Positions 1 to 59,942 of a DNA stretch of 59,942 nucleotides are shown in pieces (the stretch's first letter is position 1; each line of letters opens with the position of its first letter). The translations under genes and the position numbers were made by a program. The notes under the pieces are model-generated. The model was not told the DNA's origin and made no database searches. It saw nothing but the letters and a program-made list of their open reading frames with translations. The stretch is from a virus. The DNA lies in IMG/VR virus record IMGVR_UViG_3300033981_000848, positions 1 to 59,942 of that record. One strand, 5' to 3'.

Positions 1-1
1 A

Positions 2-3000
2 AATTATGATCCTAATAATCCTGAACATCAATTAGGTTATAATTCTGCATTTAGAACTATAACATATAATCCAAATAGTCCAATAGAAAATATAAATAAT
101 CCTTGGTGGTTGGGGCATGAACTTTTTCATGATAAACAAAATATGGATGGTAAAATGAGTACATACGGTTCAGTAGGTCTTAGGCCTAATCCATATGTTG
201 CATCAGATGAAGCAATAGGTGCTTATTATGATAGAAGAGGTGTTGAATTTGATCAAGCTTTTGATCAAATTATGCAAGAAAATCCTGATATGCCAGAAGA
301 GAAAATACTAAATTTAGCACAGGAAAGAATGTATATGAATCCATCTACAATAGAAGGAGAGGCGAGACAAGAAGAACAAAGAATAGAAAGCATTTTAGAA
401 AATCTTAAAAAGTTAAAATATAAAAAAATAGGAGGTGAAATAATTTCATTTGACTTTGATGATACACTTAGCACAGATAGAGGTTTACAAATGGCTCAAT
501 CCATGCCTAATGAAAAATATATAATATCTGCTAGAGCTGAAGTAACACCAGATATGATAGAAAGAGCAAGAGCTGCGGGAATATCTGAAGATAGAATATT
601 TGCAACAGGATCAGATAAAGCTAAGATAGCTAAAATAAAAGAACTGGGAATAAATAGACATATAGATAATAAACAATCTGTTATTAATAAATTAGGAAGT
701 GCAGGACAAATATTTAAAGATGGTGTAGAATTACCAGAAGCAAGCTATGGACATTCTATAGGTAATCTTATAAGGAAACAAAATGGTGGTATTACTAAAC
801 TGTCACCAGAAGAAGAAATAGAATTTCAAAAATTTTATGCTACACTTCCTGAAAATCTTCAAACAGATGATGCTACATATGATATAAGGGGTTATTGGGA
901 TTCTGAGGGAAGACCAGAAAAATTTAATTATGATCAACCCAAAGAGAGTGATGGTTATTATCATGCATATAGTATTAATCAAAATACAGGAGAATATTTA
1001 AAATCACCTGCACATGAAACATTTCAGCATGCTGTAGATGAAGATAGAAAAATTGGTTATAGGCCAATTACAAATGTTTATGGTAGAAATATAGCAACTG
1101 AAAATCCTTCAATTGCAGATTCTGATGCACAGAGTTTTTTAAGAAATATGATTGGAGCACCTAGTTATATTGAACTTGAACTTGATGATAATCAAATAGA
1201 AGAATACAGAAAAGGTGGATATATAATAGAAGACATTTCTATACCTTCATTAACTAGAATGGATAAAGGAGGTAATCCAATAAAACAACTTCAAGAAAAA
1301 GAAAAAGCTGCTGAGCTTTCAAGATTAATTGCTAGTGGTGCTGCTGGTGGTCTTGGTAATATGGCTAATTATATTACTAAGGCAATCTCTGAATCAGAAA
1401 ATAAATCTAAACCTTCTAGTAATGTTAGTGCTGCTAGAGCAACAGCAAAACCAAAAAGTCTTGCTGCAGTTGAAAAATTAGCTAGTGCACCTAAAACTAA
1501 ACCTGGAGAGGTAAATCTTGCTGTACGTGATTTTGTTCAAGACGCAAAAGAAATTGATCTCAAATCAAAAAAAGATCCATATGAAGAAAAAAACAAAATA
1601 ATTTACATAGATGGAGATAAAATGGAATTAAAAGATCCTGATGCTGATGCTAAATATAAGCAATGGGTTATGAACATTGAAGATAAAAATAAAAACCAAA
1701 CTTATTTAGAAGATTTTGGAGATTGGATAAATGAAAATATATTTGGTGCAGAATCAGATATTGAAAGGGCATACAAATCTACTTATAATCCTGTTAAACC
1801 AAAAACTTATTATTATAATGGAAGACAAGTTACTGGTAATGGTCCTTGGAATAACTATGGAGATGCTCCTGTACAAATGGTATATCCCGAAATGTTCTTT
1901 ATGGGACCTAGTGGTGGTGCTGCAGGTCTTGTTGGTAATGCTCTAAAATCTGGATCTAAATATGCTAAAAATGTTATTTGGCCAGCATTAAATACAGCTC
2001 TACCACTTGGAGAAGGAATAACAACAGCTACTGCAGGTACAGTAACTCCATTTAATATTGCAAGTTTAATTTTTGGTTCACAAAGTGCAGCTAATCTTGC
2101 AGATTCTGATTCTGAGTCTAGAAAGAGTTTAGAAAAAGCATATAATAATCCTACTACTTCTAACATATTAGATGCAGTAGGAAATGTTGGTTTAGATGCA
2201 TTGGGTATTTTAGGGTCTCCTGGAGTTATTAATATGTTTGGTGCAGCACCGAAGGCTATTTCAAATTTAGGAGAGTTTATTACTACCAAAACACCTTTAA
2301 AAAATACTTATAAATATAACCCTTGGGCATTTAAACCTAATCCTGAAGCCGCTTATAGAATGATTGGAGATGAAGCTGGTTTAAAGGATGCTTTAGAAAG
2401 TGGATATTTTAGACCAAGTTCTCAAGGTAGTGATATTAAAATAGTACATCCTGAAACTTATTATACAATGGGTGTTCCATCTGATACTAGAAAGTATTTT
2501 GGTCATGTTTGGGATAGAGGGTATCCAGGTCCTTATATGACAGAAGTTTCTAATGCGGCAAAAGATTCAAGATTTACTCCGTTAAATACTTATTTTGGAT
2601 CTGGCAAAGATTTGGGTGATATTGTCTATACAAATCCAGAAAAATTTATTCCAACAAATGAAGCTACTATTTATAAACAACACTGGTTAAAGGGATATAA
2701 AAAAATAGATGTTCCTAAACAACTACCAGGTTCTCCTAATTCTAAATTTCAATCAGAAATAGATTGGAGAAACTGGGTTAAATATAAAGAAGACTTTGAT
2801 AATAATCCTAATGTTATTCAAGAATTAAATGATATAGAAAAGGCTAATAAAGAAGCTGGTACATGGATGAAAAATGCTGATGGTACACCTTTTCAAGGAA
2901 CTCCTGAACAATTTGTAATTCAACAAAGTAGTAATTTTAAAAAAGCTTTTCCTATTATTTTAAGAGACTCAAAAGGTAATGTTTTACCAGTAAAGCATGG

Positions 3001-4492
3001 TTCTCCAAATAAATTTGTGGAATTTAAAGAAGAGCATTTTGGTTCCACAACAGATAAGGGAGATAAAGGAGTAGGAACTTACGTAACTCCGTTAGAGTAT
3101 TCAAAAGACTATGGTGTTAATCAATATAATTTATATGTAAACGCAAAATCACCATTATATGCTAGTAGTTTTATAGATCCATCTATACCAAAGTCAGCTA
3201 GAGCACATTTGGCAGATCCTCAACTTCGAAATTTTCATAGAAATATTTCTGAAAAAATGAAAAATAGAGGAGTTAAACAATACTTAGATAAAGATATTGT
3301 AATAGGTGATGAGTTTTATCCTAATATAAATGAAAATGCTTTTGAAATGGTAGTTCCTTTTTCAAACAGGATGAAATCAGCAGTAGGAAATATACTTTTG
3401 GATATGACTAATCCTAATATATATAAATCCATGTTACCATATATTATACCAACAGGACTTGGAGTAGGAGCTGCTGCTTATGGTACTAATGATGGAGCAA
3501 ACTATAAATCTGGTGGTTTAATTGAAACAAATGATAATGGTATAGTATCTGAACTTACAGAAAAAGAAATTGATAAACTTGTAAAACAAGGATATATAGT
3601 AGAAGATTTTTCTACACCAAGTTTAACAAAGGCAAGAACTGGTATGCAGATGAGTGGATTGGATCCTGCCTTCCAAGCAAAAGCACAACAAGTAGCTAAT
3701 AATCTTGGAGTATCACTAGAAGATTTAATTGGTATTATGAATCATGAATCTGGGTTAAATCCAGCTGCTGTTAATCCTTATACAAATGCAACAGGCTTAA
3801 TTCAGTTTATGCCAAATACTGCAAAAGGTTTAGGTACAAGTATTGAAGCTTTAAAAAATATGTCTGCTATTGAACAATTGGATTATGTAGAAAAATTTTA
3901 TAAACCAGTAGTGGGTAAAGCAAAAGACATTGGTGATTTATATATGTATACATTTCTTCCAGCTGCAGTTGGAAAACCAGATGATTTTGTATTAGGTGCT
4001 AGTGGAAGCGGTATTAAAGTATTTGGAATAAATCAAGATGCCTTATATAATCAAAATAAAACTTTTGATGCAGATAAAAAAGGTTACTATACAGTAGGAG
4101 ATGTTAAGCGCAGAATATCTAAGTTTTCTGGTAGACCACTTGTAGGATCTTCAAATCAATCAATACCTGGGTTTGAATCAAGTACAACAAGAACACCTGG
4201 TGAAAAAACAGTTGTAAAAACAACAATCATCAAAGACATGCAAAATGATGATTGGCAACCAAGAAAAGAAGAAGAACAAGTAGATCCAAGAATTGAACAA
4301 CTAAAAACTTTTACTAAGATAATTGAACCAAGTCTTCAAAATATAAATAACATTTATGCTGCAGCAATGCAGCAAAAAAGATTTGGTGGTAACACAAGAA
4401 TGTTTCAAGATGGGGGTATGATAATGGATCTTTCTGATAAAGAAATAAATCAGTATAGAAAAGGTGGCTGGATAGTAGAAGAAATAGATTAA
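2..4492 (+). CDS. Multidomain virion 'polyvalent' protein (protease/HAD/ART/transglycosylase), 5' partial
   Basis: The frame is open from base 2, so the gene starts upstream of the window; a TTG at 110 is only the first possible internal start. Visible modules in order: a zinc-peptidase motif HELFH (116-130); a HAD-like domain with DFDDT at 452-466, followed by the Ser (ISAR), Lys (SDKAK) and Asp (HIDNK) motifs; a conserved phage segment opening LSPEEE; a Ser/Ala/Lys-rich linker; a Gly/Ala-rich hydrophobic stretch (about 1890-2260); an ADP-ribosyltransferase-like domain of the polyvalent-protein type (HGSPNKFVEF then GVGTYVTP, about 2960-3170); and a lytic transglycosylase (SLT) domain with catalytic Glu in MNHESGLNP (about 3657-4110). 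Three copies of a 22-33 residue tag lie between or after modules. Peptidoglycan cleavage during infection is inferred for the SLT part; injected-effector roles for the HAD and ART parts are inference. First gene of the late block; TAA stop. Confidence 0.85.
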   Translation, partial: NYDPNNPEHQLGYNSAFRTITYNPNSPIENINNPWWLGHELFHDKQNMDGKMSTYGSVGLRPNPYVASDEAIGAYYDRRGVEFDQAFDQIMQENPDMPEEKILNLAQERMYMNPSTIEGEARQEEQRIESILENLKKLKYKKIGGEIISFDFDDTLSTDRGLQMAQSMPNEKYIISARAEVTPDMIERARAAGISEDRIFATGSDKAKIAKIKELGINRHIDNKQSVINKLGSAGQIFKDGVELPEASYGHSIGNLIRKQNGGITKLSPEEEIEFQKFYATLPENLQTDDATYDIRGYWDSEGRPEKFNYDQPKESDGYYHAYSINQNTGEYLKSPAHETFQHAVDEDRKIGYRPITNVYGRNIATENPSIADSDAQSFLRNMIGAPSYIELELDDNQIEEYRKGGYIIEDISIPSLTRMDKGGNPIKQLQEKEKAAELSRLIASGAAGGLGNMANYITKAISESENKSKPSSNVSAARATAKPKSLAAVEKLASAPKTKPGEVNLAVRDFVQDAKEIDLKSKKDPYEEKNKIIYIDGDKMELKDPDADAKYKQWVMNIEDKNKNQTYLEDFGDWINENIFGAESDIERAYKSTYNPVKPKTYYYNGRQVTGNGPWNNYGDAPVQMVYPEMFFMGPSGGAAGLVGNALKSGSKYAKNVIWPALNTALPLGEGITTATAGTVTPFNIASLIFGSQSAANLADSDSESRKSLEKAYNNPTTSNILDAVGNVGLDALGILGSPGVINMFGAAPKAISNLGEFITTKTPLKNTYKYNPWAFKPNPEAAYRMIGDEAGLKDALESGYFRPSSQGSDIKIVHPETYYTMGVPSDTRKYFGHVWDRGYPGPYMTEVSNAAKDSRFTPLNTYFGSGKDLGDIVYTNPEKFIPTNEATIYKQHWLKGYKKIDVPKQLPGSPNSKFQSEIDWRNWVKYKEDFDNNPNVIQELNDIEKANKEAGTWMKNADGTPFQGTPEQFVIQQSSNFKKAFPIILRDSKGNVLPVKHGSPNKFVEFKEEHFGSTTDKGDKGVGTYVTPLEYSKDYGVNQYNLYVNAKSPLYASSFIDPSIPKSARAHLADPQLRNFHRNISEKMKNRGVKQYLDKDIVIGDEFYPNINENAFEMVVPFSNRMKSAVGNILLDMTNPNIYKSMLPYIIPTGLGVGAAAYGTNDGANYKSGGLIETNDNGIVSELTEKEIDKLVKQGYIVEDFSTPSLTKARTGMQMSGLDPAFQAKAQQVANNLGVSLEDLIGIMNHESGLNPAAVNPYTNATGLIQFMPNTAKGLGTSIEALKNMSAIEQLDYVEKFYKPVVGKAKDIGDLYMYTFLPAAVGKPDDFVLGASGSGIKVFGINQDALYNQNKTFDADKKGYYTVGDVKRRISKFSGRPLVGSSNQSIPGFESSTTRTPGEKTVVKTTIIKDMQNDDWQPRKEEEQVDPRIEQLKTFTKIIEPSLQNINNIYAAAMQQKRFGGNTRMFQDGGMIMDLSDKEINQYRKGGWIVEEID
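1175..1273 (+). repeat. Protein-level tag repeat, copy 1
   Basis: First of three related segments inside the first virion gene. The core reads EEYRKGGYIIED and is followed by ISIPSLTRMDKGG. It lies after the zinc-protease and HAD modules. Confidence 0.7.
3551..3646 (+). repeat. Protein-level tag repeat, copy 2
   Basis: Second copy: LTEKEIDKLVKQGYIVED, followed by FSTPSLTKARTGM. It sits exactly between the ADP-ribosyltransferase-like module and the transglycosylase module. It is the most diverged copy, with QG instead of GG. Confidence 0.7.
4427..4489 (+). repeat. Protein-level tag repeat, copy 3 (C-terminus)
   Basis: Third copy: LSDKEINQYRKGGWIVEE, which ends the protein two residues later. 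Its position at the extreme C-terminus suggests the other two copies mark former C-termini. Confidence 0.7.
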
Positions 4493-4551
4493 ACTTAATA
4501 GGTTTACTAATTAAATTTATTTTTAGTATATTTAGTAATATATAGTGTATA
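4491..4551 (+). promoter_or_regulatory. Candidate late promoter/leader, copy 1
   Basis: This gap holds AAACTT-aat-AGGTTT (4491-4505, a 6-bp stem with 3-nt loop that overlaps the preceding stop codon) and, starting 30 bases after the stem start, TTTTAGTATATTTA (4521-4534). The same two elements at the same spacing occur in the only other gap of the late block (11384-11445). No Shine-Dalgarno sequence precedes the ATG at 4552. Promoter function is inferred from conservation and position. Confidence 0.55.
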
Positions 4552-7500
4552 ATGGCAAAAAGAAAAGTAATAGTTTATAAAGATCCTTATGGTAAAGGAG
4601 GCTATATAAATAAAACCGCTAAGTGGTTAAGACAAGCAGAGATGGGTGCAGAGTCTGGAGTTACTCCTGTAACTGCAGGTATTATGCAACAGATGCAAGG
4701 TATGCAACCACAACCACAACAACAGCAACAAGTTAATTTTGAAGATATCATAGTTAAAGATATTATAGAAATGATTTCTAGAGGTGGTGGAAGTGATGAT
4801 GTAAAAGAAGCCATATATGCTAAGTATGAGCCATATCAGGAAGCTTATCCGCAACTTGCAAATATACTTCCCAATGTAAATCAATTAGTGGAAGGAATAT
4901 TTTCTCAGTTTGGAAAGGAAGCAAGAGATCAACAAAATGAAAGACTTGAAATAACAGAAGAAACAATTACTGAAGCTCCAGAGCAAAAAGAGACAGATAA
5001 TAATTCTGCAAGTTATTATGCTGAATTAGCAGGAGAAGATAATTCTAATATTGGTGGTTCTAATTTAATAAATGATTTAGAATTTAATGCTATTAAAGAT
5101 GATGAAGAAGTAGCAGAAGCAGATGATCAGGAAGAAGAATTACCAGAAGAGCAAGATAATTATATGGATATTAATGAGGTTAGAGGTAATTGGTCATATA
5201 AACAAATAGGTGGTGCAGTTGATAATTTTAATGATGTACTAGATTTAGATGATTACAATATGGCTAATCAATATGCAATTGGTGGAAACATACCTAATAA
5301 AAGATCATTTGTAAATAAGATGGTCAGACAACTTAAAAAAGCTCAAGATGGACAACAAACACCAGCTGCTGGAACTGAAACAAAAGATGCAAATACAGCT
5401 AATGTAAAAGGCACTGAAACAAATCCTACACAACCTGTACCAACAATTACTAATAATAATTTTGTTGGAGCTATTAGAAACCAGGCGCAAGAAAATTTCT
5501 ATAGACAACAAGCTGAACAAATGTATAGAAATATGTATATGAATCGGAGACCAGGTTTATTTGGTGGTGGTAGAATGGCAAGAGCAAATAGAAAAATGTT
5601 TGGTGTGCCATTTACTCCTCCAGGAGTAACTTCTGCAAAATATAATTTTGGATTACTTGGTGGTTTAAGAAATGCTGACATACAGTTTAATCCACTCATG
5701 TTAATGTCCATGTTTCCATCAATGTCTTTTCCTGGAATGTATGGTGTTAATCAAAACACTAGAGTAGTAACACCAGGAAGACTTGTTACTGAAACAGTAG
5801 CACAAGGGGTAAATAATAAGTCTACAGAAGAAGTAGCAAAAGCTACGGGATCAGAAGCTGCAGCAAAAGCAGCTAACAAATCAAATGCTCCATCTACTAC
5901 TAAAACTTCTGTAAAGCCTGCCCAAACAAAAAAAGGATTGGGTATTCCATTAAAGACACCACCTGCACCAGTTACTTCAAGTACTGGTAAAGTTAATATG
6001 TCAGGTATTACACCGGCACCAAAACCCGCTCCTAAACCAGCTCCTAAACCAGTTAGTAGTTCAGATGGTGGACTGGATTTTTGGGATTATTTAAAAATAG
6101 GAGCTACATTTATAAATCCTGGAATAGCTCCTTGGTTTCAACAAGGTGGTTTTGTAGATCCTAATAGACCTGATCTAACAAAATTTGTATATGGTACAGA
6201 AGTAGATAATGTATTCTTATCAGATATATTGCAACCACCAGTAAATCAATCTGACTTAGATTATACAAACTCTAAAGATGTAACAGATTCATATTTTAGA
6301 GATGGTGGTTTATACAAGTTTCAAGGAACTGGTAACAGTGAAGTAGATAAATCTAATACTTTTAAACCTATTACTACTAAAGAAGAGTATGATAAAGCAA
6401 TAGCAGAAGAAAGAAAGAAAATAGAAGAAGCTACACAAAAGAAATATAATACACAAACTCAAACACAACAACAACAATACTATCCTGGTGGTTTTGGTTC
6501 TGCTGGACCTTGGCAACCAGTGTGGGGGTATCCTCAATTTGGTGGTAATCCATATGCAGGATCTTTTGGTGGAAGAGGAATGTTTCAAACTGCTGCTAAT
6601 CTATATAGACCATTTACTAGAGGGGCTTCTACATTTTCACCAGTAGGTGATCCATTGCAATATGCAGCAACAGCTGCAGCAATTACCAAAGCTGGAATGC
6701 TTCCTACCGGTATAAAATATAGTAAAGAAAGAAAACAAGATGGTAATTGGTTTGAAAGAAACTTAGGTTTTAATAAAGATAGAATTACAACTATAGATTA
6801 TGCTACTCCAGGACAAATAGCTGCAGGTTTACCTGCGCTATCTGGTACAGCTGCAGGAACAACTGGTCAACAAGATACTAGAGGATATAAATATAAAGGG
6901 ATGGGTCTTTCAGGTTTAAGACTTGGAGCTAATGATCTTATCCAAAGAATTAGATTTGGAAAACCTTTAGAAGATGATAGACCATATACACAACAACCAA
7001 CTACTCCAACATCAAGTCTTAAAGTAGAAAGTCCTTATACACCTGTTTCAAGTATGACCCGTACTCAAGGTGCTGATCTAGTTACTGGTACACCTGGAAC
7101 ACCTGTAAACATAGCTCCTACAAGTGTATTAAATACAACTCCAGGTGCTGGAACTTCTATGCCTACAGTAGGAGCACCTACAAGCACATCCGCAATTCAA
7201 GCACAACAAAGAGCTGCTGCAGCAAACAATATTACACCACAAAGAACTGCAGATATTTATAATAATCCTACTACAGCAACAAAAGGAAATCTTACTGTAA
7301 TTAATGCTGCAGGAGAGCCTATCAATATAGATTCTCCTGAATATTATGATGAGGAAGAAATGGTTACTCCACAGCAAAATACTCCAGCTGTAAATAATCA
7401 ACCTGCATCAGTTCCACAAACTGAAGAACCACAATCAGAACAAGAAATTCCTGAAACTGAAAATGCATCAGTTACTGCAGGAAACCCTGTTGTTAATAAT

Positions 7501-8850
7501 ATTCAGCCAGCACAAAATTACTTTCAACAACCAAACTCTGATTTACAGAGATTTACGGATAACCAATTTACTTCAGGCTCTGGTATTCCAAATTATGGAT
7601 CATTTAATCAAGGAGATGTTTTCATGCAACAACCAGGTAGCAATCCTGTAGCTGATGAAGACTTTTATAATTCAAGCTTCTCTTCTAATCCATATGATGG
7701 AAGCATGATACCATTTAATCCAGATTATGAACAACCTACAGAATATAAATTTGGTGTAGATCCATTAACTAGTAGTTCTTCAAGTGACATAGCAATTAAT
7801 AATCCAAATTCTATTTTAAATACAATGGAAGGAAGAGATTGGTTTGCTCAACAAACACCTGAAGTTCAAAAACAGATTATTAAAAATCAAACAGGAACAG
7901 GAGTAAGAGCAGGAGCAAGAGCAGGAGTAAGAAGAAATCAACAACCAACAAATAACTTTGGGCCAAGATATAATCCTGCTTCAGAAAGATTTGATCCTAT
8001 ATCTGCATACTGGTCTCGTGATATATATAATTTAAAGAATAGATTTAATCCAAAAATTGATTATTCAAAAAATTATTCAGAAGATGAGGCAAGAAAACTT
8101 TATGATAAGGCTTTAAGTAGTCTTTACGATGATAGAAATAAACAGATAAAAAGATATATAGGTTCAGGTCAGCCAAAAAATGCTGCGGAAAGAAGAATTT
8201 ATGAAAACATAATGTCTACATATGCAGAAAAAGCAAGACAAATAGAAAAGAAAAATCCTTTTGCTCAGAGCCGTGCTAATGGTGGTCTTGTAAGGGCTGA
8301 TCTAGGAATAAATTTTTCTCCAGTATCATATCCTACAAATAGCATAGTGCAACCAGGTGGTATTGGTCAAGGTAAAATAGGTCCTTGTACAGAAGATGAA
8401 GTAAAAGATCCTAATAGTCCATGTTATGATCCAATGTATGCAGGTCAAGGTCCGCGTACAATGGAACAACTACCAACACAAGCTCAATTAAAATTAAAAG
8501 AAAATAGAACTGGTACCATTAACTATGATAATATTTCAAGGGGATTGATGGATGCCGGAGCTACTCTTGCTGATATTAGAGATTATAGAAATGATAGAGT
8601 AAATAAATATATTCCTCAAATGACTGAAATAGCAAGAGGTGAAAAATTAAAAGCCTATCAAGATTATAATCCTGGAGGATATGATCCTAGAACAGGTAGA
8701 GATGTTTATCAACAAGGATTTGAAGGTGTAATAGGTAAAAAAGGTGGATCTATTAAGAATAAAAAAACCAAAGCACCAACTGGTGGTCACAAAATAGATA
8801 TTAGTGACTTTCAAAATTTAATAAAACTAGCTGGTTTAAATAAAAAATAA
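4552..8850 (+). CDS. Large low-complexity virion protein with repeated GG motifs
   Basis: 1432 residues; no catalytic domain recognised. It is rich in Gln, Asn, Pro, Thr and Gly, with poly-Gln near residue 55, an acidic stretch around 5100-5160, a Lys-Pro-Ala-Pro spacer (about 6016-6050) and a Arg-Ala-Gly repeat (about 7900-7935). Short aromatic-x-x-Gly-Gly motifs recur (YGKGGY near the N-terminus, YAIGGN, FQQGGF, FRDGGL) and the C-terminus is lysine-rich (GKKGGSIKNKK). It contains one Cys pair (PCTEDEV...SPCYDP). It starts at ATG 4552 behind the candidate late promoter and is followed after one base by the next gene. Place in the virion block and composition suggest a structural or packaged protein, an extended scaffold-like component; this is inference. 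Confidence 0.8.
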   Translation: MAKRKVIVYKDPYGKGGYINKTAKWLRQAEMGAESGVTPVTAGIMQQMQGMQPQPQQQQQVNFEDIIVKDIIEMISRGGGSDDVKEAIYAKYEPYQEAYPQLANILPNVNQLVEGIFSQFGKEARDQQNERLEITEETITEAPEQKETDNNSASYYAELAGEDNSNIGGSNLINDLEFNAIKDDEEVAEADDQEEELPEEQDNYMDINEVRGNWSYKQIGGAVDNFNDVLDLDDYNMANQYAIGGNIPNKRSFVNKMVRQLKKAQDGQQTPAAGTETKDANTANVKGTETNPTQPVPTITNNNFVGAIRNQAQENFYRQQAEQMYRNMYMNRRPGLFGGGRMARANRKMFGVPFTPPGVTSAKYNFGLLGGLRNADIQFNPLMLMSMFPSMSFPGMYGVNQNTRVVTPGRLVTETVAQGVNNKSTEEVAKATGSEAAAKAANKSNAPSTTKTSVKPAQTKKGLGIPLKTPPAPVTSSTGKVNMSGITPAPKPAPKPAPKPVSSSDGGLDFWDYLKIGATFINPGIAPWFQQGGFVDPNRPDLTKFVYGTEVDNVFLSDILQPPVNQSDLDYTNSKDVTDSYFRDGGLYKFQGTGNSEVDKSNTFKPITTKEEYDKAIAEERKKIEEATQKKYNTQTQTQQQQYYPGGFGSAGPWQPVWGYPQFGGNPYAGSFGGRGMFQTAANLYRPFTRGASTFSPVGDPLQYAATAAAITKAGMLPTGIKYSKERKQDGNWFERNLGFNKDRITTIDYATPGQIAAGLPALSGTAAGTTGQQDTRGYKYKGMGLSGLRLGANDLIQRIRFGKPLEDDRPYTQQPTTPTSSLKVESPYTPVSSMTRTQGADLVTGTPGTPVNIAPTSVLNTTPGAGTSMPTVGAPTSTSAIQAQQRAAAANNITPQRTADIYNNPTTATKGNLTVINAAGEPINIDSPEYYDEEEMVTPQQNTPAVNNQPASVPQTEEPQSEQEIPETENASVTAGNPVVNNIQPAQNYFQQPNSDLQRFTDNQFTSGSGIPNYGSFNQGDVFMQQPGSNPVADEDFYNSSFSSNPYDGSMIPFNPDYEQPTEYKFGVDPLTSSSSSDIAINNPNSILNTMEGRDWFAQQTPEVQKQIIKNQTGTGVRAGARAGVRRNQQPTNNFGPRYNPASERFDPISAYWSRDIYNLKNRFNPKIDYSKNYSEDEARKLYDKALSSLYDDRNKQIKRYIGSGQPKNAAERRIYENIMSTYAEKARQIEKKNPFAQSRANGGLVRADLGINFSPVSYPTNSIVQPGGIGQGKIGPCTEDEVKDPNSPCYDPMYAGQGPRTMEQLPTQAQLKLKENRTGTINYDNISRGLMDAGATLADIRDYRNDRVNKYIPQMTEIARGEKLKAYQDYNPGGYDPRTGRDVYQQGFEGVIGKKGGSIKNKKTKAPTGGHKIDISDFQNLIKLAGLNKK
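6016..6050 (+). repeat. Short tandem repeat encoding Pro-Ala-Pro-Lys spacer
   Basis: Roughly 12-base units containing CCTAAACCAGCT encode APKPAPKPAPKP, a stiff spacer between two parts of the low-complexity virion protein. Confidence 0.6.
7900..7935 (+). repeat. Three 12-base tandem units encoding Arg-Ala-Gly repeat
   Basis: GGAGTAAGAGCA, GGAGCAAGAGCA and GGAGTAAGAAGA follow each other in frame, giving a positively charged GVRAGARAGVRR segment. It could contact nucleic acid; there is no further evidence. Confidence 0.6.
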
Positions 8851-8851
8851 G

Positions 8852-11383
8852 ATGGATAAAAAACTAAAAAAACTTCCTAGAGCAAGAACTGGATATCAAA
8901 TTCAAGGTTCTTTAGCTAATGATGTACCTGCTTTTGGTGGTGCAGATTATAATGCATACATTGGTAAACCAAGCTTAAGAGTTAGAAATTCTATGGGAGC
9001 TGTTCCTAGAGAAGAAGCTAACATAGAAGCAGAGGGTGGAGAAACATTAGTGGGAGATATAGATGGTTCTACATTTCCATCATTCTATAATATAAAAGGT
9101 CCAAGACATTCATCTGGTGGAGTACCTATGAACTTACCAGATGACACATTTATTTTTAGTGACACACAGTCAATGAAAATAACTGATCCTGAAATCTTAA
9201 AGATGTTTGGTAAAACACCTAAAAAAGGTGGATATACGCCAGCAGAATTATCTAAGACTTATGACATAAATAAATATAGAAAACTTTTGCAAGATCCTGA
9301 CTCCAATAAAATGGAAAAGAAAACTGCAGAAATGATGATTAAAAATTATGTCATGAAACTTGGTGCATTAGCACTTGCACAAGAATCTAAAAAAGGTTTT
9401 CCTCAAGGTATACCTGTTATTGCTAAGCCATACATGGAAGCTAATGGAATTACAGAAGAAGATTTAATGCCAGAAGGTATCAGTGAAGAAGAACAAATGA
9501 TGCCGCAAGAAGGTATGCCACAAGAAGAAATGGTAGAAGAACAAATGGAAGAGCAACCAATGCCACAGCAAATGCCATCTGGAGAACCAATTGCACAACC
9601 ATCTATGGAAGAACAGATGATGAGTGCACAACAAATGTCTCCAGAACAAATGCAAGAAGCACCTATGGCTATGTATGGTATGACGGTTGGTGGTTATGAA
9701 ATGCCATTTGCACAATATGGAATTTCTCTTGGTGGAGGTAATCCTAATAACTATTTAGGAAGAAGAGAAAGAATGCTAGGAAGCGGTCCATTTATGGCCA
9801 GAGAAGGCATTATAATTGGTGGTACTAATATGCCATTGATTATGCAAAATGGTGGAAGTACAAGTAAGTTAAATACATTTGAAGGAGGAGGACAAATTAC
9901 TGAAGCAGATTTAACAAAAGAAGACTTAGAGGTAATTAAGAAAAAATGGAATGGTAAGAAACAAGCATACATTGATTTTATAAATACTAAAAGAGCAATA
10001 GAAGAAAATGTTGATTTTCAAAATGACTTGTATGCACAATATCAAAAAGATATAGAAAATAAAGAAAACTATACTAAGAGTCAAAGAGAAAAACTATATA
10101 CCGGTTATGCACCGGAATTAAGAAAGCTTGATAAAAAATCTGTTGTAGATCAATTACTAGCGCAAGAAGAAAGAAATGCAAGGCTAGAAGCTTTTGGTTT
10201 AGATGCTTCTAAAACAGAACAAAATGTATCAGGAAGTACTGGTACTAATGCTGCAGCAAATAAATTAATACAAAAAAATCCTGATGGACTTGGTGATTTA
10301 GATTTTTCTAGTGGCTTTAAAGGTCAAGCGGCATATATTGCATATAGAAATTTATTAGGAACTGAAAAATATAAACCATATGGTCAGTTCCAAGTTGGTG
10401 TTGGTGATGAAGAAATAGCAGGAAAAAAAGGACAGGTATCAGGTATTGATCAATTTAATACAAATACTACATTAGGACAGAGAGTTAAATTTGCTCCACC
10501 AACTACAATAAAGAAATGTTTTTGTCCTGATCCTATAACTGGTGTGGAAAAAGAAGTTCCATTAAAAGATGGTAAGTGTGAGTGTGAACAGGAACAAAAA
10601 CCACAAGTTCAGTTTCCAGATGTACAGGCTCCGGGAGGAACATACTGGCCAGAATGGACAACTCAAGATAAGTTAAATCTTGCCACTGCAATGAGAACAA
10701 GAACTGGAATTGAGTACCCTACAGCAATGGTTCCTAGAGCACCTGAAATAAGTTTGCAGAAACAAGAGTGGCTTGCCCCTGTTCAAGCAGCACAAGCGGC
10801 AGCTGCCAAAAATTTAGATTTAATAGGGAAAACAGCAACACCATCTACAGCAAAACAAGCTATAGCTGCTTCATTAGAAGGTGATCTTATTAGTGCAATA
10901 CAAAATCCTATACTTCAAACACAGGCTGGTAATACTGGTATAGAAAATCAGGAAAGACAATTAAATTATCAAGCTGATATGAGTGAAGCTGCAAATAGAG
11001 CAAATATTTTTAATCAGTATATTGATAAAGTTGGAGCTGCTGAAAACTTCTATAGAGGTGAATTAAATGCAAAAGATGCATTAAAAACAGCAATGATGAA
11101 TCAGGGTATTAAAAATGCTGCTGATATATACAATATTCAAAGTGAGCAATATGCAATTGATCCTGTAACTGGAGTGCAAATCTTTAAGCAGGGTAAACCA
11201 TTAGAGCCTGAAAAACCTGAAGATGCTTTAGAATATGCAATGCAATTAAAAGCAAGTGGTCTTCCAGATGATATGCAAGAATTAGTATATAAAACTAGAT
11301 ATAGTAGATATGGAGGACCTGTATATCAGGTAGGTGGGATGGTTTATGGAGACACAGTTTATCCTTTTTATTACTATGAATAA
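8852..11383 (+). CDS. Conserved crAss-like virion protein with Met/Gln/Glu-rich segment
   Basis: 843 residues. The N-terminal part (about residues 50-140) contains NIEAEGGETLVGDIDG, then RHSSGGVPMNLPDD and FIFSDTQSMKI, a pattern I recognise from virion proteins of crAss-like and other Bacteroidota phages; its exact role is unknown to me. Residues about 205-275 are a Met/Gln/Glu/Pro-rich low-complexity stretch. A Cys cluster (C556-x-C558 ... C576-x-C578) could bind a metal. GG motifs recur (MTVGGYEM, MQNGGS, YGGPVYQVGGMVY) and the C-terminus is strongly aromatic (PFYYYE). The start ATG lies two bases after the preceding TAA, so the two genes are cotranscribed. It is followed by the second candidate late promoter. 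Confidence 0.82.
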   Translation: MDKKLKKLPRARTGYQIQGSLANDVPAFGGADYNAYIGKPSLRVRNSMGAVPREEANIEAEGGETLVGDIDGSTFPSFYNIKGPRHSSGGVPMNLPDDTFIFSDTQSMKITDPEILKMFGKTPKKGGYTPAELSKTYDINKYRKLLQDPDSNKMEKKTAEMMIKNYVMKLGALALAQESKKGFPQGIPVIAKPYMEANGITEEDLMPEGISEEEQMMPQEGMPQEEMVEEQMEEQPMPQQMPSGEPIAQPSMEEQMMSAQQMSPEQMQEAPMAMYGMTVGGYEMPFAQYGISLGGGNPNNYLGRRERMLGSGPFMAREGIIIGGTNMPLIMQNGGSTSKLNTFEGGGQITEADLTKEDLEVIKKKWNGKKQAYIDFINTKRAIEENVDFQNDLYAQYQKDIENKENYTKSQREKLYTGYAPELRKLDKKSVVDQLLAQEERNARLEAFGLDASKTEQNVSGSTGTNAAANKLIQKNPDGLGDLDFSSGFKGQAAYIAYRNLLGTEKYKPYGQFQVGVGDEEIAGKKGQVSGIDQFNTNTTLGQRVKFAPPTTIKKCFCPDPITGVEKEVPLKDGKCECEQEQKPQVQFPDVQAPGGTYWPEWTTQDKLNLATAMRTRTGIEYPTAMVPRAPEISLQKQEWLAPVQAAQAAAAKNLDLIGKTATPSTAKQAIAASLEGDLISAIQNPILQTQAGNTGIENQERQLNYQADMSEAANRANIFNQYIDKVGAAENFYRGELNAKDALKTAMMNQGIKNAADIYNIQSEQYAIDPVTGVQIFKQGKPLEPEKPEDALEYAMQLKASGLPDDMQELVYKTRYSRYGGPVYQVGGMVYGDTVYPFYYYE

Positions 11384-11445
11384 ACTTTTAAGGTTTATTA
11401 AACTTAAAATATTTTAATATATTTATACTATAGAAAGAAAAAACT
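11382..11445 (+). promoter_or_regulatory. Candidate late promoter/leader, copy 2
   Basis: Contains AAACTT-tta-AGGTTT (11382-11396) and TTTTAATATATTTA (11412-11425), again 30 bases apart; the long element differs from copy 1 at one of 14 positions. It precedes ATG 11446 and so could drive the whole 11446-38887 unit, including the RNA polymerase gene. Inferred promoter. Confidence 0.55.
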
Positions 11446-14400
11446 ATGGCAACTTTTACATCAGCCACTTTTATACCACAACTTCAGCCCTATCAACCTG
11501 ATCTTAATCTGTATTCTAATCTAATACAAAATAAACAGAATCAGTATGATAGTAACTGGAAATCACTAAATAGAGTATATGGTCAATATTTTTATGCAGA
11601 TCTTACAAGAGATGATAATATTCAGAAGAAAGATTATTTAGTAGATCAAATTAACTTTAATGTAGGTAGATTAGCGGGATTAGATCTTTCATTACAGCAG
11701 AATGTAAGTCAAGCAACACAAGTATTTAAGCCATTCTATGAAGATAAAGGTTTAATGAAAGATATGGCTTGGACTAAGAACTTTAATATGCAAGTTCTTA
11801 AAGCACAAGGTTTCCAGGGCTCTGCAAATGAAAAAGATAGAGCAATGTTTTGGGATACCGGTTTAAAAGAACTTGAATATAGAAGGGGAGAATTTAAAGA
11901 TGCTAGTGCAGAAAAAGCACTTAATTTTCAAAATGTACTATATACACCTTATGTAAATGTTCAAGATAAAGCACTTGAACTTGCAAAGGAATTTGGAAAT
12001 ATAGAAAGTGTTGAGATGAGTCAGGATGGAAGATGGGTTATTAAAAGAACCAATGGTCAAATTCTTGAAGAACCATTACAACATTTATTTGAAGCAAATC
12101 TGGGTAATGATCCACAGGTACAAGCTATATATAGCACGCAAGCATATGTAAATAGAAAAGATTATGCATATAGCAGGGCGGGTGAATTTAATGGAGATAG
12201 GAATGCTGCAGAGATGGATTATCTTGAGAAAAACTTTAATACTCTTAAGAGATCAAGTGAGTCAAGATATAAGCAGTTAAATGAATCTTCTGTAGCATAT
12301 GATAATAAGATCAAAGATCTTCAAAAGCAAATTGATAATGGTAATAAAGATCCACAGCTTCAGCAACAATTAGATGCTTATATAGAAAACAAATCTATTA
12401 ATGATGAGGTATTATCTCAATCAAAGAAGCAGTTAGATAAAATGAATAGTGGTCAGTCAAGTACTGCAACTACTTCAACTGGTTTTAAAAATCCATATGA
12501 GGATATTGAGACACTAAGATATATGGTTGATAATGGTGTTTCTGCTTCATTACTTGCTAGAGATTTAAACCAAGCAGCACATATATACGCTTATAGAAAT
12601 TCTAAAGTGGATATGGATGCAAATCCATATGCAATTATGGCTGATAAACATCAGTATAATTTAAGTGAGATTGCTGAAAGACATAAAAATGATTTAGAAA
12701 TACTAAGTATTAAAGTAGCTGCTGAGAGGAAGATGATGGTGGATAAAGAGAATGTTAAACTTGGTAGAGGAATGTTTAATGAAAAGGGTGAGTATGTACC
12801 ATTTGAAGATCAAGATTTTACATTTTTAGAAAGTGATTCAGAGGTTTCTACTGATGAAACAAATCAATATGAGCTTTCTAATAAAATGTTTAGAAATAAA
12901 GCTAACCAGTATTTTACTCCATATATAAATAATGTTACAAATACACTTCAGCAATTAATAAAGAGTGGTCAGATGACAGAGAAACAAGCTGGTCAAATAC
13001 TCAGTACACCAAATGCACCAGTTGAATCTCTTTCAGATTTTCTTAAAAAACATAAAGGTAATCTAGCTGGTTTTGCAAGTTTAACAGGAGCAGATGGTTT
13101 AGAAAAGATTAATTCCAATTTTAATACATTCTTAAAAAACAATGGTAATCTTTCTGTTATTAAAAATAACATGACAGCTTTACAAGAAAGTAATTTAGAA
13201 TTTACAGATTATATTGATTATGTAAAAGCTAATACTAAATGGAAAAAAGATTATGCAAATGTAACTGAAACAGAACTTGCAAGAAGAGGTATTGCAGATA
13301 AAGCCATTACTCAATTATTATATGATGATAATGGTAACCAAGTGTCTGCAGAAACTTTTGCAGCAAATGTTAAAAGAACCGGTATAGAAATTGGAGACCA
13401 AAGAAGTTTTTTGGAGGCTCTTGGTGATGCAGCACTTAGTACAGGAACATGGGCAGCAGCAGGAGCTGCGGGAGGAGCAGCAGCTGGATCTGCTTTTTTT
13501 GGAGTAGGTGCCGCTCCTGGTGCTGTATTTGGTGCATTTACTGGTGGAGTTGCAGGAATAATTAATTCATTCCTTGAAGGACCAAGTGCAGAAGAAAATT
13601 TAAAAGCGTTATATGAGAATCTTGTATCTACTGCAGACAAAGAGGTTTGGAGTGATTCAAGATTAATAAAAACTCCTCCGGTTGGTTATGAAAAAACCAC
13701 TGACCCAGGTACTGGTATGGCAGCAATGGGTATTAGATCAATCATGGTAAACCCTTACAGTAGTAAAGGAAGATATTATTGGAATGGTGTAATGAGTGAT
13801 GTAAATAAATTGGATTTTTCAGATTTTATGGGACAGGCTAGAATATCTGTTACAGGCCGTAGTGAAGCTGATTATGAGAATGCAGTTGGTGGAAGCAAAT
13901 ATAAAGCTATAATAAATGAGATACAAAGGGAAATGTCAAGACCATCTAGTAAAACAGATATGTTTAAATTATCGTCTGCTGTAGTTGCTGGTGGTAATGC
14001 AAATCTTGGTGCAATTATTATAAAACCATCTGCAGAGTTTTTGAAAAAATTCAAATCAACAAATGCTGATGATAATAATAATCTATTAAATAAAACTGAA
14101 TATGAAGATGCTTTAAAAAATGGAATAAGTATAATTGCAAATAGTGATTATTTACAAAATCCTTTATATCAAGAAAATTTTAAAGATCCTTTAGCATTAA
14201 GAGTAGATAATAGTCCTAATCAAACATACACTTATACTGATCCATTGGATGGTAGATATCAATTTGAGATTCAAAAAAATCCTTTAGGTATGGGAGATTA
14301 TAGTATAACAACAAAGTATCCTGTTTGGGATCCTACAATTGGAGACTTTAGAATTGCAACAACTAATGATAATACTATTACAGCTGGAAATAATTTGACT

Positions 14401-14484
14401 AATATAAGATTTCAAGCCTTGCAACAAGGTTGGCCAGCAATAAAAAAAATGAACGAACAAACAATGCAGTATGGCTCAAGATAA
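11446..14484 (+). CDS. Conserved virion cargo protein with glycine-zipper membrane segment
   Basis: 1012 residues. The N-terminal region (PYQPDLNLYSNLI, YGQYFYADLTRDDN, GLDLSLQQNVSQATQVFK, FKPFYEDKGLMKDMAW) is a pattern I recognise from crAss-like phage proteins encoded just upstream of the RNA polymerase genes. The middle is helical and charged, probably coiled coil. About residues 662-710 (13431-13580) form an Ala/Gly-rich hydrophobic stretch (GAAGGAAAGSAFFGVGAAPG) resembling a glycine zipper. This suggests a packaged protein that inserts into the host envelope during DNA entry; that role is inference. It overlaps the next gene by 14 bases (ATG 14471), which argues for translational coupling. 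Confidence 0.82.
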   Translation: MATFTSATFIPQLQPYQPDLNLYSNLIQNKQNQYDSNWKSLNRVYGQYFYADLTRDDNIQKKDYLVDQINFNVGRLAGLDLSLQQNVSQATQVFKPFYEDKGLMKDMAWTKNFNMQVLKAQGFQGSANEKDRAMFWDTGLKELEYRRGEFKDASAEKALNFQNVLYTPYVNVQDKALELAKEFGNIESVEMSQDGRWVIKRTNGQILEEPLQHLFEANLGNDPQVQAIYSTQAYVNRKDYAYSRAGEFNGDRNAAEMDYLEKNFNTLKRSSESRYKQLNESSVAYDNKIKDLQKQIDNGNKDPQLQQQLDAYIENKSINDEVLSQSKKQLDKMNSGQSSTATTSTGFKNPYEDIETLRYMVDNGVSASLLARDLNQAAHIYAYRNSKVDMDANPYAIMADKHQYNLSEIAERHKNDLEILSIKVAAERKMMVDKENVKLGRGMFNEKGEYVPFEDQDFTFLESDSEVSTDETNQYELSNKMFRNKANQYFTPYINNVTNTLQQLIKSGQMTEKQAGQILSTPNAPVESLSDFLKKHKGNLAGFASLTGADGLEKINSNFNTFLKNNGNLSVIKNNMTALQESNLEFTDYIDYVKANTKWKKDYANVTETELARRGIADKAITQLLYDDNGNQVSAETFAANVKRTGIEIGDQRSFLEALGDAALSTGTWAAAGAAGGAAAGSAFFGVGAAPGAVFGAFTGGVAGIINSFLEGPSAEENLKALYENLVSTADKEVWSDSRLIKTPPVGYEKTTDPGTGMAAMGIRSIMVNPYSSKGRYYWNGVMSDVNKLDFSDFMGQARISVTGRSEADYENAVGGSKYKAIINEIQREMSRPSSKTDMFKLSSAVVAGGNANLGAIIIKPSAEFLKKFKSTNADDNNNLLNKTEYEDALKNGISIIANSDYLQNPLYQENFKDPLALRVDNSPNQTYTYTDPLDGRYQFEIQKNPLGMGDYSITTKYPVWDPTIGDFRIATTNDNTITAGNNLTNIRFQALQQGWPAIKKMNEQTMQYGSR

Positions 14485-17400
14485 TACAAACTTTGACCCT
14501 CTTGCACCACTAGGTCCATCTATTGGTAAGTTTAATATGGATGTTACTAATCCACTTAACTTAGATCCTTATGGGTTTAAAAGATTAGATATAGATCAAG
14601 TTAAGTTAACTAATGTAATTCCTAATTATGGATCATTAACAAATCCACAAAGAAGTATTAGAGATAATGTTGTAGGTAACCCTCCAAATCCACCAGGTCC
14701 AAAAAAGAATGTGTCTTTTGAAGAATCTGCTCAAGCTGCAGATTCTTATATGAGATCCATATTTCAAACCAATCAGGACAAAAATGAGTATTCAAGAATA
14801 TTTGGATATAACGCAGGACCAGATGGTAATAACTATTATAAAAGATATGCGGCATATGGGTCTAAAAAAATGGATGAGGTAGGCTTCTCACCATTTAGAG
14901 ATAATGAAGCAATATATAATGAAAGAACCACTAAGTGGAATGATTTTACAAGAATGGTAAATCATTCATTGTTACCGGGTCTTTGGTTAGGAATAAAATC
15001 TGGTGCACAAGGAACTCTTGATATGCTTCAGGGAGATTTTACTTCTATTGATTTAAATAATGCAGAAGACTTTGAAAAGTATTCTAATATAGGTATGTCA
15101 ACTAAGGGAGGAGCATTTGGATTTATAAACAATGCTCTTAACTCTTTTGGATTATCAGCCGGTATTATTATTGAAACAATAGCTGAACAAGCAGCAACAA
15201 AAGCACTAGAAGCTGGATTAGTGGCTACTGGAGCTGGTATACCTGCAGCAGGTGCTCTTGAGGCTACTGCTGATGCTTCTGCAGTTGCAAAGATTGCTAA
15301 AGTTGGAAAACTATTTGGAAACTTAGATAAAGCTTTTGGCACGGCAGTAAAAACATTAGAATCAAGTCAAACAGCAAGAAACTTTTGGAAAGCGGTAAAT
15401 ACACCAATTGGAAAATTTATAAATCCATTGGGTAATACATTTGATGCAATGAATGATATTAGAAAGGCTCAAGCCTTTGGTAATTTAACATCTCTTGCAA
15501 AACTTTCAAAGACTGCTGGCGGCTTTTATAGAGACATGAAATTTATAAATGCTGCTGTTACTGAAGCTAAACTAGAAGGTGGTATGCAACAAAATAAAGT
15601 CTACTATGATTTATATAATTTGCATTACAAAAATACTGGGCAGGCTCCATCTAACAAACAGATGTATGATATGATGGTACAATCTGAAAAAGCTGGTCTA
15701 GAGAATTTAGGTTGGAATACAGGAGTTATTTATTTATCTAACAAACTTGTATTTCCAAGTATTGCAGGTGGAAAGGGAACAGCAAGTATTTTGGGTGCAA
15801 GAACTAAAGAGATTTTAAATCTTGAAAGAGGTAAGGTAGTTTTTAAAACAATAAAAGAAGAAGGTAAAAAACTTGCAAAGGGTGAGTTTACATATGTAGA
15901 AAATGGTATAAGGGGAAGTATAAAAAGACTTAGAGAGGATGGTTTTAAAGCTGGTTTTAAAAATCTTTCTGCAAAATCTGTTGTTGGTTTAGGAAAATAT
16001 TTTAAAGCAAATATTGGAGAAGGTTTACAAGAAAACTTTCAGGAAACAATATCTGAAGCTCTAGGTAATTATTATGTAAATACTTTTAACTCAGATGCTG
16101 TTAAAGCTCATTTATATTCTAAAGGTGCTATTGCAGATGCAAGTAGAAGTAAAGCATCTTACTTTAAAGATGCATGGGCAAATCAAAATCCATTTACAAA
16201 ACAAGGATTTGAAACATTTGCTACTGGATTTATAATGGGTGCTTTTGCTAGTCCAATTAATAATCTTCCAAACTGGGCATCTAATGGTTATAACAGAATG
16301 TTTAGACCAGAACACTATGCAGATTATAAAAATAAAAAGAATGCATTTGGTGAGAGTATTGCGGAAACACTTACTAAATTATATAATGAGAATCCAGGAG
16401 AATTTTTTGATTCTAAATTATTTAATCTTGGTAATCAAGAAATACTTACAAAGATTATTCAGGAGGGTGGAAGAAAAAATGTATTAGATGCTAAAGATTT
16501 TGCTTTAGTATCACAAGTTGTAACAGCATTGAGATCTGGAACACTTGATATGTTTAAAGAAAGAATTGAATCATTTAGAGACTTAACGCCAGAGGAATTT
16601 GAAGATGCTGTTCAAAATATTCCCAAAGGAGAGGGATTAAAATATCAATCAAGAATAGATGGTATAGTTCAAAGAATGAATGAAATCAAAACTAACTATG
16701 ATAAAATAAATGATAAATATGTTAATCCTATAGATATTTCACAGTATGAAAAAGGAACAGATGCATATAAACAGGCACAGTTATTTAGTCAGGCTTGGGA
16801 AGTAGCAAAAATGAATGCAATCTTTATGGGGTCTTCTTATCAAGATGCTGTAAAGAGAATGAAGGATATTAGTACTAAAATTAAATCATCTAAACCATTA
16901 TCTAAAATGACTGACTCTGAGATTCAGTTATTATTAGAACCAAGTAGAATGTTTAATGAGCGTAATATTTTAAAAGAAGAAATAGAAGCTCAAAAAAATG
17001 TATTATCACCAGAAGAACTTAGAAAGAAACAAAATAAGTTAAAAGCACTTGAGGCATTATCAGAGGCATATAAAAACTATGATAAATTTGAAAATAATCA
17101 AGTAAATGAAATCATAGAAAAGTTTAAAGAATCAGGTGAGCTACAAAATATAGCTGATGAAAATAACATTTCTATAGATGAAGCAGAAGTTCAACTCAGA
17201 AAAGAAATAAATAGAGCAAATAGAGTTGGTGAAAGAACTAATGAAAATAGATTAGAAGTTGAAGCTAATTTGGAAAATGCATACAAAGAGTATTTAAAAG
17301 CTATTGCAAATTCTACAGGAGATATTTATTTATCAGAAGAGGCTGAGGCTGCTTTTGAAATGATATTAGATAATTACAAGTTGGGTAAAGAATCTTCTAT

Positions 17401-20400
17401 TCTTGCAAACTATGTAAACGTATTAAATAATCCAAGAGATTTTATGGATCATGTCCAAAGAAATTATCTTTGGATGAGTAATCTTTACAATAATAGAAGA
17501 GACTACTTCTCTAATATAGTTAATCAACAACTTGATAATATAGAGCTTAACGCATTGCTAAATGAATTAGCAGATAGAAATGTATATATTAGTGAAGATG
17601 AAGCTGCAGAATTTTTAAGAACAGCAACTATACCTACTGAATTTTATGATGACACAAGAAAGGTAGTTATTAAAGAAGGTCATCCAGAATATGACAATTA
17701 TGCTATATTCTTTGAAAGAGCTGCTGCTGTAAGAAAGTTAAATCCAAAGGGGAGATCTGCAGATAATACTGCTTTAAATCTTACTTTGGCAAGATTGGAA
17801 GCTGAAAGAAAAGCTGCATTAGATGCTTTAGCTAAAACAGAAGAACGTGTAGAAAAAGGACCTATTAATATACCAAAGGGGACAAAAGCAACAATTAATG
17901 ATGTAGATCTTCAGATGAATGTTGGACAATACGCGGAGGTAAAATATAAATCAGGATTAAGAGTAAGAGAACTTATTTTGTACAAATCAAAAGAAGGTTT
18001 AAGATATAATGGTCCAACAGGTGAACTAGTCAATAAGAATAATGTTAAGCAAGGTTTTGAAGTTGGAAAGAAATATACATTAGAATTAGTTGCAGATAAA
18101 GCTGCTATAGATAAAATAAATTCTGAATTTACTGAGAAAAAAATAAATGCAATTCAAGAATTAACGGCAAGAGCTCAATCTGAGAAACTAACACAAGCTT
18201 CTACATTTATTCCATTTACAAAAAATACAAAGTTTGAGTTAATGGATGAAGCATTGAGAAAGCAACTTGAGAATGCATTTAATCAATATGTAGAAGATAC
18301 AGAAGGTCTTGCTGATGAATTAAGTGAAGTATCTGATGAAAAACTATTATCTGAGTTAGATAATTTTATTCAAAATAATCCAAGAGCAGAAAAAGTTATT
18401 GAGCAGTATAATAACAAAATGAAAGAGAAGTTAACTGCTCAACAATTAGATGAGGTAGAGCCGCCTGTTATGCAAGTAAGAGGTAAGGATCAGGACTTTA
18501 AAAATCTTGACATAAAGGATATTAAAGCTAACATAAAGAAAATAGAAACGGATATTAAGAAACTAAAAGACAAAACAGATCTTACAGATCAAGAAAGAGA
18601 AAATCTTGCAATACTAGAATTTAATCTTGCTCTTGCCAATAAGTATTTAAATTATAAATTAAACTTTAAAGAATCTCCAAAGAGATCAAAAGTAATTAAA
18701 GAGGTTTCTAAAGTAATTGATCAGCAAGGTGATATTACATTTGATGAAACAACAAATCAATATACTGTTAATGGTAACAAACTTGAGAAAGTCAATAAAG
18801 AAATTGAAAGGGTAATAAGTGAGAAGTATCAAGAAAAACAAAGAGATCAAATAGCTCAGATATATAATAATACATTAGCAAAGAATAATTCTGTTGATGA
18901 TTTTATATCTGAACTTAAGAAAGCAAATCTTCCTGGTTTTACAGAAGATACTTATAATGAGTTATCAGAAAAACTTAAAGCACTAACAGGTGAAACTACA
19001 GAAGCTCCTGTTACTAGTACTAAAGGTAGAAAAGGATTAAATAATATTGAAGAAATAATATTTTCAAATCCTAACTTTAAATTAGAAGGTTTCACTATAG
19101 ATGGTAATTATTGGAATGTAGTTACATCTACAGATAGAGCCAAAGTTCTTGTAAATATAAATGGAACTATTGTACCTTTTTATTTAACAACAGGACAAGC
19201 AGGTAAAGGCTTAGTTCCAGGTTGGTATCCATTTTTTGGTATTGGAAAAGATGGCTGGTTAAATAAAACAGATAAGTCTGATATGGAGACTTATTATGAA
19301 AGATATTGGGGCAAAGAAACAGCAGATATAGTAAAGTCAATATCTGAAGAATTAAATAACTTTTATGGAACAGATCCGTCTGCATTTACAAATGATGGAG
19401 ATCCAAATGCAACTTCAAAACCTTTATCAACTTTAGCAGATAAAGTAGAGGATTATATTAATTCTAAGTTGTCATATACTCCTGCAATAAACAATGCTGA
19501 TGCTAGGAAAACATTAAGAAGTAATGTAGAAAAACTTGGTAAAGAAATTACTTCTAAATATGATTCAGCACAAAGTTCTTTAGAACCAACTACAACAACT
19601 GAAGACATAGAAGCTAAGAAAGCTGATATAGAAAGAAGAAGACAAGAGGAGTTAAATAAAGCTTTTGATAATAATAAAAATGCTTTAAAAGATCAAATTG
19701 ATAAAGCAATAAAAGATAAGGGTTGGAAGACAGATAATGTATTATTTCATGGGGGTCCTAAGTTTGATAAATTTGATAAACAGTTTTTTCAAACTGGTGA
19801 ATATTCCAATGTAGACATGCGTAGAGTGGCAGAATCTATGGGTGTTAGAATTCCTAAAGGAAACTTTAGTTTTTCAGCTACTCCTATAACATCTCTTACA
19901 TATGCATTAAGATATGGAAAAAATAATCCTACTTTATATATAGTTAATAAAACAGAATCTCTTAATGCAAGAGAGCTTACAGGTAATAAAGAAAAAGATG
20001 CTCAAGAATGGATTATAGATGGAGATAACATCTTTGATACAATATCTGTTCCATTAATTCCAAATGCTGATAAAATCAATGCTAAATATGATGCAGAACT
20101 AGCTGCTTTAGAAGGTAAACCTACAAGTCAAGTTAGTACTGAAGGACCTAAAACAGGTTTTCGAACTTTTAATGTACCTATTTCTAAAAAAGAAGATATA
20201 GCAGATGTTGTAGCAGGACCATTAGTTCCAGCTTCAGAAATTTTCTGGGATAAAAATATTCAAACTACAGGTTCTTGGATAGAATCTATACAAGGAAAAG
20301 CTGGTGGACAAGATTATATTGAAATTGCATATGATAGTTTATCTGAAGAAAATAAAAAAATAGCTAATGAACTTAAAGAATCAGATACAAACTTTGGTGG

Positions 20401-23083
20401 TGTTAAAGGAGTACGTATTGTATTAGGCAGTAATCTTACTGCAGAACAAGCTCAAAGAAAGTCTATAGAAATTGCAAATAAGTTTAAACAACAAGATCTT
20501 TTATGGTATAAACCACAAACTCTTGAGGATAAACTTAGTACTCTAGAAAGTTCTAAGAAGAGTTATAGTAAAGATGCATTAAAAGCAATTGATCAAGAAA
20601 TACAAAGAACAAAAGATACTTGGGGAAAAGAACTTCAACTAGGTCAATATTTTGATACAGCTACTAAAACTATTTGGGATAGTAAAGAACTTTATGATAA
20701 ATCTAAAGGAGCTGTTTCAGCCGAAGAAAAAGTACAAAGAAGAATTTCACTTAATGATGTTTTATCATTAGTAAATGAAAGAGTGTTTGAACAAAAAGCA
20801 GAAACTGAAACTTACGTTACAGATCAGATTAAAAATTTCTTAGCAGATAAAGAGGTTAAAAATGACCCTACATTATTAAGTCAACAAGCTTTTGATAGTT
20901 TATTTGGTAGTAAATCTATATTGGCCGAACTAAAAGAGAAAGCTAATTTAGGTGACATAGTTATTATTCCAGCCAAGCTTACAGTATTTGATATTCCAGC
21001 AGGTGTTGCAGGAGAAATTAATTTCTTACTAGTAGATAGAGAGGGTAATACAACTATTGTCCTTGTAAAAATGGGTGATGTAAATAAGTGGGAAGAATAT
21101 GATGATGAAACAAGTGATGTCTCTAAAAAAGAAAGTTATGGACTTGAGCTTGTAGCAGCTAAGAATATGTTATATAACATGACTGGTATTAATCCAAAAA
21201 CTGTTTTATTACCATTACAGATATCAACTGATTCAGCTACAGGAAGAATAGAAACAATTGAATCTGCTAGTCCAATATTAGTTCCTGGTAAGATTGTAGC
21301 TCCAGTAGATCCTAATCAAACAACTGTAGATGGAGAAACTCTTCAAATAAAAATCAATGACATTATTCCAATGAGAACAGCATCTGGAGAACCTGTTATT
21401 GAAGAAGTAGTAGATGAAGAACAAGCAACAATTGAACAAGAAGTAGAAGATATAGCAGCACAACAAAGAAGGTTAGCAAAAGAAAATAAAATTGCAATCC
21501 TAGATAAAATACAAACTCTAAGAAGTAGACAACAAAAATTAGATACAGATTTAAAAAAGATCAATGACATCCTTAACTATTTAGATACTATCGGTAATGC
21601 ATCTATTGAGTTGACTGCAGATGAACTTACAGATATAATAAACTCTATTACTGCATTAGATCAAGTAACTGGTCAGTATCTTAAATCTAAATTTAGAAAA
21701 GGTCGCGGAAAAACATCTATTAAAAATCAAGATGTTAGAGATCAGTTTAGAAGAGAGTTTGTTGTAATTGCAGGTGTAGTAGGAAGATTAGAGGATCTTA
21801 GAAAAGAAAAAGAAATACTTACTGCACAGGTAAAGGATCTTAATGATCAAATAGACTATTATCAAAATATTTTAGATACAGAAGACTTAGCATTGTTTAG
21901 TAGGTCTGACATTAAAATAAAAATAGCAGAAATAAAAAAGAAAATAAATTCTTTAAATAGATCTATTAAGACAATTAATGATACAATACTTAGAACTAAA
22001 AAACTTTTAAAAGAGTATATTGATGGCATTAAAAAATTAGACTCTCAGGTAGGACAGCAATTACAATTAATACCGGATGCTAATTATAAACCACTTTCTA
22101 AAGAAGAAGTTGAAAGATTAGAAGAAGCAGTAGATAACTTAGAGAATGCAACACTAGAAGATTTTAATTCTATTGTAAAACAGTTTAAGAATCTGAGATC
22201 AAGACTTTCAGCTACTATGGATGTAGCAGAACTAACTCCTAAAGTTAAAGAGCTAGAAATAGAAAGAATTAACTCATTACAAGAGAGTTTAAAGAGCTAT
22301 AACAAAGAGGTTAGATACTTAAATGATATTCTTAATGAGGTATCAAAAGAATCAATTGCAAATAAATTATCTGATAAGAATTCTAATGGACCAAAACCTA
22401 CTAATACTAAGAATACAAGCTCTACAAATAAAAACAAACTTGATGAAACTATAGATAAATCTAAAGGTGATGTTGTATCAGAGATCTCACTAGGAGAGAT
22501 ACTAAGTTTAGCAGAAAGACCTGTTAAGGAAAGTGTTATTAGTGAGAAAGGTGCTGACATTATTTCGAGAATAAATAAGTCTACTGTAGATGAAATCAAA
22601 GAGATGTTAAAAGATGTTTCGGATCTAACAGCTTATGAAGTAAAAGTTATAAATGATGCTGCAAAAAGCAGAATCAAATCCTTAACAGAAGAGTTTAAAT
22701 CTGAGATAAAAGATCAGATGAATGACATACAAGAGACACAGTATGTAACTATACAACCAATAGATGATATTCCTGCTGGCTCACTCATTACAATAACAAG
22801 TATGGAAGGTGATAATATTACTTTTGAAGTTGCTAATTCTAATGAGAAAAAAAGTGTTAAATTTGATAATCTAAACGGTAAAATCATGACACAAGAGGAA
22901 GCAAAATCTAAGTCTGCTGTAGAGAAAATTGAAATTACTCCAGAAGCTAAATCAAAAATTATTGAGAGCATTACAGCAGCAGATAGTTTAACTAATGCAG
23001 ATATTGATAATATCATTGATGCAGTAAAAGATAAAGACTTAGATACACTAGAAGAAGAATTATACAATAAAAAGATTTGTTAA
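14471..23083 (+). CDS. Giant virion cargo protein with ART-like and degenerate nuclease-like domains
   Basis: 2870 residues. Seen in order: an N-terminal conserved region; an Ala/Gly-rich hydrophobic segment (about residues 222-273); long helical stretches; a domain with LTTGQAGKGLVPGWYPFFGI (about 1570-1600); an ADP-ribosyltransferase-like domain (about 1750-1870; VLFHGGPKFDKF, then NFSFSATPITSLTYALRY); a segment resembling a PD-(D/E)XK fold (about 2090-2260) in which the usual GxID reads GEIN and the D-x-K strand reads LVKMG, so it is probably inactive; and a C-terminal coiled-coil region (about 2330-2630). Such large proteins lie next to the RNA polymerase in crAss-like phages and are packaged with it. 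It ends in NKKIC, similar to the end of the next protein. The next gene begins after one base. Confidence 0.82.
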   Translation: MAQDNTNFDPLAPLGPSIGKFNMDVTNPLNLDPYGFKRLDIDQVKLTNVIPNYGSLTNPQRSIRDNVVGNPPNPPGPKKNVSFEESAQAADSYMRSIFQTNQDKNEYSRIFGYNAGPDGNNYYKRYAAYGSKKMDEVGFSPFRDNEAIYNERTTKWNDFTRMVNHSLLPGLWLGIKSGAQGTLDMLQGDFTSIDLNNAEDFEKYSNIGMSTKGGAFGFINNALNSFGLSAGIIIETIAEQAATKALEAGLVATGAGIPAAGALEATADASAVAKIAKVGKLFGNLDKAFGTAVKTLESSQTARNFWKAVNTPIGKFINPLGNTFDAMNDIRKAQAFGNLTSLAKLSKTAGGFYRDMKFINAAVTEAKLEGGMQQNKVYYDLYNLHYKNTGQAPSNKQMYDMMVQSEKAGLENLGWNTGVIYLSNKLVFPSIAGGKGTASILGARTKEILNLERGKVVFKTIKEEGKKLAKGEFTYVENGIRGSIKRLREDGFKAGFKNLSAKSVVGLGKYFKANIGEGLQENFQETISEALGNYYVNTFNSDAVKAHLYSKGAIADASRSKASYFKDAWANQNPFTKQGFETFATGFIMGAFASPINNLPNWASNGYNRMFRPEHYADYKNKKNAFGESIAETLTKLYNENPGEFFDSKLFNLGNQEILTKIIQEGGRKNVLDAKDFALVSQVVTALRSGTLDMFKERIESFRDLTPEEFEDAVQNIPKGEGLKYQSRIDGIVQRMNEIKTNYDKINDKYVNPIDISQYEKGTDAYKQAQLFSQAWEVAKMNAIFMGSSYQDAVKRMKDISTKIKSSKPLSKMTDSEIQLLLEPSRMFNERNILKEEIEAQKNVLSPEELRKKQNKLKALEALSEAYKNYDKFENNQVNEIIEKFKESGELQNIADENNISIDEAEVQLRKEINRANRVGERTNENRLEVEANLENAYKEYLKAIANSTGDIYLSEEAEAAFEMILDNYKLGKESSILANYVNVLNNPRDFMDHVQRNYLWMSNLYNNRRDYFSNIVNQQLDNIELNALLNELADRNVYISEDEAAEFLRTATIPTEFYDDTRKVVIKEGHPEYDNYAIFFERAAAVRKLNPKGRSADNTALNLTLARLEAERKAALDALAKTEERVEKGPINIPKGTKATINDVDLQMNVGQYAEVKYKSGLRVRELILYKSKEGLRYNGPTGELVNKNNVKQGFEVGKKYTLELVADKAAIDKINSEFTEKKINAIQELTARAQSEKLTQASTFIPFTKNTKFELMDEALRKQLENAFNQYVEDTEGLADELSEVSDEKLLSELDNFIQNNPRAEKVIEQYNNKMKEKLTAQQLDEVEPPVMQVRGKDQDFKNLDIKDIKANIKKIETDIKKLKDKTDLTDQERENLAILEFNLALANKYLNYKLNFKESPKRSKVIKEVSKVIDQQGDITFDETTNQYTVNGNKLEKVNKEIERVISEKYQEKQRDQIAQIYNNTLAKNNSVDDFISELKKANLPGFTEDTYNELSEKLKALTGETTEAPVTSTKGRKGLNNIEEIIFSNPNFKLEGFTIDGNYWNVVTSTDRAKVLVNINGTIVPFYLTTGQAGKGLVPGWYPFFGIGKDGWLNKTDKSDMETYYERYWGKETADIVKSISEELNNFYGTDPSAFTNDGDPNATSKPLSTLADKVEDYINSKLSYTPAINNADARKTLRSNVEKLGKEITSKYDSAQSSLEPTTTTEDIEAKKADIERRRQEELNKAFDNNKNALKDQIDKAIKDKGWKTDNVLFHGGPKFDKFDKQFFQTGEYSNVDMRRVAESMGVRIPKGNFSFSATPITSLTYALRYGKNNPTLYIVNKTESLNARELTGNKEKDAQEWIIDGDNIFDTISVPLIPNADKINAKYDAELAALEGKPTSQVSTEGPKTGFRTFNVPISKKEDIADVVAGPLVPASEIFWDKNIQTTGSWIESIQGKAGGQDYIEIAYDSLSEENKKIANELKESDTNFGGVKGVRIVLGSNLTAEQAQRKSIEIANKFKQQDLLWYKPQTLEDKLSTLESSKKSYSKDALKAIDQEIQRTKDTWGKELQLGQYFDTATKTIWDSKELYDKSKGAVSAEEKVQRRISLNDVLSLVNERVFEQKAETETYVTDQIKNFLADKEVKNDPTLLSQQAFDSLFGSKSILAELKEKANLGDIVIIPAKLTVFDIPAGVAGEINFLLVDREGNTTIVLVKMGDVNKWEEYDDETSDVSKKESYGLELVAAKNMLYNMTGINPKTVLLPLQISTDSATGRIETIESASPILVPGKIVAPVDPNQTTVDGETLQIKINDIIPMRTASGEPVIEEVVDEEQATIEQEVEDIAAQQRRLAKENKIAILDKIQTLRSRQQKLDTDLKKINDILNYLDTIGNASIELTADELTDIINSITALDQVTGQYLKSKFRKGRGKTSIKNQDVRDQFRREFVVIAGVVGRLEDLRKEKEILTAQVKDLNDQIDYYQNILDTEDLALFSRSDIKIKIAEIKKKINSLNRSIKTINDTILRTKKLLKEYIDGIKKLDSQVGQQLQLIPDANYKPLSKEEVERLEEAVDNLENATLEDFNSIVKQFKNLRSRLSATMDVAELTPKVKELEIERINSLQESLKSYNKEVRYLNDILNEVSKESIANKLSDKNSNGPKPTNTKNTSSTNKNKLDETIDKSKGDVVSEISLGEILSLAERPVKESVISEKGADIISRINKSTVDEIKEMLKDVSDLTAYEVKVINDAAKSRIKSLTEEFKSEIKDQMNDIQETQYVTIQPIDDIPAGSLITITSMEGDNITFEVANSNEKKSVKFDNLNGKIMTQEEAKSKSAVEKIEITPEAKSKIIESITAADSLTNADIDNIIDAVKDKDLDTLEEELYNKKIC

Positions 23084-23084
23084 A

Positions 23085-26000
23085 ATGGCTATTACTTGTG
23101 CATTAGGATCAGAACATATTGAAGCTCTTACAAGAGTTATAAGTAAAGCAATGTTAAACTCACAAGCTAAAGGTGAGTCATTTGACATTAATGATTTTAT
23201 GAATAGATTATACAGTAACCTTAAAAGTAGACAAGGTGTTGATAGTGCTATTCAATATATGCAACAAGTACCATATATAATAAATCTGGTAGCAACTAGG
23301 AAAGACATAGAGCTTTCAAAAGATAATACTGGTAATGAGATAAATATACTACCATTATCTAGGGCATTTAGAAATCAAGATAGTGGAATTCAAATGGTCT
23401 ATGGATACTTTGAAAAAACATTATCCCCTAAACAATTAGCTCTAATTGCTGAAGATAATGCTAATAAACCGGTAGATCAATATACTGAATCAAAACCAGT
23501 ACAAGAGTTAACTAGTCCAACTGATAAGAGATTAAAATCTAGAAATGTAAACTCTGGAACTGATGAACAGTTTTTAGCTAAGGATCCAAAAACTAAAATT
23601 GAAGAATTTGAAGTAACAGATTCTGATAAAATAACTGCTATTAATACTGTGTCAAGATTAAGTATTAATACAGCTGATATAGACTTATTAGATAATGCAA
23701 GTATTGATGGAGTAAATTTAAAACTAAAAGTTATTCCTTTAGATAGACTTTCATCAAATGATAGAACAAATTATTCAAATGCAATAATAGCAAAACAAAA
23801 TGCAATAATTAATCAAGGTGGTGAAAGTAAAGTAACACCAGTTTCAGAACAATTTGCTTTAGTTCTATCTGATGCATCTGGAGCCTTTGTTTATTTTACA
23901 AAAGATGGAAGAGTAAGTACAAAAGATGAGGGTGGTAGAATAGTCTATCAGATGCTAAGAGATGTAAGGCTAGAGAATGGTAAGTATAGAGTTACTGATA
24001 TTTATGGTATAGAAGATCAGATAATTTCTCCAGAGGATATTGTAAATGATGAAATTTCTTTGTTATATGGGTCTAAAGAAAATTTAGAAAATGCAAAAGG
24101 AATGTCTTTTGCAGAGTATGTTAAAGAAGTTGAAAAACAACAACAAGAAGAGTTTAAAAAACTTTATGACTTTAGACAAGAGTTAATTAGTACTAAGAAA
24201 ACAAAACTGTTAACTATTACTGGAGCAACACGCGGAGTATTTAGTTTTAAAATACTTAACAATATAAAGATTAACAATCTATCAAGCTACTTTACTGAAG
24301 AGCAAAGAAAAGCAATTATTAATAGTTTAAATGTAACACCCATTAAGTTTGAAAACATTCCTAGTGGTGGGTCATATGTAACAATTAATAATGAGATATA
24401 TGAGGTAGATAGAGCAAATATAAATGAAGATACAGCAAGAAAGGTTGCCGCTGTATTAACAAACCCCAATATATCAAATGAACAAAAGATTAGATTTTAT
24501 CATCAGTTTTTTACTGATCAAAAAATTTCTATTCCAGCAAGCTTCCAAAGACATAATTTAAATCTTGTAGATGGAGAACTTATTTTTTCATATGCACCAT
24601 TTACATTAAATGAAGCAAAAGCAGATGCAAGTAAAGCAGCACAAAATAAGGAACCAAAAACTATAGACCTTAAATCTAGTACTGCTGAAAAAGATATCTA
24701 TGATATTTTTATGAAAGGTGCCACCGGTAAAAATGGAGAGCCTTTTAGTTCTAAAATTGTGTATAGACCAAGATTAGTTGGTGAGGAATATTTAGATTAT
24801 CAAGATGGTCAATTTGTATTGAGAAGCTATTCAGATTTTTTACAAGAACAAAATGCAAGAATAAAAGTAAAAGATGGTAAAATAATTCCATTATATAATT
24901 CTAGTATTAATTTTACTCTTGATGATACTTTTGTAGATCAAGTAAATGAAGCAAAAGAAACTGTAGAAAAAGATGATAGATCTGAAATAAGAAAGTTTAA
25001 GGATAACTTAGTTGAGGTAATAAAAAACTCACCAGATCAAAAAGTATTAGCTACTGTAAAAGAATATACTACAGAGGGTGATCCTAAGACAGGGACATTT
25101 TCTACATATATAACTGTAGAAATTGAAGGTCAACAAGGAGAGCACAAGCTAATGAAGTCTCTAAATCAGCCTCAGATAGGTGAAACATTAGAACTTATTA
25201 TAGATCCTATTGAAATAGAAAATGGCTTTGGATATCCAAATAATATTTCTGCAATTAAAATAGAAGGAAATAATATAATAAAATATGGAAATCTTCAAGA
25301 AACAGATTTTGGTAAAGAAACTTCTAGACCAGCTGTTCCAATGCAAGAAGAATATGTTGCAGAACAAGAAGAAATAGAAGAATTAGATGAGGTTACAGAA
25401 GCACCAAAGACTGTTTCAGAAGAAGAATCAGATACACAACAATCAGAAGCTTTAAATCCTAAGAATGTTAGAAATCCATCAGATGATTCTGAAATATCTA
25501 ATCTTTTTAATCAGTTTAAATTAGATAGAAAAACAAGCTTACCAGAAGGAGTAACAGCTGAACAAATTAGTAATGCTATCAGTTGGTATGATAAATCACC
25601 ACTAAAGAAATATCTTGGTGAGTTACAGATGATTAATATAGTAAACTCTGATGCTTATGCAAGATTTGTTACGGCTGGATCAACATTAATTGCTGGACAA
25701 TATACTGGAGCACTGGGTGCAATACAAATTAATGAAGCTACAGGAGGTTCAGTAGTTGATGCTTATCATGAAGCTTGGCATGCCTTCTCTCAGTTGTTTT
25801 TAACTAGAGAAGAAAAAATAGCTTTGTATGAAGAACTAAGAAAGAGTAATCCAAAGTATAAGAATTATTCTTTCTTGCAATTAGAAGAAATTCTTGCAGA
25901 AGATTTTAGATCATATGCACTAAATCAAAAAACAAAGCCAAGTTCTCCTAAAAGAAATTCTTTATTTAGAAGAATACTTAACTTCTTAAGAAAGTTGTTT

Positions 26001-29000
26001 GGTAAAACAACAAGTATATCTGATAACTTACAACAGTATGATGTTGAGTCAGAAGGAGTAGCAGGTGAGCTTTTTAAAAACTTGTATCTTGCAAGTAATA
26101 ATCCCGAGTTATTAAACATCTACACACCTAGTATTGATAATGTAATGTTTGATATTCTTAATAGGGGAATTACACAGACAGAGAATAAAAATGAAATTGC
26201 ATTAAATCAGAAAGATACAAATGATGTAGTAGAGTCAATAGACTCTGTTATCTCTGATATAATAGATGAGCAGTATCAAAGAGAGAAATCAAGTGGAAAG
26301 GATAATAAAGCTGGTACTACAAAGATTATTACTGATTTAAATAATAGAAAAGTAGCTTATCAAATTGCTAGACTTAAGTTTATAGAAAAAATTGATGAAA
26401 TAAAATCAAGACTTAAGATAGCACCAGAAAAACCATTTACTTCATTTAGTACAATAAAGGATTTAGAAGATAATGCTTCTGCAATTATTAGGTCAAAAAA
26501 TGGAGACCATAAATATATTTTTCTAGCAACACAGATAGAAGATTATAATAACTTAGATCTTGCAACTGAAGGAGATCAAAGAGTTAAAGGAGAATTATAT
26601 AAAGACCAAGTAGAAATTGTAGGTGATTTTTACACACATAAGTCTATAAAAGATTCTACTAAAGGTAATGCTACAATTATTGTTGTAAATGATATAAGTG
26701 AAGGTAAGGAACAATACGATAGTTATGTAGCTGCAGGAGAGGATACATTTACTTCATTTGAATTAAATCCATTAGTTACTGCAGAATCAGTAGCTAATAT
26801 AGGTAGATTGCAAGGAAAGCTCCTAGATAACTTAAGAGTATTACAAACGGCAGTTAAGAACTGGGATTCAGTAATTAAGTACCATGAAAAAAACAGTAGC
26901 TTTGAAATTATTTCTAGCACTATAGATCTTGTAGAAGATGATGCAACTACAGATGTTACTAAATCTGAAAAAATAGGTAAAGACATTGGTAAAGAATCAC
27001 TCTTTGAGTTGGGTGGTAAGGATGTAATTTATATTCTTAGGAGCTTACATAAAGTAACAAAACAAGGTGATAATTATGTGACTGAAAAAGACAATCTTGG
27101 ATTTAAAAAACTAGTAGACTTTAAAAAAGTTTGGAATAATCTAGTAAGAATAACTGAGAGTACTAAAGATCCAGAGGTCATATATAATAAAATTGTTGAG
27201 GCATCTAACAGATTTCCTGAACTTAAACAGCTTGTAGAATTTAAATTACCAAAACCGGATTCAAAAAATAATAGTTATGAGTTTGACAACATAACTTCAT
27301 TCTGGTCTGTATTTAGTTTACCAAGAGTTCCTTACATGCAGCTGTCCTTATTTAAAACTGAGGGTGGCATAAGTACTGAAGTTACTCCAGGCTCATTAGA
27401 TGTAAAAACAGTTATAAAACAATTCCAATATGATTACAAGTCTAACAAGGAAAGTAAGTATGTATTTACAGATAATAATAATAATGTATATCTAAATCTA
27501 AAGAAAATAGTTAGTGACTTTGCTGACTCAAATAGAAATTTTGATGTTAGAAAAGCAAGTGAGTTTTTAAAAGTATTAGGTATCACACTAGATAACAATG
27601 AAAGAATAAACTCTGAAATTACTAATGCAAATAAACTATCAAGGGTATATGGTTTACCATACATCTATGATACTTTAAAAGCTGCTCAATTTACAGATAG
27701 TTTAGAAAAAAGAACTGAAGCACAAGATAATTTATTACGTGATTTAAAATTAAATCCTATAGGAGTATTAATCAATGGTATTGATAAAAATCTTATTGGT
27801 GAAGCTGACTCAAGAGTTTTTAAAAATGGCTCTAAGCAAAAGACACAGATAGAAAGAATTGCTGAACTTCAAGTAAGATATGGATCAGCAACTACTTCTT
27901 TTAGTTCTACTAATGCTGAGAGAAATAGAATAAATGAACACACTACTGATAACACATTTACAGTATTGATAGATGCTCTTAATACAGTTGAGAAAAAGAC
28001 TGATATGTACAGAGAAGGTAGTGTTTTAAGATTTCTTGATCCAAGAAAAAATCCAATGGCTAAAAGCTCATTTGTATTAAGAAATTTATTTGATGCAAAT
28101 GATAATAAAAAGAGCAATAGATCAATTAAATATTTCCAACAGTCTGGAACACAAGAAACAAATAATGAAGCTACTGATGGTGGACAAAACACAACATCAC
28201 TAAGCCAACAAGGTAAGTTATTACAAGAGTTTCATACAATGTTAAAAGCTGGTCATCAAGAAATTATGAGACCAGGTTCTAAATCTTCTGCTTGGGGATG
28301 GTTATTTGAAGGAGGATTTGTATCTAGACAAGCAATAGGTCAGAAGTCTGAACCATTTTTATATGCTGATATTAATTCTTTCATACCACAAACAGGAACA
28401 GAAAGAGAAATTATAGAAGAAATAATATTACCTTATTTAGCTTCAGAAACAAATAGAATTAATGTATTTAAATCAAATCCTGAAGCTAAAAATTATGTTG
28501 GTTATAATCAACCTGTAAATGATAGTGGTCAGCTATCTGGTGAAGTATATAATTATTTTGATGGTATTTTAAATTCGGGAACTAAAAAAGAAATACTAGA
28601 AAAAGTAAATAGCCCTAGCACAGATCTTCTTGATTATTTAAAAACAGATCCTGATTTATACAATAAGATTGTAAATGAAATAGCAAATTACTTTGATAAA
28701 AAATCAGTAGAGTTATTAGATGAGATTAAGAAAACTGAGTTCATTGACTTTAAGCTGATAAATAGATTTGGTAATATTGAACTTTCAGATGAGCAAAGAA
28801 AACAAGTTTTAGCAAAAGCTTTCTTTTATAATTCCTGGATACATAATGTAGAAACAAGTATATTGTTTTTTACAGGAGATATAGCTCAACTTGATCATTC
28901 TAAAGATGCAGCATTCAAAAGACTTTCTGGATTAATTTCAAACGGTCCAAGAATTAGAACTGATATTTATGCTCAACTATTTATAAGCAATAGTTCTGAA

Positions 29001-32000
29001 GGTGGATTTAATTCAAATACATATGCAAAATCTCTTGGAGAGGCATATGATAAGTTTAAGTATGATGGGTATATTAATACAGCTATCATAGAAGATATAA
29101 GTAGGGATAGTATTTTTATGTCTGAAATTAAAAAAGGTTTAATTGCAGATTTTAAACGTAGAAACTCTAAACTATCAGATAGAGAAATAGAACTTGCTGT
29201 AGAAAGAGCAGTTAAAAAATATAGTAAATCTGACATAAAAGAAGGTGATGGACAAGGTTATATAACTATTGATTCTTATAGAGCAATCAAAAAGTTAATG
29301 AACAAGTGGTCAACTTCACAGGAGAAACTTTATCAAAGAATCATTAATAAAGAAGAAATACCATTAACAGATTATATAGAAGGTTTCCCGGTTCTTAAGT
29401 TACAAAACTTTGGTTGGGTAGAAGATACAATACTGCCAGTACAAGCAATGCATAAGTTTGCATTAATGCCATTAATTCCATCTGCTGTTAAAGGAACACA
29501 GTTGGAAGAATTACACAAAAAGATGTTAGAACAAAACATTCAGTATGTAACATTTGCATCTGGTTCTAAAATATCTGGAGTAACATCTAATGGAAAACCT
29601 GATCAAGTATTTGAAGATGGAGGAAAAGCACTAAAAGAAAGTGTGACTTTTACAAATAACAGAATAAATGCAGCATTTATTAAAGAAGCAACATCTGTAC
29701 CATCTAAATCTAAGGGTAAAGTAATATTCTCAACACAGTTAAGAAAATTAATATTAGAAGGATTAAAGGAAAATGGTCAGTATGTATCTGATAAAGCAAA
29801 AGAACTTGGTAATAAATATGAATCACTAGTTAATTTCTATAATGAATTAGTAAGAAAAGAATTAGAGAATGAAATAGGATACAGAAAAGATGAATCTGGA
29901 ACTTATATTGGTAACCCTTCTAAATTTTTAAAACTAATTCAAACTAACTTAAAAGCCAAAGACTATCCTCAACATTTAATAGATCAACTCAAAACTAATT
30001 CTGATGGAACATTGCAGTATGATCTATCATATTTCTTAGATACAGAAACTATAGAGAATATAGTAATGTCTCTTATTGAGAAAAGACTTGTTAGGCAAAA
30101 AGTAAACGGTGATGCACTTGTACAGGTAGCAAATAGTATGTGGAATGGAACCTGGGATGTTACTCAGGGAAACAAGTTTGCAAACTTGTCTAAAGAGGAA
30201 CTTGAAGCTGCACGCAAGAAATATTTGGGAACTAATGGTTTACCTTTCTATACTAAAGGTAAAGATGGTAAGACATTATCAATGAAAGTTGCCATTACAT
30301 TACAAGGTGATTTCTTTAATTTATTAAATCTTCAACATTTAGATGGTCAACCAATCAAGACTATTGATAGGTTAAATGCAATGATTAAGGAAGATGCTTG
30401 GTTAGATATTGCTGACAATAGAAAGTCTGTTACATTAACTGCAGTAAGAATACCAGTACAAGGTCTAAACTCTATGGAATTTATGGAAGTCTATGAATTC
30501 TTAGATCCTTCTGCAGTAAACATGATTATTCCACCAACAGAAATAGTTGCAAAATCAGGATCTGACTTTGACGTTGATAAGTTAACTACATTCTTTCCAA
30601 ATATAAATAAAGATGGTAGTTATGTTAGATCAAGTATCTCTAATCAAAATTTCTTTAAAGAAGTAAGTGCATTAGAGAACCAGGAAAAAAATCCAAAGGA
30701 TGTTATTAGTACGCAAAAGAAAGCAGCAGAGAATGAGTTTATTGAAACTATCAAAAGTATATTAGAGATAGAAGAAAACTATGCCTCACTAGTAACTCCT
30801 AATGACACATCAATCCTAGAAGACATTGCAATTAAATTACAAGATCTTGTAAGTACAAGAGATAAGTATGCTAAAGTAAATGATGAGAAACCAAATGTTT
30901 CTAAAAAGGGTACTAAGTATGCATCTCCAACATCAATATTTGAGCCTTTAACAAATGTAGAAAAGCATGCTCAAAACTTGGAAGGTAAGCGGGGACTTGG
31001 TATTGTAGCAAATCAAAATGCATTAAATCCATTATATACTTCTATAGGGGCTAAGATGCCTAAGAAATATAAACCGGCAGAATATAAAAAGAAATATGGA
31101 AGGTATGTAGAGAGTAAGAAAAGTAAGGCAGTATTTGATGTAAGATTATTTTTGCCACATAATGAAATAGATGGACATATCTCTTTGTCAAATATTTACA
31201 CTAATGATAATATTTATAAAATAGCTGAGATATTTTCACAAGCTTTAAATGGTACTGTGGATGTTGAAACCAATCCTTGGATATTCTATATTCAGGGTAA
31301 TGTTCAAGCACTTCCTGTGTTTTTATATCTCACTGAAGCTGGGGTTAGTCCTGAAGATGCAGTTTATTTTATATCTAATCCATTAATTAGAGAGTATACA
31401 GAAAATCAAAGACTCAAAGGTGGAGTTTTTGGAAGAGCTTCTGGTGTAGCACCAGAACTAGCTCCTGCTCTTAAATATGAATCTGCAAAACAAGTATTTG
31501 ATAAATATAAAGAGAGATTTATATTAGACAGAATTAAATCACTTTCTGATAGTACTGAACTTACTATAGAATATTTTAGAAAGAATCCTGTTACAGATGC
31601 ACCAGAAAAAGTTTCTGAAAAAATTACAAAAGGTAATTTTATAAATCAATTACCAACATTAGCTCCAAATCTTAATTTAGTTAAAGCAGAAGGAGTAGCA
31701 CAAGTAATTTATAGAAACTTCATACCCTCAAATAAAAATGTATATGCTGTATCATCATTCTTATCAAATATACCTGGTGTCTTAAGACGTGGAAGTTTTG
31801 ACAAGAATAGTATGTTTGAGATGATTCAGAAAAAGGGTGAGCTATCTCCAGAACAATTGACAAAATCTCTTGCAATGTTAGCTCACTATGTAGAAATAGA
31901 AAACCAGTTAAGGGGTATAAATGCATTAAAGAATCTATCTAAACCAGATGTTAGAAATCTTAGGACTCCACAGGAAGCAATTAAAAGAGAGTTAGATGTT

Positions 32001-35000
32001 GATTTAGCATTTGATAACTCTAAGATTGACTTAGAAACTGCAAAGGGTGTTTTAGAAGAAAGTATTATTGCATCATTTGGTGATAAGGATATTATTGAGA
32101 AAATCTTTATGCCAATGATGGATTTAATCAATGGACCTAAAGTAAATAGATTCTTGTTGGATGCCATGGGTGGCTATGAAGGTAATAGCAAACTTGAAAA
32201 AATAGTTGACTCAAAAAAATATAAAGCAACACAAGAAGGTCTTACTAGATTCAATAGAGATTTTAAATCAGGTTTAAAAACATTTGTATTTCAAAACTAT
32301 TTGTCTAATACAGTATTTGAGGATGGTAAGTTTGTAATGATACCAAACAAGTATAGACAACAAGAAGTTAAAATAGATAATTCTATTGACACAGATGTAA
32401 CTATAAAAGATGGTGTTTTCTTAATTAATCAAAATAGAATAAGAGAGGACTATACTAATAAAAGATATTTGGATACAAGTACAAGTGCGGAAAGCTATAC
32501 AGAAAGACAAGGTTTAGAAGCATTTCCTTCAAATGAAAATGATCTATTTCCTACAGAGGAAAGTTACATTAGATATGTACTTGAAAGAGAAAATCTATTT
32601 CAGAAAGGTCTTAGAGGTGATGAGTTAAATCAGTTTGCTTTAATTAATACATTTAATCCTGGTGTAATTATAAATCCCGGGAAGTATTCTTATAGTGACC
32701 TAGTAATGAGAACTATTGACAAACACAGATCAACATTGTCAAGACAATTCTCTATAATAGATCAGATAAGAAAATATGTAGAAGCTGGTGCAAATAAAAG
32801 CATTCTTACTCTAACTAACAGAGATGTAATAGATGGTAACACAGCAACTCTTTATGCTTCAGAATTAAAACAACTGGGCAATGCAAAGATTCAGAAAGTA
32901 AAAAATACTGAAACAAGTCCTGAAGAGAATGAGAGACTCAGTAGAATATTCAAGTTGTTCCCACTATTAATGATTTATCAGCATGGTGTAGGTAAAACAC
33001 TTAATGGTTTTGATAATGTTCTTCCACAGGATGATTATCTAAAGATAATGAAAGCTGCGGGAGATTTATTTAAGAACAACTATGACAATAATAAAACATA
33101 TGATTTTGTATTAGATAAAATAACAGATCCAAATAATAGAAGGTTTATAGATTTTACAGTAACAGATACTGAGTATTCTCAGTATATACCAAAAGTATTG
33201 CCTGCAGAAGAAACAGAAATAACTTTTGAAGATGAAGAGTTTCAACAACCTACCCAAGCTACTGTAGCTGATATACCACAAAACAAAGTATCTGGAATAG
33301 AATCCTTTGGTTCTACAGTTACTGCAAATTCTGAAGTAATTAAAGCACTTGGGGCAAATCCACATTCTATAGATATGATAGAGGCTGGGTTTAGAACCAG
33401 AACTACAAGAAGTGAAAGTGAAATGTCTAAGTATGCTGTTAAAGTTGGAGATATAATCAAACACTTTGGTAAATCAGCAGATGGTACAACTAAAAATATT
33501 TTAGCTAGAGTAACTGCTATTCATCCTAAAGGAACACCTGGATTTAAAGGAACTTGGAATAAAGAAGGTTGGAGAGCGGAAGATGTAAATGTAATAGATA
33601 GATTTAAAGACGGTGCTGCAGCAATAGAATTTGAAGTCATTAAACCTACTCAAGCACCTGGACTGTCTGAAAATCAATTACTAAATAAAGTAGGGGACAT
33701 CATTACACGGACATCTAAATTAAAATATAAGACAGTAACCAATACAGGTACTATAAGAAAAATAGAAAAAACAGAAAATGGTTATAATGTCACTCTAAAT
33801 ATTAAAGGTTATGATGGCGGTACTGTGATAAATGTTATAATAGAAAATGGAAAAGTAATAAAATCAATTCAAAAAAATCCCTTGAAAGTAGGGGAATTTT
33901 TAGAAAACACAACTTCTACTTATGACTTTAAATTTTCAGAACCCATATCTACTCAACCTACAGTACAACCAGTAGGAGAAATTAAAGTTTTGTTAGATAA
34001 ATATGGTAACTCTACACCAATTTTAGGAATAATAGATAGAAATAAAGATCTATTTAATAAAGCAAATATTTCTGCTATTGCTTCTTTTGGTTCTGTAGTT
34101 TATGATATGGTATTACAAGATACTATATATAATAGAAAAGGTGGAGTTGAGGGATCCAAGGAGTATATTGATAATCTTTCAGAATTTTATAGATCAATAA
34201 GAAAAGCTTCAGGTCAAAATCCTTTTAATCCAGAATCAATTTTACATGGATTTCAAATAAATCCAAAGTATAGAAAATATATAGATGCTTTTTTAGAGTA
34301 TAAAGGATTACCTGCTAATACTAATGTAATATTTTTTAATGACGAAAAATATAGAGATTTTAAATTAGAATCTTTATTAATACACGAAGCTGCTCACAGT
34401 TTTGATAATCCTGGCATTGATCTATCAGATAAGCAAGTAGAGTTAATAATAAAAGCTTTTGATGAAGTTGCTAGAGATGAGAATGAATATTACGGTATAG
34501 ATAGTGGAAATTATCTAAAAAGAGAATTAGCTAAAGGTAATAAAGATGAGATTATACCTGTTCTTACTGAACTTTATATGGCAACACCAAAAGCTGGATA
34601 TTATTTAAAAAATATATTATCAGAAGAACAATTTAAATTATTAGAGTCTATATTGTCTACTCAACCTACTATTCAAATAGAAACAAAAGCTGAAACAATA
34701 CAAGAACCTGGAACAGTAGCTTCTAAAACAACAGCTCAGTTACCACTATCAAATACAAACATCGCTAAAGTACTAGATGGTAGTAAAGTAATTACTACTA
34801 GAACAGAACTTATTGCAGATGATACATATCTTGCTGGTGATACACAACAAGTAAAAATAAAATATTATGGTATTGCACGGGTAGTTGGTAATTCGGTAGT
34901 AATCACAAACGAAAAGACAAACAAATCTTTTGTAAGAAGTAAGGACAGCTTTGCTAAAGCAGAAGGATTTAAAAACTGGAGTGACTACACAAACAACAAT

Positions 35001-35516
35001 AGGTTCATGCAGAACTTTATAAAGGGTGATGCTACAAGGTATGTCTTTGGAATTACACCTGCAGGAAAGATCCAGCAAATGACCACTGTACAACAGAGAT
35101 TAAGCCCGGAAAATAACCCTGTCATAGGACTATTCAATGAAGAACTAGCAAGAACAAATGGAGTTTATCCAAAAGAATTCATCTATGAAAGTAGTGAAGG
35201 CACTAACAAATATGTTCTATCTGAGAATAATTTATACAATCTAGTTGATATTGACACAGGTAGTATATATCTTCGTAACATAGATCTTACAACTGGAAAT
35301 ATTGTTTCTGATATATTACCACAAACACCTGTTGGAAAAGATAGTATTACAAAATTCATTAATACTTTGAACAGTCAAATCAAAGAATACAGAATAGATC
35401 TAGTACTAGCCAATAAAGGTATAGATGTAAATGATATAATAGATCGTGCAGAGAATGTAAATAGTGAAGAGGAACTAAATGAACTTAGAATTATAATTAA
35501 TAAAAATTTGTGCTAA
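23085..35516 (+). CDS. crAss-like virion RNA polymerase polyprotein
   Basis: 4143 residues. The catalytic motif DFDVD (D2494, D2496, D2498; 30564-30578) in the context AKSGSDFDVDKLTTFFP matches the single-subunit, YonO/QDE-1-related RNA polymerases packaged by crAss-like phages. Upstream, about 2106-2142, is the typical segment LPVQAMHKFALMPLIPSAVK. Flanking modules: a zinc-peptidase motif HEAWH (residues 895-899) with EEILAEDF downstream; after the polymerase core, an ASCH/PUA-like domain (about 3400-3525); a second zinc-peptidase motif HEAAH (3767-3771); a clearer ASCH domain (about 3885-3995; KVITTRTE, EGFKNWSDY); and a C-terminal domain ending NKNLC. Pro/Thr/Gln linkers (QQPTQAT, STQPTVQPV, STQPTIQI) separate the last modules. 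Expected role: injected with the DNA to transcribe early genes. The polymerase call is firm; functions of the other domains are inferred. Confidence 0.93.
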   Translation: MAITCALGSEHIEALTRVISKAMLNSQAKGESFDINDFMNRLYSNLKSRQGVDSAIQYMQQVPYIINLVATRKDIELSKDNTGNEINILPLSRAFRNQDSGIQMVYGYFEKTLSPKQLALIAEDNANKPVDQYTESKPVQELTSPTDKRLKSRNVNSGTDEQFLAKDPKTKIEEFEVTDSDKITAINTVSRLSINTADIDLLDNASIDGVNLKLKVIPLDRLSSNDRTNYSNAIIAKQNAIINQGGESKVTPVSEQFALVLSDASGAFVYFTKDGRVSTKDEGGRIVYQMLRDVRLENGKYRVTDIYGIEDQIISPEDIVNDEISLLYGSKENLENAKGMSFAEYVKEVEKQQQEEFKKLYDFRQELISTKKTKLLTITGATRGVFSFKILNNIKINNLSSYFTEEQRKAIINSLNVTPIKFENIPSGGSYVTINNEIYEVDRANINEDTARKVAAVLTNPNISNEQKIRFYHQFFTDQKISIPASFQRHNLNLVDGELIFSYAPFTLNEAKADASKAAQNKEPKTIDLKSSTAEKDIYDIFMKGATGKNGEPFSSKIVYRPRLVGEEYLDYQDGQFVLRSYSDFLQEQNARIKVKDGKIIPLYNSSINFTLDDTFVDQVNEAKETVEKDDRSEIRKFKDNLVEVIKNSPDQKVLATVKEYTTEGDPKTGTFSTYITVEIEGQQGEHKLMKSLNQPQIGETLELIIDPIEIENGFGYPNNISAIKIEGNNIIKYGNLQETDFGKETSRPAVPMQEEYVAEQEEIEELDEVTEAPKTVSEEESDTQQSEALNPKNVRNPSDDSEISNLFNQFKLDRKTSLPEGVTAEQISNAISWYDKSPLKKYLGELQMINIVNSDAYARFVTAGSTLIAGQYTGALGAIQINEATGGSVVDAYHEAWHAFSQLFLTREEKIALYEELRKSNPKYKNYSFLQLEEILAEDFRSYALNQKTKPSSPKRNSLFRRILNFLRKLFGKTTSISDNLQQYDVESEGVAGELFKNLYLASNNPELLNIYTPSIDNVMFDILNRGITQTENKNEIALNQKDTNDVVESIDSVISDIIDEQYQREKSSGKDNKAGTTKIITDLNNRKVAYQIARLKFIEKIDEIKSRLKIAPEKPFTSFSTIKDLEDNASAIIRSKNGDHKYIFLATQIEDYNNLDLATEGDQRVKGELYKDQVEIVGDFYTHKSIKDSTKGNATIIVVNDISEGKEQYDSYVAAGEDTFTSFELNPLVTAESVANIGRLQGKLLDNLRVLQTAVKNWDSVIKYHEKNSSFEIISSTIDLVEDDATTDVTKSEKIGKDIGKESLFELGGKDVIYILRSLHKVTKQGDNYVTEKDNLGFKKLVDFKKVWNNLVRITESTKDPEVIYNKIVEASNRFPELKQLVEFKLPKPDSKNNSYEFDNITSFWSVFSLPRVPYMQLSLFKTEGGISTEVTPGSLDVKTVIKQFQYDYKSNKESKYVFTDNNNNVYLNLKKIVSDFADSNRNFDVRKASEFLKVLGITLDNNERINSEITNANKLSRVYGLPYIYDTLKAAQFTDSLEKRTEAQDNLLRDLKLNPIGVLINGIDKNLIGEADSRVFKNGSKQKTQIERIAELQVRYGSATTSFSSTNAERNRINEHTTDNTFTVLIDALNTVEKKTDMYREGSVLRFLDPRKNPMAKSSFVLRNLFDANDNKKSNRSIKYFQQSGTQETNNEATDGGQNTTSLSQQGKLLQEFHTMLKAGHQEIMRPGSKSSAWGWLFEGGFVSRQAIGQKSEPFLYADINSFIPQTGTEREIIEEIILPYLASETNRINVFKSNPEAKNYVGYNQPVNDSGQLSGEVYNYFDGILNSGTKKEILEKVNSPSTDLLDYLKTDPDLYNKIVNEIANYFDKKSVELLDEIKKTEFIDFKLINRFGNIELSDEQRKQVLAKAFFYNSWIHNVETSILFFTGDIAQLDHSKDAAFKRLSGLISNGPRIRTDIYAQLFISNSSEGGFNSNTYAKSLGEAYDKFKYDGYINTAIIEDISRDSIFMSEIKKGLIADFKRRNSKLSDREIELAVERAVKKYSKSDIKEGDGQGYITIDSYRAIKKLMNKWSTSQEKLYQRIINKEEIPLTDYIEGFPVLKLQNFGWVEDTILPVQAMHKFALMPLIPSAVKGTQLEELHKKMLEQNIQYVTFASGSKISGVTSNGKPDQVFEDGGKALKESVTFTNNRINAAFIKEATSVPSKSKGKVIFSTQLRKLILEGLKENGQYVSDKAKELGNKYESLVNFYNELVRKELENEIGYRKDESGTYIGNPSKFLKLIQTNLKAKDYPQHLIDQLKTNSDGTLQYDLSYFLDTETIENIVMSLIEKRLVRQKVNGDALVQVANSMWNGTWDVTQGNKFANLSKEELEAARKKYLGTNGLPFYTKGKDGKTLSMKVAITLQGDFFNLLNLQHLDGQPIKTIDRLNAMIKEDAWLDIADNRKSVTLTAVRIPVQGLNSMEFMEVYEFLDPSAVNMIIPPTEIVAKSGSDFDVDKLTTFFPNINKDGSYVRSSISNQNFFKEVSALENQEKNPKDVISTQKKAAENEFIETIKSILEIEENYASLVTPNDTSILEDIAIKLQDLVSTRDKYAKVNDEKPNVSKKGTKYASPTSIFEPLTNVEKHAQNLEGKRGLGIVANQNALNPLYTSIGAKMPKKYKPAEYKKKYGRYVESKKSKAVFDVRLFLPHNEIDGHISLSNIYTNDNIYKIAEIFSQALNGTVDVETNPWIFYIQGNVQALPVFLYLTEAGVSPEDAVYFISNPLIREYTENQRLKGGVFGRASGVAPELAPALKYESAKQVFDKYKERFILDRIKSLSDSTELTIEYFRKNPVTDAPEKVSEKITKGNFINQLPTLAPNLNLVKAEGVAQVIYRNFIPSNKNVYAVSSFLSNIPGVLRRGSFDKNSMFEMIQKKGELSPEQLTKSLAMLAHYVEIENQLRGINALKNLSKPDVRNLRTPQEAIKRELDVDLAFDNSKIDLETAKGVLEESIIASFGDKDIIEKIFMPMMDLINGPKVNRFLLDAMGGYEGNSKLEKIVDSKKYKATQEGLTRFNRDFKSGLKTFVFQNYLSNTVFEDGKFVMIPNKYRQQEVKIDNSIDTDVTIKDGVFLINQNRIREDYTNKRYLDTSTSAESYTERQGLEAFPSNENDLFPTEESYIRYVLERENLFQKGLRGDELNQFALINTFNPGVIINPGKYSYSDLVMRTIDKHRSTLSRQFSIIDQIRKYVEAGANKSILTLTNRDVIDGNTATLYASELKQLGNAKIQKVKNTETSPEENERLSRIFKLFPLLMIYQHGVGKTLNGFDNVLPQDDYLKIMKAAGDLFKNNYDNNKTYDFVLDKITDPNNRRFIDFTVTDTEYSQYIPKVLPAEETEITFEDEEFQQPTQATVADIPQNKVSGIESFGSTVTANSEVIKALGANPHSIDMIEAGFRTRTTRSESEMSKYAVKVGDIIKHFGKSADGTTKNILARVTAIHPKGTPGFKGTWNKEGWRAEDVNVIDRFKDGAAAIEFEVIKPTQAPGLSENQLLNKVGDIITRTSKLKYKTVTNTGTIRKIEKTENGYNVTLNIKGYDGGTVINVIIENGKVIKSIQKNPLKVGEFLENTTSTYDFKFSEPISTQPTVQPVGEIKVLLDKYGNSTPILGIIDRNKDLFNKANISAIASFGSVVYDMVLQDTIYNRKGGVEGSKEYIDNLSEFYRSIRKASGQNPFNPESILHGFQINPKYRKYIDAFLEYKGLPANTNVIFFNDEKYRDFKLESLLIHEAAHSFDNPGIDLSDKQVELIIKAFDEVARDENEYYGIDSGNYLKRELAKGNKDEIIPVLTELYMATPKAGYYLKNILSEEQFKLLESILSTQPTIQIETKAETIQEPGTVASKTTAQLPLSNTNIAKVLDGSKVITTRTELIADDTYLAGDTQQVKIKYYGIARVVGNSVVITNEKTNKSFVRSKDSFAKAEGFKNWSDYTNNNRFMQNFIKGDATRYVFGITPAGKIQQMTTVQQRLSPENNPVIGLFNEELARTNGVYPKEFIYESSEGTNKYVLSENNLYNLVDIDTGSIYLRNIDLTTGNIVSDILPQTPVGKDSITKFINTLNSQIKEYRIDLVLANKGIDVNDIIDRAENVNSEEELNELRIIINKNLC

Positions 35517-38500
35517 TGTCGTGTCCTAATAAAAATAGCAAAGAGTGGAAAGATGCAATGAACAGAGCTAATGGCAATGAAGAAGAGGCCATGAGAATCT
35601 GGACAACAGAGTATGACCAAGAAGGTGATGGTGGATCAGAGCCACAAACTGATGATATAGAAATGGCACAAGAAGAGTTTGAGCCAGAAGAAAAAACAGA
35701 CTCATTCTCAGACTTAGTACAAAGACTAAGAATATATCTTCAAAATAAAATTGAGATACTGCAAAGAACAGAAACAACTCTAAAGTCTGAAAAAATTGAT
35801 GAGCTTAAAAAGCTTCAAAAAAATATGTCAGAACTAGAGAATCTAGAATCTATAAATGCATTTGTTGAGTACGCATATAATCAGGCAAATCAAGCCTATG
35901 AATTAATGGGTAAAGTATTAAAAAGAATTCAGAATAATAGAATAAATAGAAAAGAAGCTATAGATTCACTTGTTGCATTACTAGAATATGCAAATAACTA
36001 TAATATATTAGATGATATAGATGCATCAGATATAGATAATTATTTTTCAGGTTCTGTAGAGGAAATAATGAAAAAGTCATCTGATCAATTAACTGCCCAG
36101 GATAAATTGACATTTGCAATAAATACTAGAAATAGAATTAAATCACAAGTAAATAATCAGGGTATTGAGTTAATGGCAGACTTTCTTTTAGATTATGCTC
36201 CTGCATCAATAGAAGAAAAAATCTCTGAGCAAATTGAAAAATATAAGCAGAGAATAGAAGATGTAAAGAATAATCCAAAAAATAAACCTGAGTTTATTGC
36301 TAAAAGAACTAAAGAGTTACAGGATCAAATTAATGAGTGGCAAAATTTTACTCTAGATAAAGCTAATCTTATTAAATTTCTTAAAGAAGCAGTAAGAGAT
36401 GAATCATTGATTGATTATCTCTTTACTCCACTTATAAGTTCTAATGACAGTGTAATAGCTTTATTTGCTAGAGCTGTTAAGACAGAGCTTGAAGATGCTA
36501 GAATGAAAGATATTAAGATACAAAGAGAACTGCAAAAAGCATTTAATGAGTATCAAAGGGTTGCTCCTGGTTCAAGAGATAATCCTAAAAAATTTAATGA
36601 GGGTTTATATGAAATACTAAGAGTTCCACTTAGAGATGCAGATGGAAATGTAAAGAAAGATGAAAGTGGAAATGTTATATTCATGGATAGAGCAGCATTT
36701 GTTCAGAAATATGATATTGTTAAGTTTGAGAATGATAGAATAGAGTTTTATAAAAAACTTGGTAAAAGACCCCAAAGAGGGAGTGAAGACATGGCCGCAT
36801 ATCTTGCAGCTGAAAGAGATTGGTACAGTGAAAATACTCAACCTATTTCAGAGGAAGAAAGAAAAGAAATAGTTGCTTATAAGAAGAATCAGCTTAAGAG
36901 AAAGATAATTACAGAAGATGAATATAATAAATGGGTAAAATCTGTTGTATATGAAAAACTTGATGGTTCTTTAGTATATATGAGAGAACTATCAACTCCA
37001 TCTAATAAGTATATATCTAGAAAATGGTCTGCATTGTATGATGAAAATGGTGTTCCCAAAAACGCAAAAGGTAAGTACCACAAAGCTTTAACTGATGTAT
37101 ATTTTAGCCAGCAGGATAAAATACCAGAGTTTTCTAGGATAGGATACTTCTTGCCTTCAGTTTTAAAGACAAAAGGTGAGAGGATGATTGATAATATTAT
37201 TAAAGCTGGTAAGACAGAATTTAAAGAGGCTTTTCAATTTACTGCAAATGACTATGAGTTTATGACATCAACACTTTCTGGAGAGGGTGCTGTTAAACTT
37301 ATACCAATTAGATACATTGAACCAATGGACGCATCTGAAACAAGTCTTAACTTATTAAGATCTGTTTTATTATTTAGTCAGTCTGTAAATAATTTTGAGG
37401 CACTTAATGGTATTCACTCAGAGACTAAGTTACTTAAAAGTATAATAGGTGGTAGAAAAATAAGAGCTACAACATCTGAAGGAAAACCTATATTAGATAG
37501 TGTCGCAAAAAAACTTGGTTATGAAAGCTATATAAATTTAAATGGTACACCATATTCTGAGTTACATCTAGATGCTTTTATAGATATGATTGTGTATGGT
37601 GAGATGAGAAAGAAAGAAACTTTATTTGGATATAATATTTCAAAAATCTCTGATACAATCATGTCTTACTCAGCATTAACAACTCTGGCTGCTGATCTTA
37701 TGAAGGGTGTAGCAAATAACTTACAAGCAAATATTCAAGTTATTCTTGAGGCTGCTTCTGCAGAATTCATAGATTTTAAAAATTATGCAAAAGGTAAAGC
37801 TGCAGCAAATTTATATTTAATTGGAGGTAATTTTCTTAAGGACTTTGGAAAAGGTGTTGCAGTAACTCTAGAAGGACAAATAATAGAAGAGTTTGATCCT
37901 TTACAAGGAGAGTTTAAAGATATGTATGGTCAAACAATAACTGGTTCATTAGCAAATAAGCTTTTCAGAACTAATACTCTGTTTGTAAACATGCATGCTG
38001 GGGAATATGAAATTCAAACAGCTATGATGTTTGCGCTAATGGATAGAGAGAAGGTAACTGATAATGCAACAGGTAAAGAAATGACATTATATCAGGCATA
38101 CAAAAAGTATGGTATGGAAGATGTCTATAATAAAACAAGTTACACTAAAAAACAAAAGCTAGATTTACAAAATAGATTGCATGCATTAAACAAAAGAATG
38201 CATGGTGTTTATAATAGTTTTGATCAGTCAGTAGCTCAAAGATACACTCTAGGCAGACTTGCATTAATGTATAGAAAATATCTTATTCCGTCATACAAAA
38301 AAAGGTTTAAGAGAGCAGGTATGGATGTTGAACTTGGTTCACCAACAGAGGGTTACTATGTGACTTTTTGGAAAACATTTATTAGAGATCTCAGAGATTT
38401 TAAATTTAATGTCATTAAAAACTGGAGTGGATATACTTCATTTGAAAAAGCACAGATCAAAAGAACTCTTTATGAAGTAAGTTTTGTACTTGCACTATAT

Positions 38501-38887
38501 GCACTTGTTGCAGCATTACATGCTATGGCAGGAGATGATGATGATCTTAAAAAATCTATGGGTTATAATTATATGTTATATCAAGCCTTGAGAATGAGAA
38601 GTGAGACTGCAGCTTATTTGCCTGTAGTTGGCTGGCCTGACTTGTGGAGGATTGTTAAATCTCCGTCAGCAGCAACAAATAGTATTGATAGGTTTATTAG
38701 TTTTATAAAACAATTTGTTGTTGGTGTTTTTGATGATGAAGCAAATTATTATAAAAGAAAAACTGGTCCCTGGGAAAAAGGTGATAGCAAAACTTGGGCT
38801 TATTTCTTAAAATTAATGGGTGTAACGGGTAACACACTCAATCCTGATCAGGCTGTAAAAGCATTTGAATCAAGTTTCTTTAGATAA
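35516..38887 (+). CDS. Large virion protein downstream of RNA polymerase
   Basis: 1123 residues from the ATG at 35516, chosen because it forms a TAATG overlap with the preceding stop; an upstream in-frame GTG at 35510 is less likely. It begins MSCPNKNSKEWKDAM, has an acidic linker, then long helical regions. Residues about 984-1005 are hydrophobic (VLALYALVAALHAMAG) and could cross a membrane, followed by an acidic DDDD patch. No enzyme motif is seen. Its place at the end of the RNA polymerase unit suggests a packaged cargo or polymerase-associated protein; function unknown. The gene ends at the bidirectional terminator. Confidence 0.85.
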   Translation: MSCPNKNSKEWKDAMNRANGNEEEAMRIWTTEYDQEGDGGSEPQTDDIEMAQEEFEPEEKTDSFSDLVQRLRIYLQNKIEILQRTETTLKSEKIDELKKLQKNMSELENLESINAFVEYAYNQANQAYELMGKVLKRIQNNRINRKEAIDSLVALLEYANNYNILDDIDASDIDNYFSGSVEEIMKKSSDQLTAQDKLTFAINTRNRIKSQVNNQGIELMADFLLDYAPASIEEKISEQIEKYKQRIEDVKNNPKNKPEFIAKRTKELQDQINEWQNFTLDKANLIKFLKEAVRDESLIDYLFTPLISSNDSVIALFARAVKTELEDARMKDIKIQRELQKAFNEYQRVAPGSRDNPKKFNEGLYEILRVPLRDADGNVKKDESGNVIFMDRAAFVQKYDIVKFENDRIEFYKKLGKRPQRGSEDMAAYLAAERDWYSENTQPISEEERKEIVAYKKNQLKRKIITEDEYNKWVKSVVYEKLDGSLVYMRELSTPSNKYISRKWSALYDENGVPKNAKGKYHKALTDVYFSQQDKIPEFSRIGYFLPSVLKTKGERMIDNIIKAGKTEFKEAFQFTANDYEFMTSTLSGEGAVKLIPIRYIEPMDASETSLNLLRSVLLFSQSVNNFEALNGIHSETKLLKSIIGGRKIRATTSEGKPILDSVAKKLGYESYINLNGTPYSELHLDAFIDMIVYGEMRKKETLFGYNISKISDTIMSYSALTTLAADLMKGVANNLQANIQVILEAASAEFIDFKNYAKGKAAANLYLIGGNFLKDFGKGVAVTLEGQIIEEFDPLQGEFKDMYGQTITGSLANKLFRTNTLFVNMHAGEYEIQTAMMFALMDREKVTDNATGKEMTLYQAYKKYGMEDVYNKTSYTKKQKLDLQNRLHALNKRMHGVYNSFDQSVAQRYTLGRLALMYRKYLIPSYKKRFKRAGMDVELGSPTEGYYVTFWKTFIRDLRDFKFNVIKNWSGYTSFEKAQIKRTLYEVSFVLALYALVAALHAMAGDDDDLKKSMGYNYMLYQALRMRSETAAYLPVVGWPDLWRIVKSPSAATNSIDRFISFIKQFVVGVFDDEANYYKRKTGPWEKGDSKTWAYFLKLMGVTGNTLNPDQAVKAFESSFFR

Positions 38888-38889
38888 AA

Positions 38890-38914
38890 AAAGGGAAGAT
38901 TATTTCTTCCCTTT
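38890..38914. terminator. Bidirectional terminator between late and early blocks
   Basis: AAAGGGAAGA and TCTTCCCTTT form a perfect 10-bp stem with loop TTATT. Read on the - strand the stem is followed by a run of seven T, a classic intrinsic terminator. On the + strand the tail is weaker (CTTATT). It covers the last codons of the small - strand gene and begins 3 bases after the stop of the last late gene. Confidence 0.85.
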
Positions 38915-39094
38915 CTTATTAAACTTTTTAAGTTTATCTAAATCTACATCTACAAGATCACAAATATCAATCTTAAATACTAGTTCTGGAATTTCTTTCT
39001 TCTTACTAACAAGAACATACTTTTGATCACTTGAAACAAATCTAATATATAGATCTTCATTATTAAAGTTAATCTTCATTACTTTTTTCTTCAT
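38900..39094 (-). CDS. Small lysine-rich protein of unknown function
   Basis: 64 residues, rich in Lys and Asp, with the lysine tail KKFNKKGKK encoded by the terminator stem. It overlaps the end of the MazG-like gene by 26 bases from the first ATG (39094), or by 11 bases if the second Met (39079) is used. No family recognised. Probably last gene of the - strand unit. Confidence 0.6.
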   Translation of the reverse strand: MKKKVMKINFNNEDLYIRFVSSDQKYVLVSKKKEIPELVFKIDICDLVDVDLDKLKKFNKKGKK

Positions 39095-39479
39095 ATTGTT
39101 GGTTTATAAATTTACTAAGATCTGGCTTAAAATACTCAGGCCCTTTTAATATTTTTCCATCTTCTCTAATAATTGGCTTACCGTCAGGACCCAACTTACT
39201 CATATTACTAGCTTGTATTTCATTGAATACATCTATAATTACATCTTGCATACCATGTCTTAGAATAGTACCACATAAGATATACAACTGATCCCCTAAA
39301 GCATCAGCTATTTCTACAAGAGAGTTTTTCTCACAAGCCTCTAGGTACTCATTGTTCTCTTCTTCCATTAGGGCATGTCTAAGATTATAATCATTTCTTT
39401 CTAATGGTCTTGGCCACTTACCATCTTTCTGGCCAAATGCTTTGTGGAACTCAGCCACTGCTTTTAATTGTTCTTTCAT
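39069..39479 (-). CDS. MazG-like nucleotide pyrophosphohydrolase
   Basis: 136 residues. It has the all-alpha NTP pyrophosphohydrolase pattern: EEENNEYLEAC (the E-E-x-x-E helix, residues 40-44) followed by EIADALGDQLYI (E56, D59, D63), the metal-binding ExxxD helix. Family members hydrolyse NTPs or dNTPs to monophosphate and pyrophosphate; phage versions may remove aberrant nucleotides or lower host alarmones. The substrate cannot be told from sequence. A strong terminator lies just upstream, ending about 12 bases before its ATG, so either readthrough or its own promoter is needed. Confidence 0.8.
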   Translation of the reverse strand: MKEQLKAVAEFHKAFGQKDGKWPRPLERNDYNLRHALMEEENNEYLEACEKNSLVEIADALGDQLYILCGTILRHGMQDVIIDVFNEIQASNMSKLGPDGKPIIREDGKILKGPEYFKPDLSKFINQQYEEKSNED

Positions 39480-39490
39480 ACTGTAAATTT

Positions 39491-39525
39491 AAAAAAAAAA
39501 TGGGGACAGCCGAAGCCATCCCCAT
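39491..39525 (-). terminator. Intrinsic terminator with UUCG loop and T10 tail
   Basis: On the - strand ATGGGGATGGC-TTCG-GCTGTCCCCAT forms an 11-bp stem (two G-U wobbles) with the very stable UUCG tetraloop, followed at once by ten T. It lies downstream of the DUF932-like gene and immediately upstream of the MazG-like gene. Confidence 0.88.
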
Positions 39526-39562
39526 CTTACTTGTGATTATTAACCCTATTTACTATAGGCTC

Positions 39563-40759
39563 TTAGAAGAAATCTGATGAGTCATCCTCATCTTCATCTT
39601 CAATATTAAATATTAAGTCATCTAAATTTGCATCTTCTGATGCATCTTTCTCATCAAACTTAATAACATCTAATTCTGCTTGTTCTCTATCTTCTGGAGA
39701 TACTTCTAAACTCATATAAGATGCATTCTCACAAGTATATTCTTGGTCATCTGCAGGCTCATATCCAGGAAAATCTTCTGGCTTAGCTAATTCTTCTACT
39801 GGAAGATTTACCCAATCATTTAGATCTTCCTCTTCATCTTCTGGGTCACTCTCATTAACTACAGGAGCTTCAAAAGTATTTCCAACCGGATCAGTATAAG
39901 TTACTATTGTTTCTGACATAGCTTGTTCTGCTTCTGCAATAGCAATTAAATCTTCCAGGTCTACCTGATTAGGATTAACTACAGGTGTCTCAGCTGTAAT
40001 ATCTGTTGGAATAGGTGCAACTATCTGTGCAGATGTGTTGCACTGTTGAAAGTTATTAACAGTTGAAATAAAATAATGCAAGACACGTTGATCTTCCATC
40101 CAAGTCTTAGGATGTGAATGCTGTAGAGCAATAGTTACAAAGTTGTAGAATGCCCACAAGCTGTTACTATCTACATAGACATGACTAGGTCTGTCCATTT
40201 GTTGTCTTACAATACTAGCTTGCTCTGTAGTAAGAATCTGATACTCTGCAAACAAGATACCCAATAATTGAGCTTGCTTTCTCTTGTTCAGTGTGATACC
40301 CTTCATAGACTCTTTGTCTGCACAAAGTTGGTTATAATACATATGTGCATTAGCTATTTGATCTTGTATGGTTTTAATTGTCTCTTCATCAGCTGTTCCA
40401 GTATGTTTTCTGGCCCAGCTTCCCATATCTCCACAAACCATAGTTGTTCCGGTCAAGTTAATATAACCACCAACACCACACTTAAATCTTACTTGTTTGT
40501 TATAGCTGTTTGTCCAAGCAAACATCATTGACAGCTCAGGATCGTTATTAAAGTTTAACTTATAAATCCCATGAGCAATTTGTCCATCAGCAGTACATCT
40601 ATACTCTTCATGAACAACACTGAAACCTGCAGCAGCAAGCTCAGTATATACATAATCCATAACAGATTGGTGACTAATTACAGTATAAGTAGCACCATGA
40701 TTTGGTAGAGGCACACTAACTAAGTGCGCCTTTGTACATTCAGCAATTTTCTTTGGCAT
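39563..40759 (-). CDS. DUF932-like phage/plasmid protein
   Basis: 398 residues. The body (about residues 25-235) matches the look of the DUF932 / phage-plasmid-like family: MFAWTNSYNKQVRFKCGVGG, the VCGDM segment, ARKHTG, and the later LWAFYNFVTIALQHSHPKTW. The last 120 residues are a strongly acidic, probably disordered tail ending DEDEDDSSDFF. Biochemical role of the family is unknown; members sit in replication modules of phages and plasmids. It starts two bases after the DNA polymerase stop, so both are in one operon, and is followed by a strong terminator. Confidence 0.7.
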   Translation of the reverse strand: MPKKIAECTKAHLVSVPLPNHGATYTVISHQSVMDYVYTELAAAGFSVVHEEYRCTADGQIAHGIYKLNFNNDPELSMMFAWTNSYNKQVRFKCGVGGYINLTGTTMVCGDMGSWARKHTGTADEETIKTIQDQIANAHMYYNQLCADKESMKGITLNKRKQAQLLGILFAEYQILTTEQASIVRQQMDRPSHVYVDSNSLWAFYNFVTIALQHSHPKTWMEDQRVLHYFISTVNNFQQCNTSAQIVAPIPTDITAETPVVNPNQVDLEDLIAIAEAEQAMSETIVTYTDPVGNTFEAPVVNESDPEDEEEDLNDWVNLPVEELAKPEDFPGYEPADDQEYTCENASYMSLEVSPEDREQAELDVIKFDEKDASEDANLDDLIFNIEDEDEDDSSDFF

Positions 40760-40761
40760 AA

Positions 40762-42660
40762 TTAAAATAAACTAAGTTGTGTTACAATAGGCTCAAGATC
40801 TCTTATCTCTTTATTGATCTTGTCCAAATAATAATCATAGTTAATATCATATTCAGTAAATGGTTTTTCTACATAATCAATCATTAAAGATTGCATCCAC
40901 TTACCTGCTTCTATCTGTATCTCTCTACCATCGGTGTTATTCTTTTTAATAACTTTGGTTCCTTTGGTAGAAATAAAATACCTGATAGTGTGCTGCAGTT
41001 TTTCAACTAAATATTCACCATCAACAATCTTGTGTTGATAAAAGCTCCAGTCTCCTTTAATCTTCACACCCCCACAGAAATCAAATATATCTGTGTTAGA
41101 TTTAATATAATCCTCGGGTTTAATTCCATCCACAAAATATGCATGGATAGCTTTAGGAATAACCAGGAAACTTTTGTTCTTGTGCATTGCTAGATTAGCA
41201 AACTCAAAACGGCCCTTGCACTTAGACTTACCATCTTCTGTTATAGCAATGTAATTATTTACATCACCCAAAATAATCTTAGAATACTTGTCGTGCTCTA
41301 GTTGTAGATTGGTAATCTTTTCCCATCTTTCACAAATCTCCATATACTTATCTACATAGTGTCTAGGGATCATAGTCTCCAAACCATCTGTATTCTGCAT
41401 TAGTGGAACAGCATTTGGTATTTCCTCACAGATCATCTCATACAACATAGTAAGACTAAGCTGACCATTAATGGTAATTCTCATAGTAAACTCTGGGTCA
41501 TACAAGAAACTATTCTCATCATTACTGAGCCCATAAGTTGAATTTAAGATAATCTTATACACATAGTTCCTAGGATCTTTCTTTGGAATCTTTTTTCTTT
41601 CCTCAAAGAACCACTCATACAGATTGCAGAATTCTTCTTCTGGTAAATGAGCAGGTGCCCATTTATTTCTAATAGCAAGATTAGGATAAAAACTAGTAAC
41701 GTCAGACGTCATTATTATCATCTCCTCATTAGACTCATATACTTTAGTAGAACGTGCACCATGGACACCACCCAAACCAAAATCTGTCTGTACACCTTTA
41801 TACCTTACAGAATATTTAAATCCACCTTTTGTTTCCCCGGGATATATAACTACATCCTGGAACTTTTTCAGAAGATTCTGAAAGGTAGCTGTTTTAAATT
41901 CTATATAAGGTAGTATGATATCTTTAACAGTAATTTTTAGTCTGTTAGTTCTCATCTGGCGGAGCTCATACTTCTTGATACCAGTCTGCTTACTAAGAAA
42001 CAATAAGAATAATTCTTTGGATATCCTTGGCTCAGATGCAGAATATAAATCTATTCCATACTCATCTGTCAAAGTTCTACGCAAGTCTATTTGATCCTTA
42101 CAGAGATGCATAATCTTCTTAGTGGACTGAACATCATTAATACAATATCTGATTATCTCAGGTATTTGTTCTGCTGTAACTTCAGTAGTATGATGAATAG
42201 GCATATCAATAATGTTATGCCAGTCCATGGTATACTGTATCCACTTTAGACTAGATCTCTTAGCATTGTTATCCCAATGGTTTAGTTTATAAACATCAAG
42301 CTGCCTAATGCTGAGGTCTCTAGGAGAATACTCCTGAAACTCACCATTGTTACTCCTGTTTATAATGTCCTGGGATTTTCTATAGATGAACTTGGCAATT
42401 TTACCGCCAGGTTGCTCTAATAGTTGTTCTTTATTTCTTAAAATGTGCTCAGTGATTTGGCTATCAAACCCAAGACCATTGAAACTTACATGCCACTCAT
42501 CATAAGCAATGTTTCTTTCTAGAAATGTTACTAGTTCTAGAATATCATTCTTAGACTCATGGATAATAAAGATTTCTTGATCTTCAGATTTTACTCCCTC
42601 AAATACTCCAATAAAGCAGTTGGAGAGAGTTTCATAGTCCATTACATAGTGTTGTCTCAT
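40762..42660 (-). CDS. Family B DNA polymerase with 3'-5' exonuclease
   Basis: 632 residues, short for the family. Exonuclease motifs: ExoI MDYETLSN (D8, E10), ExoII FNGLGFDS, ExoIII YCINDVQS. Polymerase motifs: A, SDVTSFYPNL (D320); B, KIILNSTYGLSND; C, QNTDGLETM (N423, D425), where the usual first Asp of DTD is Asn. The retained second Asp is the metal-binding one, so activity is expected. crAss-like phages carry either family A or family B polymerases; this one belongs to the latter group. It replicates the phage genome together with the primase, helicase and SSB-like proteins encoded further upstream on the same strand. The leader holds a GC-rich hairpin. Confidence 0.93.
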   Translation of the reverse strand: MRQHYVMDYETLSNCFIGVFEGVKSEDQEIFIIHESKNDILELVTFLERNIAYDEWHVSFNGLGFDSQITEHILRNKEQLLEQPGGKIAKFIYRKSQDIINRSNNGEFQEYSPRDLSIRQLDVYKLNHWDNNAKRSSLKWIQYTMDWHNIIDMPIHHTTEVTAEQIPEIIRYCINDVQSTKKIMHLCKDQIDLRRTLTDEYGIDLYSASEPRISKELFLLFLSKQTGIKKYELRQMRTNRLKITVKDIILPYIEFKTATFQNLLKKFQDVVIYPGETKGGFKYSVRYKGVQTDFGLGGVHGARSTKVYESNEEMIIMTSDVTSFYPNLAIRNKWAPAHLPEEEFCNLYEWFFEERKKIPKKDPRNYVYKIILNSTYGLSNDENSFLYDPEFTMRITINGQLSLTMLYEMICEEIPNAVPLMQNTDGLETMIPRHYVDKYMEICERWEKITNLQLEHDKYSKIILGDVNNYIAITEDGKSKCKGRFEFANLAMHKNKSFLVIPKAIHAYFVDGIKPEDYIKSNTDIFDFCGGVKIKGDWSFYQHKIVDGEYLVEKLQHTIRYFISTKGTKVIKKNNTDGREIQIEAGKWMQSLMIDYVEKPFTEYDINYDYYLDKINKEIRDLEPIVTQLSLF

Positions 42661-42697
42661 GTTAATTCAGTTAAGCTGTTTCCCCGTATAATATCAC

Positions 42698-42721
42698 ATG
42701 GGGCAACCTAAGCCACCCCAT
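42698..42721 (-). other. GC-rich hairpin in DNA polymerase leader
   Basis: ATGGGG ... CCCCAT with further wobble pairs inside (TGGC/GTTG) and a TTAG loop. It lies 38 bases upstream of the DNA polymerase ATG and just after the preceding gene. No T-run follows on either strand, so it is not a standard intrinsic terminator; its layout mirrors the UUCG terminator at 39500-39525. Confidence 0.6.
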
Positions 42722-42736
42722 AGTGACCTAAATTAC

Positions 42737-43093
42737 TTATTTCTTAGATTCAGTCATAAAAGATGCATATTCAAATGTATCTGCATTAACTGCAAACATA
42801 TGAATTAGATCTTTTATTGCTACTGCATCCTCAATATAGAACTCTTGAAAGACTTCAATCTTATGTCTTTCTTGTTTAGTGCCTTTTGTTCCAGTAATTA
42901 CTTGACCATACTCATCTAACTTAGGGAGCATGTGCAAAGTAACTTTTGTAGTTTTTGAAATAATAACAAAAACTTTTGTTCCCGGATCATATATACATTC
43001 TACATAGGGACATGATTCACTAATAGGAATTAATCTAAATGTTTGACTTTCTTGCCAGCTTGACTGTACCAGCATCATTGATTTTTCACTCAT
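42737..43093 (-). CDS. Conserved phage protein of unknown function
   Basis: 118 residues, mixed alpha/beta by eye, no motif recognised (MLVQSSWQESQTFRLIPIS, then CPYVECIYDPGTKVFVII). It is followed by the hairpin in front of the DNA polymerase gene and is separated from the next upstream gene by 24 bases. Its place between nuclease and polymerase genes suggests a part in DNA metabolism, but nothing in the sequence shows it. Confidence 0.7.
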   Translation of the reverse strand: MSEKSMMLVQSSWQESQTFRLIPISESCPYVECIYDPGTKVFVIISKTTKVTLHMLPKLDEYGQVITGTKGTKQERHKIEVFQEFYIEDAVAIKDLIHMFAVNADTFEYASFMTESKK

Positions 43094-43117
43094 TGTTGGT
43101 TATTTAAGTTTTACAAA

Positions 43118-43681
43118 TTAAGTTAGAATATTTATATTTTCCAAGTCTGCAACTTTTATTTCTAAACATTCTTTCTCTAAATCAGGGATATTACAAAGTT
43201 CCCCCACCTCTTTTAACAGATTTACATCCACATTTAATATTTCAGCATATCTCTCAAACCATTTATTAGGATAAAGATAACTATATATATAAATATAATT
43301 GCCGCTATACCTCTCAAAGAATCCAAGAATTCTTTCCTTTGTACTATCCTTTAGTTTGCTGTACTTACCATTTACAAAATAATTCCAATCTTCCTTAAAA
43401 TCCTGGAAATCAAATACAAATACACTTTGATTTTCATAAACTATATAATCATGTAGCCTATTATGCTTTAATAAGATTGTTTTTTCAAAGTTTCTATACT
43501 CTGCGTCCTCTCTTATATCATATAAACAAATAAGCTTTGCATCCTCGGGAGTATATTTCTCACCCCAGCTGATAAATGTTTCAACTGGAACAACACTACT
43601 ACCTCTTTTAATGCCCAAGAGCGGATACAAAAATATCTTGGACTTCTGAAAATATTTTACATAAAGTGTATTTATTACCAT
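43118..43681 (-). CDS. Protein of unknown function in replication block
   Basis: 187 residues, rich in aromatic residues (YIYIYSYLYP, SVFVFDFQDF). No domain recognised. It begins five bases after the stop of the PD-(D/E)XK nuclease gene and so is cotranscribed with it. Soluble protein expected: no signal peptide or membrane segment is seen. Confidence 0.7.
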   Translation of the reverse strand: MVINTLYVKYFQKSKIFLYPLLGIKRGSSVVPVETFISWGEKYTPEDAKLICLYDIREDAEYRNFEKTILLKHNRLHDYIVYENQSVFVFDFQDFKEDWNYFVNGKYSKLKDSTKERILGFFERYSGNYIYIYSYLYPNKWFERYAEILNVDVNLLKEVGELCNIPDLEKECLEIKVADLENINILT

Positions 43682-43686
43682 AAAGC

Positions 43687-44730
43687 TTACAATTTTACAT
43701 TACCAAAAACTAAATCATATGGTAGTGTGTAGTCCTTGTTCTCATAATGATATTTAATCATATCAGTTATGTCATCAAAGTCCTGCTGCCATATAGCCAT
43801 TGTCTCTGCTGAGACTTGAAATGGATAAGCTTGGTTGTATTTATCTATTACAATAAATGTAAAGTACAACTTCCACTCTGCCAGATCTGGTAAATCTTTT
43901 AGAAACTTATGAAACACAAGCTTCTCATATACAATTGCTTGAATCCAATATTTATAATATTGCACGGACTCAGGAAACTCTAGTAAAGATTTACCTGTAG
44001 TCTTAAGGTCATTGATAAATATTGTTTTAGATTGTCTATCTATCACAAGATTATCTATTATACCCTTAAAACCATATGGTAGATAATCCACGTCAACCTG
44101 CACCTGCAACTCACTATACACCTCTATGTGATCATCTGTTTTAGCCCTATCAAATTGTAGTAATTGTCTTATGTCTTTATTAGACTTAAGTACTTCAACA
44201 CTTGCTCTACAGCCATCTAGAGTAGGTTGGTCTACTACCGTTTTTTCACGGGCTTCTTTAAGAAAATTAAAGTATTGTTTGTTTTCCTCTGTGAGTATCT
44301 TATCAAGTCTTTTTGAATCTCCTGTTATAGACTTATCTTTTTTATCATCAGTAAGATTTTGATAGAGATTAGCTGTGAGTAGCTCTGTAAGTATATCTTG
44401 TGAGTAGTCCTCCAAAGATAGAGAATTATTTTCTATTGTCAAGTGTGTCTTGAAAATATTATCAATAATTTTCTTCTGACTATCTGTTGGTAGTTTTCCC
44501 GGCATGCTTGTAAAATAATCATCATACTTATCCTCTTCAAACAAGAGACAGTGTATGACCCTACCTGCTACCAGGTGAGGGCCAACACTATCTTCTCTGT
44601 TGTTGAGCACATAATGATTATAGAATGCTACCGGAGAATAAAGAAGTTTACTAATGCTAGAGTAGCTAAAGTAAAACTTTTCTTTATAGAATTTTTCTAG
44701 TTCCTCAGAACCATTCAAAGTCATCTCCAT
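43687..44730 (-). CDS. PD-(D/E)XK nuclease (RecB/Cas4/lambda-exonuclease type)
   Basis: 347 residues. All landmarks of the RecB-type nuclease fold are present: GRVIHCLLF (His60), GIIDNLVID (Asp226), INDLKTTGK (Asp241, Lys243) and the QAIVYEKL (Q264-x3-Y268) helix. The family cuts or trims DNA ends with Mg2+. Together with the Sak4-like ATPase and SSB-like protein encoded upstream it could form a recombination or end-processing set; that link is inference. Its ATG overlaps the preceding gene by 26 bases. Confidence 0.87.
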   Translation of the reverse strand: MEMTLNGSEELEKFYKEKFYFSYSSISKLLYSPVAFYNHYVLNNREDSVGPHLVAGRVIHCLLFEEDKYDDYFTSMPGKLPTDSQKKIIDNIFKTHLTIENNSLSLEDYSQDILTELLTANLYQNLTDDKKDKSITGDSKRLDKILTEENKQYFNFLKEAREKTVVDQPTLDGCRASVEVLKSNKDIRQLLQFDRAKTDDHIEVYSELQVQVDVDYLPYGFKGIIDNLVIDRQSKTIFINDLKTTGKSLLEFPESVQYYKYWIQAIVYEKLVFHKFLKDLPDLAEWKLYFTFIVIDKYNQAYPFQVSAETMAIWQQDFDDITDMIKYHYENKDYTLPYDLVFGNVKL

Positions 44731-45937
44731 TTGTTTTTTCTATTTGATTGTTATTTGATTCTTCTTCAGGGGTCCCCTGGTCTGCACTTAATTCTTCTTC
44801 AATAGCTATTAACTCTGACTTAAGTTCATCTCTCTTAATATTAGTTATTGCAGCTTCTATAAGTTCATCAGTAACTATTTCATCTACCGGATCTGTGACC
44901 TCAAGTTCTTCAGGATCAATTAAGTTAAGAGATGTTAAATTAAGTTTGTCAAGATAGCCCTGTTTAATAGTAACTTCCTTGATTTCAAAGACCTCATCAT
45001 ATGAAATCATTCTATGAATATCATTGGCATACTCTTTATACAATATCTTAATCATATCTAGAGTTAACAGACCTTTTTCATCTATTATCTTGATTATATC
45101 ATCAGCATTCATATGACTAACTTGTCTTGGAACCCAATTAAAATAAGCAAGCATAGACTTGAAGTTCACATGGTTTTTAGTATGTGTATTAGATATTACA
45201 CCACTAAAATCACTTATAAGCATCAGTAAGTACAGCACACTGTTCTCATAATGAGAGTTAGCCATAATTTCCATAGCCAGGATGTGATTGTCATTATCAG
45301 AGCTTTCAAACATACTTTTTAGCTGCTGGTATACATCATAGTCTATTATTGTAGAATCATCACCATTGATATTGGTAAGCAACTCTGACTCACAATAAAT
45401 TGGTTTACCCTGAATAGCATCATATGTTTCCTGATACTCTGGTTCAATACCATAAATATATTGACTTTCATAGATGCTCATATCCCCATTACACAGAGTA
45501 TTTCTCATGTCTGACCAACCTGAACAAACTCTTGTAGCACCTGTGTTTGATATTGCTACTTCTAATTTGTCAATGTAATAATTATCTTTACAAAGTTTCT
45601 TTACATTTTCAAGAATAGTATTTGCATCAGCAAAATAATACCATGTAGATGTAGTAAGTTTGCCCACACTACTCTTACCACTGAATACAACAGTAGCTTT
45701 AGCTGGATCTCTTACTACTCTGATACCAAGATTTAGTGCAAGGTCTTTTAGTTTCATTCTTGGGATATTAACTCCCGGCAATAGATATATTGTGTCTCCC
45801 TTTGTAGGAACATATCCCTTTGAATTTACAAATGTAGAAACTGAATCTTCAAGACCTTCTATAATATCTACATTAAAACCACGTATGTTATTATACTCTG
45901 ACCCATTGGTCAAATCAATATGAACAAATTTTTCCAT
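44705..45937 (-). CDS. Large early protein of unknown function
   Basis: 410 residues. No family recognised. Visible features: an N-terminal part with GDTIYLLPGVNIPRMKLKDL and VVRDPAKATVVFSGKSS, a central helical region, and an acidic C-terminal tail (residues about 345-410) rich in Glu, ending DDFEWF. The tail resembles interaction tails of SSB-type proteins, but no OB-fold is evident. It is the first gene after a double-hairpin intergenic region and overlaps the nuclease gene downstream, suggesting joint function. Confidence 0.75.
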   Translation of the reverse strand: MEKFVHIDLTNGSEYNNIRGFNVDIIEGLEDSVSTFVNSKGYVPTKGDTIYLLPGVNIPRMKLKDLALNLGIRVVRDPAKATVVFSGKSSVGKLTTSTWYYFADANTILENVKKLCKDNYYIDKLEVAISNTGATRVCSGWSDMRNTLCNGDMSIYESQYIYGIEPEYQETYDAIQGKPIYCESELLTNINGDDSTIIDYDVYQQLKSMFESSDNDNHILAMEIMANSHYENSVLYLLMLISDFSGVISNTHTKNHVNFKSMLAYFNWVPRQVSHMNADDIIKIIDEKGLLTLDMIKILYKEYANDIHRMISYDEVFEIKEVTIKQGYLDKLNLTSLNLIDPEELEVTDPVDEIVTDELIEAAITNIKRDELKSELIAIEEELSADQGTPEEESNNNQIEKTNGDDFEWF

Positions 45938-45950
45938 AGTTTAATTTATA

Positions 45951-45983
45951 AAGATTAGGGGAAGTATTACCTTCCCCTATCTT
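45951..45983 (-). other. GC-rich hairpin in leader of early operon
   Basis: TAGGGGAAG (45956-45964) and CTTCCCCTA (45971-45979) pair perfectly around a 6-base loop and extend by AAGA/TCTT with one bulged base. It lies 13 bases upstream of the ATG at 45937. On the - strand the tail ATCTTTATAAATT is only moderately T-rich. Confidence 0.65.
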
Positions 45984-46010
45984 AGTTTTTAATCAGATTA
46001 ATGTTTGTTT

Positions 46011-46033
46011 AAAGGGGGTGATTGCCCACCTTT
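46011..46033 (-). other. Hairpin directly after the MoxR-type ATPase gene
   Basis: AAAGG-GG ... CC-CCTTT with one mismatch, loop of about 6 bases, starting 4 bases downstream of the ATPase stop codon. Together with the hairpin at 45951-45983 it fills this 99-base gap, the largest without a gene in the - strand block. No T-run follows. Confidence 0.5.
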
Positions 46034-46036
46034 GTT

Positions 46037-47206
46037 TTATTGGATAGCCATCTTCACCACATTAGTATTCTGCATGAGCTTAGCAAACTTAACTTTGTTT
46101 CCGTTTACTATCTCTTTGACCATATAATATCTAAGGTCATTTGTAAATGCATCACATTCAGTAGTTAGAATTGCTAATCTGTCAATTATTGCCGGACTAA
46201 TTGTACCTTTATCAGCTTGAACAAGTGAATAGTTAATTACCCGTGTTGCAATAATACTAGAGATATCTGCTCTAAAGTTATCATCCTTACCAACTGCATT
46301 TGTTAGAGCTCCCATTACATAATCCTTATCCTTAGTCAAGATATCTTCAGGAGAGATTAACTTATCTAGTTTATTATTGATAAACATAGTAAACATAGAA
46401 CTAAAGTCTGCTCCAACAGAGCCCTCACCAATCATCTGAATAAGAGGTAGTTCATCTTCAAACTTAGCAATAGAACTAATAGCATTAAAGAATGTGGTAA
46501 TAGATCTTGGATTAACTCTTTGAGTTACAAGCTCTGGATTCATCAACATAAAGTTAATACATCTACCATCTATCCCTGCAGTCTCAGCCCACTTAGCCCA
46601 CACATTAGAATCATATTTCATCTCTACAGAAATAAATCTAGTCTTCTGAGCAACATCCAAGCTAGTAACATTATAATCACCATTGTCTGGATTAGTAGTC
46701 AAGATAACATGCCAGTTCTTAGGTAGCTTCCAAGAAACATATTCTTGTCTATCTAAAATCTCCATAGTAGCTTGCATAAATCTATGGTCTGCACGAGTAT
46801 AATCATCCAATACTAAGAAACCACCCTCACCTTTACCTTGAATCCACTCAGGAGCAGCATGAGCCATTCTCTTATCAGCAACAGTATATCCCGCTTTAAG
46901 AGCTCCTTGTATCTGAGCTTCAGTTATCCATCTTTGTTTACCTTCCTGATTCTTTACTAAAAATTCTTTAACAGGAAAACCAACAAGGTCACCTAGTTCT
47001 TCTATCTGTGATAGATTAAGTTTTACTACATCCATACCAAGCTCCTTACCCAACTGCATAATAGCAGAAGTCTTACCAAGACCGGCATCACCTTCTATGT
47101 TAATTGCTACAGGTACTTTACCTTCAGCTTGAATATGCTGGTTATTCTTAACCATATGACGGATAAATCCTTTTAACTCTTCTACGTTTAACTGTACTGT
47201 ATTCAT
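46037..47206 (-). CDS. MoxR-type AAA+ ATPase
   Basis: 389 residues. Walker A GDAGLGKTS (residues 39-47), Walker B FLVLDDYTRAD (D134, D135), sensor-1 ILTTNPDNGDYNV, and a downstream arginine-containing segment (QKTRFISVEM). MoxR/RavA-type ATPases remodel protein complexes together with a VWA-domain partner; the gene upstream, 5 bases away, encodes exactly such a partner. The target in the infected cell is unknown. Gene order and spacing make a two-gene cassette. Confidence 0.87.
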   Translation of the reverse strand: MNTVQLNVEELKGFIRHMVKNNQHIQAEGKVPVAINIEGDAGLGKTSAIMQLGKELGMDVVKLNLSQIEELGDLVGFPVKEFLVKNQEGKQRWITEAQIQGALKAGYTVADKRMAHAAPEWIQGKGEGGFLVLDDYTRADHRFMQATMEILDRQEYVSWKLPKNWHVILTTNPDNGDYNVTSLDVAQKTRFISVEMKYDSNVWAKWAETAGIDGRCINFMLMNPELVTQRVNPRSITTFFNAISSIAKFEDELPLIQMIGEGSVGADFSSMFTMFINNKLDKLISPEDILTKDKDYVMGALTNAVGKDDNFRADISSIIATRVINYSLVQADKGTISPAIIDRLAILTTECDAFTNDLRYYMVKEIVNGNKVKFAKLMQNTNVVKMAIQ

Positions 47207-47211
47207 AATTT

Positions 47212-48390
47212 TTATAATTCTAATTTAATTACTCTACCTGGTAAATCTTCATTCATATGTGATCTTTCTGACAATACCCAAAGGACATTACCTTTTGGTA
47301 CTACAGATGTACAACACTCACCATCAGTAAAATACACCAGGCTAGTATATTTCTTTTGATTAGCATTATAATAATCCAAGACAGGATCAAACTCTGTTCC
47401 TCCTCTTCCTGCTACATTTATTTCATTCTTACCTTTATAGGGCTCAATAGACCTAATGCTAGTATCACACTGCATTATAGTTACATCTACACCTGTTTTG
47501 TAAATATGGTGAATCTCACCCATAAACTCTTGTAGCTCAGAATCACTTACAGAACCTGAAGTATCAATAGCCAACAACATATGCTGTCTCATCTTAATCT
47601 TCAGACCTGGATTCTCTTCATATCTTCTGTTTTCTTTTCTGCGGATTTTCTTTGTAAATACTTTTGTGCTCACTCCAGTAAATCTTCTAATATATCCCCG
47701 CCAATCAAACTTAGGTGGAACTATTTCCTCAACAACAATTACTCCTTCTATCTCACCTGGAATATTTCCGCGCTTCTTGATAGTCTGTTCTTTAGCATCA
47801 GCTAAAACTTTTTGTAACTGTTTCTCTATTAGCTTCTGCTCAGCCTCACTAAGATCTTCAAACTCCTCCCATGTACTATGGTCAGGCACCTCTCCATTTG
47901 CTACTTGGTCAAGTAACTCATCCATCTCATCATTACCACATGTACCATTCTTATCCTTCTCATCTTGAAACTGATTCAGCTTATCATAGTAATATCTACA
48001 ACCAGCTTTTCTTTCAAGATTTAGATCTTCATAGTTATTTATATCTATTCCTCCCTCTGGTAACCAATCCTTATCTATAAACTGATTGATCTCCATGTCC
48101 ATTGCCACATTTGCTAGTCTTTTATTCTTAAAAGACTTAAAGCTTGTAAGATGACCAAAAGCAATATGAAGTAATTCATGCTTTAGTAATCCCATTTGAT
48201 GCATCTCACTCAGGCTTGTCCAAAAATCCTCATTAATGGCCAACTGAAAGTTGATACCATTCTTACTCACACCTGCAGTAGGAAGATCTTTTCTCCATAC
48301 TTTATTGAGCATAATGAGAAAGAACCCATAATAGGGCTCTTTCAACATTAGCTCCTTACTAATCTTACTAAGACTTCTTTGTTTGTCCAT
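47212..48390 (-). CDS. VWA-domain protein with HExxH metallopeptidase-like motif
   Basis: 392 residues. The N-terminal half carries KHELLHIAFGH (H71, E72, H75, H80), a zinc-peptidase-type motif. The C-terminal half is a von Willebrand A domain with a complete MIDAS: AIDTSGS (D276, S278, S280), a Thr in GRGGTEF and Asp in YFTDGE. This architecture is known as the DUF2201 / VWA-like metallopeptidase family and is usually encoded beside MoxR ATPases, as here. Proposed role: adaptor or protease worked by the ATPase. Its start overlaps the preceding gene by 23 bases. Confidence 0.85.
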   Translation of the reverse strand: MDKQRSLSKISKELMLKEPYYGFFLIMLNKVWRKDLPTAGVSKNGINFQLAINEDFWTSLSEMHQMGLLKHELLHIAFGHLTSFKSFKNKRLANVAMDMEINQFIDKDWLPEGGIDINNYEDLNLERKAGCRYYYDKLNQFQDEKDKNGTCGNDEMDELLDQVANGEVPDHSTWEEFEDLSEAEQKLIEKQLQKVLADAKEQTIKKRGNIPGEIEGVIVVEEIVPPKFDWRGYIRRFTGVSTKVFTKKIRRKENRRYEENPGLKIKMRQHMLLAIDTSGSVSDSELQEFMGEIHHIYKTGVDVTIMQCDTSIRSIEPYKGKNEINVAGRGGTEFDPVLDYYNANQKKYTSLVYFTDGECCTSVVPKGNVLWVLSERSHMNEDLPGRVIKLEL

Positions 48391-48793
48391 CTTCTTTTAG
48401 TTTTATGTCTAACTCAAACTTGTCTGTAGGATACCCCATAGCATCTAACATCCTAGTCATGTCTCTAATAAAATATTCTAAGAATAATTCTATTGATTGC
48501 TTACTAGATTTATTTGCTGTCATTAGTGAAAGTACTTCTCCAGAGCTAAGTTTACTTTCCCAATCTCCATTAAAGTTCTCAATTCTCTTTACTATAAACT
48601 CATAAGCAGGTTTACAGTCAGCTTCCCAACTTTCTAAATTATACTCACCATATTTATACATTACCATTATCTCCCCAACATGCTTTTTAAGATCTAAATC
48701 TTCTATTATCTTAAAAGCTACAAGTCTATTATCCTTGTCGGGAGATCTTAACATTCCAATCAGATTCTTTACTTCTTCTTTTGTTAAAATCAT
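48368..48793 (-). CDS. Early protein of unknown function
   Basis: 141 residues, charged and mostly helical (MLRSPDKDNRLVAFKIIEDL; FLEYFIRDMTRMLDAMGYP). No family recognised. It ends with TAG, and the next codon is TAA, a double stop. It overlaps the VWA gene by 23 bases and shares its A with the TGA of the preceding gene, so it belongs to the MoxR/VWA transcript and may serve the same complex. Confidence 0.7.
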   Translation of the reverse strand: MILTKEEVKNLIGMLRSPDKDNRLVAFKIIEDLDLKKHVGEIMVMYKYGEYNLESWEADCKPAYEFIVKRIENFNGDWESKLSSGEVLSLMTANKSSKQSIELFLEYFIRDMTRMLDAMGYPTDKFELDIKLKEDGQTKKS

Positions 48794-49134
48794 CAGTCTT
48801 CAATTTTTAAAGTTTTTATCATCCATTCTGTAGGTGTGTTTATATTATCCACCCACTCTTTAGCACTTGGAATATAACCATTGCAATCTTCCTTTACATG
48901 TTGCTCTCCAACATATCTTGTGTATACAGTTTTACCTTCTGAATTTTCAAAACTTGGTCCAAACTTTTTCTCACATTCAAATATTCCTTCACTGTGGTGT
49001 CTGAACATTCTATGTTTACTATGTCCTATCCAAGCTTTAGTTTCATCAAACCAGTTATGAATCTCTATGTAATCAATTGGAAAACCTCCCCACTTTCTAG
49101 CAGAGGATTTTGCATGTTGCCAAGGATGTGACAT
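48793..49134 (-). CDS. DUF6915-like small phage protein
   Basis: 113 residues, His- and Trp-rich. The pattern HPWQHAKSSARKWGGFPIDY, IHNWFDETKAWIGHSKHRMF, RHHSEGIFECEKKFGPSF and GEQHVKEDCNGYIPSAKEW is that of the DUF6915 family found in phages and mobile elements. The conserved histidines (HRMFRHH, GEQHV) suggest a metal or catalytic site; function unknown. Overlaps the neighbour upstream by one base. Confidence 0.78.
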   Translation of the reverse strand: MSHPWQHAKSSARKWGGFPIDYIEIHNWFDETKAWIGHSKHRMFRHHSEGIFECEKKFGPSFENSEGKTVYTRYVGEQHVKEDCNGYIPSAKEWVDNINTPTEWMIKTLKIED

Positions 49135-49529
49135 TAGTCTTCTGTTTTTCTAAATAAATTACCTTCATGAAAAAACTCATCATACTCAACTCTTCTAATG
49201 TTGTTTTCTACATTATATTCTCCGGAAGGAACTAGTATAGATAATGTACCACTACCACCCTCATTATTCCACCAATCTTCTATGGTATCAAGAATTGTAT
49301 CTGTAGTAAAGTTTTCTATATTGTTTGCAAGTTCATTACTTAAGTTTCTTAGATTCTTAGAATCCCAAGATAAATTTTGAACTTCAATAAGTGAAACACC
49401 CTCTTTATCTGTATACATCATATCTTCTATACAACCACTATCTCCTCCACCTTCATAACTTATTCTAATACCAGTAACCCCCAGATCCGCTAACTGGATC
49501 AAGGTTTGCATTAATTCTTGTTCTGTCAT
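49134..49529 (-). CDS. DUF6878-like small phage protein
   Basis: 131 residues. The segments ISYEGGGDSGCIEDM and IEDWWNNEGGSGTL match the GEGDSG ... WENNDGGxGT pattern of the DUF6878 family. Function is unknown. The neighbouring DUF6915-like gene follows directly, and both types are often carried by phages and conjugative elements. It begins two bases after the GIY-YIG-like gene ends. Confidence 0.72.
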   Translation of the reverse strand: MTEQELMQTLIQLADLGVTGIRISYEGGGDSGCIEDMMYTDKEGVSLIEVQNLSWDSKNLRNLSNELANNIENFTTDTILDTIEDWWNNEGGSGTLSILVPSGEYNVENNIRRVEYDEFFHEGNLFRKTED

Positions 49530-49531
49530 AA

Positions 49532-49957
49532 TTATTTGAATTTGTAAAACCTACCTAAAATATTACCATTTAGGAATTCTTGTTTTTCAAGTACTTCATA
49601 GATAAACTGATGTTTAGTCTCCTGATAAGTAAGCTCCATCTGAGAATAACATATCCTAAGAATTTCTCTTTTGATAGGTACTCCTGATTTGTGAGCATCT
49701 TTAAGAATCTTATTACTACTGTAATAATTCATAAAGTCAGGTTTCAGTTCTCTTTTGTACTTTTTTAATCTTTTATCTGTAGACATAGCCAGAGCTTTTT
49801 TGCCAAGAGGTCTTTTGACATTAGCAAAGAAGTTTTTCTTACCTACATATAAAACTGATTTTCCATCTATAATAGCAGACATTATATAAACAAAGCCTAC
49901 TGCTCCATCTGGAATTTGTTTGTCATCAAACTCTTTACCTTGATATATCCAACTCAT
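49532..49957 (-). CDS. GIY-YIG-like endonuclease
   Basis: 141 residues. VYIMSAIIDGKSVLYVGKK gives the two-strand GIY-YIG signature (VYI - 11 residues - YVG), followed by a basic region (RPLGKKALA), a helix with LKPDFMNYYSSNKIL, a conserved Glu in TYQETKHQF and an Asn in LNGNILGRF. Such small phage proteins include stand-alone homing-type endonucleases and repair nucleases; which applies here is not clear. It overlaps the primase gene by four bases (ATGA). Confidence 0.7.
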   Translation of the reverse strand: MSWIYQGKEFDDKQIPDGAVGFVYIMSAIIDGKSVLYVGKKNFFANVKRPLGKKALAMSTDKRLKKYKRELKPDFMNYYSSNKILKDAHKSGVPIKREILRICYSQMELTYQETKHQFIYEVLEKQEFLNGNILGRFYKFK

Positions 49958-50937
49958 AATAATGTTTGTTTTAATAATGGCAAAAGATTATCTCTTACTT
50001 TATCTACACCATGTGTTTTAATAGAATCTGATAAATCCTTCTCAAGTTCTAACACTACATACTCAAAACCATATTTTGATTTATACTTCTCAGCAGCTTT
50101 TATACCAGCCTCATCATTATCAAACAACACACATACTTTTTGATACTTAGAACTAATGCTATTCATTATGTTCTCAGGTATCATAGTATTCTCACTGTCT
50201 GGTGCAATTACTTCTGAATTACTAATCTTTAGTTTTTGATATGCCATCAGATCTTTAAGGGAAGATGTAATTATCAAATAAGGTTTATCAAATACTAATT
50301 GTTCCGTACCCTGTATATAATCTCTTACCTTGATAAATTTACTTTCTTTAACCTTTGGCTGATAGATCTTATAGAGTGTCCCGTCTTCTCTAAAATACCC
50401 ATAGATATAGTTACCCCTGATAGTTATGCTTGACACAACATCATTTTCATCTGTCTTTGTCATCACATAATATTCTAGTGGAACAACATTATATCTAGAC
50501 AACAATCTAGAACCAATGTGAAATCCCATCCAATATTTTTGATCAAGAGTATTCCAGTGCCGCATTTCATAATCAGTAACTTTAAACTTACTGTGCTGTT
50601 TGTAAGATTTAATAGGATTATAACCATTGTTTAGAACATATTGGTTATAGTCTTCAATAATCTTATAACTTGCAGAACCTCTAGTGGATAAATTAAATAG
50701 ATTTTGGACAAGACTAATTGCATCACCACCATTACCTGAAGAAAAATCTTTAAACTTATAAATATTATTTCTGTCAATATAAATACACATAGAAGGTGTT
50801 TTCTCCCGTGTATTAAATACAGACTTTATTTTAATATCCTGACCTGTAAGTTTTTCAGTAAGGTTTAGATAGTGTTCAAATACCCACTCTCTTGGGACAT
50901 CAGCTAAATCATATATTAAATTCTTTGTAGAAATCAT
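49954..50937 (-). CDS. DnaG-like DNA primase lacking the zinc ribbon
   Basis: 327 residues. The N-terminal segment REKTPSMCIYIDRNN, then YKFKDFSSGNGGDAISLVQ, follows the DnaG CHC2 domain but the zinc-binding Cys/His residues are absent. The TOPRIM part has VCVLFDNDEAGIKAAEKY (D273, D275) and a DLSD segment, while the usual first-strand Glu is replaced in LIITSSLKDL. It should synthesise RNA primers for the DNA polymerase, with the helicase encoded upstream. Its leader contains a 13-bp GC-rich hairpin. Confidence 0.82.
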   Translation of the reverse strand: MISTKNLIYDLADVPREWVFEHYLNLTEKLTGQDIKIKSVFNTREKTPSMCIYIDRNNIYKFKDFSSGNGGDAISLVQNLFNLSTRGSASYKIIEDYNQYVLNNGYNPIKSYKQHSKFKVTDYEMRHWNTLDQKYWMGFHIGSRLLSRYNVVPLEYYVMTKTDENDVVSSITIRGNYIYGYFREDGTLYKIYQPKVKESKFIKVRDYIQGTEQLVFDKPYLIITSSLKDLMAYQKLKISNSEVIAPDSENTMIPENIMNSISSKYQKVCVLFDNDEAGIKAAEKYKSKYGFEYVVLELEKDLSDSIKTHGVDKVRDNLLPLLKQTLL

Positions 50938-50953
50938 AGCAACCCAATTTAAA

Positions 50954-50989
50954 TGTATAAGGGGAGCTAGATTAACTCCCCTGTATACA
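50954..50989 (-). other. GC-rich hairpin in primase leader
   Basis: TGTATAAGGGGAG (50954-50966) pairs with CTCCCCTGTATACA (50976-50989) with one bulged G and a 9-base loop. It sits 17 bases upstream of the primase ATG and a few bases after the SSB-like gene. No T-run follows. Confidence 0.65.
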
Positions 50990-50996
50990 AGAGCTG

Positions 50997-51686
50997 TTAA
51001 TCTAAACTGAAATCAGAAGAACCCCTAGATGGTGCTGAGAATTCATCATCATCACCAAAGTTTTCTACTGGCTTTACTTCAAGTTTTTTAAGATGTTTAG
51101 TTTCATCATACTGAAGTACTTTATCTGCACTCATTTCAGCATAAGCATATTTATTATTTTCTGCTTTTGGTAACCACATGTCATAGGCAGTATAACCAGA
51201 CTTGTTTTCATATTCCTTACCAGCAATACAGAAATCTAAATACTTATCTTTAAGTGGAGCATTATCACTAAAGTTTCTTACAAATTCTTCAATAGTATTA
51301 AACTTATTATCCTGCTCCTCAAACCATTTCATAATACCCGTTGCCTTAGATAAGTTAGCCAAGAACATCATTAGAGATCTATCTCTCTGAATTTTAATTC
51401 CAGACTTAGTTACACCATCAGCAAATGCATATTGACTAGCTTTTACCCTACCAATCTGTCCAGCATATCTACCCTTGCTTTCATCATCTTTGTCAATATA
51501 AAAGCCTTCAAACCCCTCAATTGGTTCTGTTTCAACATTAAGTATTAAATGCTTGGCACCATCAATAAATTGAAAGTTCTCCAATACAATACTATTAATT
51601 TTTAGTGTGTGGTTTCCTGGTGCAATTGTTTTTGCCATCCCACCACCCGTGTTTTCACTTACTAGATCTTTTGTGCTTAATCCCAT
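50997..51686 (-). CDS. SSB-like single-stranded DNA-binding protein
   Basis: 229 residues. The N-terminal part is beta-rich (GNHTLKINSIVLENFQFI, HLILNVETEPIEGFEGFYI), compatible with an OB-fold, and the C-terminus is a disordered acidic tail (GDDDEFSAPSRGSSDFSLD) like the interaction tail of SSB proteins. Position between the Sak4-like ATPase and primase supports a role in coating single-stranded DNA. No diagnostic catalytic motif exists for this family, so the call rests on architecture and context. Confidence 0.65.
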   Translation of the reverse strand: MGLSTKDLVSENTGGGMAKTIAPGNHTLKINSIVLENFQFIDGAKHLILNVETEPIEGFEGFYIDKDDESKGRYAGQIGRVKASQYAFADGVTKSGIKIQRDRSLMMFLANLSKATGIMKWFEEQDNKFNTIEEFVRNFSDNAPLKDKYLDFCIAGKEYENKSGYTAYDMWLPKAENNKYAYAEMSADKVLQYDETKHLKKLEVKPVENFGDDDEFSAPSRGSSDFSLD

Positions 51687-51700
51687 TTTGTTATTATTTA

Positions 51701-52420
51701 TTATTTATATACTTTATCCCAGTGAGTTATTATCTCACCATTTTTCATTTCAGAAACTACTATCTCTTCATTTCTTAAGTGCTCAGGTCTTGCACCACAA
51801 GTAACTTCTTCATTAGTTTTAAAGCTAATAATAGTTTCATTACCCTTTCTGTACATATAACCTATTGCATCTGCATTAGCGCAGATTAGAGATTTTATCT
51901 TACCCGTCAAATCTATATTTGCAGATAATACCATCTCACCTTTATCATCTACCTGCTTGTCTTTAATGTGACCAGATAGAATAATATGGGGTGCTAATGT
52001 ATCAATAAAATCTAAAACCTGAAAGAATGCTTGTCTAATATATAGATAGCCAGCACCATTTGGTAAGGTTAGAATACTATCTCCAGAATAATTCTTACCC
52101 ATTGGTGTCTTTTGGTAAAGGTTAATTGCAAGTGGCATAACCATGTCCTCCAAAGCAGTTACAGTATCAATTGTAACATACTTGTACGGATAGTTAGCTT
52201 CTTTAATTGCTTTACCAACTTCTTTCAATTCCTGCAGATTATTTGCCTTGACTTTTAGGGCTTCTACATAGTCTGCACCATTCTCTAAGTCAATAATCAA
52301 ATTATCATCAAGACCTGCAAATGCAGTTGTCTTACCAGTTTTAGGCTTAGAATAGACAATCAATCTTTTGGGATTAACTCTATCAGCTTTTACTTTCTTT
52401 GTTGGAAGTACTATACTCAT
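51701..52420 (-). CDS. Sak4-like RecA-fold ATPase (AAA_24)
   Basis: 239 residues. Walker A YSKPKTGKTT (K30), Walker B YKYVTIDTV, a sensor segment HIILSGHIKDK and a C-terminal strand set. This matches the short phage ATPases of the AAA_24 / Sak4 type, RecA-core proteins that work with SSB in single-strand annealing recombination. The SSB-like gene follows directly (14 bases), a common arrangement. It starts one base after the end of the upstream gene. Confidence 0.83.
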   Translation of the reverse strand: MSIVLPTKKVKADRVNPKRLIVYSKPKTGKTTAFAGLDDNLIIDLENGADYVEALKVKANNLQELKEVGKAIKEANYPYKYVTIDTVTALEDMVMPLAINLYQKTPMGKNYSGDSILTLPNGAGYLYIRQAFFQVLDFIDTLAPHIILSGHIKDKQVDDKGEMVLSANIDLTGKIKSLICANADAIGYMYRKGNETIISFKTNEEVTCGARPEHLRNEEIVVSEMKNGEIITHWDKVYK

Positions 52421-52421
52421 A

Positions 52422-52997
52422 TTATTTTTCTTTTAATGCTTCTGCAAGTTTTTGAAATCCACTTGCAATTTCTAATAAAATAGAACTTACCTCATTACTT
52501 TCCTGCTTTATTTTGGGAAGGAATTCCTGCTCAAAGTCTGGAAAAACACTGAGTTTAGTTTGTTTCTTTGGTTCTTCAAGCCTATACTTATCATACTGAT
52601 TGTATGGCATTTCACTCCCATCTCTAGTAACATAAACTAACTCAGAAGCAGGTATAACATATGTGATATATTCCTCACCTCTTGAGCTTGTACCCGTTTT
52701 AGTTTCATATTCTTCACTAAAATAAGGATTATATCTGTACTTAAATAGTGGTCTTTCTTCATACATTGGTACCATATCTATCTCCACTCCACTTGGATCT
52801 CTGAGAAAGTCTACTAGTTCAATATAAATATCAGAACCCCTACTAAGTTCATTCTCAAACAGCTGTATGTTTCTACCAACTTTACCCTTGCTAAAGAATG
52901 CAGTTTTAACAGTAAACTGATAAGCTGTTTTTAGATTTTGTAAGTAATCAAGGTGATGTTCCATCATCTCTTTTTCTTTTTCTCTTCTTGTATACAT
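52422..52997 (-). CDS. Protein of unknown function between helicase and Sak4-like genes
   Basis: 191 residues, charged; N-terminus strongly basic/acidic (TRREKEKEMMEHHLDYL), middle beta-like (FKYRYNPYFSEEYETKTG), C-terminal helix. No family recognised. It is placed 14 bases after the helicase gene in the replication operon and may be an accessory replication factor. Confidence 0.7.
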   Translation of the reverse strand: MYTRREKEKEMMEHHLDYLQNLKTAYQFTVKTAFFSKGKVGRNIQLFENELSRGSDIYIELVDFLRDPSGVEIDMVPMYEERPLFKYRYNPYFSEEYETKTGTSSRGEEYITYVIPASELVYVTRDGSEMPYNQYDKYRLEEPKKQTKLSVFPDFEQEFLPKIKQESNEVSSILLEIASGFQKLAEALKEK

Positions 52998-53011
52998 ATT
53001 TTTAGTTTAAA

Positions 53012-53983
53012 TTATGATGCTGTTGGTGGCGGGTCTACTTCTACTATCCTCATAATAACTCTATCAAGTTTAAAGAATGTCATACCCATAAAACCATTTC
53101 TGGATTTAAGTATGTGAAATACTAATAGATCTGGATTGTTTATAATATATCTCTCCGGACCATAAAACTTAATCTTTCTATTATAAGGGCGGTTTATTCC
53201 CAGAACAACATCAGCATGTTGTAATAAAGCATCAGAACCATATAAATCAGAATCCAGAATATAGTTTCCATAAGTACCATCCTTTGCTCTCTCAGGTGTT
53301 TCAACATTTCTGTTGAGCTGACTTAACACTAAGAATGCCACAGGAAACTTCTTCTTCATTTCTGTAAGAGCCTCACCTAGACCATATAACATCTCAAACT
53401 TATCTTTATACTTTCCACCAGTTTTAAATAAAGCTGAGTGATCTATAGTGACCAAAGTATTTGTAAATCCCTCATCTGTTTTATTTTCTAACATATAAGC
53501 ATGAATGGTAGCACACATCTCTTCCACTGTACATGGATCATACACTACATCTACCATATCATAACTTGCAGTATCTTCATAAAACTGCACACACTTCTGG
53601 AAAATACCTTTGTCAATAGGCTTACCCTTACTCATCAGAGTATTGTAATCAGAACCAACATTCATAGACAATTTTCTGATACCATTTGTTTCATCCAACA
53701 TCTCAAACTGAAACTTTAATACTCTAAACTTTTGGTCAGGATTCATCTTTATGACATCATTAACCAATTGTTCCATAAATAAAGTCTTACCAGTACCAGG
53801 CCTAGCACCAACAACTGTGATAGTCCTCCACTCCAACCCATCACAAAAAGCATCATTAAAATTTACCCAAGCTGTCTTCAATGATTTTAATTCACCATTG
53901 TGTCTAGCTTTTATTTTATAGAGAGCCTTTTTAAGAGCATCTCTTTCACTCACGGGCTTTAATGCCCTAGCATTATTATACAT
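53012..53983 (-). CDS. DnaB-type replicative DNA helicase
   Basis: 323 residues: only the RecA-like motor of DnaB, with no N-terminal collar domain. Walker A GARPGTGKTLFM (K66), the FEM segment FQFEMLDETNG, Walker B LVTIDHSALF, and the motif H3/H4 region FLVLSQLNRNVETPERAKDG with ADVVLGINRP downstream. It unwinds DNA at the fork, paired with the primase. It is preceded by a small membrane protein and a wHTH-like gene that may encode its loader. Confidence 0.9.
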   Translation of the reverse strand: MYNNARALKPVSERDALKKALYKIKARHNGELKSLKTAWVNFNDAFCDGLEWRTITVVGARPGTGKTLFMEQLVNDVIKMNPDQKFRVLKFQFEMLDETNGIRKLSMNVGSDYNTLMSKGKPIDKGIFQKCVQFYEDTASYDMVDVVYDPCTVEEMCATIHAYMLENKTDEGFTNTLVTIDHSALFKTGGKYKDKFEMLYGLGEALTEMKKKFPVAFLVLSQLNRNVETPERAKDGTYGNYILDSDLYGSDALLQHADVVLGINRPYNRKIKFYGPERYIINNPDLLVFHILKSRNGFMGMTFFKLDRVIMRIVEVDPPPTAS

Positions 53984-53994
53984 ATGTTTACGGA

Positions 53995-54192
53995 TTATGC
54001 TCTAAATTCACTATCCCCATCATCCATATAACGCTCTAATTGAACATATAACCAATGGGAAACTGTGATAAGTACCTCAATCACAATATACTGTGTGACA
54101 CTTACTTCTACTATAAATCTATTGATAATCAGGTATAGTAAAATACTACCAATTAAACCAATAAATAGCTTATGTATGTTTACTACAATCAA
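53995..54192 (-). CDS. Small membrane protein
   Basis: 65 residues with two hydrophobic segments (LFIGLIGSILLYLII; YIVIEVLITVSHWLYV) and a charged C-terminus (ERYMDDGDSEFRA), a two-pass hairpin. The only in-frame start is TTG at 54192, which overlaps the stop of the upstream gene (TTTTGATTG), so the start is uncertain. Located between helicase and putative loader genes; could anchor replication at the membrane, but this is speculation. Confidence 0.55.
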   Translation of the reverse strand: MIVVNIHKLFIGLIGSILLYLIINRFIVEVSVTQYIVIEVLITVSHWLYVQLERYMDDGDSEFRA

Positions 54193-54776
54193 AATAATCT
54201 CTCTTTAATAAATATTATCTCATCATCTGGTTTATTTAAAATCATCTCACAATAATCAGCCAAGTCTGAGTCCCATGTTTTATCACTGCTTTGTTTTCTA
54301 ATAAAATATTGAGATGTTCTCATGTATTGATAACTAATCTCTCTGTACTCCAAAACATATTTCTTTGCTGCCAATAAAACTGTATCCCAACTGTAATCAT
54401 AAGTTTCAAAGAACCATCTAAATGCATTTTCTAAATTCTTTGGATTAGATCTTGCATACTTACCACTGGCAAGTTTTATACTTGGAAATGTTTCTGAATA
54501 TTTCTTCACATTGTCCTCAAAGTTATCTCCCAATAAAGTTTTAGATGTTTTCTTCTTTGACTTCTTAAAGTATCCGTCAATCTCAGTAGTAAAGATAATA
54601 CTTTTATCTGTTAATGTCAAGTCTTCATTCAACCAACCATCAGAAATTAATCTATTAACCTCAAGCTCTTTACTTACATAAGAGCATGGTATCATGCTGC
54701 TCTTTATACAATGTAATATATAGTAACTATTTGGCGTTATACCCTCGCCAATAAATCTTAAAAATATATCTTCCAT
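54189..54776 (-). CDS. Helicase-neighbour protein, candidate loader
   Basis: 195 residues. N-terminal part looks winged-helix-like (ITPNSYYILHCIK, RLISDGWLNEDLTLTDKS). The middle has LASGKYARSNPKNLENAFRW and the C-terminal region YMRTSQYFIRKQSSDKTWDS, a pattern I recognise beside DnaB-type helicases in crAss-like phages. A helicase-loading or origin-binding role is plausible from neighbourhood only. It starts one base after the uracil-DNA glycosylase stop. Confidence 0.72.
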   Translation of the reverse strand: MEDIFLRFIGEGITPNSYYILHCIKSSMIPCSYVSKELEVNRLISDGWLNEDLTLTDKSIIFTTEIDGYFKKSKKKTSKTLLGDNFEDNVKKYSETFPSIKLASGKYARSNPKNLENAFRWFFETYDYSWDTVLLAAKKYVLEYREISYQYMRTSQYFIRKQSSDKTWDSDLADYCEMILNKPDDEIIFIKERLF

Positions 54777-54777
54777 A

Positions 54778-55479
54778 CTACCAACTAATTATAAATCCAG
54801 TTCTCTCTGCAACAGCATATTGTGCCTTTAAGAATGCATTATCTGAATTCCATTCTTTTTGTTTGTTATATGCTGCACTTGCCGGATGACTTGTAAATAT
54901 CTTGTGATTATTATCACCAACAAAGTCTGCCCATTCTTGAGCTTTCTTTCCCATGTAAAGATACACAAGATCTTTTTTATTGTGATCCAGATAGTCAAAT
55001 AAATATGAAACAAATCCTTTCCAGATATCATAGTGCTGACCAATCTTCTCAACTTGAGTTGTCAAAGATGTATTAAGCATCAGAACTCCTTGGTTAGACC
55101 ATCTTCTCAAGTCAACATCAGTACAAAGAGTAGTGCCACCATAAATAGTTTTATTGATTTCATTAAACATATATCTTAAACTGGGCTGTAGAACTCCTGT
55201 ATTACTACAACTAAAAGCAATACCATCGGCAACTCCCAACTGTGGATAAGGATCTTGACCAACTATTACTAGTTTTAATTCATTATAGGGACACTCTAAA
55301 AATGCATTAAATGCATCTTTTAGTGGCGGTGTAAATCTTTTGTTTGCATTACTTAAGTCATATAAACTTGTAAGTATGTTTTCAAATTCAATACTAAATA
55401 TATAAGGTTTAAGAACCTTACCCCAACCACTTGGTTCCAACATCTCAAATATTTTTTGTTTATACTCTTCTATTATCAT
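54778..55479 (-). CDS. ung: Uracil-DNA glycosylase, family 1
   Basis: 233 residues, normal length for the family. Motifs: GQDPYPQLGVADGIAFS (catalytic Asp76), VLMLNTSLT, and FTSHPASAAY (His198). It removes uracil from DNA. Stop codon is TAG, and the C-terminal end FIISW is where the family normally ends, which supports TAG being a true stop in this phage. It starts at ATG 55479 and is divergent from a + strand gene 30 bases away. In the phage it implies that uracil in DNA is treated as damage, at least in newly made genomes. Confidence 0.95.
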   Translation of the reverse strand: MIIEEYKQKIFEMLEPSGWGKVLKPYIFSIEFENILTSLYDLSNANKRFTPPLKDAFNAFLECPYNELKLVIVGQDPYPQLGVADGIAFSCSNTGVLQPSLRYMFNEINKTIYGGTTLCTDVDLRRWSNQGVLMLNTSLTTQVEKIGQHYDIWKGFVSYLFDYLDHNKKDLVYLYMGKKAQEWADFVGDNNHKIFTSHPASAAYNKQKEWNSDNAFLKAQYAVAERTGFIISW

Positions 55480-55509
55480 TATTTATTATATTTGTTAAAA
55501 CAATTTAGC
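55480..55509. promoter_or_regulatory. Divergent intergenic region, possible promoter
   Basis: This 30-base gap separates two divergent genes, so it should carry transcription starts. On the + strand TATATTTGT (55487-55495) matches the Bacteroidota -7 element TAnnTTTG. A TTTG at a proper -33 spacing is not evident, so the call is weak. Confidence 0.3.
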
Positions 55510-55827
55510 ATGCCAGTAAAAGTAAAAGAAATAAAAGATAATGCACTAATTGATATTAAGGTCAATAAGAACTTCTATCTAATGTCCAAAGATGCATTAT
55601 ATACAATCTTCAAGCATCTTATTGATGGTAAGAGTCAAGAAGAAAGTGTACAACACATTTTAACTAAACAATATCAAGAGCTCGGTGACTTTGAAAGAGC
55701 ATTTTATACAATTACACTTTTACTATCTGAAATAGAAAAACAAGTTCAAGAGAATCCTAATCTATATGACGAGAAGGAAGTTCTAGAACCTGATGATCCA
55801 GGTTATGTAGAACCTAAGCAAGGTTAA
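55510..55827 (+). CDS. Small protein of unknown function
   Basis: 105 residues from ATG 55510. An upstream in-frame ATG at 55456 would overlap the divergent glycosylase gene and give a hydrophobic leader unlike the rest, so the downstream start is chosen. Helical and acidic (MSKDALYTIFKHLIDGKSQE, LLLSEIEKQVQENP), tail EPDDPGYVEP. No family recognised. Its end overlaps the converging gene by 14 bases. Confidence 0.65.
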   Translation: MPVKVKEIKDNALIDIKVNKNFYLMSKDALYTIFKHLIDGKSQEESVQHILTKQYQELGDFERAFYTITLLLSEIEKQVQENPNLYDEKEVLEPDDPGYVEPKQG

Positions 55828-56188
55828 TATTTAAATCTCTACCAAGTTCAATAGCAGATTCTATTGCCATTGCTAATTCATCTTTACTACAGTCTTTAAA
55901 AGACTTACAATATTCTGCATCTCCTGCATCATAGCAGAGTCCAGAATGTTTTTTAACTATAAATTTCATTTCTTCAAATGTATAGCCAGATTCCTTGGCT
56001 AATTCTCTAATACAGGCATGTACCTTAGCTAATTGTGCTAAACTACCTGTATCTGAAGTCAGTCCCATAAAGACTTCAACCTCCTGACCTTCTTGAAGTT
56101 TATCAAGAAACAATTGATAAGAAATCTTTGTGCTTTCATTAATATACACTAACTTACCATTCTTTTTAATAAGTTTGAAGCTAAACAT
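55814..56188 (-). CDS. Conserved phage protein of unknown function
   Basis: 124 residues. FKLIKKNGKLVYINES, then LQEGQEVEVFMG, GSLAQLAKVHACIRELAKES, GYTFEEMKFIVKKHSGLC and SFKDCSKDELAMAIESAIE. The layout (beta strand, then helix with AQ and IRELA, then EEMK helix) recalls NinB-type recombination proteins, but the match is weak. Four Cys in the C-terminal half are notable. Single - strand gene between two + strand islands. Confidence 0.68.
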   Translation of the reverse strand: MFSFKLIKKNGKLVYINESTKISYQLFLDKLQEGQEVEVFMGLTSDTGSLAQLAKVHACIRELAKESGYTFEEMKFIVKKHSGLCYDAGDAEYCKSFKDCSKDELAMAIESAIELGRDLNINLA

Positions 56189-56220
56189 ATCGTATATTTT
56201 TATTATATTATTATGTACTC

Positions 56221-57246
56221 ATGAGTAAAAATCTAAAAAACAGCTTTAAAGAGAATACTAAAATTGTTTTAGAATATCTTGAAAAATTTCCCAATTCTCC
56301 TAGTAAAACTATATCACGTAAAATCTATGATGAAAATGCAGGATTCTTTACTGATCTTGAACAAGTTTATCTCAGAGTAAGATACTACAGAGGTCAAATG
56401 GGGAGTAATAATAGAAAAGCATTAAGAACCAAAGAATTTAAACAAGAACTTAAAGTTAAAGTTATGAATAATTTTGTATCACTACCATCTTCTCTTACAC
56501 AAAAAAGGGGAACATTTACATTTCCTACAGGCTGTAAGAAGCTAGGTGTAATTGGTGATCTACATATTCCCTATCATGATGAAGATGCAATAGAAACTGC
56601 ATGTGACAAAATGGAAGCAGAAGGTGTAGATAGCATTCTAATCAATGGAGATCTACTTGACTTCTATCAGCTTTCTTTTCATGAGAAAGATCCTAGAAAG
56701 GTTCATTTTAAAAATGAAATAGAAGCAGGTAAGCAGTTCTTTGAGTATATGCGCTCAAGATTCCCAGGCATTCCTATTTATTTTATACCTGGTAATCATG
56801 AAAACAGGTTTGAAAGGTATCTTAGAATAAAAGCATCTGAGTTACTTGACATGGATGAATTCAGACTAGATGTAATCCTACATGTAGCAGAATATAAAAT
56901 AGAATATATCCCATTTAGAACTAAAGTAATCTTTGGAGATTTTCTTATAGAGCATGGTGATAAAATTCCTGGAGCTGGTGGTGTTGTACCTGCTAGAACT
57001 GCATTACTAAGGCTTAAAACAAATTGTATTATTAATCACTTTCACAAAAGTTCTCAAAGCTCACAAAGAGTTTATGGAACTGGTGAACCTACAACAATTA
57101 ATGCCTATAGCCTTGGGTGTCTATGTGAACTAGCTCCAGACTATATGGAGATAAATGAATGGAACCATGGGTTTGCCATTCTAACAAAAATTGATAATTT
57201 AGTGTCTGTAAATAATTACAAAATAGAAGGCAACACAATTATCTAA
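56221..57246 (+). CDS. Calcineurin-like metallophosphoesterase
   Basis: 341 residues. Metal-binding motifs in order: GDLHIPYHD (D113, H115), INGDLLDF (D144), PGNHENRFERY (N192, H193), IEHGD (H245) and NHFHKSSQ (H273, H275). The first 90 residues form a separate helical, possibly DNA-binding domain (NSPSKTISRKIYDENA resembles a helix-turn-helix). Phosphoesterases of this class cut phosphomonoesters, cyclic nucleotides or DNA ends; fused HTH-like domains and phage context suggest a nucleic-acid substrate. TAATG overlap with the next gene. Confidence 0.88.
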   Translation: MSKNLKNSFKENTKIVLEYLEKFPNSPSKTISRKIYDENAGFFTDLEQVYLRVRYYRGQMGSNNRKALRTKEFKQELKVKVMNNFVSLPSSLTQKRGTFTFPTGCKKLGVIGDLHIPYHDEDAIETACDKMEAEGVDSILINGDLLDFYQLSFHEKDPRKVHFKNEIEAGKQFFEYMRSRFPGIPIYFIPGNHENRFERYLRIKASELLDMDEFRLDVILHVAEYKIEYIPFRTKVIFGDFLIEHGDKIPGAGGVVPARTALLRLKTNCIINHFHKSSQSSQRVYGTGEPTTINAYSLGCLCELAPDYMEINEWNHGFAILTKIDNLVSVNNYKIEGNTII

Positions 57247-57563
57247 TGTTTCTACCAATAGTACTAAAAGACAAAGACGGAGAGTATATTGAACATCTCA
57301 ATATAACACACATTACTAGAACTTCATTTGTTAATGTAATGAATCCTGATGCAGGTACTAGAATCCATTTAAGAACAGGAGAGGTTCTAACAACTCCCGT
57401 CCCTATGGATATAGTCCAAACTGAGATAGATGATTGTTATAAATCTGCTGCTGCTATGATCATGTTTAACATACTTGCAGAGAAAGCACAACTTACTAAA
57501 CTTAGTGGAGATGTTGACCTAGATAACCCTGGGCAACGGCAACCTCTTTCAGATGAAGAATAG
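57246..57563 (+). CDS. Small protein of unknown function
   Basis: 105 residues, starting in the TAATG overlap with the phosphoesterase gene and so translated with it. No family recognised; the segment RIHLRTGEVLTTPVPMDI suggests a small beta-rich fold. It ends in TAG at 57563 and overlaps the 3' end of the converging gene by 62 bases. Confidence 0.62.
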   Translation: MFLPIVLKDKDGEYIEHLNITHITRTSFVNVMNPDAGTRIHLRTGEVLTTPVPMDIVQTEIDDCYKSAAAMIMFNILAEKAQLTKLSGDVDLDNPGQRQPLSDEE

Positions 57564-57768
57564 AATCTTTTGTTATCTTATCTCCATTTATCCAATCAAA
57601 GTTGTATACACACCAGCCATCCTGACTCTCATCATTACCAGATGATATTAAACTAAGTCCTGGTAATAAGTCTAATACATAGTAATAATAGTCATAACCA
57701 TTTTGACTCTCACTATCTGAGACTTCTACTCTATCAAAGCCTAAGTTAATTAATTCTTGTTCTGTCAT
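57502..57768 (-). CDS. Small protein of unknown function
   Basis: 88 residues, acidic and tyrosine-rich (GYDYYYYVLDLLPGLSLI; WCVYNFDWINGDKI). It overlaps the upstream gene by four bases (ATGA), evidence for coupling, while its last 62 bases run antisense to the converging + strand gene. No family recognised. Confidence 0.62.
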   Translation of the reverse strand: MTEQELINLGFDRVEVSDSESQNGYDYYYYVLDLLPGLSLISSGNDESQDGWCVYNFDWINGDKITKDSILHLKEVAVAQGYLGQHLH

Positions 57769-58169
57769 TTTTCTGCCATTGTTTGTAAAAACACAGTATG
57801 ATTCAATACATCAAATGCATATGTGTACTCTAGTTCAGCATATGCTTTGTTTTCTTTTGAATATATTCCATGTTCTTTAATTCTTAAATTCCTAAGATTC
57901 TCTATAGTTAATGTAACCATAGTAAGATTATCTTTATCCTCTGACTTCATCATTTCCACTACATTTTGTACCTCTGTTGTTGTAATATAATCATACTTCT
58001 TTAACAACATTAACTCAGCCATATATACAAAAGGCCGGAACTCATCTTTCTTAGTTCCTTTATGATACATATACCACAGATAGTTTAGATTACCATCTAC
58101 ACCATCTGTTATATTATAATGTTCTTCAGCAATTGCTGCAACTAGTTTTTTAATTTCTTGTGCTTCCAT
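57765..58169 (-). CDS. Helical protein of unknown function
   Basis: 134 residues from ATG 58169, one base after the TAG of the radical SAM gene. The frame is open further up to 58364, but that would overlap the conserved end of the radical SAM enzyme by nearly 200 bases. Sequence: MEAQEIKKLVAAIAEE, then a helical charged body. No family recognised. Confidence 0.65.
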   Translation of the reverse strand: MEAQEIKKLVAAIAEEHYNITDGVDGNLNYLWYMYHKGTKKDEFRPFVYMAELMLLKKYDYITTTEVQNVVEMMKSEDKDNLTMVTLTIENLRNLRIKEHGIYSKENKAYAELEYTYAFDVLNHTVFLQTMAEK

Positions 58170-58170
58170 T

Positions 58171-59052
58171 CTAAAATATATATCTAATAGTGTTCCAGGG
58201 AATAATGGCATCATGTAACTCTGTAAATTGTTTAATGTAATGTGATTTACATCCCTGTGCATACCTAATGTTCTTTCCTCCATACTGGGATTCTTTGGAT
58301 TCCTGTATGCTGGGTGTCCAAAGTAATTCTTCACCCATGATCTTATTTTTCTCATTGTACTCATGTTTATCTTTGTTATGTGTAAGAAATATTACTTCAG
58401 CTTTACAACCGTCAAATGCAAGATTTTCTGGTACACCATTCCTTGTGTGTGCATGCCAGTTTATTCTCTCAAAGAGTTCTTTATAATCATCCAACCACCC
58501 GTCATATACAACTACAGGACTAAAGTTTAAATGTACTTCATAATTTACCATACTAAATAAAGTTACTGCACTTAATCTCTCTTCTATTGTACTTGTGTTA
58601 GGTTCTAATATTTGCCTAATCTTTTCAGGCATAAGACTAAATCTAATTCTAATCTTATACTCTGGATTAAACTGAAGCAAATCAGTATTTACATACTTAG
58701 TAGCAAATGAACCCATAGCAAGTGGATGGTCTCTAAAGAACTTAAAGATTGCTTTCCAGTCATGATACTTAGCATGCAAAGCAAAGTCTTCATTACAAGA
58801 GATATCATAAGTAATATAATCTGGATGTGTTTGATTAGGTTTTTCTACATCAGCAAACCAAACATGTGAATTAATCTCTGTCAGGATATCCATAGTATTT
58901 GTTGCTACAGACAGTCCTTCTGGCTTATGTCTTTTCATGTAGCAATAACTACAGTTATACAAACAGCCAAAACCAAAAGAAGGAGCAATGAAATCAGTGC
59001 TCCTTCCACTTGGTCTTATTTTAAATGTTTTCCGCGTGACTTTTTCTATCAC
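58171..59052 (-). CDS. Spore photoproduct lyase-like radical SAM protein
   Basis: 293 residues. FGCLYNCSYCYMKRH holds the radical SAM cluster Cys (C30, C34, C37; C-x3-C-x2-C), followed by SCNEDFALHAKY, ATKYVNTDLL and RIRFSLMPEKI, as in the spore photoproduct lyase family; further Cys lie near the C-terminus. Lyases of this family split the UV-induced spore photoproduct in DNA; phage homologues may act on other lesions or on modified thymines. Start is GTG at 59052, overlapping the previous gene by four bases (GTGA). Confidence 0.82.
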   Translation of the reverse strand: MIEKVTRKTFKIRPSGRSTDFIAPSFGFGCLYNCSYCYMKRHKPEGLSVATNTMDILTEINSHVWFADVEKPNQTHPDYITYDISCNEDFALHAKYHDWKAIFKFFRDHPLAMGSFATKYVNTDLLQFNPEYKIRIRFSLMPEKIRQILEPNTSTIEERLSAVTLFSMVNYEVHLNFSPVVVYDGWLDDYKELFERINWHAHTRNGVPENLAFDGCKAEVIFLTHNKDKHEYNEKNKIMGEELLWTPSIQESKESQYGGKNIRYAQGCKSHYIKQFTELHDAIIPWNTIRYIF

Positions 59053-59264
59053 CTTCTTTTAAAGTTGATATAAGCACTTGCGTTCTTGTTAGAATCAAAT
59101 AGTTTTACATTCCCAGCTTGGTCTCTAACAAATGTCCATTTAGTAAAGAAGAATAAGAACTTGCCCTTTTCTTGCACTGCAAACTTAGTTCCGGTATGCT
59201 CATTCTCTTTTACAATTAATACTCTGTGTCCCTTCCTTTCCTCTCCTTTTCTTAAAATAATCAT
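59049..59264 (-). CDS. Small basic protein of unknown function
   Basis: 71 residues, basic, beta-rich by eye (HRVLIVKENEHTGTKFAV; FLFFFTKWTFVRDQAGNVKL). No family recognised. Four-base overlap with the radical SAM gene suggests joint translation. Confidence 0.6.
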   Translation of the reverse strand: MIILRKGEERKGHRVLIVKENEHTGTKFAVQEKGKFLFFFTKWTFVRDQAGNVKLFDSNKNASAYINFKRR

Positions 59265-59282
59265 ATGTATTGGTTTATTTAG

Positions 59283-59504
59283 TTACTTCTCTAGATTTAT
59301 GTTGTGATCACTCAGTATCTCATGAAACTTATCTCTAATTCTCTCAACCATCTTCCACTCTTCCTCACTAAGTTCTTCATACTTCCATAGTTTTCTAAGA
59401 TCTTGAGAGATATCCCATAGAGCTGCATACATAGCATCAGCCCGGATAGCATTCTCCCATTCATATTTGTCTTCCAGTAGGTCAAAGGTTAGTTGTGCTT
59501 TCAT
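59283..59504 (-). CDS. Small acidic phage protein
   Basis: 73 residues, mainly helical with conserved-looking Trp residues (YAALWDISQDLRKLWKYEEL; EEWKMVERIRDKFHEIL). The pattern is common among small early proteins of Bacteroidota phages; function unknown. Four-base overlap (ATGA) with the upstream gene. Confidence 0.65.
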   Translation of the reverse strand: MKAQLTFDLLEDKYEWENAIRADAMYAALWDISQDLRKLWKYEELSEEEWKMVERIRDKFHEILSDHNINLEK

Positions 59505-59725
59505 AGTTTTTCAATTTCTTGTTTAACTTCTTCCCAATAGTCATAAAATGTATCCGCATCTTCTTCTAGAATAGGTAAGTCCATTTCTAATATTTCATTA
59601 ACTGTTATTAGTGCACATTGTTTAGAATTATATTCATCAGTAATGTAACCATCCACATCATCCCATTGCTGTGTTGGGGCAACAAACTTTCTAAATAGTT
59701 CTTTAGCTTTTTCTTTTGCTTTCAT
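59501..59725 (-). CDS. Small helical phage protein
   Basis: 74 residues from ATG 59725, one base after the stop of the gene before it. An ATG at 59770 is in frame but would add a Thr/Asn-rich leader that overlaps the neighbour by 44 bases. KAKELFRKFV, KQCALITVNEI and YWEEVKQEIEKL form a pattern often seen in short gut-phage proteins; function unknown. Confidence 0.65.
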   Translation of the reverse strand: MKAKEKAKELFRKFVAPTQQWDDVDGYITDEYNSKQCALITVNEILEMDLPILEEDADTFYDYWEEVKQEIEKL

Positions 59726-59726
59726 C

Positions 59727-59921
59727 TTATTCTGATTTAAAGGTTTCGTTGTAGTATTGTTCTCCGTCATCTTTTATTTCATCACAATTAGGGTCATAAT
59801 AATATGCCTCAACTATCTGCTCCTTCTCCATTGCTTTGGCTTTGTCATAAAAAACTTTAGGAACATTAAAACCCTCTAGTATTAATTCATCAACCAACCA
59901 CTCTACTGCTGTTTGTTTCAT
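59727..59921 (-). CDS. Small acidic phage protein
   Basis: 64 residues: TAVEWLVDELILEGF, then AKAMEKEQIVEAYYYD and acidic tail. A widespread type of short phage protein of unknown function. The start ATG is 21 bases from the window edge, so what lies upstream of it is not visible. Confidence 0.65.
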   Translation of the reverse strand: MKQTAVEWLVDELILEGFNVPKVFYDKAKAMEKEQIVEAYYYDPNCDEIKDDGEQYYNETFKSE

Positions 59922-59942
59922 CTTATTTTATTTATTTGTGCA

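Follow-up and report, generated by a model that had tools for sequence, protein, structure and literature searches.

The RNA polymerase cargo of crAss-like phages follows a cysteine rule: where two cargo proteins face each other, both facing termini carry a cysteine with few exceptions, and no pair is found at the outer ends of the series or at joints closed by gene fusion. Three adjoining proteins, A, B and C, obey this rule in the window, a 59,942-nucleotide stretch of viral DNA (IMG/VR record IMGVR_UViG_3300033981_000848, positions 1 to 59,942). From the sequences we think it probable that crassvirus cargo is a head-to-tail chain linked by disulfides, threaded through the tail and reduced in the host. 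Crassviruses are among the most abundant human gut viruses, and how they deliver polymerase cargo of over half a megadalton, in order, through a tail under 50 Å wide is an open puzzle (PMC10172136).

Protein B is encoded by a single reading frame, as the sequence-only reading of this DNA had called it, and the motifs HEAWH (residues 895–899), DFDVD (2494–2498) and HEAAH (3767–3771) all lie at the residues that reading had named. Its call of an RNA polymerase is borne out by homology: a translated search (tblastn) of phage records matched the core of B to the virion RNA polymerase of phi14:2 (PDB 6vr4, E=2e-15), and the catalytic motif stands in a similar context in both proteins (AKSGSDFDVDK in B, TKTGSDFDIDK in the phi14:2 enzyme). 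In total the core matched 91 phage records in translated search, nearly all of them crAss-like; a nucleotide search of phage records gave no match, and the whole chain had no informative match in Pfam, PHROGs or PDB sequences. An IMG/VR record that carries the identical gene (G001) also encodes homologues of crAss001 gp32 (MCP, E=1e-6) and gp20 (portal, E=2e-21). By its sequence, B is a crAss-like phage virion RNA polymerase of the phi14:2 type. Packaging into the virion and injection are established only for the phi14:2 and crAss001 homologues, with phi14:2 gp076–gp078 recorded as virion proteins by MS/MS, and by analogy would extend to B.

We collected 80 related loci, of which 50 non-redundant ones were used for counting joints. 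Conservation along B is moderate over residues 1–500, reaches 44 of 49 relatives in the zincin-type stretch at 800–1100 and up to 49 of 49 in the core at 1250–2780, and remains common over 2800–3350; residues 3350–3850 are private, and 3850–4143 recur in few relatives. Everything after residue 3350 is variable payload. The label 'polyprotein' that the sequence-only reading attached to B is not borne out, no cleavage site being known in it. As a protein, B is another crassvirus virion RNA polymerase with a fused zincin motif, a kind already known; combining several unrelated domains, among them the polymerase and the zincin motif, it is also a polyvalent-type chain, presumably injected.

Table 1. 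Features of the cargo proteins in the window (residue numbers below protein B are those of B)
Feature	Position	Strand	Description or basis
Upstream chain protein A	14471..23083	+	2870 aa; counterpart of the greater part of crAss001 gp47; 1 Cys, the last residue (codon 23078-23080)
Region of A homologous to crAss001 gp47 1714-1868	20804..21229	+	hhalign 97%, E=6e-11
Chain protein B, virion RNA polymerase	23085..35516	+	4143 aa, single ORF, exactly 2 Cys
Conserved zincin-type region, residues 865-1043	25677..26213	+	HEAWH 25767-25781; EEILAE 25884-25901; homologous to C-terminal end of crAss001 gp47
Polymerase core, residues 1250-2780	26832..31424	+	homology; DFDVD at 30564-30578
Conserved post-core region, residues 2800-3350	31482..33134	+	conservation along chain, in most relatives
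First 'ASCH-like' segment, residues 3422-3520	33348..33644	+	conserved only in L085/L086
HEAAH, residues 3767-3771	34383..34397	+	sequence; private to studied virus, unproven metallopeptidase motif
Second ASCH-like domain, residues 3890-3995	34752..35069	+	weak Pfam ASCH match and AlphaFold segment
Tail domain, residues 4008-4143	35106..35513	+	ends in Cys; separate small protein in L022, L023, L024, L027, L030
Downstream chain protein C	35516..38887	+	exactly 1 Cys (codon 35522-35524); C terminus without Cys

The terminal cysteines of A, B and C had been missed in the sequence-only reading. Those of B are C5 (codon 23097-23099) and C4143, its last residue (codon 35511-35513), with none between, and A and C each have a single cysteine, at the end that faces B (Table 1). 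Protein C was listed from a GTG at 35510 (1125 aa); its likely start is the ATG at 35516, which gives MSC with the cysteine as third codon. Other large virion-type proteins in the window have no cysteine or a few internal ones, proteins of the replication block contain about 1%, and the terminal rule is absent from the neighbouring virion proteins on the same strand.

Counting a joint as positive when a cysteine lay within ten residues of the end on both sides, we found that 93 of 96 joints in the 50 non-redundant loci carry the pair. The three exceptions are a wrong start codon (L067), a joint to an unrelated reading frame (L041) and a missing N-terminal cysteine on the B homologue of L022, which is probably due to a frameshift. 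The cysteine lies 0–9 residues from the C end and usually 3–6 from the N end, and across the 175,367 residues of the polymerases just 5 cysteines are internal. Five loci (Table 1, tail domain) possess an extra small link of 242–261 residues, or 655 in L027, that is homologous to the tail domain of B; its only two cysteines are residue 3 and the C-terminal residue.

The rule spreads across the order. In annotated crassviruses, facing cysteines stand at 26 of 26 breaks after one start-codon correction (cr110, with MSC at residue 15), a count limited to annotated records and taken over related genomes that are not independent; cysteine is found on none of the 16 outer N termini. The set comprises Steigviridae (phi14:2, crAss001, tikkala, cr128, DAC15, cr106, cr108, cr126), Intestiviridae (jaberico, cr11, cr110) and Suoliviridae (cr1, cr50, cr109, cr52, cr7, cr114), together with Dulem virus 41 and Flavobacterium phage Fpv3. 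The facing tryptic ends in crAss001 are CNS (gp47 C end) and CITTNSTIEELAAK (gp50 N end) at one joint, and ICGANTLYEL (gp50 C end) and CAIIPQVR (gp49 N end) at the other. In crAss001 and DAC15 the gp47-like gene runs on the other strand from the polymerase genes and the facing ends nevertheless match, and in cr106 too the rule holds between genes of opposite strands; the rule is therefore explained neither by operon structure nor by an RNA signal. Nor is the terminal pair a mere remnant of cysteine depletion, because gut lineages with up to 17 internal cysteines keep it. Poverty in cysteine is itself nothing special, N4 vRNAP and T7 gp15 and gp16 having none, and terminal pairing was not seen in the ejected proteins of N4 and T7. 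We found no earlier report of terminal cysteines or of such a chain in the open literature, which suggests that, within that literature, both the rule and the implied chain are undescribed.

Four joints of the colinear cargo are known both closed and open. Within the gp47 equivalent, crAss001 is continuous, and the studied family is cut, with a pair, between the positions that correspond to gp47 1868 and 2155. Most Steigviridae, the Intestiviridae and Dulem virus 41 have gp47 and polymerase as separate proteins with a pair at the joint; the studied virus, Suoliviridae and cr108_1, a member of the Steigviridae, have them fused, without a pair. Polymerase and gp49 are separate, with a pair, in most genomes; in Intestiviridae they appear to be fused without a pair, as judged from a polymerase reading frame of 4100–4400 residues followed by no further cargo gene. 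The joint between polymerase and tail domain is closed without a pair in L019 and L075 and split with a pair in L022, L023, L024, L027 and L030, and in a tree of the polymerase core the two fused loci are interleaved with their split nearest relatives L022, L023, L027 and L030. One apparent counter-example was met in L044 (1-4000), where protein A is apparently in two parts with no cysteine pair; this break has a four-base overlap and about 70 residues fewer than L064, and may reflect a frameshift, a deletion or a recent event. Read from the sequences, the breaks shift and the cysteine pair shifts with them.

Because only facing ends carry cysteine and fusion of two links removes exactly one pair, the pair looks like a covalent stand-in for the peptide bond. 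A packaging tag would be expected on every end, and only the link-facing ends have cysteine. By analogy, a disulfide would be the simplest chemistry for two facing cysteines, and disulfides are present in tail proteins of the crAss001 virion, namely the tail barrel and gp57 (PMC10172136). On this model, the facing cysteines would be oxidised in the virion, either once the cell has lysed or as the particle matures, and A, B and C, translated separately, would act as a single polymer, joined head-to-tail and about 8,100 residues long; for crAss001 the three linked proteins would come to about 694 kDa (262.5+276.9+154.5 kDa). Oxidation would come after lysis or by catalysis, because gut hosts are strict anaerobes. 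The virion would store the members of the chain jointly, one for one; in crAss001, gp47, gp49 and gp50 were detected in the virion, with about six copies of each suggested (PMC10172136). The linked cargo would then thread the narrow tail in a fixed order, and the reducing cytoplasm of the host would cut the disulfides, separate the links and free the polymerase for early transcription. The chain would be unnecessary for folding, because 6vr4 was solved from the phi14:2 polymerase alone. We lean slightly towards the further view that the terminal disulfides fix both the order of ejection and the stoichiometry, with a redox switch replacing proteolytic processing. Constrictions under 50 Å oblige the crAss001 cargo to unfold in part on its way, and its order of extrusion was left unexplained (PMC10172136); a covalent chain released by reduction would, if true, solve this puzzle and would amount to a new, post-translational way to assemble a polyprotein.

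Beside the polymerase, the HEAWH region would act as a conserved extra enzyme, and the stretch after residue 3350 as variable payload. HExxH is expected 0.018 times in B at its histidine content of 0.75% and was observed twice, so the two occurrences are not due to chance. All 45 non-redundant relatives that span the region keep HE[AGS][WF]H together with EExxAE 38–50 residues downstream, and thus have an HExxH with a downstream glutamate as candidate ligand; D892, Y894, F901 and R942 beside HEAWH are near-invariant. In Steigviridae and Dulem virus 41, where gp47 is a protein of its own, a homologue of the region makes up its C terminus; in Suoliviridae the homologue marks the joint within the fused protein. 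Wherever the region is present, it adjoins the polymerase in the chain. In a weak model of the region (pLDDT 64.8), two helices of about 90 pLDDT carry HEAWH and EExxAE and there is no beta sheet; Foldseek of this model against PDB gave no significant match, and Pfam searches of 43 homologues of the region returned only noise. Of the two zinc-protease motifs proposed in the sequence-only reading, HEAWH is, by its sequence conservation, a zincin-type motif, and HEAAH finds no counterpart in relatives with other sequences. The HEAWH region is a putative peptidase, for which zinc binding and proteolysis are predicted. A zincin fused to polymerase cargo is not new, because crassvirus records already annotate a 'putative RNAP associated protein fused to zincin protease' and 'ZnMc_tr' there.

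Could the zincin itself release the polymerase? The sequence-only reading had proposed that it cuts the chain after entry, and the probable site would be the variable linker at 1100–1250; we regard this as rather unlikely, and it is compatible with cysteine-linked ends rather than an alternative to them. It draws on the constancy of HEAWH and EExxAE in 45 of 45 spanning relatives, on the variable linkers that flank the region and on its place next to the N terminus of the polymerase in fused and separate forms alike; zincin processing was, moreover, proposed for injected multidomain (polyvalent) proteins in 2017 (PMC5512222), and N4 vRNAP too has a conserved HExxH (PMC12633501). As a general requirement the idea fails, because some relatives (Steigviridae, Dulem virus 41) encode the polymerase apart from the protein with the zincin, and there no cut is needed to free the polymerase. 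In addition, phi14:2 gp077 and gp078 both have no HExxH, no cleavage product is known, and the model of the region offers neither a sheet nor a PDB match.

The remaining explanations concern the cysteines themselves. Zinc or iron clamps occur at subunit interfaces, and a metal held by the termini of adjoining subunits, or a non-covalent thiol contact, would give the same placement of cysteines as a disulfide; yet each terminus has a single cysteine with no conserved histidine or second cysteine beside it, and the variable distance to the terminus fits a flexible tether and not a fixed metal site, which makes this improbable. We give slightly less credence still to homotypic contacts (A–A, C–C) or attachment of the cargo to the portal, gp45 or another virion protein: crAss001 gp45 does contain cysteine and gp57 is a disulfide-bonded dimer (PMC10172136), but such contacts leave unexplained the cysteine-free outer ends, the two cysteines of the middle link and of the small links, and the loss of exactly one pair on fusion. 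It strikes us as very improbable that low cysteine content and shared descent, or a nucleotide signal at stop-start codons, produced the rule as a side effect. Cargo proteins are generally poor in cysteine and many joints are stop-start overlaps; against this, both TGT and TGC are used, distances vary, the rule holds across opposite strands and in the cysteine-richer gut lineages, and pairs are gained or lost as breaks appear or close. Three other candidates were rejected: an intein or native ligation, the N-terminal cysteine being at residues 3–6 and not at residue 1; lipid attachment, there being no lipobox or signal peptide and the C-terminal position being variable; and an RNA-level signal, since genes on opposite strands obey the rule.

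The payload behind the polymerase differs from relative to relative. HEAAH is absent from all of them except the identical record; it lies in a model segment of pLDDT below 50, no profile matched it (DUF2268 at E=0.19), and a profile of other C-terminal HExxH domains with phi14:2 gp76 and N4 did not recover it, so we rejected it as a proven peptidase. The C-terminal extensions of the family nevertheless contain six HExxH against 0.07 expected, and HE[FY]xH (HEFAHPLV...FKEEVIV) is conserved in the long downstream cargo proteins, of about 1700–2600 residues, found in most family loci; putative peptidase motifs in the payload are, to judge from these sequences, a habit of the family. The subgroup to which the window belongs has short downstream proteins, and these lack HE[FY]xH. 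Of two ASCH-like domains proposed earlier, the second is plausible: Pfam ASCH was matched in 5 of 17 aligned rows (best E=0.029), and the AlphaFold model has a helix and beta strands there at pLDDT of about 76–93. The first is unsupported, with no library match, no structural support and a pLDDT mostly below 60. Foldseek of the C-terminal model as a whole (a weak one, pLDDT 55.5) against PDB found no significant fold match. Payloads in relatives include a 2OG-Fe(II) oxygenase, DUF7831, an AAA/PIF1-like helicase and NADAR, with further matches to YpsA-like SLOG, ART-PolyVal and Zeta-toxin-like domains; the extensions that hold them (L005, L010, L019, L030, L062 and others) are highly variable and reach 2076 residues.

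Several other observations were made along the way. The part of A at 20804..21229 corresponds to a crAss001 gp47 segment that, on inspection of its motif (GEVD...DIKT), resembles PD-(D/E)XK; A has GEIN...VLVK there, so that its own motif looks degenerate. In cr108_1 (L108, 19300-19700) the polymerase reading frame breaks within DFDxD (KAGSD / YDIDK), probably at an intron. Small thioredoxin-like genes lie in the replication block of crassviruses OQ198719, NC_055878 and MH552500 and may serve ribonucleotide reductase or cargo redox. Elsewhere in the window, the minus strand encodes a spore-photoproduct-lyase-like radical SAM protein (58171-59052; Pfam SPL, 9e-23) and a protein with a DUF2201 putative metallopeptidase and a VWA-like domain (47212-48390), and the plus strand (2-4492) a truncated large protein whose C-terminal region is lytic transglycosylase-like by PHROG matches, with HELFH at residue 39 and no cysteine.

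The closest known systems are the phi14:2 virion RNA polymerase (gp66 in RefSeq, gp077 in KC821624; 6vr4) and crAss001 gp50, which resemble B in the core, with K[ST]GSDFD[IV]DK, and in standing within a cargo block with N- and C-terminal cysteines. They measure 2180–2412 residues against the 4143 of B, which adds a gp47-type zincin end ahead of the core and, after it, a variable payload and a tail domain. The crAss001 proteins gp47, gp50 and gp49 form the same three-part set with one cysteine per facing end (PMC10172136); crAss001 is cut after the zincin, whereas the studied family is cut about 900 residues before it. The structural disulfides of the crAss001 particle, in the tail barrel and gp57, show that inter-subunit disulfides exist there (PMC10172136), but they staple folded interfaces, whereas the cargo cysteines sit in terminal tails, in place of a peptide bond. 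N4 vRNAP and the polyvalent proteins (PMC5512222, PMC12633501) share with B a giant injected RNA polymerase fused to an HExxH domain, and relatives of B have mixed payload domains (2OG oxygenase, NADAR, helicase, ART-PolyVal); unlike B, N4 vRNAP is a T7-type polymerase, a single polypeptide with zero cysteines and no chain. T7 gp14–gp15–gp16 and other ejectosomes resemble crassvirus cargo in that several proteins are ejected through the tail before the DNA, but T7 has no terminal pairing, the only cysteine in its three proteins being Cys2 of gp14.
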